Assembly: GCA_027596075.1 (NCBI GenBank)
Contig: JADGJC010000099.1
Location: 60,268-124,267 of the forward strand
Direction of reading: 5' to 3'
Length of the DNA: 64,000 nucleotides
Origin: Rhizophlyctis rosea
Taxonomy: Eukaryota; Chytridiomycota; Chytridiomycetes; Rhizophlyctidales; Rhizophlyctidaceae
Under the pieces are notes generated by a model. The model made no database searches. It was not told where the DNA came from and saw only the letters and a list, made by a program, of their open reading frames with translations. Position numbers and translations under genes: made by a program. Shown here piece after piece: positions 1-64,000 of the stretch (within the stretch, counting starts at the first letter, position 1; each line of letters opens with the position of its first letter).

Positions 1-3000
1 TGGACCCTGATCACCAGTGCACCCACATCACAGCTGGCGGCTGACCCGTGTATCACGTGTCTTTTTTGTGTGACTCACTGACTCCGCTGGCTGATCGTCG
101 TGATTGACCTCCCATCCCTATAAAAGACCCATCACCCCTCACCACTCACTCACTCGCCGCCGCCTTGCCCGCTCCCACCCACAACCTTCACCCTTCTCGA
201 TCTTTCACGTCTACCACACACCACGGACATCCTTTCTTCTATCGACTACCGAACGACTTCCACCCCTCGCACTACCATCTACCACCAAAACCGACTTGCA
301 CCAACGCTTTCAACTACATATTCCGGCGAGGTGACAAAGGTCATCGGCAGCAAATTTGACTTTGGAGGGTGTAGAGGGTATTCAGGTAGAGCAGGACTTC
401 AGTGTGCCTATGCTGTATCGCGGGCGATGTTACTTGGGCTGGGCACTGTCGGCGAAACTTTTCAAAACCATGTCGCATAAATGTCCCCCCCATATAAGTC
501 TGATCCCCTTCGGGGTGTATCGTTCTTCCTTTGACATGTACATGCACATGAGGTTTTGGGGTCCGCTGGCTTTTCCCTACCACAGACGACATGCAGGGCC
601 CGGGTGGGTTGCTGTCCGACCGGTGTCAGGTTTAGACGTCCATCTTTTTGGTGGAGCGTCTGCGACAGCACAAGGCACCAGCACTTTCTGCTCTAATGAC
701 TTTATGCATTGGTTGTTGAACACTTTAATCCATCAGTTTTTTATCCACAGCTTGCTACATACTTTACGCACTCTACTATTCGCAAAACACTCCGCTACCG
801 CTCTCACACTCAAGACGCCATACGTACACACACGACTCTTCGACCCCACGGTCCGCGGGGGCAGTCTGGGGAAGGCTGTAATGTCGCCATGACTTCGCAG
901 TCATGAGGGTGGCAAGCCCCTGCAAAGACAGAGCCAACCTTTTCCCCCATCAACACCAATATCAGCGTTGCCAATATAGTTACTGTTTTTTTGTATATGT
1001 TATATTTTGATAATACACTGTCAGTATTATACTCTTTACATATTGTTCTTGTGTGTGCTCTTGTGTGTTGTAATTCGGCTGTCTTACATATGACATCCAC
1101 AGTACAGGATAATCATACATTCACATATCACCTCCTCACCCACAACCTCCCGCATGTCAGCTCCACTTGCCTGTTTTCCGTCTTCCACCCATCACCCTCA
1201 TCCCCATACAAACGGTCCCCTTATCCCGCAACACAACTCTTTCCAAGTATGCACGTATAGACGACACAGCGTCCGATTCGACAACCTCTCACACGCCATG
1301 TGAGTCTCGTCTTTCGAGGTTTCCGATGCTTCCTCCTTCGCATCTAATGACACCTGACATAGTTTCTCACGCAGCGTGCATCAATTTCAGCCGTTGTCGG
1401 GATATCGACTGAATAGTATGTGGTCTCAGAGCGTCGTCCAGCTTGAGCAGGTAAAGCTCGTCCCTGCATCAATCCCATCCTTTCGAGAGCCTTCGGTAAC
1501 ATTCAGCCTGACTTATCAGCACTCACACACTCCCCCCGTCGTTTTACCATAATGAGATTACGCAATATATTGTATCCTGCACCGTTGTTTCGACGACGAG
1601 AAGCTTTAGTTATACTCAAAGTCCAACTGCACCCGGGCACCATGACATGTGAGTTTGGCCATAGCGGTGACTGCGAATGGGTCGGTGGGGAGAGGCGAGG
1701 GCGAATGCGCGCGAGGGGAGAGCTTGAACCTCCCGCGTTGGTTCCGTCACCTACACCGTCACCGAGTCTCGTCGTCCAAGCAATCATGCATGGCGAATCT
1801 AACTCCGCAGCATGTCCTTCTTCACAGATTGTTCTTCCCGTACTAGTTGGTACAGCGTATCGTCATGACCATGTATCTTTGACCGTGATGGACGCCGATA
1901 CCTGCTTCGCCGAAGACTACTCCTCCCGCTGCTTCCACTATCTCCTAGCAGCATGGTCTTCGCACCGTAATGCTTGTGATATCCGCTCCCAGCACTGTCT
2001 TCGTTGGTGAGTGAAAGTTCATACCTTGAGCTTTCACATAGATTCCCAACACTCAGTCTTCAAAACTTTTGGCAGTTCCGATGTTACGTAGCCAGTGTCA
2101 ATACTTCCAGTAGTTCCGATGTTACCTAACGTTCTCCTCCGTCCTCTCTCCGCAACCGACCGGATGCATGGACGCGGTTCACCGAGTATCAGTCACATGC
2201 GCGCACTGCATACGGCACACACAGGCATATGCTGGATATTCATCTCCCCTATGGCGCAGCGTCGACATCGCATATACCGATTAACGAAGATTACTTTGAA
2301 CCCTGGACATGTTCTGCACTTTCGCGGCATTGCACATGTACCAGCGGAAGTATTCGTTTCTTTCTCTCGTATGAGCGAGGCCGGAGATGTGGCTCGTCGA
2401 GCTCGGCATGCGCGGAGGAGTGCGTGAGGATGTGGGAGGCAACCTGCCAGGCGCAAGGTCATCGGTGTGTGACAGGAATCACACCGGATGCTGCTGGAGG
2501 ACGTTCCTGGTTCGGCGGATGCAACTTCGGCTGTAAGCGTTTCCCGTGGTTGCGGGACCCACCTGACAATCATCTAGCCGCTTTCTTCATCCTCGGCCTC
2601 CGCTTGTCCGCATCAGAGTCTTTTGCTTGCCAAGCTACGCCCAACTCTGCTGAGGTTCCGACTTCGCCGGATCAGTATGGAATCGTGAGATCCACAGCCG
2701 ACGGATTTCCATGGACGAGTCGTGAAAGCTCGATATAAGCTCGCAAAGCCGAGGCTGACGCTGACGCTATATTCCGAAGTGGGCAGGTGCTACGGGTGCT
2801 CTACAAGCTTCGGGAGGACTTTGTGAAATGTGCTGGTTGATAATGTACGGATGCTGGAGGCTACGTGGCAAACCGATTGTGAGGGTGCTGATGTTGGACA
2901 ATTTTGTATTGTAATGTCGTTTGAGTTTTTGAAATAGAGCTGCATGATGGTTTCCGTTCTTGAAAGCAAATGAGGTTTTTGGGGCTCTTACTGTGCATTG

Positions 3001-3259
3001 TGATTCCACTTTGTTGGACGATCTTGATAATCAGCGGCCCTTACTCACGAAGGGCGCTGTCGTGGAGGCCCACCTTGCAGCTGCACATGGAGATGAAGAG
3101 CATGAACGCATCTCAAAAAGTTCTGATATTGGGACACTGCTGGGCAACAAGGTGAAATGCGACCTTCCCAAGATTGATGTCGTTATGCAAAGGTGCAAAA
3201 CTGCCATTCACAGGTGCCACTACCTGGATTGGGTTGGACGCAACACAATACTTGCCGAT
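1..3259. other. Gene-poor stretch, no recognisable gene
   Basis: I see no open frame here with recognisable protein similarity, on either strand. Frames of up to about 180 codons exist, but they are low in complexity or overlap each other and carry no domain motif. A short direct repeat (AGTTCCGATGTTAC) occurs twice between about 2075 and 2130. A perfect TTC-loop hairpin, CCCCTTCGGGG, lies at 505-515. The stretch could be an intergenic or non-coding region, or decayed mobile DNA. Confidence 0.4.
119..126 (+). promoter_or_regulatory. TATA-box-like element with pyrimidine-rich leader
   Basis: TATAAAAG is followed by about 170 bases rich in C and T (CACTCACTCACTCGCC and similar), and a donor-like GAG|GTGACA occurs near 330. 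This looks like a fungal core promoter with a pyrimidine-rich 5' leader. I could not find a convincing coding exon downstream, so the promoter call rests on sequence pattern only. It could drive a non-coding transcript or be chance. Confidence 0.25.
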
Positions 3260-3446
3260 GGGGAAGTCCCCAAATTTCCCACATGGCAGACGGGGAAGTC
3301 CTCTACGTCACAAAAACGATCGATGTGGAAGGCCTCAACAGTCACGATCTGATATGCGGGGAAGTCCCCGAAGCTGGCCAAGTTGGCCACATCCGCTGGG
3401 GAAGTCCCGAAGTCATTACATAACCGCAAGTGGGGGGAAGTCCCCC
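3260..3446. repeat. Cluster of five GGGGAAGTCCCC palindromes
   Basis: Five copies of a near-perfect 12-14 bp palindrome lie within 190 bp. Three are perfect: 3260-3271, 3358-3369 and 3433-3446 (the last extended to GGGGGAAGTCCCCC). Two have one or two mismatches: 3292-3303 and 3398-3409. Spacing is irregular (about 28 to 66 bp), so this is not a simple tandem repeat. The dyad symmetry suits either a dimeric DNA-binding protein or small hairpins. No gene is evident alongside it, and the nearest certain gene is NUF2, ending at 4075. Confidence 0.7.
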
Positions 3447-4074
3447 AAGATCACAGTAACAGCCAGCAGCAGATGGCAAAGTCTCCAGGCATGACGTCGA
3501 TAACATGGAAGAGGTACCGTCTGGTGGGTGTCTTTTGAAGATAACAAGTTGCCAATGTGCATAAAGGAGAGGTATCGTCCAACTTTGCTGTCTCCACTTC
3601 GGATATCATGTTCTTTGATGCTAACAGAAACGCAATCGTCCACGGTATTGTGTTTCTTGAAAAGCCTCCCATACGCTTCACCATAGATCTCGAAGGTCTT
3701 TATCAACTTTTATCCGTCACACCAAAAGCGTGAACCTGAGCCCTCGAGAATGTATACTTAGGACTTGCCAAAACCAAAACTCTCCAATTTTCACAGGAAA
3801 AATAGACAAAACCAATGAGGACCGGCCGCAAAAAGAATGAGGACCCACCGCTGCACTCATCGTTTGAGTTTGTCCCTTTGTTTGTATATGTCCCACTCGT
3901 TCAGTGGCGTCGGTCCTCAACCCAACCACTCTCGACACAAATCCAGAAAAAAACAATGCAAACCGCCCTCATAATTTACAGTATGAAACAAAAACAAGGA
4001 AGGGCGAGTGTCATCCACTCCACCACCCTTTCAAACACCCCATTTCCCTATACAACCCAGCACAATTCCCCACA
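3447..4074. other. Intergenic stretch 3' of NUF2
   Basis: There is no coding sequence I can support. The part next to NUF2 is AT- and C-rich and would hold its 3' untranslated region. Confidence 0.4.
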
Positions 4075-6374
4075 TCACGCAGCAACCATAGCCTTCTCAA
4101 TAGCACTTTGATAACTCCCAACCTTGGCCGTCAACTTCCCCACCACATCCGCCAAAGCAGCCGCATCAATCGCTTCTTGTCGTCGCATTTCCGCCATCTA
4201 ATGGACCAGAATGGCGTGGCGGATCAGCCAAATGGATATTCCATTCCCAAACTCAAAAAAAACAACCCCCGCTATCCATAACAAGAAACAAACCTGCTGC
4301 TCCAACGCCACAGCCCCCCTCTCATTCTCCTCCGCCTTCCGCGTCGCTTCCTCCCTTTCCGCACATGCCCTCTCGTACTCGGCTTTCAATTTTGCCAGTC
4401 GCGCAAGGTTGCCCTCCGTCTTGACGTTCTGGTGGCGTTCCAGCCGGTTAAGCTTTTCGGCGGCGGAGTTGAGTTGGCGTTGTAGTTGCTGAGGGGAAAA
4501 AGGTACGTCAATAAAGGGGCATTTTTCGTGAGAGGGAAATAGAAATACAGGGAAAAGAATGGGCGTGGCGGGTCATTACCTGCTCCCGAATCTCCAAATC
4601 CCTCAACTCCTGCTTCCGTTTCTCGATGTTTTCCTTCTCCGCTCCGACTTTGGACATTGCTTCCTCGGCTTTTTGGCGTTCGGCTTCGCATTCTTCCATC
4701 AGTTTTAAGCAGGCTGTGATGTCCTATGTACATGCACAATAATGAATTTAGTCCACTGCACAAGGGAAGGCGAATGCAGCCGGTAGCCAAAGAGAGACCG
4801 GAGCGAGGTGAAAGTCAGACCGCTGGCTGCATACCTGCTCAACAACATTGAACAAATTGAACGTAGCTTCCAACTCGCGGATCCGCTTCTCGGTCGCCAT
4901 GATGGTGGCTTTTTCGTTCGCTTCGGTGGTCCTCATGTCCCCAATTGCCTACAACCAACCGTCTCGTCAAAAAATTCTTTCACCACAAATGACTAGATTA
5001 AAAATCACAAACCTGCTTCAACTTCTCAGGACTTTGCACGATCCGCGACTTCAATCGCGTGCATTCTTGTTTCAGGGTTGTTATTGACATTTGGGTTTTT
5101 GACTGTTTTGGAATTGTGTTGTTGGTCAATTCAAGCTGAGGTTCCTCGTCGGGTCGAAGAATCCTGAAACCGAGTTTGTAAGTACGCACCAGCTTTCCGG
5201 CCAATTCATTCTTCTCATTCTTCAGCGCCTCCGACTCGGACAACAGGGTGGTCTGCTTCCTATTGAGTTCTCTTAGTTCCGCTGTCAGTGCTGAGTTGGC
5301 GTCGCGTAGTGCTTGAAGGGCTGGTTCTTGTTCAGCACGTTCGAGTCTAATGATGTAGATATGAGATGAGTGACCCTATGTACAAAGCACATGAGTTGCA
5401 TTACCGTAGCCTGTTCACGCGTTCAGAAAGGTCTTGGTTGCGGTTCTCCAACTCTCCCCGTTTCTCTTGTAGTTCGTCCTGTAGCCGGGCATATGAGTAC
5501 TGTGGCGTCTGCGTAGGATATGCGATGCTGAGACCCCAAATACTCACAGACTTTTGCGTCAACATCTCAAACACCTGCATGCGTTCCTCCCGGAATTTGA
5601 CAAAGTTGATGATGGCGCTGAGGATACGGCGTAGTCTCGGTCCCTCCGGTCGTAGGATGTCAATCATGCTGAAGTCTTCCACCCCAACCTCGTTGATGAG
5701 CTTCTTCCTAATGATTCGCACGGTCAGACTAATTCAGAAATCCGATCTCGATACATCAGTTCGCTAGCGCTTAAATAAGCGTTTTGCGCAATTCATGCCT
5801 TCGGCATATTGCAGGCCTCTCGGGCCGAACTGTGGGCTTCGCGTTTTACTTTGTCAGGGATGCTGGCCATCAATGAATCCATGCCTTCGGCATGCTGAAG
5901 GCCCTTGGGCCAACTGTGCGCTTCGCGCACCACTTTTGCCAGCTTCGCTGGCCATCGACGGCGCTTCGCGCCGATTCATGCCTTCGGCATTCCGCAGGCC
6001 CTTCGGGCCAAACCAACTCCACCCACCCACCCACCCAACACCCCGCCCCCTCCCCCTCGCCAAAGCTACGATACTTACAGCTGTCGGTAAAAGGACATGA
6101 GAGCGATAGAGTCATTGTGTAGATCAGGATATTCAAGTATTTGCATTACAGCAAAGTTTGGCTGTTGTTGGAGGATGATTTCACGAGTGACGCCCATGAG
6201 GATATCAGCGAAAGCCTCATAAGTCTGGAGTACGCGTAGCATAGTAGGTTTCTGGTAGTCTTCTTCCGAGAAGGGTATTTGGAGGTCGGCCATGCAAGTG
6301 AGGAGTTCTGTTTTGTTGAGGAGGGGGAAAGTGAGTTGTTGTTTTGGTTGTTGGTTTCGTGAGTAGGGATCCAT
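4075..6374 (-). CDS. NUF2: Kinetochore protein NUF2 (NDC80 complex)
   Basis: NUF2 pairs with NDC80 in the outer kinetochore complex that attaches chromosomes to spindle microtubules. The first exon (6079-6374) carries the family signature: FPLLNKTELLTCMADLQIPF, then EEDYQKP, LMGVTREI and EYPDLHNDSIALMSFYRQL. Exon 2 (5548-5707) continues with KKLINEVGVEDFS and GPRLRRILSAIINFVKFREER. Together these form the calponin-homology head. The remaining exons, down to the TGA at 4075, are long charged coiled coil (for example KEECEAERQKAEEAMSKV-like stretches and SRIVQSPEKLKQ). About nine exons are needed. The exon 1/2 junction is GT-AG at 5708-6078 and keeps the frame (CAG CT|G AAG AAG). The ATG at 6374 begins MDPYSRNQQ, shortly before the conserved head. 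Junctions in the coiled-coil part are less certain. Confidence 0.9.
5795..6009. repeat. Array of GC-rich TTC-loop hairpins inside a NUF2 intron
   Basis: Within the 371-bp intron at 5708-6078 there are at least nine short inverted repeats, most closing on the loop TTC. ATGCCTTCGGCAT occurs three times (5795-5807, 5881-5893, 5978-5990). A GGCCC-loop-GGGCC family lies at 5814-5826, 5900-5911 and 5997-6009. Others are GTGCGCTTCGCGCAC (5916-5930), CCAGCTTCGCTGG (5939-5951) and GGCGCTTCGCGCC (5960-5972). An order of ATGCC hairpin then GGCCC hairpin repeats three times, so the array looks like copies of a composite unit. Similar mobile double-hairpin elements are known from some chytrid and blastoclad mitochondrial genomes; a link to those is inference. 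Confidence 0.85.
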
Positions 6375-7204
6375 GTTTGTGGGTGGGTGGGAGGGTGAAG
6401 GTTGGGAGTGGGTGAGGGCCCGTGTGCGGTCTGTATATGCAAGGACGAGGGTGAGCGGGATACGGTTGAGAGGTATACGATAGGGTTGTGGGGGTATTTT
6501 GTGAGCGTGGGAATTGGCAGTGGAAGTGAGATGGAAGTGACGAGATGAAGGTGGTGTTGAGCAACATGTGAAGACAGTGGCGCGACTCTGGCTGGTGTGT
6601 GCATCTTGTGCGTGGTTGTCCACCCATCTCGGACACGGTGCACTTGCATTCACGTGACACACTGATATCATCCCTGATGATCAATCCAGAGCGACACACA
6701 AGCAACAACTACAACAACCTTCTCCTATTCAGACTCACCCTCCCTCTCTCCCTTGCAATTAAGCAGATCCATCCAGTTCTGATCCTGCTACCAGTAACCA
6801 CCAGCACTACCTCGAACCGCGCTTACAAACAGCGACTAGGTGGCGACAGACGAAGCAGCCGCTGCATGTAGAGCGCCCACCTTCGCATTGAGAATTCTCA
6901 GAACGTACGTGTCGACAGTGATCAACGGACAAACGTACAAGCTCGTCCACTCCATGCGGCTCCCTGTCGCTTAGAATATCCTGATACAGTAGCATAGTAT
7001 GTTTACATATAGTCAACTCATACGTCTTTTGGGTGGTGCAAATATGGCTGCCAACCATTTACCAACCACCTACTTGCACCTTCCCACCTGCAGGCGGACG
7101 CCTTTTGGTCGCTTTGTGTATCATAGTCAAAATCCAATCACTGCAAGCTTGAAACCTTTCAGACGACCATTTGTTTCCGCCACACCTGAATCAAGGTCGA
7201 ATAA
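6375..7204. promoter_or_regulatory. Divergent intergenic region, NUF2 / RS-rich gene
   Basis: These 830 bp separate the start codons of two divergently transcribed genes, so they should contain both promoters and 5' leaders. I found no conserved coding sequence. No clear TATA box is visible near either start. Confidence 0.4.
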
Positions 7205-8768
7205 ATGTCGAAGAGCCCAAACCGCGACGATAACTATCCGCCAAGTCCGGCAAGGAGTGAAAGCTCCGAGCGCGAAGCACGTACACCTCCGCCCCGCGAT
7301 GACGACGCCTCCGACTTCGGTGACGGGATCGAGCCTCTGAACAGCAAACTCTCCTCCGCCCAACCATCGCCACTGCGACCGGCGACTCGTTCCGCCACCT
7401 CCCCAGTTCGCCCGGCAGGTCAGCCAGCACCAACATCCGATTTTCCCAATCGCAACGGAAGCGTTGGAGAAAAACGGAAGCGGAGCCCAAGCCCGGGAGA
7501 AGGTACAACGGAGAGGGACCACAAAAGGGTCGATTCTTACCGTTTAGAACGTCGCGGGTCCATGGCACGCCGGGAGAGTGGAGAAATGGAGGAAGGTGAA
7601 CAGACGGAGGATAGTGAAGGAAGAGGGAGGCCAAGGGGCAGGAGCTCGGACCGTGGACAAGATCGGCACCGGGGAGCTGGAACTCGCAGAGGTAGGCAAC
7701 ATCCAAAACATCAGAATTCTACGATCTCTCGGGATTTGCGAAGCGAACATCCTCCTCATCTCATTTCATCGCGCAGATGGCGGAGACACCTACATCCCAA
7801 CCTACTCAAGTTTGCATAGCAGCAATCGCGACAGGGACCGCGAGAAGGAACGTCGGCGCGATCGGGACAGAGAAGTCAACCTGCACGGAGGACCAATGGG
7901 CTTGCCACCGCCGTTCCCTCTCGGCCCTATCCCGCTCGGCATGCACGGCCCCATGATGGGTGGACAACCAGGATTCCTCCCGATGATGCGGCCTATGCAT
8001 ATCTTTGATTTGGCTCAAGCTCAAGGTAAGCTCGTCTTCAAGCATATCATATAACTGGTCGAAACTCAACACGGCTTTCATCGGCATTCATCAGGATGGG
8101 ACCAACAATCCAACCGCCGCGGACCAGGAAACCGATCCAACAAACCGGGCGGGCCATCCACAAACAACGGACGACCAAACAACAACAACCGCAACATTGG
8201 GAAGAACTCCAACGGTATGCCCATGTTACCCGGTCCGATCCCTTTGCCTATGCACCTGCCAGGCATGCCCATCCCGCCTTTTGGGCACTTGCCGCTGATG
8301 CCGCTTACGCCTGGGTTCATGGACGGCGGGAGGGGGAGGGATAGGAGTCGCGAGCGCAGTCGGGAAAGGAGGAGTCGCAGTCGGGATGAGGGTCGGAGGG
8401 ATAGAGAAAGGGATAGGGATAGGGACGGTGGGAGGAGAGGTGGGCATGATGAGGGGAGGGAAAGGGAGAGGAAGAGGGATGGTGGGAGCAGGGGTGGAGG
8501 TGAGAGGGATTTGGAGAGGAGGGAGAGGCATCATGGTAGGGAGGGTGAGCGGGAAAGGAGGCGGTCGCCAGAAGGAGGTGGTGGGAGGCATTGGGGTGGG
8601 AGGGATGACAGGGGTGGTGGGAGAGATGACAGGGGTGGTGGGAGGGATGATAGGGGTGGTGGGAGGGATGATAGGGGTGGTGCGGGTGGGAGAAGGATGG
8701 GAGCGGGAGGAGGGAGTGGCGGAGGTGGGGGAAGGAAGGTTGATTCGTATAGGCCTGGTAGGGATTAG
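7205..8768 (+). CDS. RS/RD-rich low-complexity protein, probably RNA-associated
   Basis: Three exons join in frame: 7205-7691, 7777-8025 and 8095-8768, giving 469 residues. Both introns use GT-AG (GAG|GTAGGC...GCGCAG and AAG|GTAAGC...CATCAG). The N-terminal third is acidic and proline/serine-rich with SPS and TPPP motifs typical of phosphorylated disordered regions. The middle is rich in Gly, Met and Pro (MHGPMMGGQPG, PMHLPGMPIPP). The C-terminal part is a long RD/RS/RE stretch (RDRSRERSRERRSRSRDE), followed by four copies of a GRDDRGG unit. VDSYR occurs twice, near residue 110 and at the extreme C terminus (KVDSYRPGRD). I see no RRM, zinc finger or enzymatic motif. RS/RD-rich tails are known from splicing and mRNA-processing factors, so nuclear RNA work is likely but inferred. 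Confidence 0.7.
8599..8684 (+). repeat. Four tandem 21-bp coding repeats (RDDRGGG)
   Basis: GGGAGGGATGACAGGGGTGGT and close variants are repeated four times in phase with the codons, encoding RDDRGGG each time. The unit length is a multiple of three, so copy number can vary without breaking the frame. This looks like slippage-driven expansion in the disordered tail of the RS-rich protein. Confidence 0.8.
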
Positions 8769-9176
8769 GGGGAAAGTGTGCAAAGCGGCAGGTGTTGCTT
8801 GACCAGTAAATCAGTCGAGCATCTTTGTTCTTTGCGATTGATCGATGCTTCATGGTTTTGCAATGAATGTATAAACGAAAGAATCAAGACTGGTTTGAGT
8901 TTCGCTCGGAGACAACCTTGACCAGTCAAGTGGGGAGAGAAGGCATTGGCTGGGAGCTTGCAATTGGCCATGATTCAAGTGAGAAAGTTGTAACTTTGAG
9001 TGTGATGCCAATGATTGGGGATTGCGTGTGGGCGATTGTTTGAGACAACCCCCAAAGGTTAATGGTTCATGTTTCACATTTCCTACGCGTCATTGAGCTT
9101 CTGCGTATGTTACAAGGGACTGTATTGTAAAGCCATGCAGCCAATCAACACCACTCCCACTGCTCCTTTCCTCATC
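8769..9176. other. Convergent intergenic stretch
   Basis: These 408 bp lie between the stop codons of the RS-rich gene and IFT172, which point toward each other. They should hold both 3' ends. I see no gene. Confidence 0.4.
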
Positions 9177-12100
9177 TCAATGCCCAAAGTAAACCGGTGT
9201 CTGAGCCGTCCCGCACCAGGGGCAAACCTGCAGAGTAAATCATGAAGATATATGAGGTCATTGGCAAGAGGAAATTTCGAACGAGGCGGACGGGGGATGA
9301 GAAAACATACCCTTTCGATCATGACAAACTTATTCCAATCCTCTTTATTGGCGGGACGACTGCATGTGGTGCATTTGACTTTGTTTCGGAGGACTGGGTA
9401 GCCTGTTATGCCACCGGATAAAAATATTTTAGACAAGGACAAATTTGGGATATCTTATTATTTTTTTTTTTTTGTCCTTTCGAAATTAGAAACCCTTGCC
9501 GTTGAGCACAGACCCCGACGTACCAGTAACGATACAAGGCTCCGCAACGACATGGCAGTTGGGGCATGTAAGACTGGCGTCGTAGATGCTTGTTCCGCAC
9601 TCGTCGCAGTCCCGCCGATCGACTTCTTGTGTGACTTTTTGGTCGAGGGAGACTTGGAGGACCCAGTCGCGGACTTCTTCGCGGGTTTGTTCCTGGTGCG
9701 AAAGAGTTATGTTAGTATGTGGGGTGTGGTGGAGGTGGGTGGGGAAAAACCGGTTTTCTGTTTCTTGGATTGTCTCGCATTTNNNNNNNNNNCCCCCCCC
9801 CCCCCCCCCCCCCCACGCACCGGCAAACTACACTCCCCCGGAACATCAACATCAAACGGCACATCACTTCCCTCAAAATCACTATTATCCATCGCCTCCA
9901 TCGCGCCCGGCCCCCCACCCTCCTCAATAACCTCACATAAGTCCAAAAACCGGTTCCAACAAACGAACGCCATATTTTCCATTCCCGCCCCTTTCGCATA
10001 CAAGCCGGCTTCATAGAACGCCCGATCGGGGGGAATATCGGTGATGTAGCGGAGGAGAGCGATGGATTGTTTGGCGGCGAAGGGGGCTAGGTCGCGTTTT
10101 GCTGCGCAGTAGGTGCGGAGGGAGAGGAGGTGGGTTGTTAGGAGGTGGGTGTGGAAGGGGGCGGGGATTTGGGGGGAGGGGGTGTAGGTGTTGGAGTGGA
10201 TCTGATGTTTGGTGAAGGGTTGCGTTAGGTGGTTTGGTTGATGTCAATGACGCCGACAAGAATTCCCAAAACCAACGAACAACAAAAACAACCCACCAAC
10301 TTAAACAACAATTCCCTCAGCTCCCTCACATCCCCTCCCGTCCCCTCCCTTAAAATCTCTCGCGAAAGTCGTAAATACACATCCAGGTTTTCAGGGCGGT
10401 TGGGCACGCCGTATTTCAGGACGTTCGTGACGGCTTTACCGAAGTTGTGGTCTTGGATTTGTGCCACGCTGAAGCGGAGGAGGAATTTGTTGAGGATGTC
10501 GGGGTTCTGGTGTGGTGTGTTATGACGAGTGACGGGTTGGAGTGGATGGTTTGCACAGTAGCAAAATCCCTATAATCTTCTCACCTGCGCAGCAGCAGCA
10601 CTCTCCAAACACTTCTCCCACTCCCCTTTCTGCGCCAAAACCTCCAACCCCCCCGCCAAATCAACCCCCACCAACTCCTCCCCCCTCCCACTACTCTTCA
10701 AATGGCTCACATAAAGCCCCTCAACGTACTCCCCGTACTTTGGCGCAACACCCACAACCTCTCTCGCCTTCCCCCACTCCCCACCCGCAACAAACGCGTC
10801 AATAGCGTCCTTATATAACCCGACGCCTGCGTAGAGTTCACCAGCAGCGGTGTACCGCTTGATGGAGAGGAGACGGTCGCAGACGGTTTGCACGACTTCT
10901 GTGCCTCGTGTGGGAACGAATTTTAGGGCGAGTTCTACGGCGCGTTCCCATGATTCTTCAAGGAAGTTCAGATCGGATGTCGTGGCTGTAGTCAACTTCA
11001 GATACACATCGATAGCCCTCGAATGTTCCTGTCTCTGTTCCAGCGCTCTAGCACTCTGCACAATCTCCTCCCGCCCTTTATCCCCCCCACCACCAGAAAC
11101 AGAACTCCTCTCATACTCTTCTTGCAATTCCCCAACCTTAGCAGGAACGTACTCCCGCGCAAACGCTAAAGCCTCTTTCCACATCTTGGCGTCTTTGTAG
11201 AACTTTATCGCCAGTTCGGGACGTTGCGCTCGGAGGAGGAGTGACTCGCATTTCGGGTAATCTTTCTTGTCAAAAGAGACTTTCGCTTGTCCAATCAACA
11301 CTTCCGCCACACTACCCGGCTCATACGTCTCCGCAACACCAAGCGCAGCCTTCCAATCCTCATTATGAATATACATCAATATCGCTTCCTTCGGCTTCCC
11401 CGCAAGTATAAAAGCCGCTTCAGCGTCCTTGAACTTCCCCTCATCCTCAAGATACATCGCGTGTTTATAGTGCACGTCGGCGAGTTTATACTTATCTGCG
11501 AATCGGGAGAGTTCGAACGCGAAATCGAATGCGCCGTTTTCGGTGGCGAAATCGATGGCGGCGTCGAGGAGGTTGAATTTTGTGAGGAGTTTTACGGCGG
11601 ATTCGCCGCCGAGGGAGCGGGCCCAGAGGTAGGCTACTTGTTTGGCGGAGGAGGGGCCGCCGTGGGATTTTCCGACCTGCGGTGATGGGATGTGTTTTAG
11701 TAGTCCGCCTAGACAAACTACATCAAACCCTCATCCATCGCACCATCCACTCACCCTATAAGCCTCCTCATACATGTTATTCGCACACCACATATTAATC
11801 ACACTCTTCCAATCCTTAGCCTCCAAGAAATGGTGTTCGGCCTGCTTCAAATTGCCTTCTCCCTCCAACGTCCGACCCAAATACAGATGCGTCTCGACCA
11901 ACAGGTCTTTATGGAAAGCAGTCACAAGCCGAATCATGTGGTCATAGTGCTTGTGGTTTTTGTACATGTTGATGGCGAGGTCGGGTTCGCCGACGGTTAG
12001 GTAGAGCTTTTCGGCTTCTTTGAGTTTGTCTGAGGGGAGGGGTGGATGGGGAGGGGGTTAGGGTGTTTTGATCAGATGAATGTTGGCTCACCAGACTGCA

Positions 12101-15100
12101 TGGGACCACTTACTATGCGCCTCCAACTCCTTCGCCTGACTAATATACAAAAACGCCACCTCTTCCGGCGTCATATAGGTCGTCGCCAAAGCATGCGCCT
12201 TCTCCCACTTGTTCGCCTTTGTGTACATATCCACCGCTGCTTGTGGCCGGTCAGCTTGGACGTAATACTTCTCCGCGATACCGTAATCCTGCACTTCCTC
12301 AAAGTGCTCTGCCAGCTGGAGGAAGTAGGGTTTGCCGGCTTCCGGGGGTTGGAGGGAGTCGACGATGCCGACGGCTTTTTTCCACTGGTTGGATTATGAT
12401 TTCGCCGGTATGAGCAGGAATGTCATGTGCGTTTGAAAAAGTAGTGAAAATCACCTGCTTGGCAGCAATGGCTGCCTCAATCGCCTTGAACGACTTCCCG
12501 GCCTCGATGTAATGATTGATAGCTCCATCCATCTGCTTTTGCGCCACCAAGTGATCTCCCCACATCTGGACGCATGTGTCAGTCACTACAATTTTTTCCC
12601 CGTTTCGTAACCAGCATGGCTTACCTCCTCCAACTTAACCACTTCCTGCGGATACACAGCCCTGGCTAATTCCACAGCTGCACGGAACGCCTTGCCCTTC
12701 TTGTAAGCTCCTAACGCCCGTTCATTGCTTCCCATCTTCTCGTACAGTTCACCGGCCTATAGAAGGTGGTAAATCAATAACGAATCCAAAAGACGTCGCT
12801 TGCTAGCAGACAAATATCTACCTTGTCATAAAGTCCAGCCTTATGCAACGATTCCGCCACCCGCTCCGTGAGCTCGATATTGGAAGTAAGCCCATGTTGG
12901 TTGAGCAACTGTGCTGCGCGTGCTGGCATGCCTATTTGGGTATCACACGTTCGTTATCATCGTTTGCCAACATCCATGGGTGATGAGTGACATTGATCAC
13001 CATACCTCCTTTCAAATACAAATTGATACTCGCAATAGTGTCTCCATCCTCTTCTTTCAACTCCCCTACAAACAACAAAGCACACAGTCAACAATGCACC
13101 ATCCTGCCACTCACGCTCATCATCCAACACCACAATATCCGCTCACCCCACAACAACTCACCAGCCTTATCCTCCTGCCCACTATCAATCAACCACTGGA
13201 AATAATTCCTCTTCAACGTCTCCAACTGCGGATGATTCTTCGACTCTGCAACTTTGATGCTCATATCCCATTTATGCATCTCCTGGTACATCGACATGGC
13301 GTCTTCGACTTTGCCTTGCTCGAGGTAGATTGATTCGGCGACTTTGTATTGTTTGGAGAGCACGGCGAGTTTGGCGCGGATGGTGGGGTGGGAGGTTTCG
13401 TCCTGGGGGAGGGGGTTGGAGAAGGGGTGATAAAAAAGGGGAGGAGGAAGAGGGGGACCGTACCATGGGGTGATCTAGGGCGATGGATTCGGCGATTTCG
13501 TTGACTTGTTGGAGGTAGCGGGTTCGGGCTACGTCTCCGAGGGCTGCAAAACATCTATTGTGCAGGGCACATTCTTTTCAGTCGCGCTGCTCTTGATAGA
13601 GGTTCCGCCCGAAACTTCATACCTCTGAGCGATCACCAACTTCCGATCCTTCAAAGCCGTCTCACTGAGCGATTTCCACATCGCCTCCGTCTCCGGGGTC
13701 ATTTCAAGAGTTTCCAGTAGTGCTACAGCCCTGTAGGAGCCGCATCAATGATTATTCCAATCAAAATCACAACCAACTCATCGCAACATCCAAACCTACC
13801 GCTCATAATCCTTATCATCAAGCGCAGCCCCGAACTCGATCAACCCTTCATCCAGTGTATACGAAACAGTATTCACGCCTTCATCGACAATGACCTCCGT
13901 CTTCCCATCAGCCCGTTCGATATCCTCCACTTCTCCCTGCAGACAATACCGAATTAATAATTTCCTTGTGGCGAACGGCCACAAATGGCAAACACACCTT
14001 AATCGGAAACATCGTAACCCGTCCCGGTGAATCGATCGAATACCATATACAGAGGTTGGAACGAGATTGAGCTACGACGACGTCGCTGTTGGGGACCCAC
14101 TGAGGCAGCAACAGCAAGAACAATCAATATCAAAGCTGCACATTTCCCACATGACACAGCGGATTGTTACATACCTGTACATAACTACAAAAATGCAACA
14201 AAGTTGTACGCGTTTGTTTCGGAACGTCGAACAGATGCAGCTGTCTTCGCTTGTCTCGGAAGAGGAGCTTGTTGGCTTTACCGGAAAGCTGCAAGGTTAT
14301 ACACATGAGTTGTCTGATTCAAATAGCAAAAAGCAAGCATATTCGGTCCACCTCTAGCCAATCAATCTTAGCATCATGACTGATGGAAGCAACGTTGATC
14401 CCCGTGTGCAAGTCCAAAATGTTGATAGTTTGCAGGTCGACGAGATATGCGACACGTTTGATGTCTTCCTCGCTTTTGCGCTCGTTCAGTCTGACGCTGT
14501 AGGAAGAAAGAAACGGGATTGGCTTCAGATCTTGTTGTATGACGCAAACTATATAATCATGTTCCAGAACAGAAACAAGTAAAGATATATTTACCTGATG
14601 AGATGAGGGTTCATAAACTCCGTCCGACAAGATCCCAAAATCTCATTCACGCCATATTCCACCAGCGAGAGCTCGCCAGCATTGAACACCATACAAACTT
14701 GCGGGTTCTCAAAGAAGAACTTTTCGTTCCCGCTTCCTTGCCATGGAATCTTTCCTCACATCACCACCCGTCAGCCAAATTTAAATCAATCAGAAAAACA
14801 TTTCATGCTCCTTACCTCACTAAGCTTACACGTAGCCAAATCACCCATCAGCAACGTATCAGGTGTATTAGCAATCAAGAACTGATCCTGGAAAATATTG
14901 ACTTTCTGAATCTCATAGCCGTAATGCGATTTCAACACAATGCGGGATCCGGTGGAGAGGCGTTTGACGATGACTTGGCTGGGCGAGACATATGTGAACT
15001 CGAATTTGCCTTTGTATCGTGATCGGCGGAGGCAGCAGTCGAATAGTTCTACTGTGCCTGCTGTGTTTCCCTTGTAAAGGTTCGGTAAGTTGGGTTGGCT

Positions 15101-16417
15101 GGAAGGAGGTCAAGGTGCTAACTTACTGCGACTAGCCGTGATCCATCTGGCTTCCAGGATAATGCGGTCACGGTGTAGAACTTCTCGATTGTTTTGACCG
15201 GAGCTTCCTCCCACATTCCACGAGCTGCCGAGAAGTTATATATGTGGAACCTGCCATATGTCATTCAGTCCAAGTCTCCGAAGTCCCTGTCAGCATCTTC
15301 ACACACCGATTGAAACTGCCGACCACAACACTTTGCCCACTGGGGCTAAACTCCGCCACTGTGAAATCTTGCTCATCATCATCTCGGCTGTAATCAAATT
15401 CCTGTAGCACGCGGCCTGGTACATATTGAGCATTTTCATGCCAGTTCTTGACGGGTTTCGTAAGCCTTACCCTCGTTGTCGTAGAATACTACCACTCGAT
15501 CCGGACCCGCCGCGACAACACTCTCTCCCCAAGCAAGGGCAAACGGTGGACTGCGGTGAACCGCAAACTTTCCCTGAACTGCCACTTAGAATCGATTTCT
15601 CCTTATTCTCAAGGGTTGAATGTTGCGTACCTGTGAGGCTCCGGATATCCCATCGTCAAAAAAGAAGCGATTGATGGATCCATCCAAGTGGCCGGTGATG
15701 ACTGCTGTCCCATCTATGCTGCTCGCGGCAGAGACCACACAGCTCTCCGTCTGATATAGTGTTGCGGCCTTGTTGGCTTTGAGGTTCCCCACCCGGACCT
15801 ATGCAATCGTCCATCAGATTTCCCACTTTTGAAGTGTCTCATAACAATCCACCAACCTTCCCATCCACCATTCCGAAAACCAAGGCATTGGGTTGTTCCC
15901 TCGGCCATGTCAAACAAGAGATATCCGCAGTTTGGATCAGTTTGTTGACGATAGACTTCTTCTCGCCCCATTCCAGTCCAAGCTTGTAGACGAACACGGC
16001 GCCGTCAGATTGTGCTACTGCCAATCGCGCAGATTCCGGTGAGAACGCTAAGCCGCATATTGTGTATGGACGAGCAGCCTATGGTTTAACAATGAAAATG
16101 CTCTCTGAGTTGGTTTTTTATGGATGGGGCTTGTACCAGAATGGTTTCCATCACAGCGAACCTTTGGATCCCCAGGTTTAGTTCCAAACTTGTCCTTTCG
16201 TTCCCCCGTTTCGTCAAAAAGCTGTATGATGCGATCACTCGTTGCAATTGCTAGCTTTTGGTTATTGGGTGACCATGCTAATGCTGTTATTCTTAGCGGC
16301 TCATCGGGACGGGATACTATCGTTTTGAGGTGCCTATTAGGGAGTAACGGCCTAAGTCAGTATGACAATTGCCCAGATGATGCTGTGGGATCTTAGTCTA
16401 TCAGACCGTATTTGCAT
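9177..16417 (-). CDS. IFT172: Intraflagellar transport protein 172 (IFT-B peripheral subunit)
   Basis: IFT172 is a peripheral subunit of the IFT-B train that moves cargo along the axoneme and helps turn trains around at the flagellar tip. The N-terminal WD40 part is clear at 15.0-16.35 kb ([18 protein letters not shown], then [18 protein letters not shown]). Helical TPR-like repeats follow from about 14.0 kb ([54 protein letters not shown] units). The C terminus has [20 protein letters not shown] and a terminal [15 protein letters not shown]. The start at 16417 gives MQIR, which a 73-bp intron (16334-16406) joins to HLKTIV, the usual IFT172 beginning. The donor, GTCTGA, is weak. Many small introns are present. 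A run of 10 N (9783-9792) beside 22 C lies in an intron near the 3' end. Confidence 0.92.
9783..9814. other. Assembly gap (10 N) with adjacent poly-C
   Basis: Ten N are followed directly by 22 C. The IFT172 frame is recognisable on both sides ([14 protein letters not shown] upstream in the protein; zinc-ribbon-like C terminus downstream), so the gap sits in or at the edge of an intron. The true gap length is unknown. Confidence 0.95.
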
Positions 16418-16831
16418 CTCTCTCGTAACTAGCAGTAATTTGGGCACGAGATTCTTGCTTGTATACGACTCCCTTCTGGTTGCAAGAGATCTGTTCGTGA
16501 AATGCAGCAGGTGTTGACGAAGTGTCGATTCATTTGAAGTCGGCTCTGAATTGGTCAGGGAACCAGTTGAAAACTGTGCCTCCGCGAACACGCGGGTCTT
16601 TGGGCGTAAGCAATGGATCAGTGAGTCATGATGACACTGTGCACAGGTCCAGGGCCCTGCAGGGCCCAGGGGTACAGATCAGATGGTGCTTGCCACCGTG
16701 CACTGCCCATCTCATTCGACAGTGGACAGCACAAAGCTCCTCCTTTCTTGTTCCTCATCAGACACCCCAATCTCACTTTCCCACGCGTTGACAATTTGCA
16801 AACCCTCGATTTAAGGAATTTATTCCCCATC
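16418..16831. promoter_or_regulatory. Divergent promoter region IFT172 / thiolase with 16-bp palindrome
   Basis: This 414-bp region separates two divergent starts. It contains a perfect 16-bp GC palindrome, GGGCCCTGCAGGGCCC (about 16652-16669), embedded in CCAGGGCCCTGCAGGGCCCAGG-like sequence. A shared regulatory site is possible. No TATA box is obvious. Confidence 0.4.
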
Positions 16832-18821
<1,990 letters not shown>

Positions 18822-18960
18822 AGAAGGGCAGAGTCGCGAGAACAACATATGTCATGCGATCTTGAGTGTCCATTTTTGTTTTCCCTAGCAGCTGCATTAT
18901 GAAGAATGAATGTACATATATTTATCCCTCTATCCTTTTTGCAAGTGTCCTAAGCGCTCT

Positions 18961-21430
18961 TTAGTCGTCTTCGGGGTATCCAGAAGTTTCCGAGTAGCCT
19001 ATTCAGAAACAAAGCAAGCAATTCAGGAGGGGGCGCAATGGGAACATGGGCTTTGAAGAGAGTGGACAAGGGCAACTTACCATCCTCCGTTGCTTCTTGC
19101 TGCGTAATACTCATTTCATCGAATGTGCCCAATGTCTCGGCGAAGAAGTCCTGTAGGTTGGGTGTCAGTAATCAGCCACTGTGCGGTCGAGAAGTAACAT
19201 TGCACCAAGAGGATACGCACCGAAGTCCGACGATGGACCCTCCTCTCTTGCAATTTCCTTGGCAGTCCTACACCGATTGTTCCTGCCTGTTGCACAATCA
19301 TACATGTCAAACCTCATATGAAAGCGCGAAACCGAAACATAATAAAGATCCACTTGTTTGTGAGTGTGTAACTTACCAATCCACCAGCCGGACCATGATG
19401 ATGAAGATGATGCCCCGTAGCCCCATTCTGCACCTTGCCCTTCTTCCCCGGAGACGTCACACCACCACTACCACCATTCCCATTTTGCAACGCCGCATGC
19501 TGCTGCTGCATCGGCGCATCTGCATCCACCACCACATTGATCGATCCCGTAATCTGGTCCAGATATGGAAAAGTCCCATCAACTCAATGGCATTACGTAC
19601 AAAGTTTTGATGCACGACGTAAAACATACCCTAGCATCTAACTGCACATCAATCACATCCCTAAAATGCCCAAAATCATGCAGCTCGGCCCGGTACTGCT
19701 GATGCCTCGCCCAATTGAATAAGAACAGCGTCGCGTCGCCTTGTTGTTGGTAGCGGAGGAAGGATTCGAGACGGTCAATTTCGGTGAGTTGGCGGTGGAG
19801 TTCCAGTTCGTCGCCGTGGAGGGTGTTGAGCTTTGAGTGTTGAGTAAGAGTCGTGAGCATGGGGGCCAAGTGTCGATAAGGTTCGAAAGAATCGTACCTT
19901 CATGCGAATGATTTCACGAAGATCGGTTGAAGCTTTCCGGTACATGTCTTCAAGCTGGGATTCCAGCTGGGCGCCCATCTTTTCGACGGCTTTGGCGCGG
20001 GAGTTTACGGCCGCGATGTGGTTGTTGATTTCTGTGCGGCGAGTTTGGAGGATTGGGTCGTGCTGGAATAATCCTCCCGTCAGTCCAATCTGCACATAAT
20101 CACCCAGGACACAGTTAAGGAATATGATACTTACAGCCTGTGCCTCGTGTATAACCGTGCTGTACGCCTCGCTCACGCTCACAAGCTGATGCTTCGCGGC
20201 TTCTCCATTGGCATGATTGCCTACCATTTTGCAGAACACGCAAACGGGGATGTGGCATTGGGAGCAGAAGAACTCAATTTGCTTGTCCGGGTGATGACGG
20301 CAGTGGCCGAAGACGTCTGAGCCCTAAATCCAGGAAATGAATCAACATTTTGTTAGTTGTTCAATGGCGCAAGCAATTGACAAATATGCGACAACACACC
20401 TTTCCAATGGGTGTCCGAACGTGACGAGAAGCGAGTTTCGATAAATGGAGCTGGCCGTCACATTTATTGCAGAGGTTTGCGGCATCGGCGCTGCAGAAGA
20501 CTGTGGCGGGATCGTCTTCGCAGTTTTCGCATTTTGGTTTCTGGTCATAAAACGCATCAGGATATCATGTGAGCTAGGAAGGGATATCACTGCCAATTTA
20601 CCTCGCGTGATTTCCTCTCTTTGACGGGGTCGAAGTCGTAGTGAACCAAATACATTGGCAGGATCTAGGCGAGATGTTCAGAATTCTTACCCTCAATGAA
20701 GCGAATGCCTCAAGCTTGGTCGAATACCTGGTTAGACCCCTTGATGAAATACTCATGATGATAATCTTCCACCGAAGCCTTCCCATCCCGTCCAACAGAC
20801 GTATCTGATGTCCATGATGAATACTTGATGCAAAAACATAGACTTCTTAGAAATTGAACTCTATAACCTACCCTTCAAATAAAAACTATCATATCCCTCG
20901 GGCAACACACATGCCTCAACCTCTCCCTCATCTACCACTTGGGCTCTTCCAATGGTCAATTTACACATCAAGACCTTGCGAATGTTTCTCTGGGGCTTCC
21001 CGTCTTTTGTTCGAGTAGGAGATGAGTTGGCGGTGCTCTGAGGTAAGCGGATGGACCCGACACTGAACTTCATGCCCGTTTGAGGTGGTGTGAACTGGAA
21101 GCCGCGACGAATGACGTCTTCTTCCGTGTTTGCGCCGCTGAGGTGGGTTGCGTCTACCCAGGAGGGGAGTGTGAGAATGTTCTGTTGGGGTAAGGGTTTC
21201 GTATTGATGAATGATCAGATGGCGATATGGCGACTGTTAAACAGTGGACGATGCTAACTAACCTTACTCCGCTTTTCGAATTGTAATGTCAAATGCGGAT
21301 TTGATAGCACATATGCGGCAACAATACGGGCCGTGCCGGCGTGGAGGGCGAGCTGGAGGCCATACTCCAGATAGGCGAACTCGGAGGTATTGGGACTAAG
21401 TTGTGTTTTGCCGCCAGTTTTTTCAGCCAT
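18961..21430 (-). CDS. PARP-like domain joined to two B-box zinc fingers and a coiled coil
   Basis: The start at 21430 gives MAEKTGGKTQ. Exons 1-4 (21263-21430, 20872-21181, 20728-20804, 20602-20664) join in frame. They read like the second half of a PARP/ADP-ribosyltransferase fold: RKVLMCKLTIGRA, LPEGYDSFYLKG, then YHHEYFIKGSNQ and ILPMYLVHYDF, where the E of HEYFI sits where the catalytic Glu is expected. The usual second-triad Tyr context (GIYFA-like) reads GSIRLP instead, so activity is doubtful. Next come two B-boxes: CENCEDDPATVFCSADAANLCNKCD...H and CRHHPDKQIEFFCSQCHIPVCVFCK. A TRIM-like coiled coil follows (QLESQLEDMYRKASTDLREI), and the protein ends in acidic SETSGYPEDD. I see no RING finger. 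The combined architecture is unfamiliar to me; a ubiquitin- or ADP-ribose-related regulator is an inference. Confidence 0.7.
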
Positions 21431-22601
21431 GTTGTATCGATTGATGGGTGATGCGTGAGGAAGTGGGCGGTGATTGCTACCGTGGGTATTTGCTCTTAGG
21501 ACTTCGTCGGTGTGAGCGAAAGGGTCGAAAGGTTGCTGATGAGAATTGTCAGCAGTGGGGAAGGAGTGAAAAGGTAGACGGAGGAACTGGGGTGGTATGA
21601 TGGGCGGGCAATCGTTTTTGTTGTTTGCGCGCCAGTCACGCCACACGATCACATAAGCGCACTTTATCATTCGTCCAATCAAATCAGCTGTGCCACTCAA
21701 CACTTGAATACAGCCACAGTTTGAAATGGGTGTTCCATTCATACTGCTCTGATACATCAAATGACCCTCATTTGCACACATTTTGAAAACTTTGAGAGGA
21801 TATGGGCGATAGTTGCGGAAGTATTTTTGAAGTGGAATTTGTTCTTCTTTGCCACGTTCTGTCATGTACGAACAGGTGCTTTCCGCATGGGGGGAACCAC
21901 TGAAAATCATGAGTACCATGTAGATCATCAGCCATGTTGTGAATGGATGGTAAAGGCTGGTGAGACTTGGGATTGCATGAAGGCGCCCAACTGAAGTTTC
22001 CGTAATCTTTTCTTCAGTCCGCTATCTGATACTCACAGCAATTTGAAAATTCGGGATCGGCGAGTTATCTGAGGCTTGCAATCAGCCAGGAGGATGAGCA
22101 ACGATCAACCTTCCATCGTTTCCGGATCTGCAGACCCCGCAACCAAAGAGGAACTAAATTTTGGGGCATGATTTTCGATCCCTGAACGGACATGGGAATT
22201 TTGTTTCACCGCTTTTCCTCATCGACCTGATGTTCGCGCTCACTCATTTGTTTGCGGCATCATTCCGAGCACATTCCTCCACTTATTCGGCTTTTCGTTA
22301 TTTTAGTTCTGAAGCTCTCCAAAATCTTTTTGGTAGCTATAGAAAGATACATCCAAGCAGGCCATAACTTCAATACTGCGGTAGATTTAGCCTTTGCGAA
22401 TATCATGGAACCCCACTACCGGAAGCTAGCGGCCAGTGTCCCGTCGTATTTGCGATGCCGCCACTCTCCTCCCACGTTCTCGTTCACTGCAACTACAAAC
22501 AAGTACATCAACGCGAAATTTGATAAAATGACCACCAGATGGATGGGCTTGGTGGAATTTGACATTCGTTACGGTGTTTTCCTCTCGGGTCCTTCCATGT
22601 G
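21431..22601. other. Intergenic stretch upstream of the PARP/B-box gene
   Basis: About 1.2 kb. A frame on the minus strand continues upstream from the PARP/B-box start to 21928 without a stop, so an earlier start cannot be excluded, but its residues show no conserved motif. Nothing else is recognisable. Confidence 0.35.
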
Positions 22602-23039
22602 TCAGACTCTCACTCCACCGGGAACTGCTTCCAGAAGAACACGGGCAGCGGCAACGACATCAGCCTCGTCGGTTCCCTTTTCTCCAGCAGCAGCATCACC
22701 TTCGTCTGTCCTCAGTACCTTTCTATCATTCTTCTCCTGTTTTGGCACTTGTTGGAAGTCCAGGTCATATGAGCCAATTCCCACCGTAGAATCTTGATTA
22801 TTGCGAAGTTGTAATGCATTGTTAGGGCATGTAGTTATAACGCATTGATAGGGTTTGCAGCCGGTTCCCATCTGTTGGTTTGCAATGCTTCGTGAGCCTG
22901 CCTTTCGTAATGAGAAGGTGTTTACTACTGTGCGCCGTGGTTGTTGGTTGGGAACGTCTTTAGTTTGCGCGAATGGTATTGCCATCAAAGCACAATGATG
23001 CAGAACCGACACAAGCAACACCAACCCCATAGGATGCAT
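22602..23039 (-). CDS. Possible small secreted protein
   Basis: An uninterrupted 145-residue frame starts at 23039. It begins MHPMGLVLLVSVLHHCALMA, a good match to a signal peptide (hydrophobic core, likely cleavage after the IPFA region). The mature part is polar, has three closely spaced Cys (GCKPYQCVITTC) and a Glu/Asp-rich C terminus (EKNDRKVLRTDEGDAAAGEKG). I do not recognise a family. It lies 118 bp downstream of the TmcB-like gene on the same strand, so it could also be part of that gene's 3' untranslated region. The case rests on frame length and the leader alone. Confidence 0.35.
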   Translation of the reverse strand: MHPMGLVLLVSVLHHCALMAIPFAQTKDVPNQQPRRTVVNTFSLRKAGSRSIANQQMGTGCKPYQCVITTCPNNALQLRNNQDSTVGIGSYDLDFQQVPKQEKNDRKVLRTDEGDAAAGEKGTDEADVVAAARVLLEAVPGGVRV

Positions 23040-23156
23040 ATTTACGGCACCATTAACACAGCAATATATACAAGGCATTCCTTCCGATGATATACAAGCT
23101 GGAAGCCCAAAACATCCTACCCGAGAGAGCTCACTATCCCTATCGCCTCCACACAA

Positions 23157-26100
23157 TCAAACTATATCCATATTATCCACAGCCGAAACCATGATCGAGA
23201 CCTTCCTCGGATTCCCCATCTCGCTCCCGCCCTTCTCCTCCGCCCCATTCATGCCCTCTTTCTTCTCCATTCCCTTTCCCCCTTTCTCACTCCCCACAAT
23301 CCTTTTCTTACCCTTCTTCTCCGCCATCCAATCCTTAATAACCGCAACCTTACTCAAAACTTCCGGTGGGATCATGAATAGCATTACATGTGTCCGTCGG
23401 ATGTCCTCCGCCATTCTCATGACTAGCGGTCTAAACATTCCTACATATGCTGCCACCATAGCGATGACGAATACGACAGTGAACGCTAGGTGGTAGGTAT
23501 GGAACCATTGGCGTTTGTCTGTGACCGGTGCGGAGTAGAGGGATGTGGAGAGGGAAAGGGATGGGGTTAGGTAGGTCAGATCTAATGCGCGGATGAGTTC
23601 GGTGGTTGCGAGGTCTGGTGATGCCGAAGCTGTTTTTGCGGTTTGGGAGAAGAACTCTAGTGCGGATTGAAGGCCATGTGATAGAATTCCGTTGTCGTAT
23701 GTTGTGCAATCTGTGGGGCTTTCGTCTACGCAAGCGTTGCTGAGAATGAGATTAATATGGGTCTCATCGTTTGACGATAAAGTGGAAGGCACATCCATCG
23801 AATCCGATCCATAAACTAGTCCCTGATGAATCTCGTTCAGCGTCGAGAGCAAAACCGAAAGGTCAGGTAACGGAAAGCTCGTCCCCGCAATATTAGCGTG
23901 ATTCAAATACGCTTCCCTTGTCACCAGATCTATCTGTCTGATCAATATTGGTCGCTGAGTGGCCCAATATACTTGGGTTGTGCTCGTGGACATCATCCCC
24001 GCAAACTTGTATGTTATGCCTCCGGCGCTGTAAAAGTACGCGCAACAGATGAGGAAAATGAGAGTGATTTTGGGAAGGACTTGATGTTGATCGCGGACGT
24101 GGAAGAGCCAACGGAAGACGCCGGTGTTGGAGGTGTAATCCTCTGGTTCGTCAAGATCACCCGAACGGTCGGGATCAAGCATTAACCCGTCCAGCCCGCC
24201 AGGACCTTGGTTGTCCACCATGAGTTTCTCCCGCATGAGGTGTCGTTCCACATCAATGTTTGCATCCTCCTCGTCCTCGATTTCCTCCTCCAAAGCCATG
24301 AACCGATCTGATGATTAGCACATAAATCAATATCAGTACAATGCAAGAAAACGCAAACATAGCGATCGCAAAATGATGAGACTCACTCAAATGGTTCTCA
24401 TGAATTCCCTTAACAACCTCCTTCGGAATATCCAAAAAGACATTCAAAAACTTCTTCCGATTCTCTTCTATCAGTCCATAAAGCGGCCATATCACCGCCA
24501 TGAAGATAAACAAGTAGATCAACGGCCCAATGCTACTCAATCCCAATCTGTTGAACTCGGGTTTCTCCATGTTATCTAGCGGGGCCTTTGCACTTCTGTT
24601 GAGTCCATCCATCATGGCTGATCCCACATTTTGAAGAAGAAAGTCGATTTCCAACGGAACGGAGGGGTCTGTGGCGGGAGCTGCGAGGATGTAGGTTATT
24701 TTTAGGACAGCAGTGTTGATGGCTTCCAGAAGTTGTGTGGAATGCATTGTCGAAGACGAGTTCAAGGTGACGGTGTAGGAAAACGGTTCACCCGATGCCG
24801 GAGAAAGATCAACAACTATACTCTTCAACGCCGTTGCATCCTCCTTTAACCGCTCCACTGCTGCGGCTGCTTCAAAAGGCCCAACCTGATCCGACCCCGT
24901 CAACCGTGCCAACTGTAAGCTACGAATCCCCTCCATAACCGACACCGCCCGAAATGCTGCATCTCCCCGTTGTTCAACTCGTTGTAATTGAGTTAGGGCA
25001 TTGTTGTAGAAACTTTGATAGATGAGGTTCTCCGCTACGGCAAGGACGGACATGGCGAGGAGACAAAGCGACATTGCATACGTCAACCACCTCAGACGTT
25101 TGTTTGCCATATCGTTTCGGAAGGCTATAATGCCTTTCAAGAGTCCCGCTCCCGCCCCACTAGTCCGACTAGCACCTGATGCAGAACTCTGGCGGTCGTC
25201 TTCGCGTTCCTCTACAGCAGCTAAATGCTTCTCTATGGCTTTTTGCCGAAGACGGATGGACAACCTATCATGCGATGATCGGGCAGCTTTTCCATCTCCC
25301 CCGCCTTCAGACAATTCCATCGATCTAGACATACTCCGTGAAGTCGAAACAGCCTCCTTTGCTAAGCTAGCCGCCGAAAACGCCATGGGGTTTATTGAAT
25401 GCTGTGAAGCATTTGCAGCTGCTGGCAGTGCTAACCCTTGTCCCTGGACGGGCTTTGCACCTGCAAAGGGGCACTGAGCTGGCATCATTCCGGCTGGACT
25501 TGGCATTTGTTCCTCTCGATGTCCCGCAGGATGATCGTTCTCCTTTCCCTCCTCCTCACTCAGCACTCCCGTCCTTTTGACCTTCAACTTCAAAATGAAG
25601 CAGACCAATCCATGCGCAGCAACCCTATCACCACCTAAGGTGACCTCAAGCATCTGCATCCCACACCGCACCATACACTTCTTCTTGTTCCTCCCGGTAA
25701 ACTCCTCCACCTTCTCCAAAGTACATCCTTCCAACCAATCCCCCAATGGGATCTTTCTCAACCCCCGTTGAATGTCCTCAGGCACTTCGCCGAATAGTTC
25801 TGTGCAACCTCTCGTGATATGCAGGACATGGAGGTTCTCATTCGTGATGATAAACTCTTCGTCGGGGCCTTCAAGTATTCGAGACATGATGCCCATGAAA
25901 GATATTCGACCCCCTTCAGAGGTGATTTGTTTTACGAGGAGGGATGTGGTCATTATATAGCCTGTGGAATGGACGGATAGGACTTGGCGTGGGCGGTCTA
26001 TGACCTGGTCGGAAGTAGGAAAATGTCAATTCTGCTTTCAAGAAGCATATGCAGGAAGAGACAATGTTGCACCTGCCTTTGCGAAACCAGTGTCTAAATA

Positions 26101-28509
26101 TCGTTTCAATAGGTCGTCATGAGGTTCGGAGAATGGCGAGGGAACGATGATGTTGATATTTTTGTGCATGAGATCTGACCGGCGGTAGTTGAACAACTTC
26201 AAGGCTGCGGGATTTACGGCTGTGATCTGTTTCAATGCACATTGGATGTCAGCCTTCCTCCACACTACCAGTTTAGGCAATGCTTGTTGTGAAGCACTCA
26301 CAATTCCCAAATTCGACATATCGCCACTGATTGTGAAGAGCGCGTTATTATCGGACAAAGGATTGACCAACGCTGTGCGAACATCCCCTCGCTCGTCTTC
26401 ATAAGCCTCCTCTGCGGTGTCTAGCGCTCCCTCATGAGCAAGACTCTCCTCTAACTCGTCCGCGTGGTCCACTAGCTCCTGTCCTTGCTTCTGGTCATTT
26501 AAAACATTCATGAGGAAACGCCCATATAAGCGATAAACGTTTGGGGAGTTTGGCGATAGTTTTATGAGAGCGATGAAGTGGGACTGAAAGATGTGATGGT
26601 TGTTCAGTTGTTGGGATAGTGAGGTTTCAACCATTTTATGCGTTGAACTGGCCACATACTTGAGCTAATGATACTGCTCCACTTATTGCAGCGCCATGCA
26701 GCTGCAAGCGTCGAAATGATGGACGCTTTCGGAGAAGTTCGGACCAGAACTGGAGGACTGCTGTAGTTGCACGTCGTTCATGTCTGCATTTTGACAAAGC
26801 AAAATAGTCAGAGACCTCAAAGACAACCAGTTTACGCTCATTCTCCAAAGGCGTGACTTACTTCCTTGCCTGTGCCATATTCTGCTCAAAAGCAATAAAA
26901 TCGATCACATCTCCACCCGCATATCTCTCATTCAACATCCTCTTCCTCCTAAATATCATGAATGCCTCATCCGCTCGCGGTGCCAAGGTCTCCCCTTTAG
27001 TGTATAATGATAGACACTGCGCCTTATTCCCCATTTGCAGCAACTGAAACTGCCCCGCAAACAAATAAATGAGACATGATCCCGCCATATGTTTCATTCC
27101 TTGCACGTAATAAGAATTGGCTTCATCTAGAGCCCTACGCTCCTCTTCAGCCACTCCACCGCGGCCGCCACCTCCTTCTGCAGCCGCATTGGGATCGTAC
27201 CCCAAGTCGCCCGGACTGGCTGTTGTTAAGGTTAGGTTTGTTTTAGGTGGTGGTCGGAATAAGAGATTGGCGCGTTCAAGTAGGAATCGTGCTTTCAGCT
27301 CCAAAGTTAGGGCATCAGCATTGGTGGCGATTGTTGCTTCAATCATTCGGCGACGGGCGCGAGTCAGGAGGATAGAAAAGATCAGTACGAAAGGAATCAA
27401 GAGGATGTAGATGATGCCAATATCGCTATGCGGACGGATCAAGGTGAAAACGCAGCAGAGTGATGCCCATGCGAAGTTACATTGAAGCGCGGCGCGAAAG
27501 AGCGAATATTTGAAGTGATAGTAAGGCATGTACTGGTTGATTGTTGCGTTGAGGTCAGTCAACGGATCACAAAAATATTCATGCAACGTCTCTTCATACC
27601 CATGTGAAAGCTAAAGCCAAAGAGACCGAGCAGGCAACGCATGTCAACGCCATGATCCACTTATTCAATGATCCGTCAGGATTGCCGTAAGTTTGCAAAA
27701 CAGTCTGCAATACAATCAGCACCGTACGACATGCCACATAGAGCACATCCAGTCGTGAGTGCGGCCTGCTTTCGACATCCTTGTCCTTCGGATCTGGATC
27801 GAAGAATGTTCCCGCTACCGCCAGCACTAGACTACGGAGTGGAAAATTGGATCACATGAAGATGATGAGTACTGGGATGGGCAAATCGCAAAGAATCGCT
27901 TTCCCAGCTACGAGAAACCTACCACACAAAAACTACAGAAATGACAACAGTCGCGATACTCGGAAACAATCTATTGTCCTTCCAACATGCCGCTCCGCTC
28001 TCCCCACTTTGACCATCATCACAATATGATATGAACGATACAAAGATCGTCAGACTCGGAATATAGAGCACATTCGCGAACAACCCCAACATCGTCCTCA
28101 ACGTCTTCAGCGTCCATATGAACCGGAACCGATTCTGTGAGAACGAATACCCAACCCACGCCGCGTTTACTAAGGTCAAGCCCAGAAGGGAGATGAGGAC
28201 AATGAAGATAGCATTGTTATGCGCTATCATGGTTTCCGGAGAAGAGTATTCGAGTGCTTCGGCTAGCCAGTGGATTTCATGTTGCCAAGGGAAGAAGGGC
28301 ACCAGGATGGGGAAAGTGAGGTCCTGCAGGTGATCTACTAGGACTTCGATGATGGACCAAATGGAGTGAGATCCCTCCTCATTTTTGTGGATGACGAAGA
28401 GGATGCCGAACAGGGCTTCTTTGAAGCGCCGAAGGAAGACGTCGATTGTAGGTTCGGGTGGGGAGGTCCCTCCACCTGAACGATGAAGGCCAGGTTGAGC
28501 CGGTGCCAT
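23157..28509 (-). CDS. TmcB-like multi-pass membrane protein with PAS domains
   Basis: The start at 28509 (MAPAQPGLHRSGGG) opens an N-terminal region with several membrane helices (FIVLISLLGLTLVNAAWVGY, SIATVVISVVFVW, IYILLIPFVLIFSILLTR). Then comes the helical repeat section typical of the Tiny macrocysts B/C family: FWSELLRKRPSFRRL, SHFIALIKLSPNSPNVYRLYG and an Asp/Glu-rich ADELEESLAHEG. A PAS domain follows (ITAVNPAALKLFNYRRSDL, NINIIVPSPFSEPHDDLLKRYL, then STGYIMTTSLLVKQI), and a second PAS-like section (FIITNENLHVLHITRGCTELFG). The C-terminal half has three or four more membrane helices around 24.3-25.1 kb and 23.4-24.1 kb, with extracellular-type loops between them. At least seven exons are needed; the last two large ones are 24253-25953 and 23157-24299 with overlapping ends at the splice. 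PAS domains suggest sensing of a ligand or redox signal at a membrane. No kinase or cyclase domain is visible. Confidence 0.75.
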
Positions 28510-29099
28510 CCTTTCGTGAAGAAGCTGCTAATCGGCCAGTGCAAAGTCTCTCTTGAACATCGATAAGATGTTAGCAAAGCAGCATGAGCTGGAGCTGCTG
28601 TGAAGCAGAGCGTCGTAAGACAATGTTGCACATCAGGCTCAGGCTAGGCTTCTGCTGAAAGTTTGTGAGTTCCAATGTCCGAATATACCTTCCTCATGCA
28701 AGAGACCAATGCCAATCACCTTTCGGATGTCTAGGCTGACCTCGGCTGGTCTAGGTCAAAGGAATGGTGTTGATTGGTAATACTGGGAAGTCCGGCGGTA
28801 ACAAGAACACCAGGTCTTGATTGGAGGAATGGGGATCGTGAATCGCAGTGGATGATCAGGGTCCTAATGAGACATCAGATCTGACACGATGCTTACCAAC
28901 ACGCCTGCATGTTGACAGTGTTACACAAATTTGCCTACACGAGGGTCCTCCGAACCTGTGTCCCCTGATTCCAATGACTTGGATGAATGTCGCTGTGTGT
29001 TTTCAGGGCCCATAAACACAAGGATTGGTGACCGATCCAAACTTTTCGTCGTTGAGATTGCCATCCCCAATATCCCTTTCCCCTCTTTCTGCCATACCC
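28510..29099. promoter_or_regulatory. Divergent intergenic region, TmcB-like / ATP-grasp
   Basis: These 590 bp separate two divergent start codons and should contain both promoters. No conserved coding sequence or clear TATA box is visible. Confidence 0.4.
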
Positions 29100-30470
29100 A
29101 TGTCCCAAAACATCTTGATCCTAGACGACATTGGCACGCCTTCCGTCAACAAGAGGGCGACCTACACAAATTTCATAGCTAGTGATGATCACGTGAAAGT
29201 CCTCATAATAACCTCCAAGGGAGCACTGACTGACGAAGATCAGCAGCATGCTCTGGCGTTCGTGGAATTGGAGAGTCCAACCACCAACGGGTTGGTAGAG
29301 GTTTGGGCCGAGCGGTTCCATAAAGAGCATGGAATAGACATAATATACACAAAGCAGGAAGGTGAGTGGGCAAATTAGCAGTCAGATGTACTCAACAATC
29401 GATGCCTAAACCCATGCGAATTAGATCTGCTCCTCCGCGCTGCCCACCTCCGTCGATGGCTAGGCGTCACCACCGGCCTGACCCCAGAACAAACCCTCAT
29501 CTACCGCGACAAAGACCTAATGAAACATGCGGCTCACAGTGCCGGATTCCCCGTACCTCCTTTCCAAAAAGTCTTTTCCCCCTCCCACATCCTCTCCTTC
29601 GCCCAAACCCACGGCTACCCATTCGTCGTAAAACCCATCCTCGGCTCCGCTTCCGCTGGTGTGCGTATCATCCACGATCAACAAGACTGCGAAACGTACT
29701 TGGAGCGCGACTTCTTTGCCAAGATCAGCGATACAATACAGGACTTGAGTGGGGACTTCGTGGTGGAGAAGTTCATCCCGGGGAAGATGTTCCATGTGAA
29801 TGGGTACGCTAAGAACGGAGAGCTGGTTTACGTTTGGCCGTTTGCGTATATCAGTACGAATTTGGGGTTTACGACGGGGAAGGCGTATGGGAACGTTTTG
29901 GTGCCTAGACGGGATCCCTTATGGAAGCGGCTAGTGGATGCAACGAAGCAGTTGTTAGGTAGTCTTCCCATAACGGAGAACCTGATGTTCCACTTGGAGC
30001 TTTTCGAGGTAGACGGGAAGGATGGTGAGAAGGAGTTCATGTTGTGCGAGATTGCTGCACGGAGACCTGGTGGCAGCATCGGGTTACTTATCGATACAGC
30101 GGAAGGGGGCAACATCTTCCAAGAGATGGAGTTCAGACTTAACAACGGATTGGGGTTGCGGCATGACAGGGACGCACGCACGAAGTTGAATGACGAGGGA
30201 TATTCCTGTGGGGATTTGATGGTTCCGAAAAAGATTGGGAGGTTGGAGGCGTTGCCTGCGGCAGGGGACTGCCTAGTGCCAAATGTGCAGTATGTTCCTA
30301 TAGGAAAGGTTGGGGATGTGTACAAAGGGTTCGATATCAACGCGATGAACACTTGTGCGCGGTTTGTGGCTATTTCAACGGGAGAAGGAGGGAACTCAGA
30401 AGATGTTCGGGAATCGTTACGGTTAGCGCATGAGTGGTTTGAGGGCCAGGTGGTTTACAGCAGTATATAG
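29100..30470 (+). CDS. ATP-grasp domain carboxylate-amine ligase
   Basis: Two exons, 29100-29361 and 29425-30470, join in frame to 435 residues (GAAG|GTGAGT...ATTAG|ATCTG). The N-terminal part (MSQNILILDD) is a pre-ATP-grasp Rossmann-like fold. The ATP-grasp core starts near residue 115 (RDKDLMKHAAHSAGFPVPPF). Its glycine-rich loop with the ATP-binding Lys is FVVKPILGSASAGV, then the hinge DFVVEKFIPGKMFHVNGY, and the metal-binding end FMLCEIAARRPGGSIG. The family joins a carboxylate to an amine or similar nucleophile through an acyl phosphate; fungal and animal carnosine-synthase-like and biotin-carboxylase-like members look alike, and I cannot name the substrate. No targeting signal is seen, so it is probably cytosolic. 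Confidence 0.8.
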
Positions 30471-30938
30471 AGATCACCTCAGGCGACAACAATAAGTACC
30501 AATCTGTTACACGTAGAGTAGATATAGCACGTGCAAGCAAACCATTGGACCATCAAAAATCAAATTTCATCTGGGATTGAATATAACTCCAAATCAGGGA
30601 TCCAAGTTGGAATCTGCTTCGGTTAAGACTACATCCCATGTCTGACATCCGACCGAGGAATGAAAAGCGTACTTGTAGATGACTTTCTCAGCGTCACATG
30701 CACAGCATGCAAAACAAAAAACTTCACCATACCAAAGCCGCAAAGACACAAGTCTGGAAGATGATTCAATATATATGAACAAACTACATTTGGTAGGAAC
30801 TGCCACTGGACTTGATCGTTGGGAGGATGTGTACAATACATCTCGCCATCTTCACTTGCATAGCCATCTGTGTTGCGACAATCATGATGATCTCCATGCG
30901 AAACTCTGAGATCCAAACTCAAACTCACCCTCCGCATA
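30471..30938. other. Convergent intergenic stretch
   Basis: These 468 bp lie between the 3' ends of the ATP-grasp and Crinkler-like genes. I see nothing recognisable. Confidence 0.4.
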
Positions 30939-32602
30939 TCAGATCAACTCTGGGCCAAGACGAAGAGCAGAGAGCATTTTGTGCACAGGTTTTTGAAAGT
31001 GCTGGAGGATGAAGGTGGATGGACGACCGTTGCCGAAGTAGATTCTACGGCCTCTGTCGGTTGGTGATTTCCTGAGCACACAACTCTCGTAATCCCCACT
31101 ACGTCCTACAGGCCAAACATTCCAGGAAAAGCCGTCATCCCTGCCCATTTCCCCTTTACCAAAGTCAATCACCAAGTAATCGTCTGAAACGATTGTACTC
31201 AATAGTCCCTTTCCCACAAGATCACACGCGCCCTTGCCGATAGTTGGGCCACATCCCCCATTCAAAAGCTCCACCCGCCAGACCACTTCGTTCTCGTCCC
31301 ATCTGTTGTATGGATGAAGAAATCTGCTCCGCCGTCCCCGTAACTTCCTCCTCCCTTCTTGGTAGACACACCCAAACCACCCAAATCACCATTGACTGAC
31401 AAGACATCCATCGTCACCCATCCCGTGCCGGCAAGCACATCAACAGCTGCCCTATAAAACTCCATCCGGAAAACGCCGTCACTCGAGTTTCCACCCGTGC
31501 GTCCCAAACGTAAAGCTGAAGAATCAATGGCACCCAAAACATCGTCACAAAAGTGGGAAGTTCCGTGTAATTTTGACCAATGGTGGTAGAACCGGGTGTT
31601 GGGAAGAGCTCCTTCATAAGGTATTGACGCTGAAAGGGGGAAGAGCAACGAACTCGTTTGTCGAATTGTCTTATGTAAATTTCCAAGAACCCTTTGTTGA
31701 TAATGAATTCGTGGAGAGGTTATGTACGTGCAAGTCCCTTCAATGACCACCCTTTTCAGTTCCCCGAGGACATAATCAGGCATGGATATGAAGGATTGTG
31801 TTTTCACAATACCGCGGGGTGTTGTGATGGCATTGTAGAAGGTGAAGGATGACAAGAAAAGAAGGATGTCGTTTTCTGTTGGTGGTTGGTTCAGATTTGA
31901 AATGGGGAAGAACTTCCGATTGATAGCTTCCATACTATCTCGCAGCAAACCGGCGGATCCATCTGTCATTGCGTGCAAGGCAGATACTACTGCAGGTGTC
32001 AGTGCGTTTTCCAGGGATTTGAGTTTATTATTCCGAGGACCTCCCACCCATGCTGCTATGTATTCCCCTGTTTCCGCCCGAGTGAAGCGATGAAGATCAT
32101 TACCGCAGACGAGGTTGAACTGGAATGGCGTTTGATAGTTGATATTGATGTTGAGGATGTATGTGGTAGCCAGGACGACATGGCTGTTGACATTTGGGAT
32201 GCCACCGTACTTCCTGAGCGCCCGCCAAAATATCTCATCCTTATTTACTTGAACTTGTCCGTTAAGGAGTTGCACTTCATCACAGAGAATGAAGGTCGGA
32301 GTGGTGGTGCTTAGTGTCTGCTCGAAGGTTTCGCCATTGCAGGACTTTGCCCAAAAATCTTCAATGGACTGGTTGGTGTTACGATCGAGGAAGTTGATCC
32401 TCACAATGCGCTGGGGAACTGCAAGATTCTGCAAATGAGCTTCCAGGAGGGTTAAAAAGGCAGTCTTTCCGCGGTTGGGTGACGCTTGGATTAGGGCGCA
32501 TCTTTGCACCAAGAGTTCTTCGTAAAAACGGCTGACAACTTCTGGTCGGCGCATGCAGGTTGCTGCGGCTCGAACCCTAACCGTAACAGAAGATTCGCAC
32601 AT
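30939..32602 (-). pseudogene. Crinkler-like P-loop ATPase/nuclease gene with a frameshift
   Basis: An intronless frame from 32602 to 31262 encodes a P-loop NTPase: RPEVVSRFYEELLVQR leads into a Walker A-like ASPNRGKT, and Walker B is TFILCDEVQLL. The C-terminal region resembles the restriction-endonuclease-like domain of Crinkler (CRN) proteins, ending ADFFIH before the frame is lost near 31290-31320. The rest of the domain (VELLNGG and SDDYLVIDFGKG motifs) continues in another frame from about 31286 to 30939. No GT-AG intron explains the shift, so it is either a true single-base lesion or a sequencing error. CRN-type proteins are expanded in chytrids and oomycetes and are thought to act in hosts or in conflict between cells. 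Activity here is doubtful because the nuclease part is split. Confidence 0.65.
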
Positions 32603-33031
32603 TGAACACCACTATGATGTATTATTGGGGCTGCGATAACCATTACTTGTGTTACCAATTATTACTCACAAAATACTTGATTGCCCACCATCATGATGAT
32701 CTGGACACTTTTACACCTTTTTTCACCATCTCTTGGCGCGGATAAATCGCGGTCAAGCCAGTCCACCTCCATCCACAATCGCGATCCAGCTGCGCCAACA
32801 CGCGACGCGTTTCGGGGTCCGCAGGCTATGATGGTCACTGATGGTCATCATTACATGCTGAAGATGAGGTAGGCAGAAATTAGGTAATGGAACATGGAAC
32901 ATATAACAGTCTTGCGGTCTTGCATCCCAACTACAACCTGATGTACCAGCCAACAAGGATCCCACTCACTAGGAAGCACATCTCCCATGTTTAATTTCTA
33001 CACATAGTACACACCGCCAACTACTACCATC
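32603..33031. promoter_or_regulatory. Divergent intergenic region
   Basis: These 429 bp separate the Crinkler-like start from the gamma-CA-like start. I see nothing recognisable. Confidence 0.35.
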
Positions 33032-33808
33032 ATGTCCCGCATCACCCGCCGAGCCCTCACCCGCATCGACGCGCCAAGTCTGGGCCCCAAACCTCTTACA
33101 ACCACAAGACTATACTCCACCTCATCCCAATCAACCCCCTCCCGCCCCGACGACGTCGACACCCGCACAAGTCGCACCCCATCCTCAACCATATCCTCCT
33201 CCTCCACAACGTCTAAAACCGTTCACTTCAAACCTCTCCACTCAGAAACATCCCAATACCTCACCCAACGAGTCCACCGCGACCTCACAACAACCTACAT
33301 CTCCCCAACCGCCCGTGTATACGGGTCTGTTACCATTGGATCCCTATCGTCCATCTTCTCCCATGCAACAGTGAAGGGTGACGTGCATGATGTGAAGCTT
33401 GGATCAAAAGTCAGCATACACGAATCCGCTGTCGTGGCACCCACGCCACGGAGGGGTGTACATGTCGGGGATGGAGTAACAATTGGGGCTGGAACGGTTG
33501 TCAAGGGCGCAGAGATTGCGGAAGCGGTTGTCATTGGAGATCGGGTAGTGGTGGGTGAGGGCGCACGTATTGGTGCCGGGTCAGTGGTGGAGGATGGTGC
33601 TGTTGTAACGGCTGGATCCGAAATTGAGGATGGAAGCTTTGTGAGTGGAAGTCCTGCTAGGAGGGTAAGGGAGGTTAGTCAGGAGGAACGTCAGCGTATT
33701 GGGGAGCAAGCGGATTTGTGGGTCAGAGTGTCGAGAGATCATCGGTTGTTGTTGGAGAAGGAATATGCAACTCAAGGACGGAAGGGGGATGCCCATGAGG
33801 CATTTTGA
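33032..33808 (+). CDS. Gamma-carbonic-anhydrase-like beta-helix protein, probably mitochondrial
   Basis: A single exon encodes 258 residues. The first 60 or so are rich in Arg, Ser and Thr with no acidic cluster at the start (MSRITRRALTRIDAPSL...TTTRLYSTSSQ), typical of a mitochondrial presequence. From about residue 92 the hexapeptide pattern of a left-handed beta-helix is clear: ARVYGSVTIGSLSSIFSHA, VKGDVHDVKLGSKVSI, VHVGDGVTIGAGTVV, GARIGAGSVV, then a C-terminal helix (SQEERQRIGEQADLW). The order matches gamma carbonic anhydrases and the related subunits of mitochondrial complex I. The zinc-binding His positions of active enzymes (in the IGHxA-type strand) read IGAGTV here, so it is probably not an active anhydrase. 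A structural role at complex I is inferred. Confidence 0.7.
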   Translation: MSRITRRALTRIDAPSLGPKPLTTTRLYSTSSQSTPSRPDDVDTRTSRTPSSTISSSSTTSKTVHFKPLHSETSQYLTQRVHRDLTTTYISPTARVYGSVTIGSLSSIFSHATVKGDVHDVKLGSKVSIHESAVVAPTPRRGVHVGDGVTIGAGTVVKGAEIAEAVVIGDRVVVGEGARIGAGSVVEDGAVVTAGSEIEDGSFVSGSPARRVREVSQEERQRIGEQADLWVRVSRDHRLLLEKEYATQGRKGDAHEAF

Positions 33809-34132
33809 ATATAGTGATAATTGTATTTACCTGACTTCTATGATCTGGAAATAGACTGTGAGCACCTGGGATCATCCAACATTTGTTGACAAAGCATTGT
33901 CATCATTGAGCAGTGCGCCTATCTGTAGTTCACACTTTTGTCACTGTTGAAGCCATTGAAGCGTAGCATTGGTAACACATCCTTCATATAATGTAAATAT
34001 CTTGCGGCTAAAAATGCAGATGTTCTCTTTCCTCCCATATCTATCAATGAACCCCCAGGTGCAACTTATACAACGCTATGGATGTCTGGACCAGCCAATC
34101 GACAACCCCGAATACCCTACACAATCAAGCTC
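33809..34132. other. Convergent intergenic stretch
   Basis: These 324 bp lie between the 3' ends of the gamma-CA-like and ABC transporter genes. I see nothing recognisable. Confidence 0.4.
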
Positions 34133-36767
34133 TCACTTCAATCTCAACTTAGCCCTCGTAGACCACGCTAACCCTCCCATCGCCAAAATATGGCAGAAAA
34201 TTCCCATAGCGCCCAGCACCGCAGCCAGTTGCCAAATCTCTCCCAAATGCGTTCTGAGAGCATATTGGTCCAGGATGTAGTCGCCAGATGGCGGGCAAGC
34301 AGCAACCGCCTGTCCGGCTGTTTCCGGGCATGAGATGACCAGACCGGTAAATTCGTTGGTGACAAAACCCTTGAAGGCGTAGGCGATTGGGGAGACCCAG
34401 TGGATCCAACGGAGTGCTAGGGGGATTGTGTTGACGTTCACGAGCATGCCGGCGAAGAGGATGAAGATCTGTGTGGGGTATGGTTCAAGATGTGTGAAAG
34501 GGTCAGGAACGTTGCAGCATGGAAACTTGAAGCGCCCAGCCAACGAGGGGAAAAGTCAAAACGACTAAATTTTCTCTTTGGATACTTACAATCAAGATCC
34601 CCGGCGCAGCAACATTCGCCGTTTCAATCTTCAATAAACTCCCCAAAATCATTCCCAACCCCGTCGCAAAAAGTACATTCAAACTCGCAAAACCCAGGAA
34701 GATGCCGAATTTCTCGGCGTTGGGTGTGAGGCCTACCACCCAATACAGTGACGCTGTTAAGACGAGACCCCAGAAAAGGGAGTTGATGAACTCCAGAAGG
34801 ATTTTAGCGATGTAGTAGGCTGTGCCGGAGTAGGAGCCGGCGTTGCGTTCACGGATTACAACGAGTTTTTCGAGGGGGAAGACGGCTATTATGGGCATGA
34901 CGTTGTCGAAGGTCTGTTGGTGGTGGAGGGGGTTGGTGGGGAGGGGACGGTGGGAATAAAAACGGGAGTTGAAATGTATATGAGTTTTGAGGCAGACCAA
35001 AGATAATCCGGATGCATACAAGGCCATTCCCACAAAAAGGAAATCAAAAACTCACCAACAAAGCCGTCAACATAAACAAAAATCCCAACCGATTCTGCAC
35101 TCCCGCCGCATCATTCCCAACCTTATAGAACAAAAATCCCATAAAAAGTAACATCACTACCGTCTTCCCAAACATAACGATCGTCTTTTCCTTATCACGC
35201 ACAAACAGGCGGAGGTTGCGGCCGAGGAGGATTCCGACTTGGGCAAACCAGTTCCTCCTGCTGTAGCGCGTGGCGGTAGATTGAGTTTCATAAGCAGTGG
35301 GCTCGTCGTGCAGAACGACGACAGAGGTCGGGTCTTGCGGGGGCGGGGTGGAGTTGTTGTTGTCGGCCGGGTGTTCGATGAGGTAGTTCATGATGAAGTC
35401 GGCGGGGTTGGTGCCTATGGGGCAGATATGGCCGCGGTTTTCGAGGGTTGTGAGGCATTCTGTTTTGAGGGGTTTGGACTTCCTATTAGAGATTCGTAAA
35501 ATACCGTTTTGCCGCAGAAGACTTCCTTACCTTGCAAACTACCAGAAACAACCACCCTCCCATGACTCATGAACAAGAACTTGTCAATAAGGCCCAAAAT
35601 ATCTATACTGGGCTGGTGGATAGTCATTATTGCGCAGCGTCGTTCTTGAGGGTCTTCGAGGAGCTTCTTGACGATGTTGACGACTGTGAAGGCTGAATGG
35701 GAGTCTAGACCGGACTGGTGCGGTCCGTCAACGAAGGGGTGAGAAGGAGGTAAGAGATGGATGAAGACAGCGATGAAGAATATACGTACGGTGATCTCAT
35801 CTAGGAACATCACACGAGGACGGGTGACAAGTTCTACGCCGATGGAGACACGACGTCGTTCACCGCCTGGATTGGATGGACGTGAAGAACAATAATGGAT
35901 GATGAATGATGTATACTGATTTGGTCTCCTCAATTGTAACAACTTCGCCCATTTCAGCGCATATTCCTACCCTTCTCCCTTCACCGTCGTACCCCCACGC
36001 CCACTCCCCTCCCTCACGTTCTGAACCCCAAAAAACTCACCAGAAATTCCCCGCCGCTCCTCATTTCCAATATACGTCTCACTCGCCTTGCTCAATCCCA
36101 ACTCCTGAATGATCCTCTCCACATTGTCCTTGATCTCTTTCGTCGAGGTCGAGGGCGGAGAGCGGAGCCGTGCGGCGTATTCGATCGTTTCGCGGACGCT
36201 CAGTTTGTCGAAGAGGACGTCGGATTGTTCCACTGTTGGGAGTGGTTTAGATGTGCCAGGAGCGTATGTGATACGTGGTATGCGAATTACGAACCGTAAC
36301 ATGCATCATTCGTCCACGTCTTTGTGGACCTTGCGACACCGTCCAGTTTGATCTCACCGGTCACTGTGCCGACGGAGAACCGACCTGCAAGGACTGGAAA
36401 GGCATACCACAGACATGTAAGTTCATTTCTCTCGAAAAGTTGTGATTTGAGACGTATGACTCTTTCCAATCTCCCTTACCGTTCAACAAAGAGCTCTTGC
36501 CAGCTCCCGATGATCCCATGATGGCAAGTAGCTCTCCTGAAGCCACGGTTCTGAGAAGAAGATTGCATTGGCCTTGCAGTTAGCAAAAATGTGCCCAATG
36601 AAGAATACCAGCAGACATCTCCCAAACAAATCTTACCCAGAAACATCATCCAAAATGGCTCTAGGTTTGACCTTCGAGTCCTTCCCCAACGAAAATCGAG
36701 CACCTCCTAGGCGGTATGTAACATTATCGAAAGAAAACAGAGGACGCGTAGTTGGTGGATTTGCCAT
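34133..36767 (-). CDS. ABCG-family half-transporter (White/ABCG type)
   Basis: The start at 36767 (MANPPTTRPLFSFDNVTY) opens the nucleotide-binding domain: Walker A is MGSSGAGKSSLLN. Q-loop VEQSDVLFDKLSV and the signature ISGGERRR are formed across an intron (GGAATTTCTG|GTGAG...CCAG|GCGGT). Walker B is RVMFLDEI, then SGLDS and the switch MTIHQPS. The membrane domain follows from about 35.4 kb (TIVMFGKTVVMLLFMGFLFY, VMPIIAVFPLEKLVVIRER, NAGSYSGTAYYIAKILLEF), and the conserved G-family ending is RWIHWVSPIAYAFKGFVTNEF. NBD-then-TMD order and one copy of each make it a half-transporter that must dimerise. ABCG proteins export sterols, lipids and hydrophobic natural products. It is next to the terpene cyclase, so export of the cluster's product is plausible but inferred. 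Confidence 0.88.
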
Positions 36768-37549
36768 TGTGTCTTTTGCTCCCTGCTATCGAGAACTGAC
36801 CCGCTCAAGCTAGCGGAAGATGCAATATGTATGAGAGTTGAAAAGGTGTAAATCTAGGCGATTGGGCAGTATGCACGGGATAAAGTTTGAATTTCGAGAT
36901 GATTCATAGATGAGCTGGTGTGGCCGGGCTTTCAGAGCACCAAACACTAGCTTGTGGATACTGCAGGGCTTTGAACATGGCTTGGGTGTTTTGAACGCTG
37001 GTATCCTTGGCAAGGTGGAGGGATCTGTGCTATGGGGGGAATGCCTGGTTCATCTCAGCCAAGACATTTGTTGGTCAACGGGCATGATCACTATGATCCG
37101 AGAACTGTCTTGATGAAGGCGTTGATGATTGGATTTGAGCGATTTGTGACCGGTGTTGCCCAAGTTGCGCCATCGCAGAGTTTCTTTTGGTGTTGCACCC
37201 TTCGCCTGCCCCGACTTCTCGGAGGCGGACTGCCGGAGTTGTTCGGACCTCCGAGTTGGAGCTCACTTTAAGTCCACAACTTGCAGGGTTGCGAACCAGT
37301 CCAACAGTTCTCCGACATGATGGAGGGTGACAGCACATCGTACGTAGCTGTTAGCGAGAATGATTGCTGAACGCTGACTGGCATGAACCCAGCAAATGTT
37401 GGTGACATCAAGTTTCAAAGGCAATGCAAACATTCTTTGACATATACATGATATAATGGAAACATTCTTTACAACGTTCTATTTATGAGCTTGAAGTGGG
37501 AAATATGCCGGCTCTCACCACTCTAATACAAAGGGAACATACAAACAGA
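36768..37549. promoter_or_regulatory. Intergenic region upstream of ABC transporter
   Basis: These 782 bp include the ABCG promoter and the 3' region of the terpene cyclase. No gene is recognisable. Confidence 0.4.
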
Positions 37550-38320
37550 TTACGCAGCCTTCTTGATATGAGCAGACTCCCCTTCACCACTTCCCTCCGT
37601 CTGTTTAGCAGCCGCCTGAAGTCCAATCCATTTCGATACAACCCCATCTCCTTTCTCGTATTTAATGCTCGCCACAAGGCCCACATAAATGCAATCAAAC
37701 ACCAAAATCAACACCGCCAACACTATCATACTCCTCGTCGTAGCTAAACCAAATTCCTCCGGCCACAAGACAGCCTTCGTCCACCAAGCAACAATGATAT
37801 TCCCCGTTCCCAAAAACTTCGACACCGCAATCCCAAGACTCTGTCCCCGCAAAGACTTCCGATTGAACAGCATAGCGATGAAGGAAATGGAAAGCGTGAT
37901 GTTGACCAAGTAACCCGTAATGATTCCCGTATCGACGCCGAGGGGTTCATAATCAAGCACAAAACCCGTGATGAGGAAAAAGGACGCAATGACACCGGTG
38001 CCAGCAATGAGGCCGAGGTTGTTTCTGACGAAGGGGACGTGTTCCCATTCTTTCCTGCCGTATTTGACCGTTTGGTACATCATCCCGCAGTCGATGAAGA
38101 ACCAGGAGATGGAGACGAAGTGGTGCGGGCTCCATGGGGCTTTGAGAGGGTGGATGGTGGAGTAGATGAATTCCCAGGCGAGGTTGAGACAGATGCCCGC
38201 TAGGGGCATGCCGTATGTCTTTTCGCGGCCATTGCGGAGGAGGAGGTCGATGTAGGTGTAGTTCCATAGAATGCAGCCTAGGGCTTCCCAGTTGGAGATT
38301 TGGTCTAGGGTAATGGGCAT
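37550..38320 (-). CDS. PaxB/Pyr4-type integral-membrane terpene cyclase
   Basis: This single-exon protein is 256 residues from the ATG at 38320 (MPITLDQISNWEALG). The frame stays open to an earlier ATG at 38419, which would add one hydrophobic segment. The family of fungal membrane cyclases closes epoxide-opened prenyl chains in indole-diterpene and meroterpenoid pathways. Seven hydrophobic helices are visible. The tell-tale block is EKTYGMPLAGICLNLAWEFIY, with the conserved Glu after Trp that protonates the substrate in characterised members. WFFIDCGMMYQTVKYG and WTKAVLWPEEFG also fit the pattern. Length is close to the family's roughly 240 residues. It lies between the ABCG transporter and an NAD(P)-binding reductase, all on the minus strand. 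Confidence 0.7.
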   Translation of the reverse strand: MPITLDQISNWEALGCILWNYTYIDLLLRNGREKTYGMPLAGICLNLAWEFIYSTIHPLKAPWSPHHFVSISWFFIDCGMMYQTVKYGRKEWEHVPFVRNNLGLIAGTGVIASFFLITGFVLDYEPLGVDTGIITGYLVNITLSISFIAMLFNRKSLRGQSLGIAVSKFLGTGNIIVAWWTKAVLWPEEFGLATTRSMIVLAVLILVFDCIYVGLVASIKYEKGDGVVSKWIGLQAAAKQTEGSGEGESAHIKKAA

Positions 38321-39256
38321 GATGGAGGATTTGGACCAGAATAACTCTGAAACACTACCAGCGAAGGAGGTGAATAAGCATGTGATAGCAGGGCAAAATG
38401 CAAAATAATTGACTTCCAATACTTCAATACCATCCTTACCTTGAACAGTGAATGTAAATCTCAGCCAGCGACGGCGCAGAAAACTAAGACTTATGCAGTC
38501 TGAGGGCGAATTTTTTCACCGGTAAGGTGCAAGGAGCAAAAGCACTGAAGAATATGGACGCGCCTCGAAGATGTGCTCTTTGTGGGGCGAAAATGAGGAC
38601 CCGCACCAACACCGTACTAAATTTGATACCGGCATCAGCACTGCAAACACAACAGGGCCCAGCTTACGCGCCTAGGGTGCGCCCAACTACTCCACAGGCA
38701 TACTGCGGCCCGGATACTATGAACAGAAAGCCCGCAGAAAACTTTCATGGGGAAGGCTGCCGGCGCTTCTCATCGTTGCCCGAGCTTGTTATCGTGGTGT
38801 CTCCGTCACCAGAGCGTGAGGTGACGGTGAGGTGAACGATCACCCGGAATGGGCTTGGGCACAGCATCCGGAGTTCAAAATTTCTCGAAAACTCTAATCT
38901 GGTGACATACATGACTGATCACTATTGGTGCAAAAGAGGGTGAGAGATGAGCCCATATAGGTAAGCCCTTGGATCACAAAAGGTGGGAAAGGAGGTTGAC
39001 ATTTGTGATACAGCCGATAAGGGAACCAACCACGGCTTGTCTCCGAGACTCCGCTATACCTCCGATCCTCCGGGTGCCACTGACGCCACCTCGATTGCTG
39101 ATCGGTCACCATCTCCATCCAGGGAATATCCAGTTGGAAAAACTAGATTGCAAATGGACTAACATGATATTTGATAGGGAGAAATACTAATATCCATCTA
39201 TTTACTTCTACATCATTGAAATCTATTGTAATACATCATGTGCGGATGGTGATACC
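38321..39256. promoter_or_regulatory. Intergenic region upstream of the cyclase
   Basis: About 0.9 kb holding the cyclase promoter and the 3' end of the reductase. No other coding sequence is recognisable. Confidence 0.35.
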
Positions 39257-40043
39257 TCATGTACTAATGACGTTGATGGCCTTCCCCCAAACGCCAGTGG
39301 TCTTGCCCTCAAGGATATCCAAAGCCACCACCGCAATGTCCCCTCTCTTTGTCGACGCTGTGATCACTGCCTCCGGAGAAGTCTCATCCTCAATAATCTT
39401 GATCTTGCTGGCTGAAGACGATGCACCGTCGCTGAGGGTTGCTGCACGGAGAGCCACCCACTTCTCAAGTGGAGAAGAACGCAGGGAGGTTTCGAGGGAG
39501 CGTTTGTCTGCCAAGATGTTTTTCCTGGAAGAATAATATGTCAGAATCATCTAGGACCTGTTGCGATGACATGGAAACCTACATGAAAAAGGGGACGGCC
39601 AGCTTGCGGTACCACCAAGGTTGGAGTTCAAGCGAAGCTTCTGAAGTTCCAATGTTGCTGATTGTGATGAGTGGGATGGTGGGAGGTAGAACCTTCGTGA
39701 TTGCCTTGCCGAACCGAGCGTTCTACGCACAACTCATTAGTCAAACCCAAGATGCCTTATCTGCTGTTCGGCACAATCGGCGAAGACCACTCACCGGTAG
39801 CACCTCTACAGAGTTACTGTATTTCCCGCCCAAAAAGCTCAATACTCCATCAGCACCCTCCGTAACCTTCTTCAAATCTTCCTCTTTTGTAGCATCACCC
39901 TTCACAACCGTGACTTTTGCTTGAGTCTTGAACTCAGATTCGCCCGAGCGAGTGAGAAGGGTGACTGAGTGGCCTCTCTCCAGCGCTAGTTTAGTGGCAT
40001 GAGCGCCGATGGGACGGGTTGAGCCTAGAATTGTGACCTTCAT
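39257..40043 (-). CDS. NAD(P)-binding Rossmann protein (NmrA / biliverdin-reductase-B-like)
   Basis: Three exons: from the ATG at 40043, then about 39593-39720, and 39257-39527. The first reads MKVTILGSTRPIGAHATKLA, with a nucleotide-binding Gly pattern in which the usual GxTGxxG is GSTRPIG. RGHSVTLLTRS, VVKGDATKEEDLKKV and GADGVLSFLGG follow the order of atypical short-chain reductases such as NmrA and biliverdin reductase B. Exon junctions LP|NARFGKAIT and FFM|KNILADK keep frame. The C-terminal part (KRGDIAVVALDILEG) is the usual end helix. No catalytic Ser-Tyr-Lys is clear. It may reduce a pathway intermediate or be a redox sensor; the role is inferred from location. Confidence 0.7.
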
Positions 40044-40900
40044 TATGGTGCAGATGTAAATATGGGTTGAATATTGTAGGATCGAACTTGACAAACGGAA
40101 GCGGTTTTGTGAAGTTAGGAAGAAACGGGAAGCTAAACGATCTTTTGCATGCAACTGCATGCGCTGACAGTCACCACAGCTCATCAGCCGTGAGATTTCT
40201 TCCTGGATTGCTGCCCGGATTGTGGCGAATAAGAGACTGAACACTCAACGGCTGCGCCTGACGTCCAAAGCAACACGACGAGTGGAGGCGAATAAGGTGG
40301 TGGGACATGATGAATAAGGTTGGCTTACCTGCGGGCATCGGGCTCAGCGAGTAACACAACGGCGGTTCCCAACTTTCCGAAGCCAGTGGACGGGGACGCG
40401 GTACTTGAGACCTCAAACTCGCCCGGAGCTTTGTAGGTGAAGCCACAATGGCGTCAGCAACAGAGAGAACATGAAGGATGTGTTCAATACACTCACTCCA
40501 GGTCTACTCGTGTGTGTCTGAATTCGGTGTATATCTGTGTTCATGGGGGCTTCCTAGCGGGACCTGTGCTTGTGTCCATTGGAAGATTTGAAGTGATTGC
40601 GTCGTGGGTGTGTGTATGCGAGGCTGGTCTTGGCAGGAGAAGACTCGGATAGCATTACCGAGGAAGTTGTGAAGTCCATTACACCAATCAGAATGTTGAA
40701 CACATCGATCGTATCCGGGGCAGCCTCAGTCTCCACAACCACTTCCCATCAGTTGCGCACAATCGGGCTAATTCGGGCGATGCGCCCGTTCGCAGATCGA
40801 CTGACCCGAATGCTTGAATGCAGGGCATTGTCTTCTTAACAGCCATCGTCTGCCTTGCCATCGCTACGCATTCCACACAACCATCAGTGAGAAGAGCATC
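40044..40900. promoter_or_regulatory. Divergent intergenic region, reductase / lipocalin-like
   Basis: These 857 bp separate divergent starts and should carry both promoters. I see no coding sequence I would trust. Confidence 0.4.
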
Positions 40901-41411
40901 ATGGACTACGAAGGCATCTGGTCACTTTGTCACGATGAATCGGACTTTCCGGACGAAATGCTCGCTAAGCAAGGTGCATCCCTTGGAAGCCTAGCAACAT
41001 TCCAAAGGGTCCATGCATGTGACATTAACATCCTTTATAGGCCTCCCATGGCTAGCTCGCGTAGCAATCAAGCGCGCCCCGATGACCATAACCATCACAT
41101 CAACTCCCGCGCCCACAACACCAACAGTCCTCACAATCAAACCTCCCTTGGGTCCCGCCACCACTCTCATCTTGAACGGCGAAAGTCAGCGCACCACCTT
41201 CCCTGTGACGGGTGTTGTCATCCATAGCACTGCGTATGTAGATGAGAACAATAGGATTGTAGAGAAGCAGGAAGGCGAACAGGGGGATTGGTCGGCCGAG
41301 ACTGTGTGGGAATTAGTGGATGGGGGACGGCGGCAGAACCGGTTGGTCAAGTTTGTTGATGGGGAGGTGAAGAAGGAGTATAGGGCTGTGTTTAATAGAA
41401 AGAACTTGTAA
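40901..41411 (+). CDS. Small lipocalin/FABP-like protein
   Basis: Two exons, 40901-40973 and 41041-41411, join in frame to 147 residues (AAGCAAG|GTGCAT...TTTATAG|GCCTCC). The protein starts MDYEGIWSLCHDESDFPDEM, then LAKQGLPWLARVAIKRAP. The pattern GxW...SD..D..L..QG..WL.R.AI matches a fungal family with a lipocalin or fatty-acid-binding-protein barrel as I remember it. The following short strands alternate (MTITITS, LTIKPP, TLILNG, GVVIHSTAYVDEN, VKKEYRAVFNRK), and W is conserved before the Arg-rich RRQNRLVKFVDG. Such barrels bind hydrophobic ligands. It is convergent with the FMO and close to the cyclase, so it could carry a cluster intermediate; that is inference. Confidence 0.55.
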
Positions 41412-41725
41412 AGGTGGTTCTTAATACTATTGATTCGCAAACATACATGTAAGAATGTACAAGTCCAATGTGCAATCGGAATCTTGAATACAAATAGGAA
41501 TGAACTATCACAGAAATGGGGTCTCTCACAAAACGTTGCGCTCTCTTCAGCCTCGAGTTTAATACGAATAGATAACCAAAAAAGTTTTTCATCATGTTCA
41601 TATTGCGGCTTTCCAGAGCCTAATACATAGTTTACACCTCGTGGTCACAGACACGGAGGAGTCATAGAAGCTACCTCTGTCTAATACATGTGCTACACTA
41701 CCGTCCACCGAACTTCTCTCGTATA
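41412..41725. other. Convergent intergenic stretch
   Basis: These 314 bp lie between the 3' ends of the lipocalin-like and FMO genes. I see nothing recognisable. Confidence 0.4.
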
Positions 41726-43620
41726 TCATTGAGCCGTCAACGTTGCTAACCTTTCCTCCCTACTCAGAGCCCTTTCCTCGCCAACACCCTTATAGTTCCT
41801 AGGCCAATACGGCGCAAACATCTCCCACACCCACCCACCCGCCCGTTCACAAGCAACCTTCATATCCCCCAACAACTCATCACAATACATAATCCCATGA
41901 TACCCCAAATGCACACCCTTCTTCCCACGGTCATCAAACACACGAATCTGCCACTCCAACAGCTCGTCCACCTCCTTTTCGATTTGGTCTTGATCCGGCA
42001 GCGGGATGGCGTTTCGGAAGTATTCTGCGAGCCAGTGCGCGGAGACTTCCATGACGGTTGGGTTGTTGAGACTGTAGGAGAAACCGTTGAAGGCGATGTT
42101 GTGGGCGGCGTTGTTGATTGTTGGGGTGGGAATGAGGTAGCGGTAGAGCTTTAGGTGCGTGGCAATGGAAGGGTCTTCGGGTGTTGCTTGAATGGCCAGC
42201 CGTTCGAGCGTTTCGGGTTTGAAGAATGGGAATGCCTATTTGTGAATGGAAGCGACTTGATTTAGAATTTGCCATCTCAGAAGGGAAACGAGTGGACCCT
42301 CTACCAGTTCGTATCCAGTGGCATAAACAATGCAATCCGCATCAAGTTCCACGCCGTGCCCTTCAAGAGTTCTCACAATCACCCTTTTCTCTTTCACTGT
42401 TTCGATCCCACCTCTACAGATTCCCAACCGCTTCTCCTTGATGTTATCAAAGAACCCAGGCGGCGTAACGTGCGACAAACCGCTCGTGGCCACGGCAAGC
42501 GGTAAGTGGGGGAGAGGGTTCATCTCCGCGATGTTCTGTTGACCATTGGATAAGATGAAATCCCACTCGGCGGCCCAAAAGATTCCTCGGCAGATGGTGC
42601 GGCCGAAGGAGGTGTTGTGGAGGAATCGTTGCATGGATGAGGTTTGGTTTACGAAGGGGTGGAATAGTTCCTGGTGGTTGGAGGTAGTGGTTGAGTGTAC
42701 AGAGCAATCGCTGATATGGTGATTCCAGACATACTAACCAACAATCGAGAGAAGAAGAACCACTTATACCCGACAGTCCCATAGAAAATCTTACGAGGCG
42801 CCAACCAATGAGGTCGCTTGAACACCATGACAACATCTCCATTCCGGTTATTTGCCACCATGTTAGCAACATCCACCGCGCTCTTTCCCGCCCCGACGAC
42901 TACTACATTCTTCGTCTCGAGCATCTTTTGCCGCTTATCCGCAAGCCCCAGCTCACACGAATGCAGAATCGTACCCTTGAATGACTCGATACCCGAGAAA
43001 GTCGGAATATTTGGACGTTGGTACATCCCAGCACAGACGACCAGGAAGCGGTAGTAGCGTGTTTCGGGCTCAACGTCGAGGTCTTTTGTAGGTCGAGTGG
43101 TGATTTTCCAAACTGATTTCGACTCGGTGTCCACAATGGACGCATCAAGCACCATAGTGTTGAGCTTCAGAACGCGGTCGACGCCAAATGTCTTCGCGTA
43201 TGAGATGAGGTAGGCTTGTAGGCGGTGAGCTGGCATGTGAGTGTCCTCTCCTTCTTCGGGGACATAAGGGAAGTCCGAGAACTCATAAGTGCCCGTGGCG
43301 TTATTCGTTTGTAAGCCGGGGTAGATGCCTTTAGAATGGGATGAGTTGGATGCGTGGACAGCTGCAATGTGGCACGACGCAAAACCTACGCTCATCTGCC
43401 CATACTCCGCCAATGCCGTGATGTTTTTCCAGCACCGTGATTGTGGTGAAGAAGTCGGAGTCATGTTGGAGGAATGTCTTCGCGGTGGTTAGACCAGCTA
43501 CACCTATAGTATGTTCGAAGTTAGGTTGGTTTGTCCTGCTCAAGCTTCGTTGTTCCAAACATCACCAGCGCCGATGATGCACACGTCCGTCCGTTCCGCG
43601 GCTCTTGCTGCTGAATTCAT
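41726..43620 (-). CDS. Flavin-containing monooxygenase (class B FMO)
   Basis: The enzyme would insert one oxygen from O2 using FAD and NADPH. Exon 1 (43566-43620, MNSAARAAERTDVCIIGAG) joins exon 2 at 43503 to complete the FAD loop GAGVAGL; then TVLEKHHGIGGVW. Further on come YPGLQTNNATGTYEFSDFPY (the FMO TNxP/FSDFPF block), VVCAGMYQRPNIPTFSG and KNVVVVGAGKSAVDVANMVA for NADPH. DCIVYATGYE is the conserved ATGY. The frame changes between GGVW and YPGLQTN; a GTAGGT...TTGCAG segment at 43362-43389, only 28 nt, would restore it. The C-terminal exons run to the TGA at 41726. It is divergent from the prenyltransferase across 1.4 kb. PaxM-type epoxidases of indole-diterpene pathways are a different flavin family, so any epoxidase role is a guess. 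Confidence 0.85.
43362..43389 (-). other. Candidate 28-nt micro-intron (or frameshift) in the FMO gene
   Basis: Read on the minus strand, this segment begins GTAGGT and ends TTGCAG. Removing it joins the conserved GGVWADE stretch to HASNSSHSKGIYPGLQTN in frame, which is the order expected in FMOs. It is far shorter than the other introns here (about 60-370 nt). A single-base sequencing error would have the same effect. Confidence 0.4.
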
Positions 43621-45035
43621 CGTGATGCGGTAGTGATAGTAATAGATGATGAACTGCGACTGATTTCAAAGTCAAGACTGAAGTGCCGATGAGGGTGAGT
43701 GTTTTGAAATATGCTCCCCAGGTAACAGACATGCGATGAGCGCGCAACCAGAGTCTGACTCTCCCCAGACAGCAATGAGTCGTCCGATAACCGAAACATC
43801 AGCTCGGATGAAGGGATGCTGCAGTGCTGTCTTGTGTCTGCCGAGCTGAGTGAGGCTCATTACTTGGTAGGGGAGCGGGGATCGGGGAGGTCTTGCCTTG
43901 GTAAGGGCGCATTACGCCCTGCATCCGAGTGAACATAATTCGATGAATCAGCGTAGGACGCAAGGTCATCTTGTGTCCTCTGAGATAATTGTAATGCCGC
44001 CCTATAACAACTCAAAAATATCAGAAAGCCCTTTCCGCCCGTCAGTAGTAATTTGTAAATTGCACCAAAATTCCGGTACCGATTGCTGTGTTCGGGTTGG
44101 AGACCGGAGACCGAAGACTCCGAGGCAAGGAGGCAACTCCCTCAAAACACGAAGATCGCGTCTTTCCCCCAGCCCTGCTCGTAGCCTGGAGGCCTGGAGG
44201 CACGTATCCAGTCAAGGTTTTCCTCCTACTTCCCGGGCGTGGCGCATTCAAGTCTCTTTTTGCTTTTGACGAGACCGGCAAAAGGCAATTCAATACGGGG
44301 CCTGAAAAGATGGTGCAAAATCAACACGAAATGGTCAAGGCTCAGATGCGCCCATGCGTTCACAGAGATACCAAGGATGGTGCGTCGATGGGGGATGGCT
44401 GGCGGGCTGCCACCATCTGTGTGTTCATCAGTGGAGGTTGTGTACGAAAGAAAGAGCGGAACAGCACTCAGGGCGGGACCTCGACACGTAGATTGCAGAG
44501 ACTATGATGAACACAAATGTGCCGCGGGAACTCCACTCGCCACAAATTGCACCATCCGTTGGTGATAACCGAGTTTGTTCCTCGCTGTTTGGTCATCTCA
44601 GGTTTTGAGAGCCCTCAAGGCAATCTCCTAGTGCAACCTTTGCGAGGTTCGTCATGCATGCGCTGGGCAAGGGCAACAGACTCAGCCTCACGACTGACTG
44701 CGGATGGTCAAAAAAATTCCGCTGCAATGAAAAGGGTTGTAAAGCCACGGACAACATTGTATCACACGGGCAATGCTGATGTGTCAAGAGTTTTGATGAT
44801 TCTTGGGCTAGTTGTTATCTAAGTGTTCAAGAACTGATCACTGTGTGTGGGATGCCAAGGGCGGCCCAGTTTTTTGTGGATGCTCAGACGACTATATGAA
44901 GTTCGGTCGTCCCAGACGAATCGGAGAACAGCTCAATCATCCCACTCATCTCGTCCAATCTTTGCATTGTGAAGCAAGACTTCTCATCATTCAATAGAAT
45001 CTTTCATCTTCCTCATTCTCGAAAAACAATACATT
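43621..45035. promoter_or_regulatory. Divergent promoter region, FMO / prenyltransferase
   Basis: These 1.4 kb separate the FMO and prenyltransferase start codons. Shared regulation of the two pathway genes is plausible. I found no coding sequence and no repeated motif I would trust. Confidence 0.4.
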
Positions 45036-46269
45036 ATGGTCGGTCTCACTGTTTACCCTACGGTCCTGAACTGGCTTTCCCTAGGCTGGTATAAACAGAA
45101 ATCCGATTCTACCCAAGTCACCATTCCTGACGCAACGAATGCGAAAACCAACCCGTTCGCCTACCTCTACCGCTTGTACGGCAAAAGGCAGCTTAACAAC
45201 ATCCTAATCACCCTCAACCCCTCCCTGAAACGCTACCCGGAGCAACTAAGACTCTTGAATGATGTGCTGGACACCATTCATACCGCGGCAATCCTCGTGG
45301 ATGATACCCAGGATGAGAGCACGTCGAGGAAAGGGGTGAAGACCGCTCATGAAGTTTTCGGGGTGTTTCCCACCATCAACAAAGCGTACACTCACATCTG
45401 GTCGGCGTTGATTCGCGTATGTAATCCTTTTGCTAGATGCTCAATCTCATCACCACCTCATCCCCTCTTTAACTCTCCCCAGCTCTGCCGTGAAGACCCC
45501 GCCCTCCTCGACGACGTCCTTACAGGGCTTTTCGAAATCCACGTCGGTCAAGATGAAGGACTCGCATGGCGTCGGGATAACTACCTGCCCACCGTTGCAG
45601 ACTTCGTCAACAACGCTGAAATGAAGACTGGCGGCATCTTCCGGATCGTTGGGCGTGTGGCCTTGCGCAACACCTCGGCGGACGACGCTATGACTGCATT
45701 GGGTCTTTGGGCTCAGTTGCAGAATGACTATAAGAACCTTTGGTCTGATACGGCGGCGAAGAACAAGGGCATCATTGCGGAAGATATTGAGAACGGTGAG
45801 TTGTTGCCTTTGAACATCAATCGTTCAGAACGTGGTCGTGGACGACGTGAACTGATCTCAAAAACCAATCACGTGTATCAATAGGAGAGCGCACCTTTCC
45901 CATTGTATACGCGCTCAACCATCTGGAGCCAGCCAAGAAAGCTCTTCTGCTTGAAGCACTCGACTTGGCAGCTGCCACCGTACGTCACACCCCCCTCTCC
46001 GCATACAATTGCACTGTGATACCCATCCTTCATCAACCCGTTACAGAAAGATTCGACCATCAAGTTCCAAGCGCTCGCCTTAATCGAGGAGGCCGGTGCT
46101 CGCGAAGCAACTCTAGAATACCTCGCCAAGATCGAAGAGCAATACAAAGGGGTTATTGAGCTGTGGGGTCGTAATGAGCATAAGGTGGGGCATTGAACTG
46201 CGAGTCCTTCCGCGTTCACCTTTTGAAATACTGACATATGTTCCGCATCAACAGGAACAAAAGTCGTAA
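45036..46269 (+). CDS. GGPP-synthase-like trans-prenyltransferase, divergent second motif
   Basis: Five exons join in frame to 313 residues: 45036-45416, 45483-45795, 45885-45979, 46047-46184, 46255-46269. The family builds C20 prenyl diphosphate from FPP and IPP, or transfers it to an acceptor. The first Asp-rich motif is intact: AAILVDDTQDESTSRKG, followed by AHEVFGVFPTINKA, as in fungal GGPP synthases. KTGGIFRIVGRVAL fits the next block. The second Asp-rich motif, normally DDYxNL in a Gln-Ile-Arg-Asp-Asp context, is QLQNDYKNLWSD, so its first Asp is Asn. ENGERTFPIVYALNH closes the active site region. The altered motif is compatible with a GGPP synthase of changed specificity or with a PaxC-like prenyltransferase that uses GGPP. 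Divergent from the FMO. Confidence 0.82.
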
Positions 46270-46710
46270 ACCTCTCAGTCGAATGGGAGAGAACTGATTA
46301 CAGATAGTGTCAAGACAATGGAACGGCTTGCAGGACAAACCCTTGTCACTTTATGATTAGCTCAGCTGGTGTATACTTCTTCTATTTATCAAATATCTTG
46401 TACCCGCACAGCAGATTGCGGGATCTCTATGTATATCCGAAAAACAAATGAAGCATTCGATGCCCTATATCCTCTCAATTCGCGCCGAAATGATGACGTG
46501 CCGCCATGCTTGCCTCATGAAAGTGCTCCATACCTTCTGCGCATATGATCCGTTTCCTGAGTCAGCTGCAGAAACTAATGCTCGCGCCATTCCCACAAGC
46601 TTATTCAACCGTATGATGAGCAGAAAAGACTTTGATGCTGGTTTACTGAGCGCGCACAGCTGTGCAACTTGTGAAAGGCCACTCATTGAATTCCGACCCG
46701 GCTGTACCCG

Positions 46711-46750
46711 GGGGGGGGGGGGGGGGCGGGGGCCGGGGGGGCGGGGGGGT
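46711..46750. repeat. Poly-G/C low-complexity tract
   Basis: Roughly 40 bases are almost all G with a few C. Such tracts can be true homopolymers or the poly-G output of two-colour sequencing. The poly-C beside the N gap at 9793 is the complement of the same pattern. Confidence 0.8.
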
Positions 46751-47167
46751 GGAGATGAGAGAAGGGATTAGTTTTTCGTCGTTGTCATAGTATGATGTGA
46801 AAATGGATTGCGGTGTATGGTGATACGGGGAAGGGGTAAATCTTTTTGCGACTTCTGTAACCCTGCCGATGATTGGTTTTTGTCCGTTGTTGGTTCTTTG
46901 GCGGCCTGCGGCGGTCTTCCCATTACTCTCGCCTTTGCGGATGGGGATCCCGCCTTTTTATGTTATTGGTGTAAAAATGGGAATCAGGGTTGTCGGTGTT
47001 GGGATGTTGGAATTCGCTCACCTTATCTCGTTTTAGCCATTGACTGGATGTCACGCGTTTGGCTTTCCAGGCAGCAGGCTCAAAACTTTTGTGACTTTTG
47101 TTTGGTTGTCGAATCGCTCCCAGCCAAGTCCGCAGCAATAGTCGCCTGATATCACACACACCCTACC

Positions 47168-47178
47168 TATATATAAAA
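47168..47178 (+). promoter_or_regulatory. TATA-like element of the phosphatase gene
   Basis: TATATATAAAA lies about 104 bp upstream of the phosphatase ATG, followed by a C/A-rich leader. Distance and sequence fit a fungal TATA box. Confidence 0.45.
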
Positions 47179-47281
47179 TCATAGGAGAGCATAGAAGGGA
47201 GGGCAGCAGCAAACAACAACCCCCAACACACTTCCTCAGCACAGCCCCGTCCCCCTTGCCCTCCCACAAAAAACAGCACTC

Positions 47282-48643
<1,362 letters not shown>

Positions 48644-49040
48644 GAAAATAACAGAGAAGAGTGAAGAAGGCACCAGTGCGGGCTGCCCACTATGATTGAA
48701 AGCCCGTACTAATCCTCATACTGAAAGGGAATGGAAAAAGAGATGGTTCGATTGGGGAAAGAGCACTGCCGTCCCAAGTATGGGGAGTTTGATGCGGATA
48801 GGAAATGTGCTGTGGGATTCCCCCACGCTGAAGTTTTTGATGGCAGGTTGATTAGGCCAGATTTGGGTAGATTGCCGTAAGAAGTGGATCAGGTTGGTTC
48901 CAGTCGGATGGCAGTGACGCGAGGCTATTTTCCCACCCATGCAACACTTCCCAACTTTTCTCACCCAATCGTGCGTGAGAAGATTGTCCTCCTTCCTACC
49001 CACTGGTTTACTGAAGACCTGATATCGCTGCCTCCCAACA
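48644..49040. other. Intergenic stretch upstream of PPT1
   Basis: These 397 bp should include the PPT1 promoter. I see no gene and no clear TATA box. Confidence 0.4.
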
Positions 49041-50883
49041 ATGCTGAGAAACTTCCTAACACACGTAGCCGTCCTGGCGGTGGCTGTCAAAGCAGGTATG
49101 AGGGAAAAGACGCGTCTCAAAAACCGTTACGGGCTTTCTCCTTACTCCCTCCCGTTTCTATCCCAAAACACCCACATCCCGCAGCACCACACGCGTCTCA
49201 ACTACCTGGTATGAGTCTGAATTCACTTCACGCGCGCATAGCTGTCTTTTCCCTAACGAAAGGAACTGTGTCTTTTCCCCTCTTCTCCAAAACAGTCGTC
49301 CTCTGGCACGGTATGGGAGACAGCTGCTGTAACCCGGACAGGTAGAAGTCACTCGCTTTCTTCTTTTCCTGCACACGCACTCCCCCACCCTTCCATTTTT
49401 ACGATACTCACCAAAACAACCAATAGCATGGGCGCCATAACATCCGTCCTCCAAACCGAGTTGTCAAACCTCTTTGTTCACTCCGTCCGCGTGGGAGAAA
49501 CGGAGGATGAGGATCGGAATAGGGGTTATTTCGATGTGGTTAATAATCAGGTTGATGAAGTTTGTGAGCAGTTGAAGGGTGTTGAGGAGTTGCGTGGGGG
49601 GTTTAATGCCGTTGGGTTTTCGCAGGTTGGTGTTGAGCCGGGTGGGGGAGGGGATGGGTGGGAACTTTGGAATGAAGGTGATAAGACAATGATGAGAGGA
49701 TGAATCATTCACATCACAATCTTCACAGGCCGGCCAATTCATCCGCGCCTACGTACAACGCTGCAACGACCCACCAGTGCACAACCTCATCACTTTCGGA
49801 TCTCAACATGCAGGCAAGTTGTTCTATGAATATCTCCCTAATCTGCACCCACAAGGCCGCACCCGCTGACTCACGCGGTTCTTTTGAACAGGCGTATCGG
49901 AATGGCCCGGATGCAAAGACCGCTTCGACACCCAATGCGCCCTTGCCAGATCACTACTCCTCCGCGGAGCGTACGTGCCTTGGATTCAACATCGCGTTGT
50001 GCAGGCTCAGTACTTCAAGGTGAGTAGGAGGGCCAAAGCATACTATGAGTTCCGGAGCTCAGCCAGGATGCTGTTCTGGAACGGAGCTTTTCAGTGACCA
50101 AATGATGAAAAGAATCATTAAAACCTCCCTTACATCCGTCAGGACGCCAAAAACTACGAAGATTACCTCGCCAAAAACATCTTCCTCCCCGACATCAACA
50201 ACGAGCTTCCTGTGAGTAAATGTTTTTAACTTCCGTCCCCATATTAATTCCTTGTACACAAACTCAAAACCTATTTTCCCTCGCCTCACCATCCATCTAT
50301 TCATCCCTCACCAACAGGAGAAAAACAAAACCTACACTCAAAACCTACTCTCCCTCAACAAATTCGTCATGATCCAATTCGAGGAGGACGACATGGTCGT
50401 TCCCAAGGAGAGCGCACATTTCGGCTATTGGAATGAGGAGGGCGTGGTGGTGCCTTTGAGGGAGCAGCCGCTTTATAAGGAGGTGGGGGAATGCATCGTT
50501 GTGGCGCTGAAAGTCGGAAATGGAATGGGTTAATTGTTTTTTGTTTGTTTTTGGTTTCCAGGACTGGCTGGGTTTGAAAGCGATGGATGAGAAAGGGAAG
50601 TTGGTGTTTGAGGAGATTCCAGGTCGGCATGTAAGTTCGTTACTTCAGTTTGTGGCATTTTTTGCTGTTCCCCCCCTTTCTTTCCTTGCGCTTGCCATTC
50701 CGAAGAGGAGAGGGGGGGGAGAGCAGGATACTTTTGCTATACTCACCGCGTGGCATGTAGATGCGAATCGACTTTGAGTATTTGAAGACGGAGATCATAC
50801 CCAAGTACCTTGCTGGTGGGAAGAAGAAGGATTGGGAAAGGAATCGGGATGAGGAGAGCAGGTTGAGAGTGCAGGGAGCATGA
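49041..50883 (+). CDS. PPT1: Palmitoyl-protein thioesterase 1 (lysosomal/vacuolar)
   Basis: This enzyme removes palmitate from S-acylated proteins during degradation in the lysosome or vacuole. Ten exons join in frame to 320 residues: 49041-49095, 49185-49208, 49296-49341, 49427-49625, 49729-49813, 49892-50019, 50143-50211, 50318-50482, 50572 region (from 50562) to 50630, and 50761-50883. Residues 1-18 (MLRNFLTHVAVLAVAVKA) are a signal peptide. VVLWHGMGDSCCNPDSMG is the family's oxyanion loop. AVGFSQAGQFIRAYVQRC carries the nucleophilic Ser, with one residue changed from the usual GxSQGG. NLITFGSQHAGVSEWPGC, FVMIQFEEDDMVVP (Asp) and GRHMRIDFEY (His) complete the active site and the C terminus. 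Intron 5 (49814-49891) has a GC donor (CAG|GCAAGT). The small early exons encode the region before the first strand. Confidence 0.92.
49814..49891 (+). other. GC-AG intron in PPT1
   Basis: The 78-nt intron starts GCAAGT and ends GAACAG. Splicing here gives the conserved GSQHAG|VSEWPG in frame. The GC donor is followed by an otherwise perfect consensus, as usual for GC-AG introns. Confidence 0.75.
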
Positions 50884-51365
50884 GATCAGCTCTGCATAAG
50901 CTAGCCGCAATAAAAGGGTGATAAGAGTGAGATGTTGATTGCATGTACCTATGGACACTTTTCGTCCGTGTTGAAACCTCGTATACATTTTTGGAATGGT
51001 AAATATTCTTCTCAGTATCGAGTTGTTTTGGTGGTTGCTGGTTGCTTTATTCGCTTTTCAATGATTGATGAAACGAAACATTGTCAGAAATAAAAATGTT
51101 GGACTCCAAAGACGCGTGCAGTCGTCGGTGCTCCATAATGAGAAATGTACAAGTACTGAAACGAACATATATGGAACACATAATGAAAAGAGAAGTAAAG
51201 GGGTGGGAAAGAAAGCACCACCCCCTAAAAGAAAACAAAATATGTAAAGCCGAAAAGAAAAGGAAAACTACCGTTCCCTAAAACTCTCCCAAACCAAAGG
51301 ACCCACCCCCTTCACTTTCCAGACGTAAACAGGCAAAACACAACCTCTTGACCAACCCTTCCTCC
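50884..51365. other. Convergent intergenic stretch
   Basis: These 482 bp lie between the 3' ends of PPT1 and the homeodomain gene. They are A-rich and I see no gene. Confidence 0.4.
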
Positions 51366-54300
51366 TCACTTCCTCTTCCTACCCCCTCTCTTCCCTTTTC
51401 CCTTCTCCCCCTTTCCCGGTTCCACCACCCCCCGCTCCCTCATCCTCTTATGCAACTCCTCCGTCATATCCACAAACTCCGACGTCCCCAAATTCACCTT
51501 CCCCACCGCAAACTCCCTCTCGCTTCTCTTCCACCCACTTCCCCTCCCACCACTTCCACTCCCCAAAGCTGCCGCACCACCCTCCCCATCAAACCCCGCA
51601 ACCCTCAAATCCATATCAACATCCCCTTCCCCCTCCTCCACACCAATCATCCCCCCACCACCACCCCTAACCGGACTCCCCCCACCAACACCCCAAAACC
51701 CAAACGCACTCCCACTAGCCCCAACAACATCCATAATCCCACTAACAGGACTACTCCCCCCTCCAACCAGTCCTCCCCCTCCCGCACTCCCATCCCCACC
51801 ACTCCAAAACCCTCCAAGCGGATCAAACTCCCCTACTCCATTCCGCACAGGCGACACATTCACACCACTCCCACTCGCCAAAAACTCCAACCCAAACGCA
51901 AACTCCCCCGGCGTCGTAACACCCCCCACCTTCATCGGACTCCGCTTAAGAGGACTCAAACTAATCCTCTTAACCGGACTCAAATTCATTCCCCTGATCC
52001 GTTTACTCGGACTGGCACTCCCCCCCGGACTCCCAAACAACACCTGCGCCGCCCCCCCACCACCACGAACAGGACTTTTCCTCTTAACCGGACTAACCAA
52101 CATCCTCTCACTCCCAACACTAACACGGAACGGGCTCGGTCCCTCCCCATCCTCCCCCACCTCCCCGTCAGCAACCACAAACGACCCATGTTGAAGCTGA
52201 ATCTGATGCGGATGCCGCCCCCCAACAACACTCCCAAAAGTCTCATAAAGCCACTCCACATCCCTTCCAGGCGTCCCCTCCTTCGGTGGTAAAATCACAA
52301 CCGCCGGATTACTACTACCCCCACCCATAACACGACTCCTCTTACTAGGCGTCACGTCTCCGCTCCCACCACTACGACTCCGGGACCGTTTGCGTTTCCT
52401 CCGTCCCGGCGTGGAAGCTACAACCCCCGCATCAACCCCGCTGATCATCGGTCCCAAAAGTCCCGGCTCAATAACGTGTTCGACATGTGCGGCGTCTGCG
52501 TCGGCGACAAAGAGGAATGGTGCCGAAGTAGCGGGGAGATGGACGTCGTCGTCGGCCGGTAGGTCGATTTCGGAGGAGAGGAAGAAGGATGGGTCCATGT
52601 TGAGGAAGTCGAGTGTTATTGGTGGTGGGGGGTGGGTGTCGGTGTATTGGTCTGATTCTTCTTCTTCTTCTTGCATGAGTTTCTCATCCCCGCTTTCTGT
52701 CCCATCATCGTGCCCACCATCCCCCTCCACCTCATCCTCTCCCTCCTCCTCATCGTCTTCATCACTCCCTTGCTCCCTCCATACACCCCCACCAACCGGC
52801 GATGAACTCATCCACTCCACCTTTCCCCCACCCCCACCCACCACCCCCTCATCACAATCATCATCATCACTCAACGCAAGCGAAAGCCGCACTTCCGGTC
52901 TCCCCTCCTCAGGACTCAAAATCTCATCACTAGTCCCAACAACCATCCCCGGCGTCCTTTGCCCTTCCTCCTCTTCTCCTTCTTCATCGTCATCACTCCC
53001 AGTCCTAACACTAAACTCCTTCCTAACAACTCGACGGGGTTTATTTTCCCTCGTTGTCGTCGTCCTCGTCGAAGCAGCAGAAGACCCACCCAACCCCTTA
53101 GTAACCGGCCGCCCCCTCTTCCTCTTCCCCCTCACTTTCCCCTCACCCCCATCCACATTACTCACAACAAGTTTTCCCTCCCCAGCCACATCTCCCCCAC
53201 CAACACGCCCCTCACTCTCAACCCTAACAAGCAAAGCCGTCAAACTCGCCGGCTTCCTCGCAGCATGCCTCAACACCGTTCGTGGAACCTTATCCCTCGT
53301 CCGTCCACTCACACCCGTAGCGATTAGTACCGTGTGGTTAGCGTGTGTAGGTGTCGTGGGCGGGGAGGGGTGTTTCGTTGTTGTCGTCGTTGCTGAAACC
53401 ATTTTCGTATGCGGAGGTGACGGAGAGTGCGTGCGGCGTGCAGTGGTGGACGGCCGATTGGTGCGTGGGACGACGGGTGAAGCATTGGTGGTACGTTGTG
53501 GAGTCGAGATCGGGAGTGGTTGAAGTGGGCGTTTACAGGGACTTGGTGTTCGACTTCTCATAGCAGCACCACCACCACCACCAGCGTTCTGCGACACCGT
53601 GTTCACAACAACTTTACTCTCCTCCGCATGCGTCAAATCAATCACAACGCCCTTCGACTGCGGCCGTAGGTACGCAGTAGGAGGAGAAGCAGCAGCAGCA
53701 GCAGCACCGGTCGTCGTCGACGCCGTAATGGGAGAAAGACCCTTCGACTGCGGACGTGGGAACGACGCTTGAGTAGACGCAGGCGAAAGTGGGATGATGC
53801 CTCCCATGACGGCCGCCATGGCTGCGGCGCTGGCTGAGGCGGAGACTGTATGGAATGTGTTATCTTTCGGATGTTTCGGGGATGGAGTTGTGCTTGTTGT
53901 TACTGCTGTTGTGGGAAGGGATGGGCGTGTTGACGGGGGCGACGGGACGGGGAGGGACAGGTCGAAGGTGTAGTTGTAGTGATCGATTTGGGATCTGTGC
54001 GCTGGATTTGGTGTTTGCGGACTGCTTGGTAACAGGAACGTCGACGTTCCAGGAATAGCAGCAGCACCACTCGCTGCTGCCGCACCACCCCTCATAATCG
54101 GCGAACTAGCAAACGACACCATCCCAAACTCCCTCGCCCCAGCAGGTCCAGCCGGCGAACTCGTCAACCCCAACGCCTGCTTCTGCTTCTGCCGGCTCTT
54201 TGCGCGACGGTTCTGGAACCAGATCTGGACCTCGCGGACGGTCATGCCGAGACGGGCGGCGAGGTCTTTGCGGAATTCGCTGGTGGGTTTGGAGTCGGAT

Positions 54301-54491
54301 TGGAAGGCGGCTTCGAGTTGGACGAGTTGTTCGGGGGAGGTGCGGCGGCGGGATTTGCCGCGGTGATTGTCGGGGTTGTAGGAAATCCATTGGAGTTCGG
54401 AGGGTTCTGAGGCGGGTAAGGGTGGGGCGGTGTCGGTTATTTCGGAGGAAAGGTCGGGGAGGGAAGCTTTTTTTTGTATTGGGCGTGGCAT
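51366..54491 (-). CDS. Large homeodomain transcription factor
   Basis: This single exon encodes 1041 residues from the ATG at 54491 (MPRPIQKKASLPDLSSE); the frame is open to an ATG at 54659, but that extension has no motif. The homeodomain lies at about residues 43-105: RRRTSPEQLVQLEAAFQSD, DLAARLGMTVREVQIWFQNRR, ending AKSRQKQK. The helix 3 residues WFQNRRAK are those of typical (non-TALE) homeodomains. The rest is long and disordered: Ala runs, acidic stretches (EEDDEEEGEDEVEGDGGHDDG), and two copies of RPQSKG. Near residues 800-860 there is a cluster of SP-basic motifs (SPVKRKSP, SPSKRIR, SPVKRISLSPLKRSPMK), likely sites for cyclin-dependent or MAP kinases. It acts in the nucleus; targets are unknown. 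It lies 1.2 kb from a P450 gene, but nothing ties it to the pathway. Confidence 0.85.
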   Translation of the reverse strand: MPRPIQKKASLPDLSSEITDTAPPLPASEPSELQWISYNPDNHRGKSRRRTSPEQLVQLEAAFQSDSKPTSEFRKDLAARLGMTVREVQIWFQNRRAKSRQKQKQALGLTSSPAGPAGAREFGMVSFASSPIMRGGAAAASGAAAIPGTSTFLLPSSPQTPNPAHRSQIDHYNYTFDLSLPVPSPPSTRPSLPTTAVTTSTTPSPKHPKDNTFHTVSASASAAAMAAVMGGIIPLSPASTQASFPRPQSKGLSPITASTTTGAAAAAASPPTAYLRPQSKGVVIDLTHAEESKVVVNTVSQNAGGGGGAAMRSRTPSPCKRPLQPLPISTPQRTTNASPVVPRTNRPSTTARRTHSPSPPHTKMVSATTTTTKHPSPPTTPTHANHTVLIATGVSGRTRDKVPRTVLRHAARKPASLTALLVRVESEGRVGGGDVAGEGKLVVSNVDGGEGKVRGKRKRGRPVTKGLGGSSAASTRTTTTRENKPRRVVRKEFSVRTGSDDDEEGEEEEGQRTPGMVVGTSDEILSPEEGRPEVRLSLALSDDDDCDEGVVGGGGGKVEWMSSSPVGGGVWREQGSDEDDEEEGEDEVEGDGGHDDGTESGDEKLMQEEEEESDQYTDTHPPPPITLDFLNMDPSFFLSSEIDLPADDDVHLPATSAPFLFVADADAAHVEHVIEPGLLGPMISGVDAGVVASTPGRRKRKRSRSRSGGSGDVTPSKRSRVMGGGSSNPAVVILPPKEGTPGRDVEWLYETFGSVVGGRHPHQIQLQHGSFVVADGEVGEDGEGPSPFRVSVGSERMLVSPVKRKSPVRGGGGAAQVLFGSPGGSASPSKRIRGMNLSPVKRISLSPLKRSPMKVGGVTTPGEFAFGLEFLASGSGVNVSPVRNGVGEFDPLGGFWSGGDGSAGGGGLVGGGSSPVSGIMDVVGASGSAFGFWGVGGGSPVRGGGGGMIGVEEGEGDVDMDLRVAGFDGEGGAAALGSGSGGRGSGWKRSEREFAVGKVNLGTSEFVDMTEELHKRMRERGVVEPGKGEKGKGKRGGRKRK
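51925..52115 (-). repeat. Repeated SPxKR-type motifs in the homeodomain protein
   Basis: SP-[VSLM]-K-R occurs about five times in roughly 60 residues, at similar spacing in places. It may be a phosphorylation cluster or DNA-contacting SPKK-like tail. The pattern is seen directly; its role is inferred. Confidence 0.6.
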
Positions 54492-55679
54492 TTTTTTGGT
54501 GGGTGGTGCCTTAATATGATGGAAGGATATGATTAGATGTTTGCTCTCAATTATCGTGCTAGTATTGTTTCTAATGACGCTGTTTGGTCTATGACGGAAC
54601 AGCCTACGCGCAAAGCTATCCCGGTTTTCTTCTCTTTGCACAAGAGTCGATATCACCAAAGCCCCATCCCACAGTCAGTGACGGATACCAAGACCATGAG
54701 TGTTTCGCTTTCTGCCCGACAACCCACACCCACCCACCATGCGTTGGGTGAATGGTCCGTGTATCTGAGTCCGGGCCACACACCAGATTGCGCATCTGGC
54801 TCCTCTCCCGTCAAGCAAATGACCTCCTCACTCCATTCCACACACCCACGAGTACCCACCAGTTGAAATCACCCGCTCAACGGGGACGGACGTGTCACAC
54901 TATGAAGTATGAAGAGTACCAGGATATTCGCCGCCAAGCGTTGACCGAGATGGAGTCACGTGTATGCGTGGACTATCGGGTATGTAAATTGTGCTGTCCA
55001 CGATCTGCGTACGAGTAGATGGAGTAGGAGGGTACGAGGACCAAAGGTTACTGGGTTACTGGTAGGTACTACGTGTGCCGACGAGACTTATAGATAGGAT
55101 ATGACGATAGCGTATACGTTGGGATATCAAAAGGGCAAGACGTATGTCCGATGTGAATAAGATGTGATGGGAAACCTCTTTTCCACCTTCCACCTTTGCA
55201 TTGCCTCGGACTGATCGTCCATCTGATGCCATCATCGTGTGTCCGATTGAATCCTTTCCATTTTGGGATTGTCCAGTCAGTCCGGATTTGCAGTCCGCGC
55301 CACCGGACATGACACCCTCACTTCCTTCTTTTTCAATTCTTCTTCCCCTCTTCCCCACCTTCAAATATGAAACTCGCACAGTCTTCCACCATTACAATCC
55401 AATCGACTCGTCACTTCACACCAAGAGCGCGCAACTTCTCATCACCACATGACCTGGTTGATATCAATAATTGCTACCGCAACATTTTGCTATAATAAAC
55501 CTCTCACCCTCAACCGCAATTGATCCCAACCGCCAAGCTAACCGAACATCTACCTATCTACAAATTGCCATCCACCCCGTTCCTACTCATAATCTACAAA
55601 ATCAAGAAACATTGCAACTCTATATAAATAAATGCACATGGGTGGTAACCCTACTTTATCCTTCCCTTCCAACAAACCC
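54492..55679. promoter_or_regulatory. Intergenic region upstream of the homeodomain gene
   Basis: About 1.2 kb covering the homeodomain gene promoter and the 3' end of the P450. No gene is recognisable. Confidence 0.4.
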
Positions 55680-58123
55680 TCATCCACGCACACTCAACAA
55701 TACTCTCACACCACCTTCAATCGTAGTCGTAACCCCTCCCTTATACTTGAACGCCTGTCCAGGCACAAGCTCAACATTGAAGTTCCTCAACATCTGGATA
55801 AGTGCAACCTTTGATTCGATAAGGGCAAGTTTGGCCCCAATGCCTAGACATATGATATTGATACAGAATGATAAGTTGTTGATGTGAAGATGGCGTGCCC
55901 ACGCAAGAAAAAACTCACAATTATGCGGCCCATCACTAAACGGCAAATAACTCCCCGCAACGGGGGCAGGCCGTCCCTCCGCAAACCTCTCCGGATCAAA
56001 CTTCTCCGGTTCGTCCCAATACCGTGGATCACCGTGCAATTGTCGAATGGGGAGGTTGATGAGGGTCTGGAGGACACAAGAGATTACCAAGTATTAGTCA
56101 GGCAACAGGAAAAACAGGCAAAATCAGGACAGTGGAAAAATACCCACCCCCTTCGCGATCCTATGCCCCATAATATCCATATCCCTCCTGGTCCTCCTCC
56201 CCACCCCACCAACAACAGTATGGAACCGTTGCGTTTCCTTGATAGTCTGTTCCAAATACCTTTTACAACAAAACGCAAACGAAGAAATTAACTTTGTCTC
56301 CATCAGCGACAACTCCCTTGATCGCACTCACCTGAATGCCGGCAACTTCTCCAACGTCAACGGCGCGTCCGACGTTGGCAGGTTTGTTTCGATTTCAGTC
56401 ATAAGTTTTTGATAGACAGACGGGTTGCGGCAGAGTTCGAGGAAGGTGTACATGAGGGTGTTGGATGTGGTTCTACATTTTCATTTGGAAAAGGAAAGGT
56501 GTAAGTGGGTTACAACGCATGTGGTACAACCGTGACAACTAGAAAGCCAGGGAGGATAGAAAATGCAAAAACAACATACTCATGCCCCGCAAGGAAAAAA
56601 CCAACAACTTCCTCAAACAGCTCTTCATCCGTAAACGACTGTTGTGACACACAAATACACAGTCAACCCAACTACCCATATCATCATACAAGTCACCATC
56701 CCCTTTACCTTATCCATCATCTGATCCAGCAGATCCCTGCGTCCTCCAACGTGTCCCGCCGCCTTCCCGGCCCGCTTCTCCCGTATGACGTCCGTGACAA
56801 TGGTCTTGAGATACGTAATAGCCTCCGCTACGTCCGGCGTGCTTGTCGAGAGGCCTAAGAAGCTCCACAGGAGGGGAGGCGTGAAGATGCGCTGGTGTGT
56901 ATGGGAAGAAGCGTGAGTGTAATGAGTCTTTGTACATAGCAACGTAATATCCTCAAAAGCAGTAGATATCATAACCAAAGGGAAGAACGAGGAAACGGGA
57001 AACCTTAGGAAGGCCAACCGCGCAAACTGACCTTAGCAATAATCATGAAGATGCTGTTAAGAAGTTCGACGTCCTTATTCATCTCCTCTTTCTCCAATGA
57101 TGCCGCCGTGTGGAATTCGTATGAGAAGGCCAGTTTGCCGCTGACGAAAACACAAGTCAGCATGCGGAAAAGAATGACAATCAGCCGGGCAGTACGCATT
57201 GAGAAAAGAAAGTGCTGTCCTCGTTTTTGTTTGGTGACGAGGAAACAAATCCCACTCCGTCCCAACCTCCGTCCTACTTCCGAATCCCTCATCGTCAGAA
57301 TAATCCCATTCAAACATACTCACATAACATCAACAGTAAACGCCGCCATTGCCTCATAAATATCCATCTCCACTTTCCCACCTTCCGCCCGCCCACACCG
57401 ACTCTTCAAAGCCCCGCACAGATCCTCAGCAGCTTCAAGCGACGCCTCCATCCCAAACCGCAGATTAGCGGGCGAGAAAGCTGGAACGAGGACTTCGCGG
57501 TGGCGTTTCCAGTTCTGGTTTGTGGGCATGGCGAAGAGCATTGATGGGAAGATGAAGCTGGACATGCGGAAAGTGGGATGAGCGGGAGGGCAATTTGGTG
57601 TCCAAGTTTTGGAATTTGGGGAAGCAACTCACGGGAAATTACTCCTCCCACTACCCGGCACATCCCTCCCAAAATCCCCATCAACCCTCGTCTGCGAAAG
57701 CACCATCTTCGCCGTCTCCGCATCCCGAATAATAACCATTTCTAATCCTCCAAAATTCACCCGGTATATATTTCCATACCTCTCCAAGAGCGTGTTGGTC
57801 CATTTGTAAAGTTCGCCGGTTTTGATGTATCTGCAGTACGGGCCGGGAGTGAGCAAAAGAGGGTGTATGATATTGGGGGTGAAGTTGACAGTGGCGGTAA
57901 AAGTCTAGAGGGAGAGTCATATCGATACGTACGGCAAAGCCTCAAAGAAACTCCCGAAAAGAGGCCACTCGAACGGACCGGGGACTGTGCCGTTTCGTTT
58001 GTAGCGTTTGGGGATGAGGAGGGTGTAGATGAGGTAGGAGGTTGCTGTTACTGTTGCGGCGGTTAGGAGGGCGGTTTTGGGTGGTGGAATGGGGATGTCG
58101 CGGAGAGTGCTTAAGAAGGGCAT
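55680..58123 (-). CDS. Cytochrome P450 monooxygenase
   Basis: The start at 58123 (MPFLSTLRDIPIPPPK) gives an N-terminal membrane anchor (TALLTAATVTATSYLIYTLL), then a basic and Pro-rich hinge (GPFEWPLFGS). About eight exons are needed; the first three, 57933-58123, 57633-57830 and 57324-57557, join in frame. The I-helix is EEVVGFFLAGHETTSNTL with the AG-x-TT oxygen-activation motif. K-helix QTIKETQR carries ExxR, FDPERFA is the PERF block, and the heme loop LPFSDGPHNCIGAKLA is completed across an intron (T|GC). ER membrane enzyme with the active site on the cytosolic side. The I-helix and heme loop look like CYP3/CYP4-type E-class P450s; substrate unknown. It could oxidise a terpene scaffold made by the locus at 37-46 kb. 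Confidence 0.9.
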
Positions 58124-58877
58124 TGTTGAGGTTTGTGGGAAGTGGTGAGGAGGGGTGAAGATGGTGGTATGGTGGAGAAGATGGAGGGGAAGATGAGGTT
58201 AGTTGAGGGAGAACGATGGGCGGGGCCCGGGTTTTCCGGAATATGGATGACGCGCAGCAGCCCACGTTTTTGCCGCGTCGGACGTCCGACTTGCGTTGTT
58301 TATCTGGTGGCACAGTCATCGGCTTCCATTTGACATGAGCATTCCTCAATTTCAAGGATCCTCTGTTGCTTCTTTTCCCACCCATTCTCGGCAACGAGAT
58401 GGTACCTAAATCCCAGCAGTGCGTCATGCATACACTTGTCCTAAACACTTTTTCCCATACAGTTCGATAGGCACCCCAGGCACATCCACGAATGAGGCGT
58501 CATCACGTTTCAATCAAAACTCAATGCAAAACATATGGAACAATGGAACTACATCAAAACCTCCCTCAACAATCACGCTATCTTGATATTTTGGGCAACC
58601 AATATTGCCCAAATAAACAGCTTTTCAATTTTTGCGCCTCACAGCCAACGAATTAAGCAAATAACGAACAAAAAGGTATTAGTTACGAACATTTTACTAC
58701 GAAAATTCCTCAACAACTATCAACAAAGCTTTCTCGCTAAACACAACACTCGTTCATACTACATTGACCCATCATGCACCTAACCCTACGCCATGATCCA
58801 AACTGACCCTAATTTCATCGCTTACATACATGCCCCCCAAATTGAGTAACCCAAACTGCGCGAAATCAAAACACCCC
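58124..58877. promoter_or_regulatory. Intergenic region upstream of the first P450
   Basis: About 0.75 kb. The P450 promoter should lie at the left end. The right part is AT-rich and leads to the Nudix gene's 3' end. I see no gene. Confidence 0.4.
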
Positions 58878-60047
58878 TCACAACTTCCCCTCCCTAACCA
58901 AATTATCATAAAGCGCCACAGCCCCCAACGCCTTAAAATCCCTCGTACTCCTCCACAAATCCCTCAACTTAATAATCTTACACGTAATCTTCTCCCCATC
59001 CTCCCTCAAACCCCCCTGCTTCCCCTCCAAAGCCTGAATATCCTTCAAAGGCATCGTCTTCCTGCACAAAAACAACTTAATCCACTCGTCACTCCCACCA
59101 GGCGAAGGGTACATGCACCCGGGTTTCCCACCGACACCTTTGCCGTGCGAGACGTCAATGGGGTTGGTAGGACCGAGCGCCAGGTCAGTAAGATCGGTTA
59201 GTTCGTCGGATTTGATAATGATGCCGCATTCTTCTTCGAGTTCACGCGCGGCGGCGCCGGCAAATTGGTGGCGTTCGCCGTCGAGCATTCCGGCGGGGAG
59301 TTCGGGGAAGGCTAGGGCGCCGATGGGGATGCGGGGTTGGAGGGTTAGGACGACGCGGTCTAGTAGGTCTTCTGGGGTGTGTTTTTGGTCGGTTGGGGGT
59401 GTTGGTCCCCCTCCTTCGGATTTGGTGGATGCTTCGGAGGGGGTGAGGATGACGAGGATAGCGACGGATCCACCACGTGCAAAGACTATTCCGGGGATTT
59501 TGCCGGATTGTTGGGCGTCTTCGTCGTCGATCCATTGGATGTCGGCATGGAATTTTAGGAAACCGAGTTTGGGGCCGAAGCGGTCTGCGTCGGTGACTGT
59601 TACGCCTTTGATGGTGACGTGGTTTCGGGCGGGGCTGGTGCGCATTTCTTCGTTCATGGCAGTGAGCCAGTCGGCGAAGGGGCGGAATTCGAGGATTTCT
59701 TTGAGGGTGAGGCCTTTGAACGCGGTGTTGATGGTGAGGTTGACGAGTTGGGAGCCGATTGTTATCTGTTCCGGAGTGTCGGCCTTTGAGTCTTGGCCGG
59801 CTTTTGCAGCATCTTGCGACTGTTTGGACGCGTCTGAGGCGGTGGAAGGTTTGGGAGATGAGGTTGAGGTGGCCGGTTCAGTTTTGGGTGCCATGGTTGC
59901 GGATGAGGGAGCAACAGTATCGGGTGGGGCTGAGAGCGGGGACGAGGAGGGAGGTGCTTTGGGTGGTGCCGTAGATGCCCTCTTCAAAGTAGAGAATCTC
60001 TGAAACTGCTGCTTTGAGGCACCCACGAAGTCAGAGAACAAGCCCAT
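58878..60047 (-). CDS. Nudix hydrolase, ADP-sugar diphosphatase (NUDX14-like)
   Basis: A single exon encodes 389 residues. The family cleaves ADP-sugars such as ADP-ribose or ADP-glucose to AMP and sugar phosphate. The start is MGLFSDFVGASKQQFQRFSTLKRAS, basic and Ser-rich, possibly an organelle leader; a Pro/Ser/Thr/Ala-rich linker follows to about residue 90. The catalytic Nudix box near residue 250-275 reads PAGMLDGERHQFAGAAAREL EEECGI; its spacing matches plant NUDX14 rather than the strict GX5EX7 pattern, and the REL-EE-G residues are present. Upstream, VFARGGSVAILVIL and LTLQPRIPIGALAFPELPAG fit the fold. It sits between the two P450 genes without an obvious metabolic link. Confidence 0.82.
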   Translation of the reverse strand: MGLFSDFVGASKQQFQRFSTLKRASTAPPKAPPSSSPLSAPPDTVAPSSATMAPKTEPATSTSSPKPSTASDASKQSQDAAKAGQDSKADTPEQITIGSQLVNLTINTAFKGLTLKEILEFRPFADWLTAMNEEMRTSPARNHVTIKGVTVTDADRFGPKLGFLKFHADIQWIDDEDAQQSGKIPGIVFARGGSVAILVILTPSEASTKSEGGGPTPPTDQKHTPEDLLDRVVLTLQPRIPIGALAFPELPAGMLDGERHQFAGAAARELEEECGIIIKSDELTDLTDLALGPTNPIDVSHGKGVGGKPGCMYPSPGGSDEWIKLFLCRKTMPLKDIQALEGKQGGLREDGEKITCKIIKLRDLWRSTRDFKALGAVALYDNLVREGKL

Positions 60048-61062
60048 AAAGTTGAGGTTTTCAAGATTGTATGGAAGGGGCGTGAGAAAGAGGGTTTAGG
60101 TCGCGCTGGATGGGGTGGTGGCAACTGGGTGGTGCCGCTGGTGCGCTGGTGGTTGTTTACGCGTCACGTGAATTGGAAGGCGTTCTGATGGTGTTGACAC
60201 TGTTGAGGCTCGGGTGCAGCTGGTCAAAGGGTCTACTTGTCTACCTCTCTGGAAGGTGTGAACGAGATCTTCTCTACGATAGTTACTATTTCTAGGATAA
60301 GTGTGGTAAAGTGAACAAATATGAGGCGAAGGTGTTCTCAACGCCCTTTTGACTTGAGCTTCCCAGTGTGTTCCCACACGCGCGTGCTGCGAAGGAGGCT
60401 GACTGTAACAGCCTGACTCTGGGAGGCGAGGTGATAGGGACACAAGCGGCGGGCTGCCTCAGCCTGCAGCGTAGCTCAGCGTAGCCCCGAAGGACTCTCA
60501 GGGCCTGGACAGCTCCTTGTCCTCCGGTCGCAAATGGTCACACACCCTTTGGATTTCTCGCTCACAAAGATACAGCTCGGCGGTAACGCAAGTTACACCA
60601 CATTCGCCAAGGTCAGGATGTCGGTAATGTGGGCTCCGCCTTTCAGAAGTTGGAACCATGGAAGTTCGATACAAAAGCAATGAGTGCAATGGCTTTGGTG
60701 GTGGTCATTTGCCATGTTTCCCTCACATCAACGGAGTTCAACAGCGTTCAGATCAAGGCTTGTAATGAACGTTATCCGAACAACGCGTCCATCAGCAAAT
60801 ATATTGAATTAATCAATCTGCTGTGGAGAAACCTTACGCGGGCATCACGCGCATGGCTCTCTGCATGATGGCACGAGCAGGACTATTGATGCATCACTAA
60901 TAGTGATACCATCTTGAATAGTTTGAATAGCAGATAATGGGACCTACATCAAGTCACCCCTCCATAATTGGACATCCCAAAACCACTACCTATTCTACCC
61001 TAAGTTCCCTACCCCGACCAATCAAAGATTCATTCTACACCAATGCTAGTCTGATGCACACC
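60048..61062. other. Intergenic stretch between Nudix and CYP7-like genes
   Basis: About 1 kb containing the Nudix promoter and the P450 3' end. No gene is recognisable. Confidence 0.4.
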
Positions 61063-62981
61063 TCATTTCGCCAACACACCGTCCTTCAATTTATACTTAA
61101 ACTCCAAATCACCCACAGGACCAATGATCCCAAACCCAAACCTCGATTGATCCATAGGCGGCAATTCCGCCTCACTATCAACCTTCACATCAAGTGCATA
61201 TAGCAGCATGGCAATCAGGGTTTTGATCTGTTGAGAATCATAATTCATATCAGCATCGGGGTGAAAGGGTTAAGTGGTCCGATACGACACATACCTCATT
61301 TCTTGCCAAAAACCGTCCGGGACACAACGTGGTACCACCACCAAAGGGCAAATGCAGTTGGCGTGGAGCAGCTTTCCCGTCCGCACTGTAGAACCGGTAT
61401 GGATCATATTTCATCGGTTCAGGGTAGATGTCCTCATCTATGTCACGAATGTAAACAAACAACTCAAGAAAATAAATAAACAAAAGCACACCACGACACT
61501 CCACACTCACCAAAATGCACATGATGCGACGAAATACCCACAATATCCCCCTTCCTAACTCTAAACTTCACCCCATTCTTGAAATCCAATTCCTGATCTG
61601 CCTTCGAAACTCGCAACGACAGCGACGAGGATGCGAGGCGGAGGGACTCGGAAATGCATGCGTCGAGGAAGGGAAGTTGTTGGAGGTTGATTTCTAGTCT
61701 GGCGGAGAGATTCTCGTTGTTCGTGCTGACTGCTTGAGCAATTTCTTCTTCTACTTTGACTCGGATGTCTGGGTGAGTGAGGATGTGTGCTAGGGACCAG
61801 AAAAGGCCGGGCATGGCGTTTGCTTGCTGCGAAGGTATGCATGAATTAAAATCGGTCCCAAGCAGCTTGCCGACAAAAAAAGAAGTCCACAGATGACTTA
61901 CGGCAGCCCACAGAATGGTAAACTCCAGTCTCCCCGCAACCAATGTGCTCGCCTCATGCTTCTTCAGGGTTTCGCTACGACTCTGAATGAACTTGCTGGC
62001 ATTTTCCAGCGTTTTCCCTCCATCCAATGTACGCCTCGCCATCATTTCCGCCTGCCGCCGCTGTGCAAGTCGCGCCTCCTTCAACATGAAGTCCGGCATG
62101 CCCGCTGCGGCTAGTGGGAATTTGCTGTCTAAATTATGCAAGACGCAGTTAGCACGCTTCCCAGCAATGTTACACCTTTCAGATCACTGGCCACGGGGAG
62201 CCATACCGAAAATAAGAAAATCCTTGTAAATGTCATCCGCATCAAATCCATCTCCGAAGATAGTGGCGAGGTTCGCATCGAAGAGCCAGCGAGAAGCATC
62301 AGCCCAGACTTTGCCGGTGATATAACCTTCCCCATCAATGTGCGCGGGGTTTAGTGTTGTGCCTGCCCGCAAGAAGATGCCCTCGAGGATGTGCTGGTAT
62401 TTGAGCGATTGACCTTTGAGCGTTTCTGGATCGTGGAGGAAGCGATAGTGGGCGCGGAGGTGGTGGTTGAAATCCTGAGGAGGGTGGTATGAAATGGATT
62501 TCGAACGAATGGACTGGCAAGTGAATGGAGGGAAAGGACCCTTACCATGGCTTTGGGACATTGAAATCCCGTCTCCAAGATGTTCTGCTCAATCTCATCA
62601 AATTGTAGATTCTTGTTCCGGTAGAACGCCGGTACAGCCGCAGGATCCAGCACGAACGTCATGCGCTTTCCCGCGAGATAGACGGTAAAGACAGGACCAT
62701 GCTTCTTTCTGAAGGGTAATCTCGACAATCAGCCAGGTAACCAAAAGAAGCAAAGGAACAACCCCTCCAGTTCCTCACCTTGCCTCGTTCATGAACTTCG
62801 CCGGGTCTTTCCCATACTCTGCAGCCACACCAAGATACGGCACATATCCAGCCAAAAGGGGTGCTTCACCGTCCTTCCGCCATCGTTGCTTGCTGATCAC
62901 AAGCGCGACAGTCGAGAGGGCGGCCACGGCCGTTGCCGAGACCAACTGTGTTACGGTTGGGACGAAAGACGATGCATCCAT
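61063..62981 (-). CDS. CYP7/CYP8-like cytochrome P450
   Basis: The start at 62981 (MDASSFVPTVTQLV) leads into an N-terminal anchor (ATAVAALSTVALVI). About seven exons. The conserved order is PYLGVAAEYGKDPAKFMNEAR, KHGPVFTVYLAGKRMTFVLD, the I-helix LWAAQANAMPGLFWSLAHIL, the K-helix ACISESLRLASSSLSLRVS, DPYRFYSADG and the heme loop LPFGGGTTLCPGRFLA. The I-helix has no acid-Thr pair; it carries Asn instead, a hallmark of the CYP7/CYP8 group (sterol 7-alpha-hydroxylases and prostacyclin synthase), as does the GGGTxxCPGR loop. Those relatives act on sterols or rearrange peroxides. The substrate here could be a sterol or a terpenoid from the nearby locus. ER membrane location is expected. Confidence 0.85.
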
Positions 62982-63413
62982 AGTGACGGCGGTGATCCGA
63001 GAGGTAGATGTCTGGTCAGATCAGATCCGTTGGAAGATCAGGAGCAACAACCATTTCGGTTTATTTACCTATCTGGTGAAGGTGGTGAACAGCAAGCATG
63101 CGGGTAAAAGTGCGGAGAATGGTGGGGGTTCTAAGAATGCAAATTGTGGCACAGCACGTGGATACGGGAATAAGATTTACCGATTGAGTCTTGAGTGCCC
63201 CTCACTTCCCTCACCCAGGGTCCTATCGCCCATTTTCCGAATCTTGACAACTTTGACACTTCGCTACTTCCACCATCTGTTTGGAAATGCAGGCAAACCT
63301 TCAACATCATTCAACATGGCGTTTCATTAAAGACGACTGGGAAGATACCGAATATATAAATCGCTACATAGTTCGGGTTGCTGAACCGCCCGAAACGACT
63401 GGTGTTGAGCCAA
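62982..63413. promoter_or_regulatory. Intergenic region upstream of the CYP7-like gene
   Basis: About 430 bp including the P450 promoter. I see no gene or clear TATA box. Confidence 0.35.
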
Positions 63414-63515
63414 GTACAGGTCCCTGGAAGAAGTTAAGGTAGTTGTGGACGTATAAGATCACTGTGCCACGGGCTTAGTGACTGGAAAAGTACACAGATT
63501 TTTCCAGGGACCTGT
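63414..63515. mobile_element. 102-bp Tc1/mariner-like MITE
   Basis: A 15-bp perfect inverted repeat, TACAGGTCCCTGGAA (63414-63428), faces its complement at 63501-63515. Each end has TA outside CAGGTCCC, as expected for a Tc1/mariner TA target duplication. The interior is too short for a transposase, so it is a non-autonomous miniature element. It lies just outside the mitochondrial-like segment that follows. Confidence 0.7.
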
Positions 63516-63629
63516 ATGTTGATAATCAGACGATTGTCTCAATTCAAATACGCGGAAGACTTTACTGCTGCCGCACTGCAGTCATAGCGGTCATAACTAT
63601 AAAGTTGTAGCCATTGAGTCTATTAGGTC

Positions 63630-64000
63630 TGCTGGTCTAATCATTCTTGCCAATATCTTACCACTTGCAGGTGCCGAATCAGCTGTTGCATTGGCTCTTT
63701 TGGTTGCCTTCTATCCACTAAGAGGTACAATACTATGCCGATTGGTGCCTTATTTAATTATTTGTTGGATGGAATTAGCTTTTGTTAATAGTGGTTTCCA
63801 GGATCCGGCTAGTGACTGGATGTACAGTATCATTGATCTTCATGACCGTATTATCTTCTACTTGCTCATTATTTTGTGTGTTGTAGTGTGGTTTGTTGTT
63901 AAGGTCTTGGTGAGGACTATTAGCAACAGTGCTAATGATCACTTAGCTCACTTGCACCTCACGGTAACACTTTAGAGTTAGTTTGGACAATAACACCTGC
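63630..64000 (+). pseudogene. Mitochondrial-like segment: nad4L end fused to cox2, probable NUMT
   Basis: From about 63630 the frame reads GLIILANILPLAGAESAVAL and LLVAFYPLRGTI, like the C-terminal half of NADH dehydrogenase subunit 4L. Without a stop it runs into MELAFVNSGFQDPASDWMYS and IIDLHDRIIFYLLIILCVVV, which is the N-terminal part of cytochrome c oxidase subunit 2. Near 63945-63960 the frame shifts: HLAHLHLTVTL then stop, while another frame continues HGNTLELVWTITP, the expected COX2 sequence. The segment is T-rich, unlike the neighbouring GC-richer genes. A nuclear copy of mitochondrial DNA fits best; a mis-joined contig or real mitochondrial sequence at the edge is possible. It continues past the window. 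Confidence 0.75.

What the first reader, a model, noticed from the sequence alone, without database searches (positions are those of the whole stretch)
34133..46269. Candidate terpenoid biosynthetic locus in a flagellated fungus
Six adjacent genes fit one pathway: ABCG exporter, PaxB/Pyr4-like membrane terpene cyclase, NAD(P)-binding reductase, lipocalin-like barrel, FAD monooxygenase and a GGPP-synthase-like prenyltransferase. Two P450s lie 10-17 kb away. PaxB-type cyclases, prenyltransferases, flavin oxygenases and P450s are the usual kit of indole-diterpene and meroterpenoid clusters in filamentous fungi. Such clusters are rarely reported from zoosporic fungi. No polyketide synthase or indole prenyltransferase is evident, so the scaffold could be a new type. 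The grouping is an inference from adjacency.
Basis: partly seen in the sequence, partly recalled or inferred. Interest (0 to 1): 0.88.

Follow-up and report, generated by a model that had tools for sequence, protein, structure and literature searches.

The report
Chytrid indole-terpenoid gene cluster candidate
A soil chytrid fungus carries close together a membrane terpene-cyclising enzyme and an enzyme of the type that joins a terpene chain to indole, so it probably makes an unknown terpenoid; such a pair in this species was already pointed out in print in 2024, but its product is unknown.

Summary
Six intact genes lie at 34133-46269. The contig is Rhizophlyctis rosea: the spliced prenyltransferase is 100% identical over 313 aa to NCBI protein HDV00_012834. 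The cyclase is a Pyr4-type terpene cyclase (PF25129, E 2.6e-40) and the only one found in the genome.

The main correction: the "GGPP-synthase-like" gene is a PaxC-type indole prenyltransferase. It carries the published PaxC hallmark, DDxxD plus NDxxN, and groups with PaxC-like enzymes such as TerC and IdtC at 100/100 support, on a long branch. The ordinary GGPP synthase is on contig C279.

Missing from the classic paspaline set are a PaxM-type epoxidase (no PF01494 match on the contig) and a PaxG. A class B flavin monooxygenase, a reductase, an ABCG pump and two P450s are nearby. "Lipocalin" is not supported.

The pairing is not a new discovery: Tang et al. 2024 (PMC11109268, section 7 read) name a Pyr4-like plus PaxC-like cluster in R. 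rosea JEL0764. Product, expression and synteny are untested. I judge it a new member of the indole-terpenoid cluster kind.

The parts
34133..36767 (-). ABCG half-transporter (NBD then TMD), 9 exons, 605 aa, intact; possible exporter
   Evidence: Splice model; ABC2_membrane pieces over cut-off, ABC_tran piece below its cut-off (E 0.0018). Membership in the pathway inferred from adjacency only.
37550..38320 (-). Pyr4-type transmembrane terpene cyclase, single exon, 256 aa, 7 predicted long helices; conserved acidic residues E50, D77, D209
   Evidence: PF25129 E 2.6e-40; sole match in genome; E50 and D77 in 47 of 47 and D209 in 44 of 47 rows incl. itself; model pLDDT 90
39257..40043 (-). NAD(P)-binding reductase-like protein, 3 exons, 218 aa
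   Evidence: PF13460 E 8.6e-23; model
40901..41411 (+).
   Evidence: No Pfam match better than E 0.27; best PDB E 1.2; next match in the genome E 0.019; single-sequence model of exon 2 pLDDT 38
41726..43620 (-). Class B-type flavin monooxygenase (FMO-like), 5 exons, 544 aa
   Evidence: PF00743 E 2.2e-33, PF01494 only E 0.13; nearest solved structures are ancestral FMOs, E 3.8e-23; next match in the genome E 4e-8
45036..46269 (+). PaxC-type indole prenyltransferase (GGPPS fold), 5 exons, 313 aa; motifs DDTQD and NDYKN
   Evidence: 100% identical to HDV00_012834 [Rhizophlyctis rosea]; relatives include TerC, IdtC, JanC, AtmC; motifs; tree 100/100 with 18 PaxC-like rows
55680..58123 (-). Cytochrome P450 gene (approximate ends, not spliced), possible tailoring enzyme
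   Evidence: PF00067 E 8.7e-18 on one exon; genome search; ends read from frames
61063..62981 (-). Cytochrome P450 gene (approximate ends, not spliced), possible tailoring enzyme; heme motif FGGGTTLCPGR
   Evidence: PF00067 E 1.4e-13 on one exon; genome search; ends read from frames

Best explanation
The locus is an indole-terpenoid biosynthetic cluster of the chytrid Rhizophlyctis rosea. Inferred route: the PaxC-type prenyltransferase joins a C15 or C20 prenyl diphosphate (GGPP from the separate housekeeping synthase on C279, or FPP) to indole-3-glycerol phosphate, giving a 3-prenylindole. The seven-helix Pyr4-type cyclase then protonates the chain through a conserved acidic residue and folds it into rings. 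Because no PaxM-type epoxidase is near, the trigger is either a bare alkene or an oxidation made by a P450 or by the class B flavin enzyme. The flavin enzyme, the reductase and perhaps the P450s decorate the product, and the ABCG pump may export it. Shown here: gene identities, family membership of cyclase and prenyltransferase, conserved motifs. Inferred: acceptor, chain length, order of steps, product, and which neighbours take part.
For: Cyclase is PF25129 Pyr4-TMTC, E 2.6e-40, with N46, W49, E50 and D77 invariant in 47 of 47 rows and seven long helices in the model. The prenyltransferase has DDTQD and NDYKN; [quoted passage not shown] N208 of NDxxN is N in 36 of 41 relatives (the other 5 are gaps or unalignable there) and D in 3 of 3 GGPP synthases; D151 is D in 41 of 41 and G in 3 of 3. 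In the tree the locus enzyme joins 18 PaxC-like rows (chosen from the 41) at 100/100; forcing it with the GGPP synthases is rejected, p-AU 0.014. The genome has its own canonical GGPPS (C279) besides FPPS- and COQ1-like genes, so this is not the housekeeping copy. No ketosynthase or UbiA match on the contig. In a survey of 1990 fungal genomes, 131 of 1050 Pyr4-type clusters carry a PaxC-like gene, which that paper ties to indole sesqui- and diterpenoids (PMC11109268 section 7). P450s can supply the epoxide (AscE, ZigK; PMC13307353).
Against: Two of the four genes needed for paspaline (paxG, paxM) are missing here: no PaxM-type PF01494 epoxidase on the contig (only 20 of 39 candidates scored) and no in-cluster GGPPS. 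The prenyltransferase is only 30-36% identical to 11 PaxC-like enzymes compared (24-28% to three GGPP synthases) and sits on a long branch, so acceptor and chain length may differ; its place within the group is unresolved and the bootstrap had not settled. No expression, chemistry or synteny data. A phosphatase and a homeodomain gene separate the P450s from the block.
Confidence: 0.64

Rival explanations
1. The prenyltransferase kept the PaxC fold and motifs but uses a non-indole acceptor, so the product is a new kind of meroterpenoid.
For: Deep divergence from ascomycete PaxC-like enzymes (30-36% identity, long branch). Tang et al. write that the cluster could make an unprecedented meroterpenoid, because the cyclase is distant from known ones.
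Against: Relatives named after known enzymes (TerC, IdtC, JanC, AtmC) belong to indole-diterpene pathways (other rows there bear general names such as GGPP or FPP synthase); the signature residues are kept.
Confidence: 0.16
2. The prenyltransferase is a dedicated prenyl diphosphate synthase and the cyclase folds a free (non-indole) terpenoid.
For: PF00348 fold; the best solved-structure hits are GGPP synthases and fungal terpene synthases; several relatives carry the source name GGPP synthase. Two basidiomycete Pyr4-type clusters lack any prenyltransferase and may use a plain polyprenyl substrate.
Against: NDxxN instead of DDxxN/D; placement with GGPPS rejected, p-AU 0.014.
Confidence: 0.1
3. 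Only the cyclase and prenyltransferase work together; the flavin enzyme, reductase, small protein, ABCG and P450 genes are bystanders.
For: Grouping rests on adjacency; genes of the block stand 0.3-1.4 kb apart on both strands; the nearer P450 lies beyond a phosphatase and a homeodomain gene, the farther one also beyond a NUDIX gene.
Against: The flavin gene lies between the two core genes and has no close paralog. Two P450 genes this near would be unusual at random, P about 3e-4 for a 40-kb stretch with about 29 P450 genes (my count of the 47 matched pieces) placed uniformly, though P450s often occur in tandem.
Confidence: 0.1

Closest known systems
Rhizophlyctis rosea JEL0764 Pyr4-like plus PaxC-like cluster noted by Tang et al. 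2024 (PMC11109268)
   Same: Same species, same two core enzymes; the genome has one Pyr4-type match, so it is almost certainly this locus
   Different: The text I read (section 7 and passages) gives no coordinates, neighbours or motifs for it; strain identity is inferred, since the NCBI protein name gives species and locus tag only
Paxilline/paspaline pax cluster (PaxG, PaxC, PaxM, PaxB; PMC3760044)
   Same: A PaxC-type prenyltransferase near a PaxB/Pyr4-type cyclase; P450s nearby
   Different: No PaxM-type PF01494 epoxidase on the contig and no GGPPS in the block; a class B flavin enzyme instead
Bacterial Pyr4-like pathways (zigralone zig; PMC13307353)
   Same: Pyr4-like cyclase; shows that a P450 (ZigK) can supply the epoxide, and cyclisation by ZigF is proposed to start at the terminal alkene of a substrate that also carries an epoxide
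   Different: zig uses a UbiA-type prenyltransferase and a TPP enzyme; of the 80 prokaryotic loci with related cyclases kept here, 1 has a polyprenyl synthase-like ORF and 0 a similar FMO in the DNA held (about 15 kb per locus on average)

Membership tests
Pyr4-like transmembrane terpene cyclases (PF25129) | Profile match above the curated cut-off over most of the length | tested here: met
   138.9 bits against cut-off 27, positions 24-219 of 227
Pyr4-like transmembrane terpene cyclases (PF25129) | Seven transmembrane helices (recalled) | tested here: met
   Seven long helices in a pLDDT 90 model; prediction only
Pyr4-like transmembrane terpene cyclases (PF25129) | Conserved catalytic acidic residues (Glu in the W-E motif, Asp near the C-terminus; E63/D218 of Pyr4 are recalled, not from a call) | tested here: met
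   E50 47 of 47 and D209 44 of 47 rows, the query itself included; that they correspond to Pyr4 E63/D218 is by recall
Pyr4-like transmembrane terpene cyclases (PF25129) | Place in a tree with characterised fungal cyclases | not tested
   No fungal Pyr4/PaxB sequences were obtained; Tang et al. call the R. rosea protein distantly related to known ones
PaxC-type indole prenyltransferases | First motif DDxxD, second motif NDxxN instead of DDxxN/D | tested here: met
   DDTQD and NDYKN; definition from PMC3760044 passages
PaxC-type indole prenyltransferases | Groups with PaxC-like enzymes, not with GGPP synthases | tested here: met
   100/100 with 18 PaxC-like rows; GGPPS alternative p-AU 0.014; long-branch caution, three GGPPS rows only
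PaxC-type indole prenyltransferases | Transfers GGPP to indole-3-glycerol phosphate | not testable with these tools
   Needs an enzyme assay
Paspaline-type indole-diterpene cluster | PaxM-type class A FAD epoxidase in the cluster | tested here: not met
   No PF01494 match on contig C634 among the 20 of 39 candidates scored; the local flavin enzyme is PF00743
Paspaline-type indole-diterpene cluster | Dedicated GGPPS (PaxG) in the cluster | tested here: not met
   One PF00348 gene on C634, the PaxC-type one; GGPPS on C279
Polyketide-terpenoid cluster | PKS gene beside the cyclase | tested here: not met
   PF00109 at three loci, none on C634
Lipocalin / fatty-acid-binding barrel (small protein) | Profile or fold match to a calycin barrel | tested here: inconclusive
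   No Pfam hit better than E 0.27; FABP homolog at E 1.2; failed model

The most novel reading that the evidence does not exclude
An indole-terpenoid pathway rooted in the zoosporic fungi that works without the PaxM-type epoxidase: a deep-branching PaxC-type enzyme makes the prenylindole, and a divergent single-exon Pyr4-type cyclase starts ring closure from a bare alkene or from an oxidation by a P450 or class B flavin enzyme. This would give a scaffold type not known from Dikarya, and would mean the prenyltransferase-cyclase pair is either older than the chytrid-Dikarya split or was put together twice.
Probability: 0.3. Interest if true: 0.65.

Novelty: new member of a known kind. Interest (0 to 1): 0.42.

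Why it matters
According to Tang et al., all characterised fungal Pyr4-type cyclases come from ascomycetes. A cluster in an early-diverging chytrid bears on how old the PaxC-Pyr4 partnership is, and offers a cyclase and a prenyltransferase far from characterised ones. Because the two core enzymes are intact and the cyclase is single-copy, the question can be put directly to in vitro assays and culture chemistry. The locus has already been pointed out in print, which limits the surprise.

Tried and rejected
Lipocalin label: Pfam, PDB sequence search and a single-sequence model of exon 2 gave nothing usable, so it is left open. Bacterial origin of the cyclase: of the 49 proteins at E <= 1e-3 (the window's own included) the three that name an organism are bacterial, at 27-34% identity; most of the rest are unnamed. 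The gene has no intron where about 2.7 would be expected from its neighbours (P about 0.07). But one search finds only proteins sharing exact words with the query and names no chytrid, although Tang et al. count 12 chytrid clusters among 1050; no fungal cyclases were available for a tree; and the chytrid protein scores higher on PF25129 (139 bits) than all 8 relatives scanned (53-117 bits). So transfer is neither shown nor excluded. The 80 prokaryotic loci kept (of 126 confirmed) rarely carry a polyprenyl synthase-like ORF (1 of 80) or an FMO like this one (0 of 80), so their context does not help. The GGPPS reading of the prenyltransferase was tested and rejected, with long-branch caution. 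A search for a print source of the catalytic residue numbers of Pyr4 listed none (10 of 80 listed). NCBIfam gave no match for the cyclase. A larger first tree (38 rows, 8 fragmentary or odd rows dropped) gave the same GGPPS split but no outgroup root.
Full report
Identity of the source. The window is bases 60268-124267 of contig C634 (124,267 bp) of a 44.1 Mb, 634-contig assembly. My spliced model of the prenyltransferase is 100% identical over 313 residues to 'hypothetical protein HDV00_012834 [Rhizophlyctis rosea]', recorded on a contig of the same length. The strain is not stated; JEL0764 is inferred from the match with Tang et al.

Anatomy. The six genes are intact, with GT-AG introns of 58-174 bp where present. 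The block runs from the stop codon of the ABCG gene (34133) to the stop codon of the prenyltransferase (46269), exactly the coordinates given. On the right follow a tyrosine-phosphatase-domain gene (PF03162), a homeodomain gene, a P450, a NUDIX-domain gene and another P450. On the left is a hexapeptide-repeat protein.

The cyclase. It is a Pyr4-TMTC (PF25129, 138.9 bits, cut-off 27), the only match to that family found in the genome. In an alignment of 47 rows (46 relatives and itself) P39, N46, W49, E50 and D77 are invariant and D209 is kept in 44 of 47. The AlphaFold model has mean pLDDT 90 and seven long helices. No solved structure matches by sequence at E up to 1.

The prenyltransferase. 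The genome search found four PF00348 genes (8 matched pieces). From their exons I read C112 as COQ1-like, C185 as FPP synthase-like and C279 as a canonical GGPP synthase, with IDDVED and RDDYMN; the fourth is the locus gene. It has DDTQD and NDYKN. In PaxC the first motif (DDISD) conforms to the consensus and the second, NDXXN, does not (PMC3760044 passages). Across 41 relatives that I aligned (those of at least 260 aa; P0114 left out), N208 is N in 36 (two gaps and three rows that do not align there) and D151 is D in 41, while the three GGPP synthases have D and G at those places. The tree puts it with 18 PaxC-like rows, chosen from the 41, at 100/100, and a grouping with GGPPS is rejected (p-AU 0.014). 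The branch is long, its place within the group is unresolved, and the bootstrap had not settled. Relatives named after known enzymes are TerC, IdtC, JanC and AtmC; others in the list of 65 carry general names such as 'prenyl transferase', GGPP synthase or FPP synthase, or none.

What is not there. On contig C634 there is no PF01494 epoxidase among the candidates scored (20 of 39), no ketosynthase, no UbiA enzyme and no Trp_DMAT gene (one lies on C457). The flavin enzyme matches PF00743, and its nearest structures are FMOs. PMC13307353 (parts 1 and 2 of 3 read) says that the epoxide that primes such cyclisations typically comes from a flavin-dependent monooxygenase, with P450 AscE as the single exception before its own P450, ZigK; it proposes that ZigF starts by protonating the terminal alkene of a substrate that also carries an epoxide. 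These are workable models for a cluster lacking PaxM.

Prior work. Tang et al. 2024 (PMC11109268; section 7 and passages read) surveyed 1990 fungal genomes and wrote that R. [quoted passage not shown] As this genome has one Pyr4-type match, that is almost surely this locus. Searches on chytrid secondary metabolism (25 of 63 listed), on R. rosea genome papers (5 of 5 listed) and on indole diterpenes with Chytridiomycota, Rhizophlyctis or paxC (15 of 79 listed) showed no other paper that, by title and start of abstract, describes it; I did not open those others on this point.

Relatives of the cyclase. Of 126 confirmed prokaryotic loci the best 80 were kept; 1 of 80 has a polyprenyl synthase-like ORF and 0 of 80 an FMO like this one in the DNA held. 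Best-segment identities run 25-36%; the three best rows are Ktedonobacteria. A transfer from bacteria is not shown.

Judgement. The most likely reading is an indole-terpenoid cluster (0.64), already noticed in print but, as far as these searches show, uncharacterised, that differs from the classic set by lacking the PaxM- and PaxG-type partners. Chemistry, expression and synteny are untested.

Noticed in passing
[not shown]
   Followed up: partly
G000:C457:5789-6824 (+): The same genome has a Trp_DMAT-family indole prenyltransferase gene on another contig (E 3.2e-22).
   Followed up: no
G000:C35:104944-112000: A PF01494 flavin monooxygenase gene and a ketoacyl synthase (PF00109) lie about 5 kb apart; possibly another biosynthetic locus.
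   Followed up: no
window 10570-11730 (-): A TPR exon whose best Pfam match is IF140/IFT172, with other TPR models close behind, in keeping with a flagellated fungus.
   Followed up: no
window 31262-32611 (-): Open frame of 449 codons without any Pfam match at E <= 0.001, next to the hexapeptide-repeat gene.
   Followed up: no
L061 (Streptomyces sp. CB02923): Only this one of 80 prokaryotic loci has a polyprenyl synthase-like ORF in the DNA held near its Pyr4-type cyclase.
   Followed up: no
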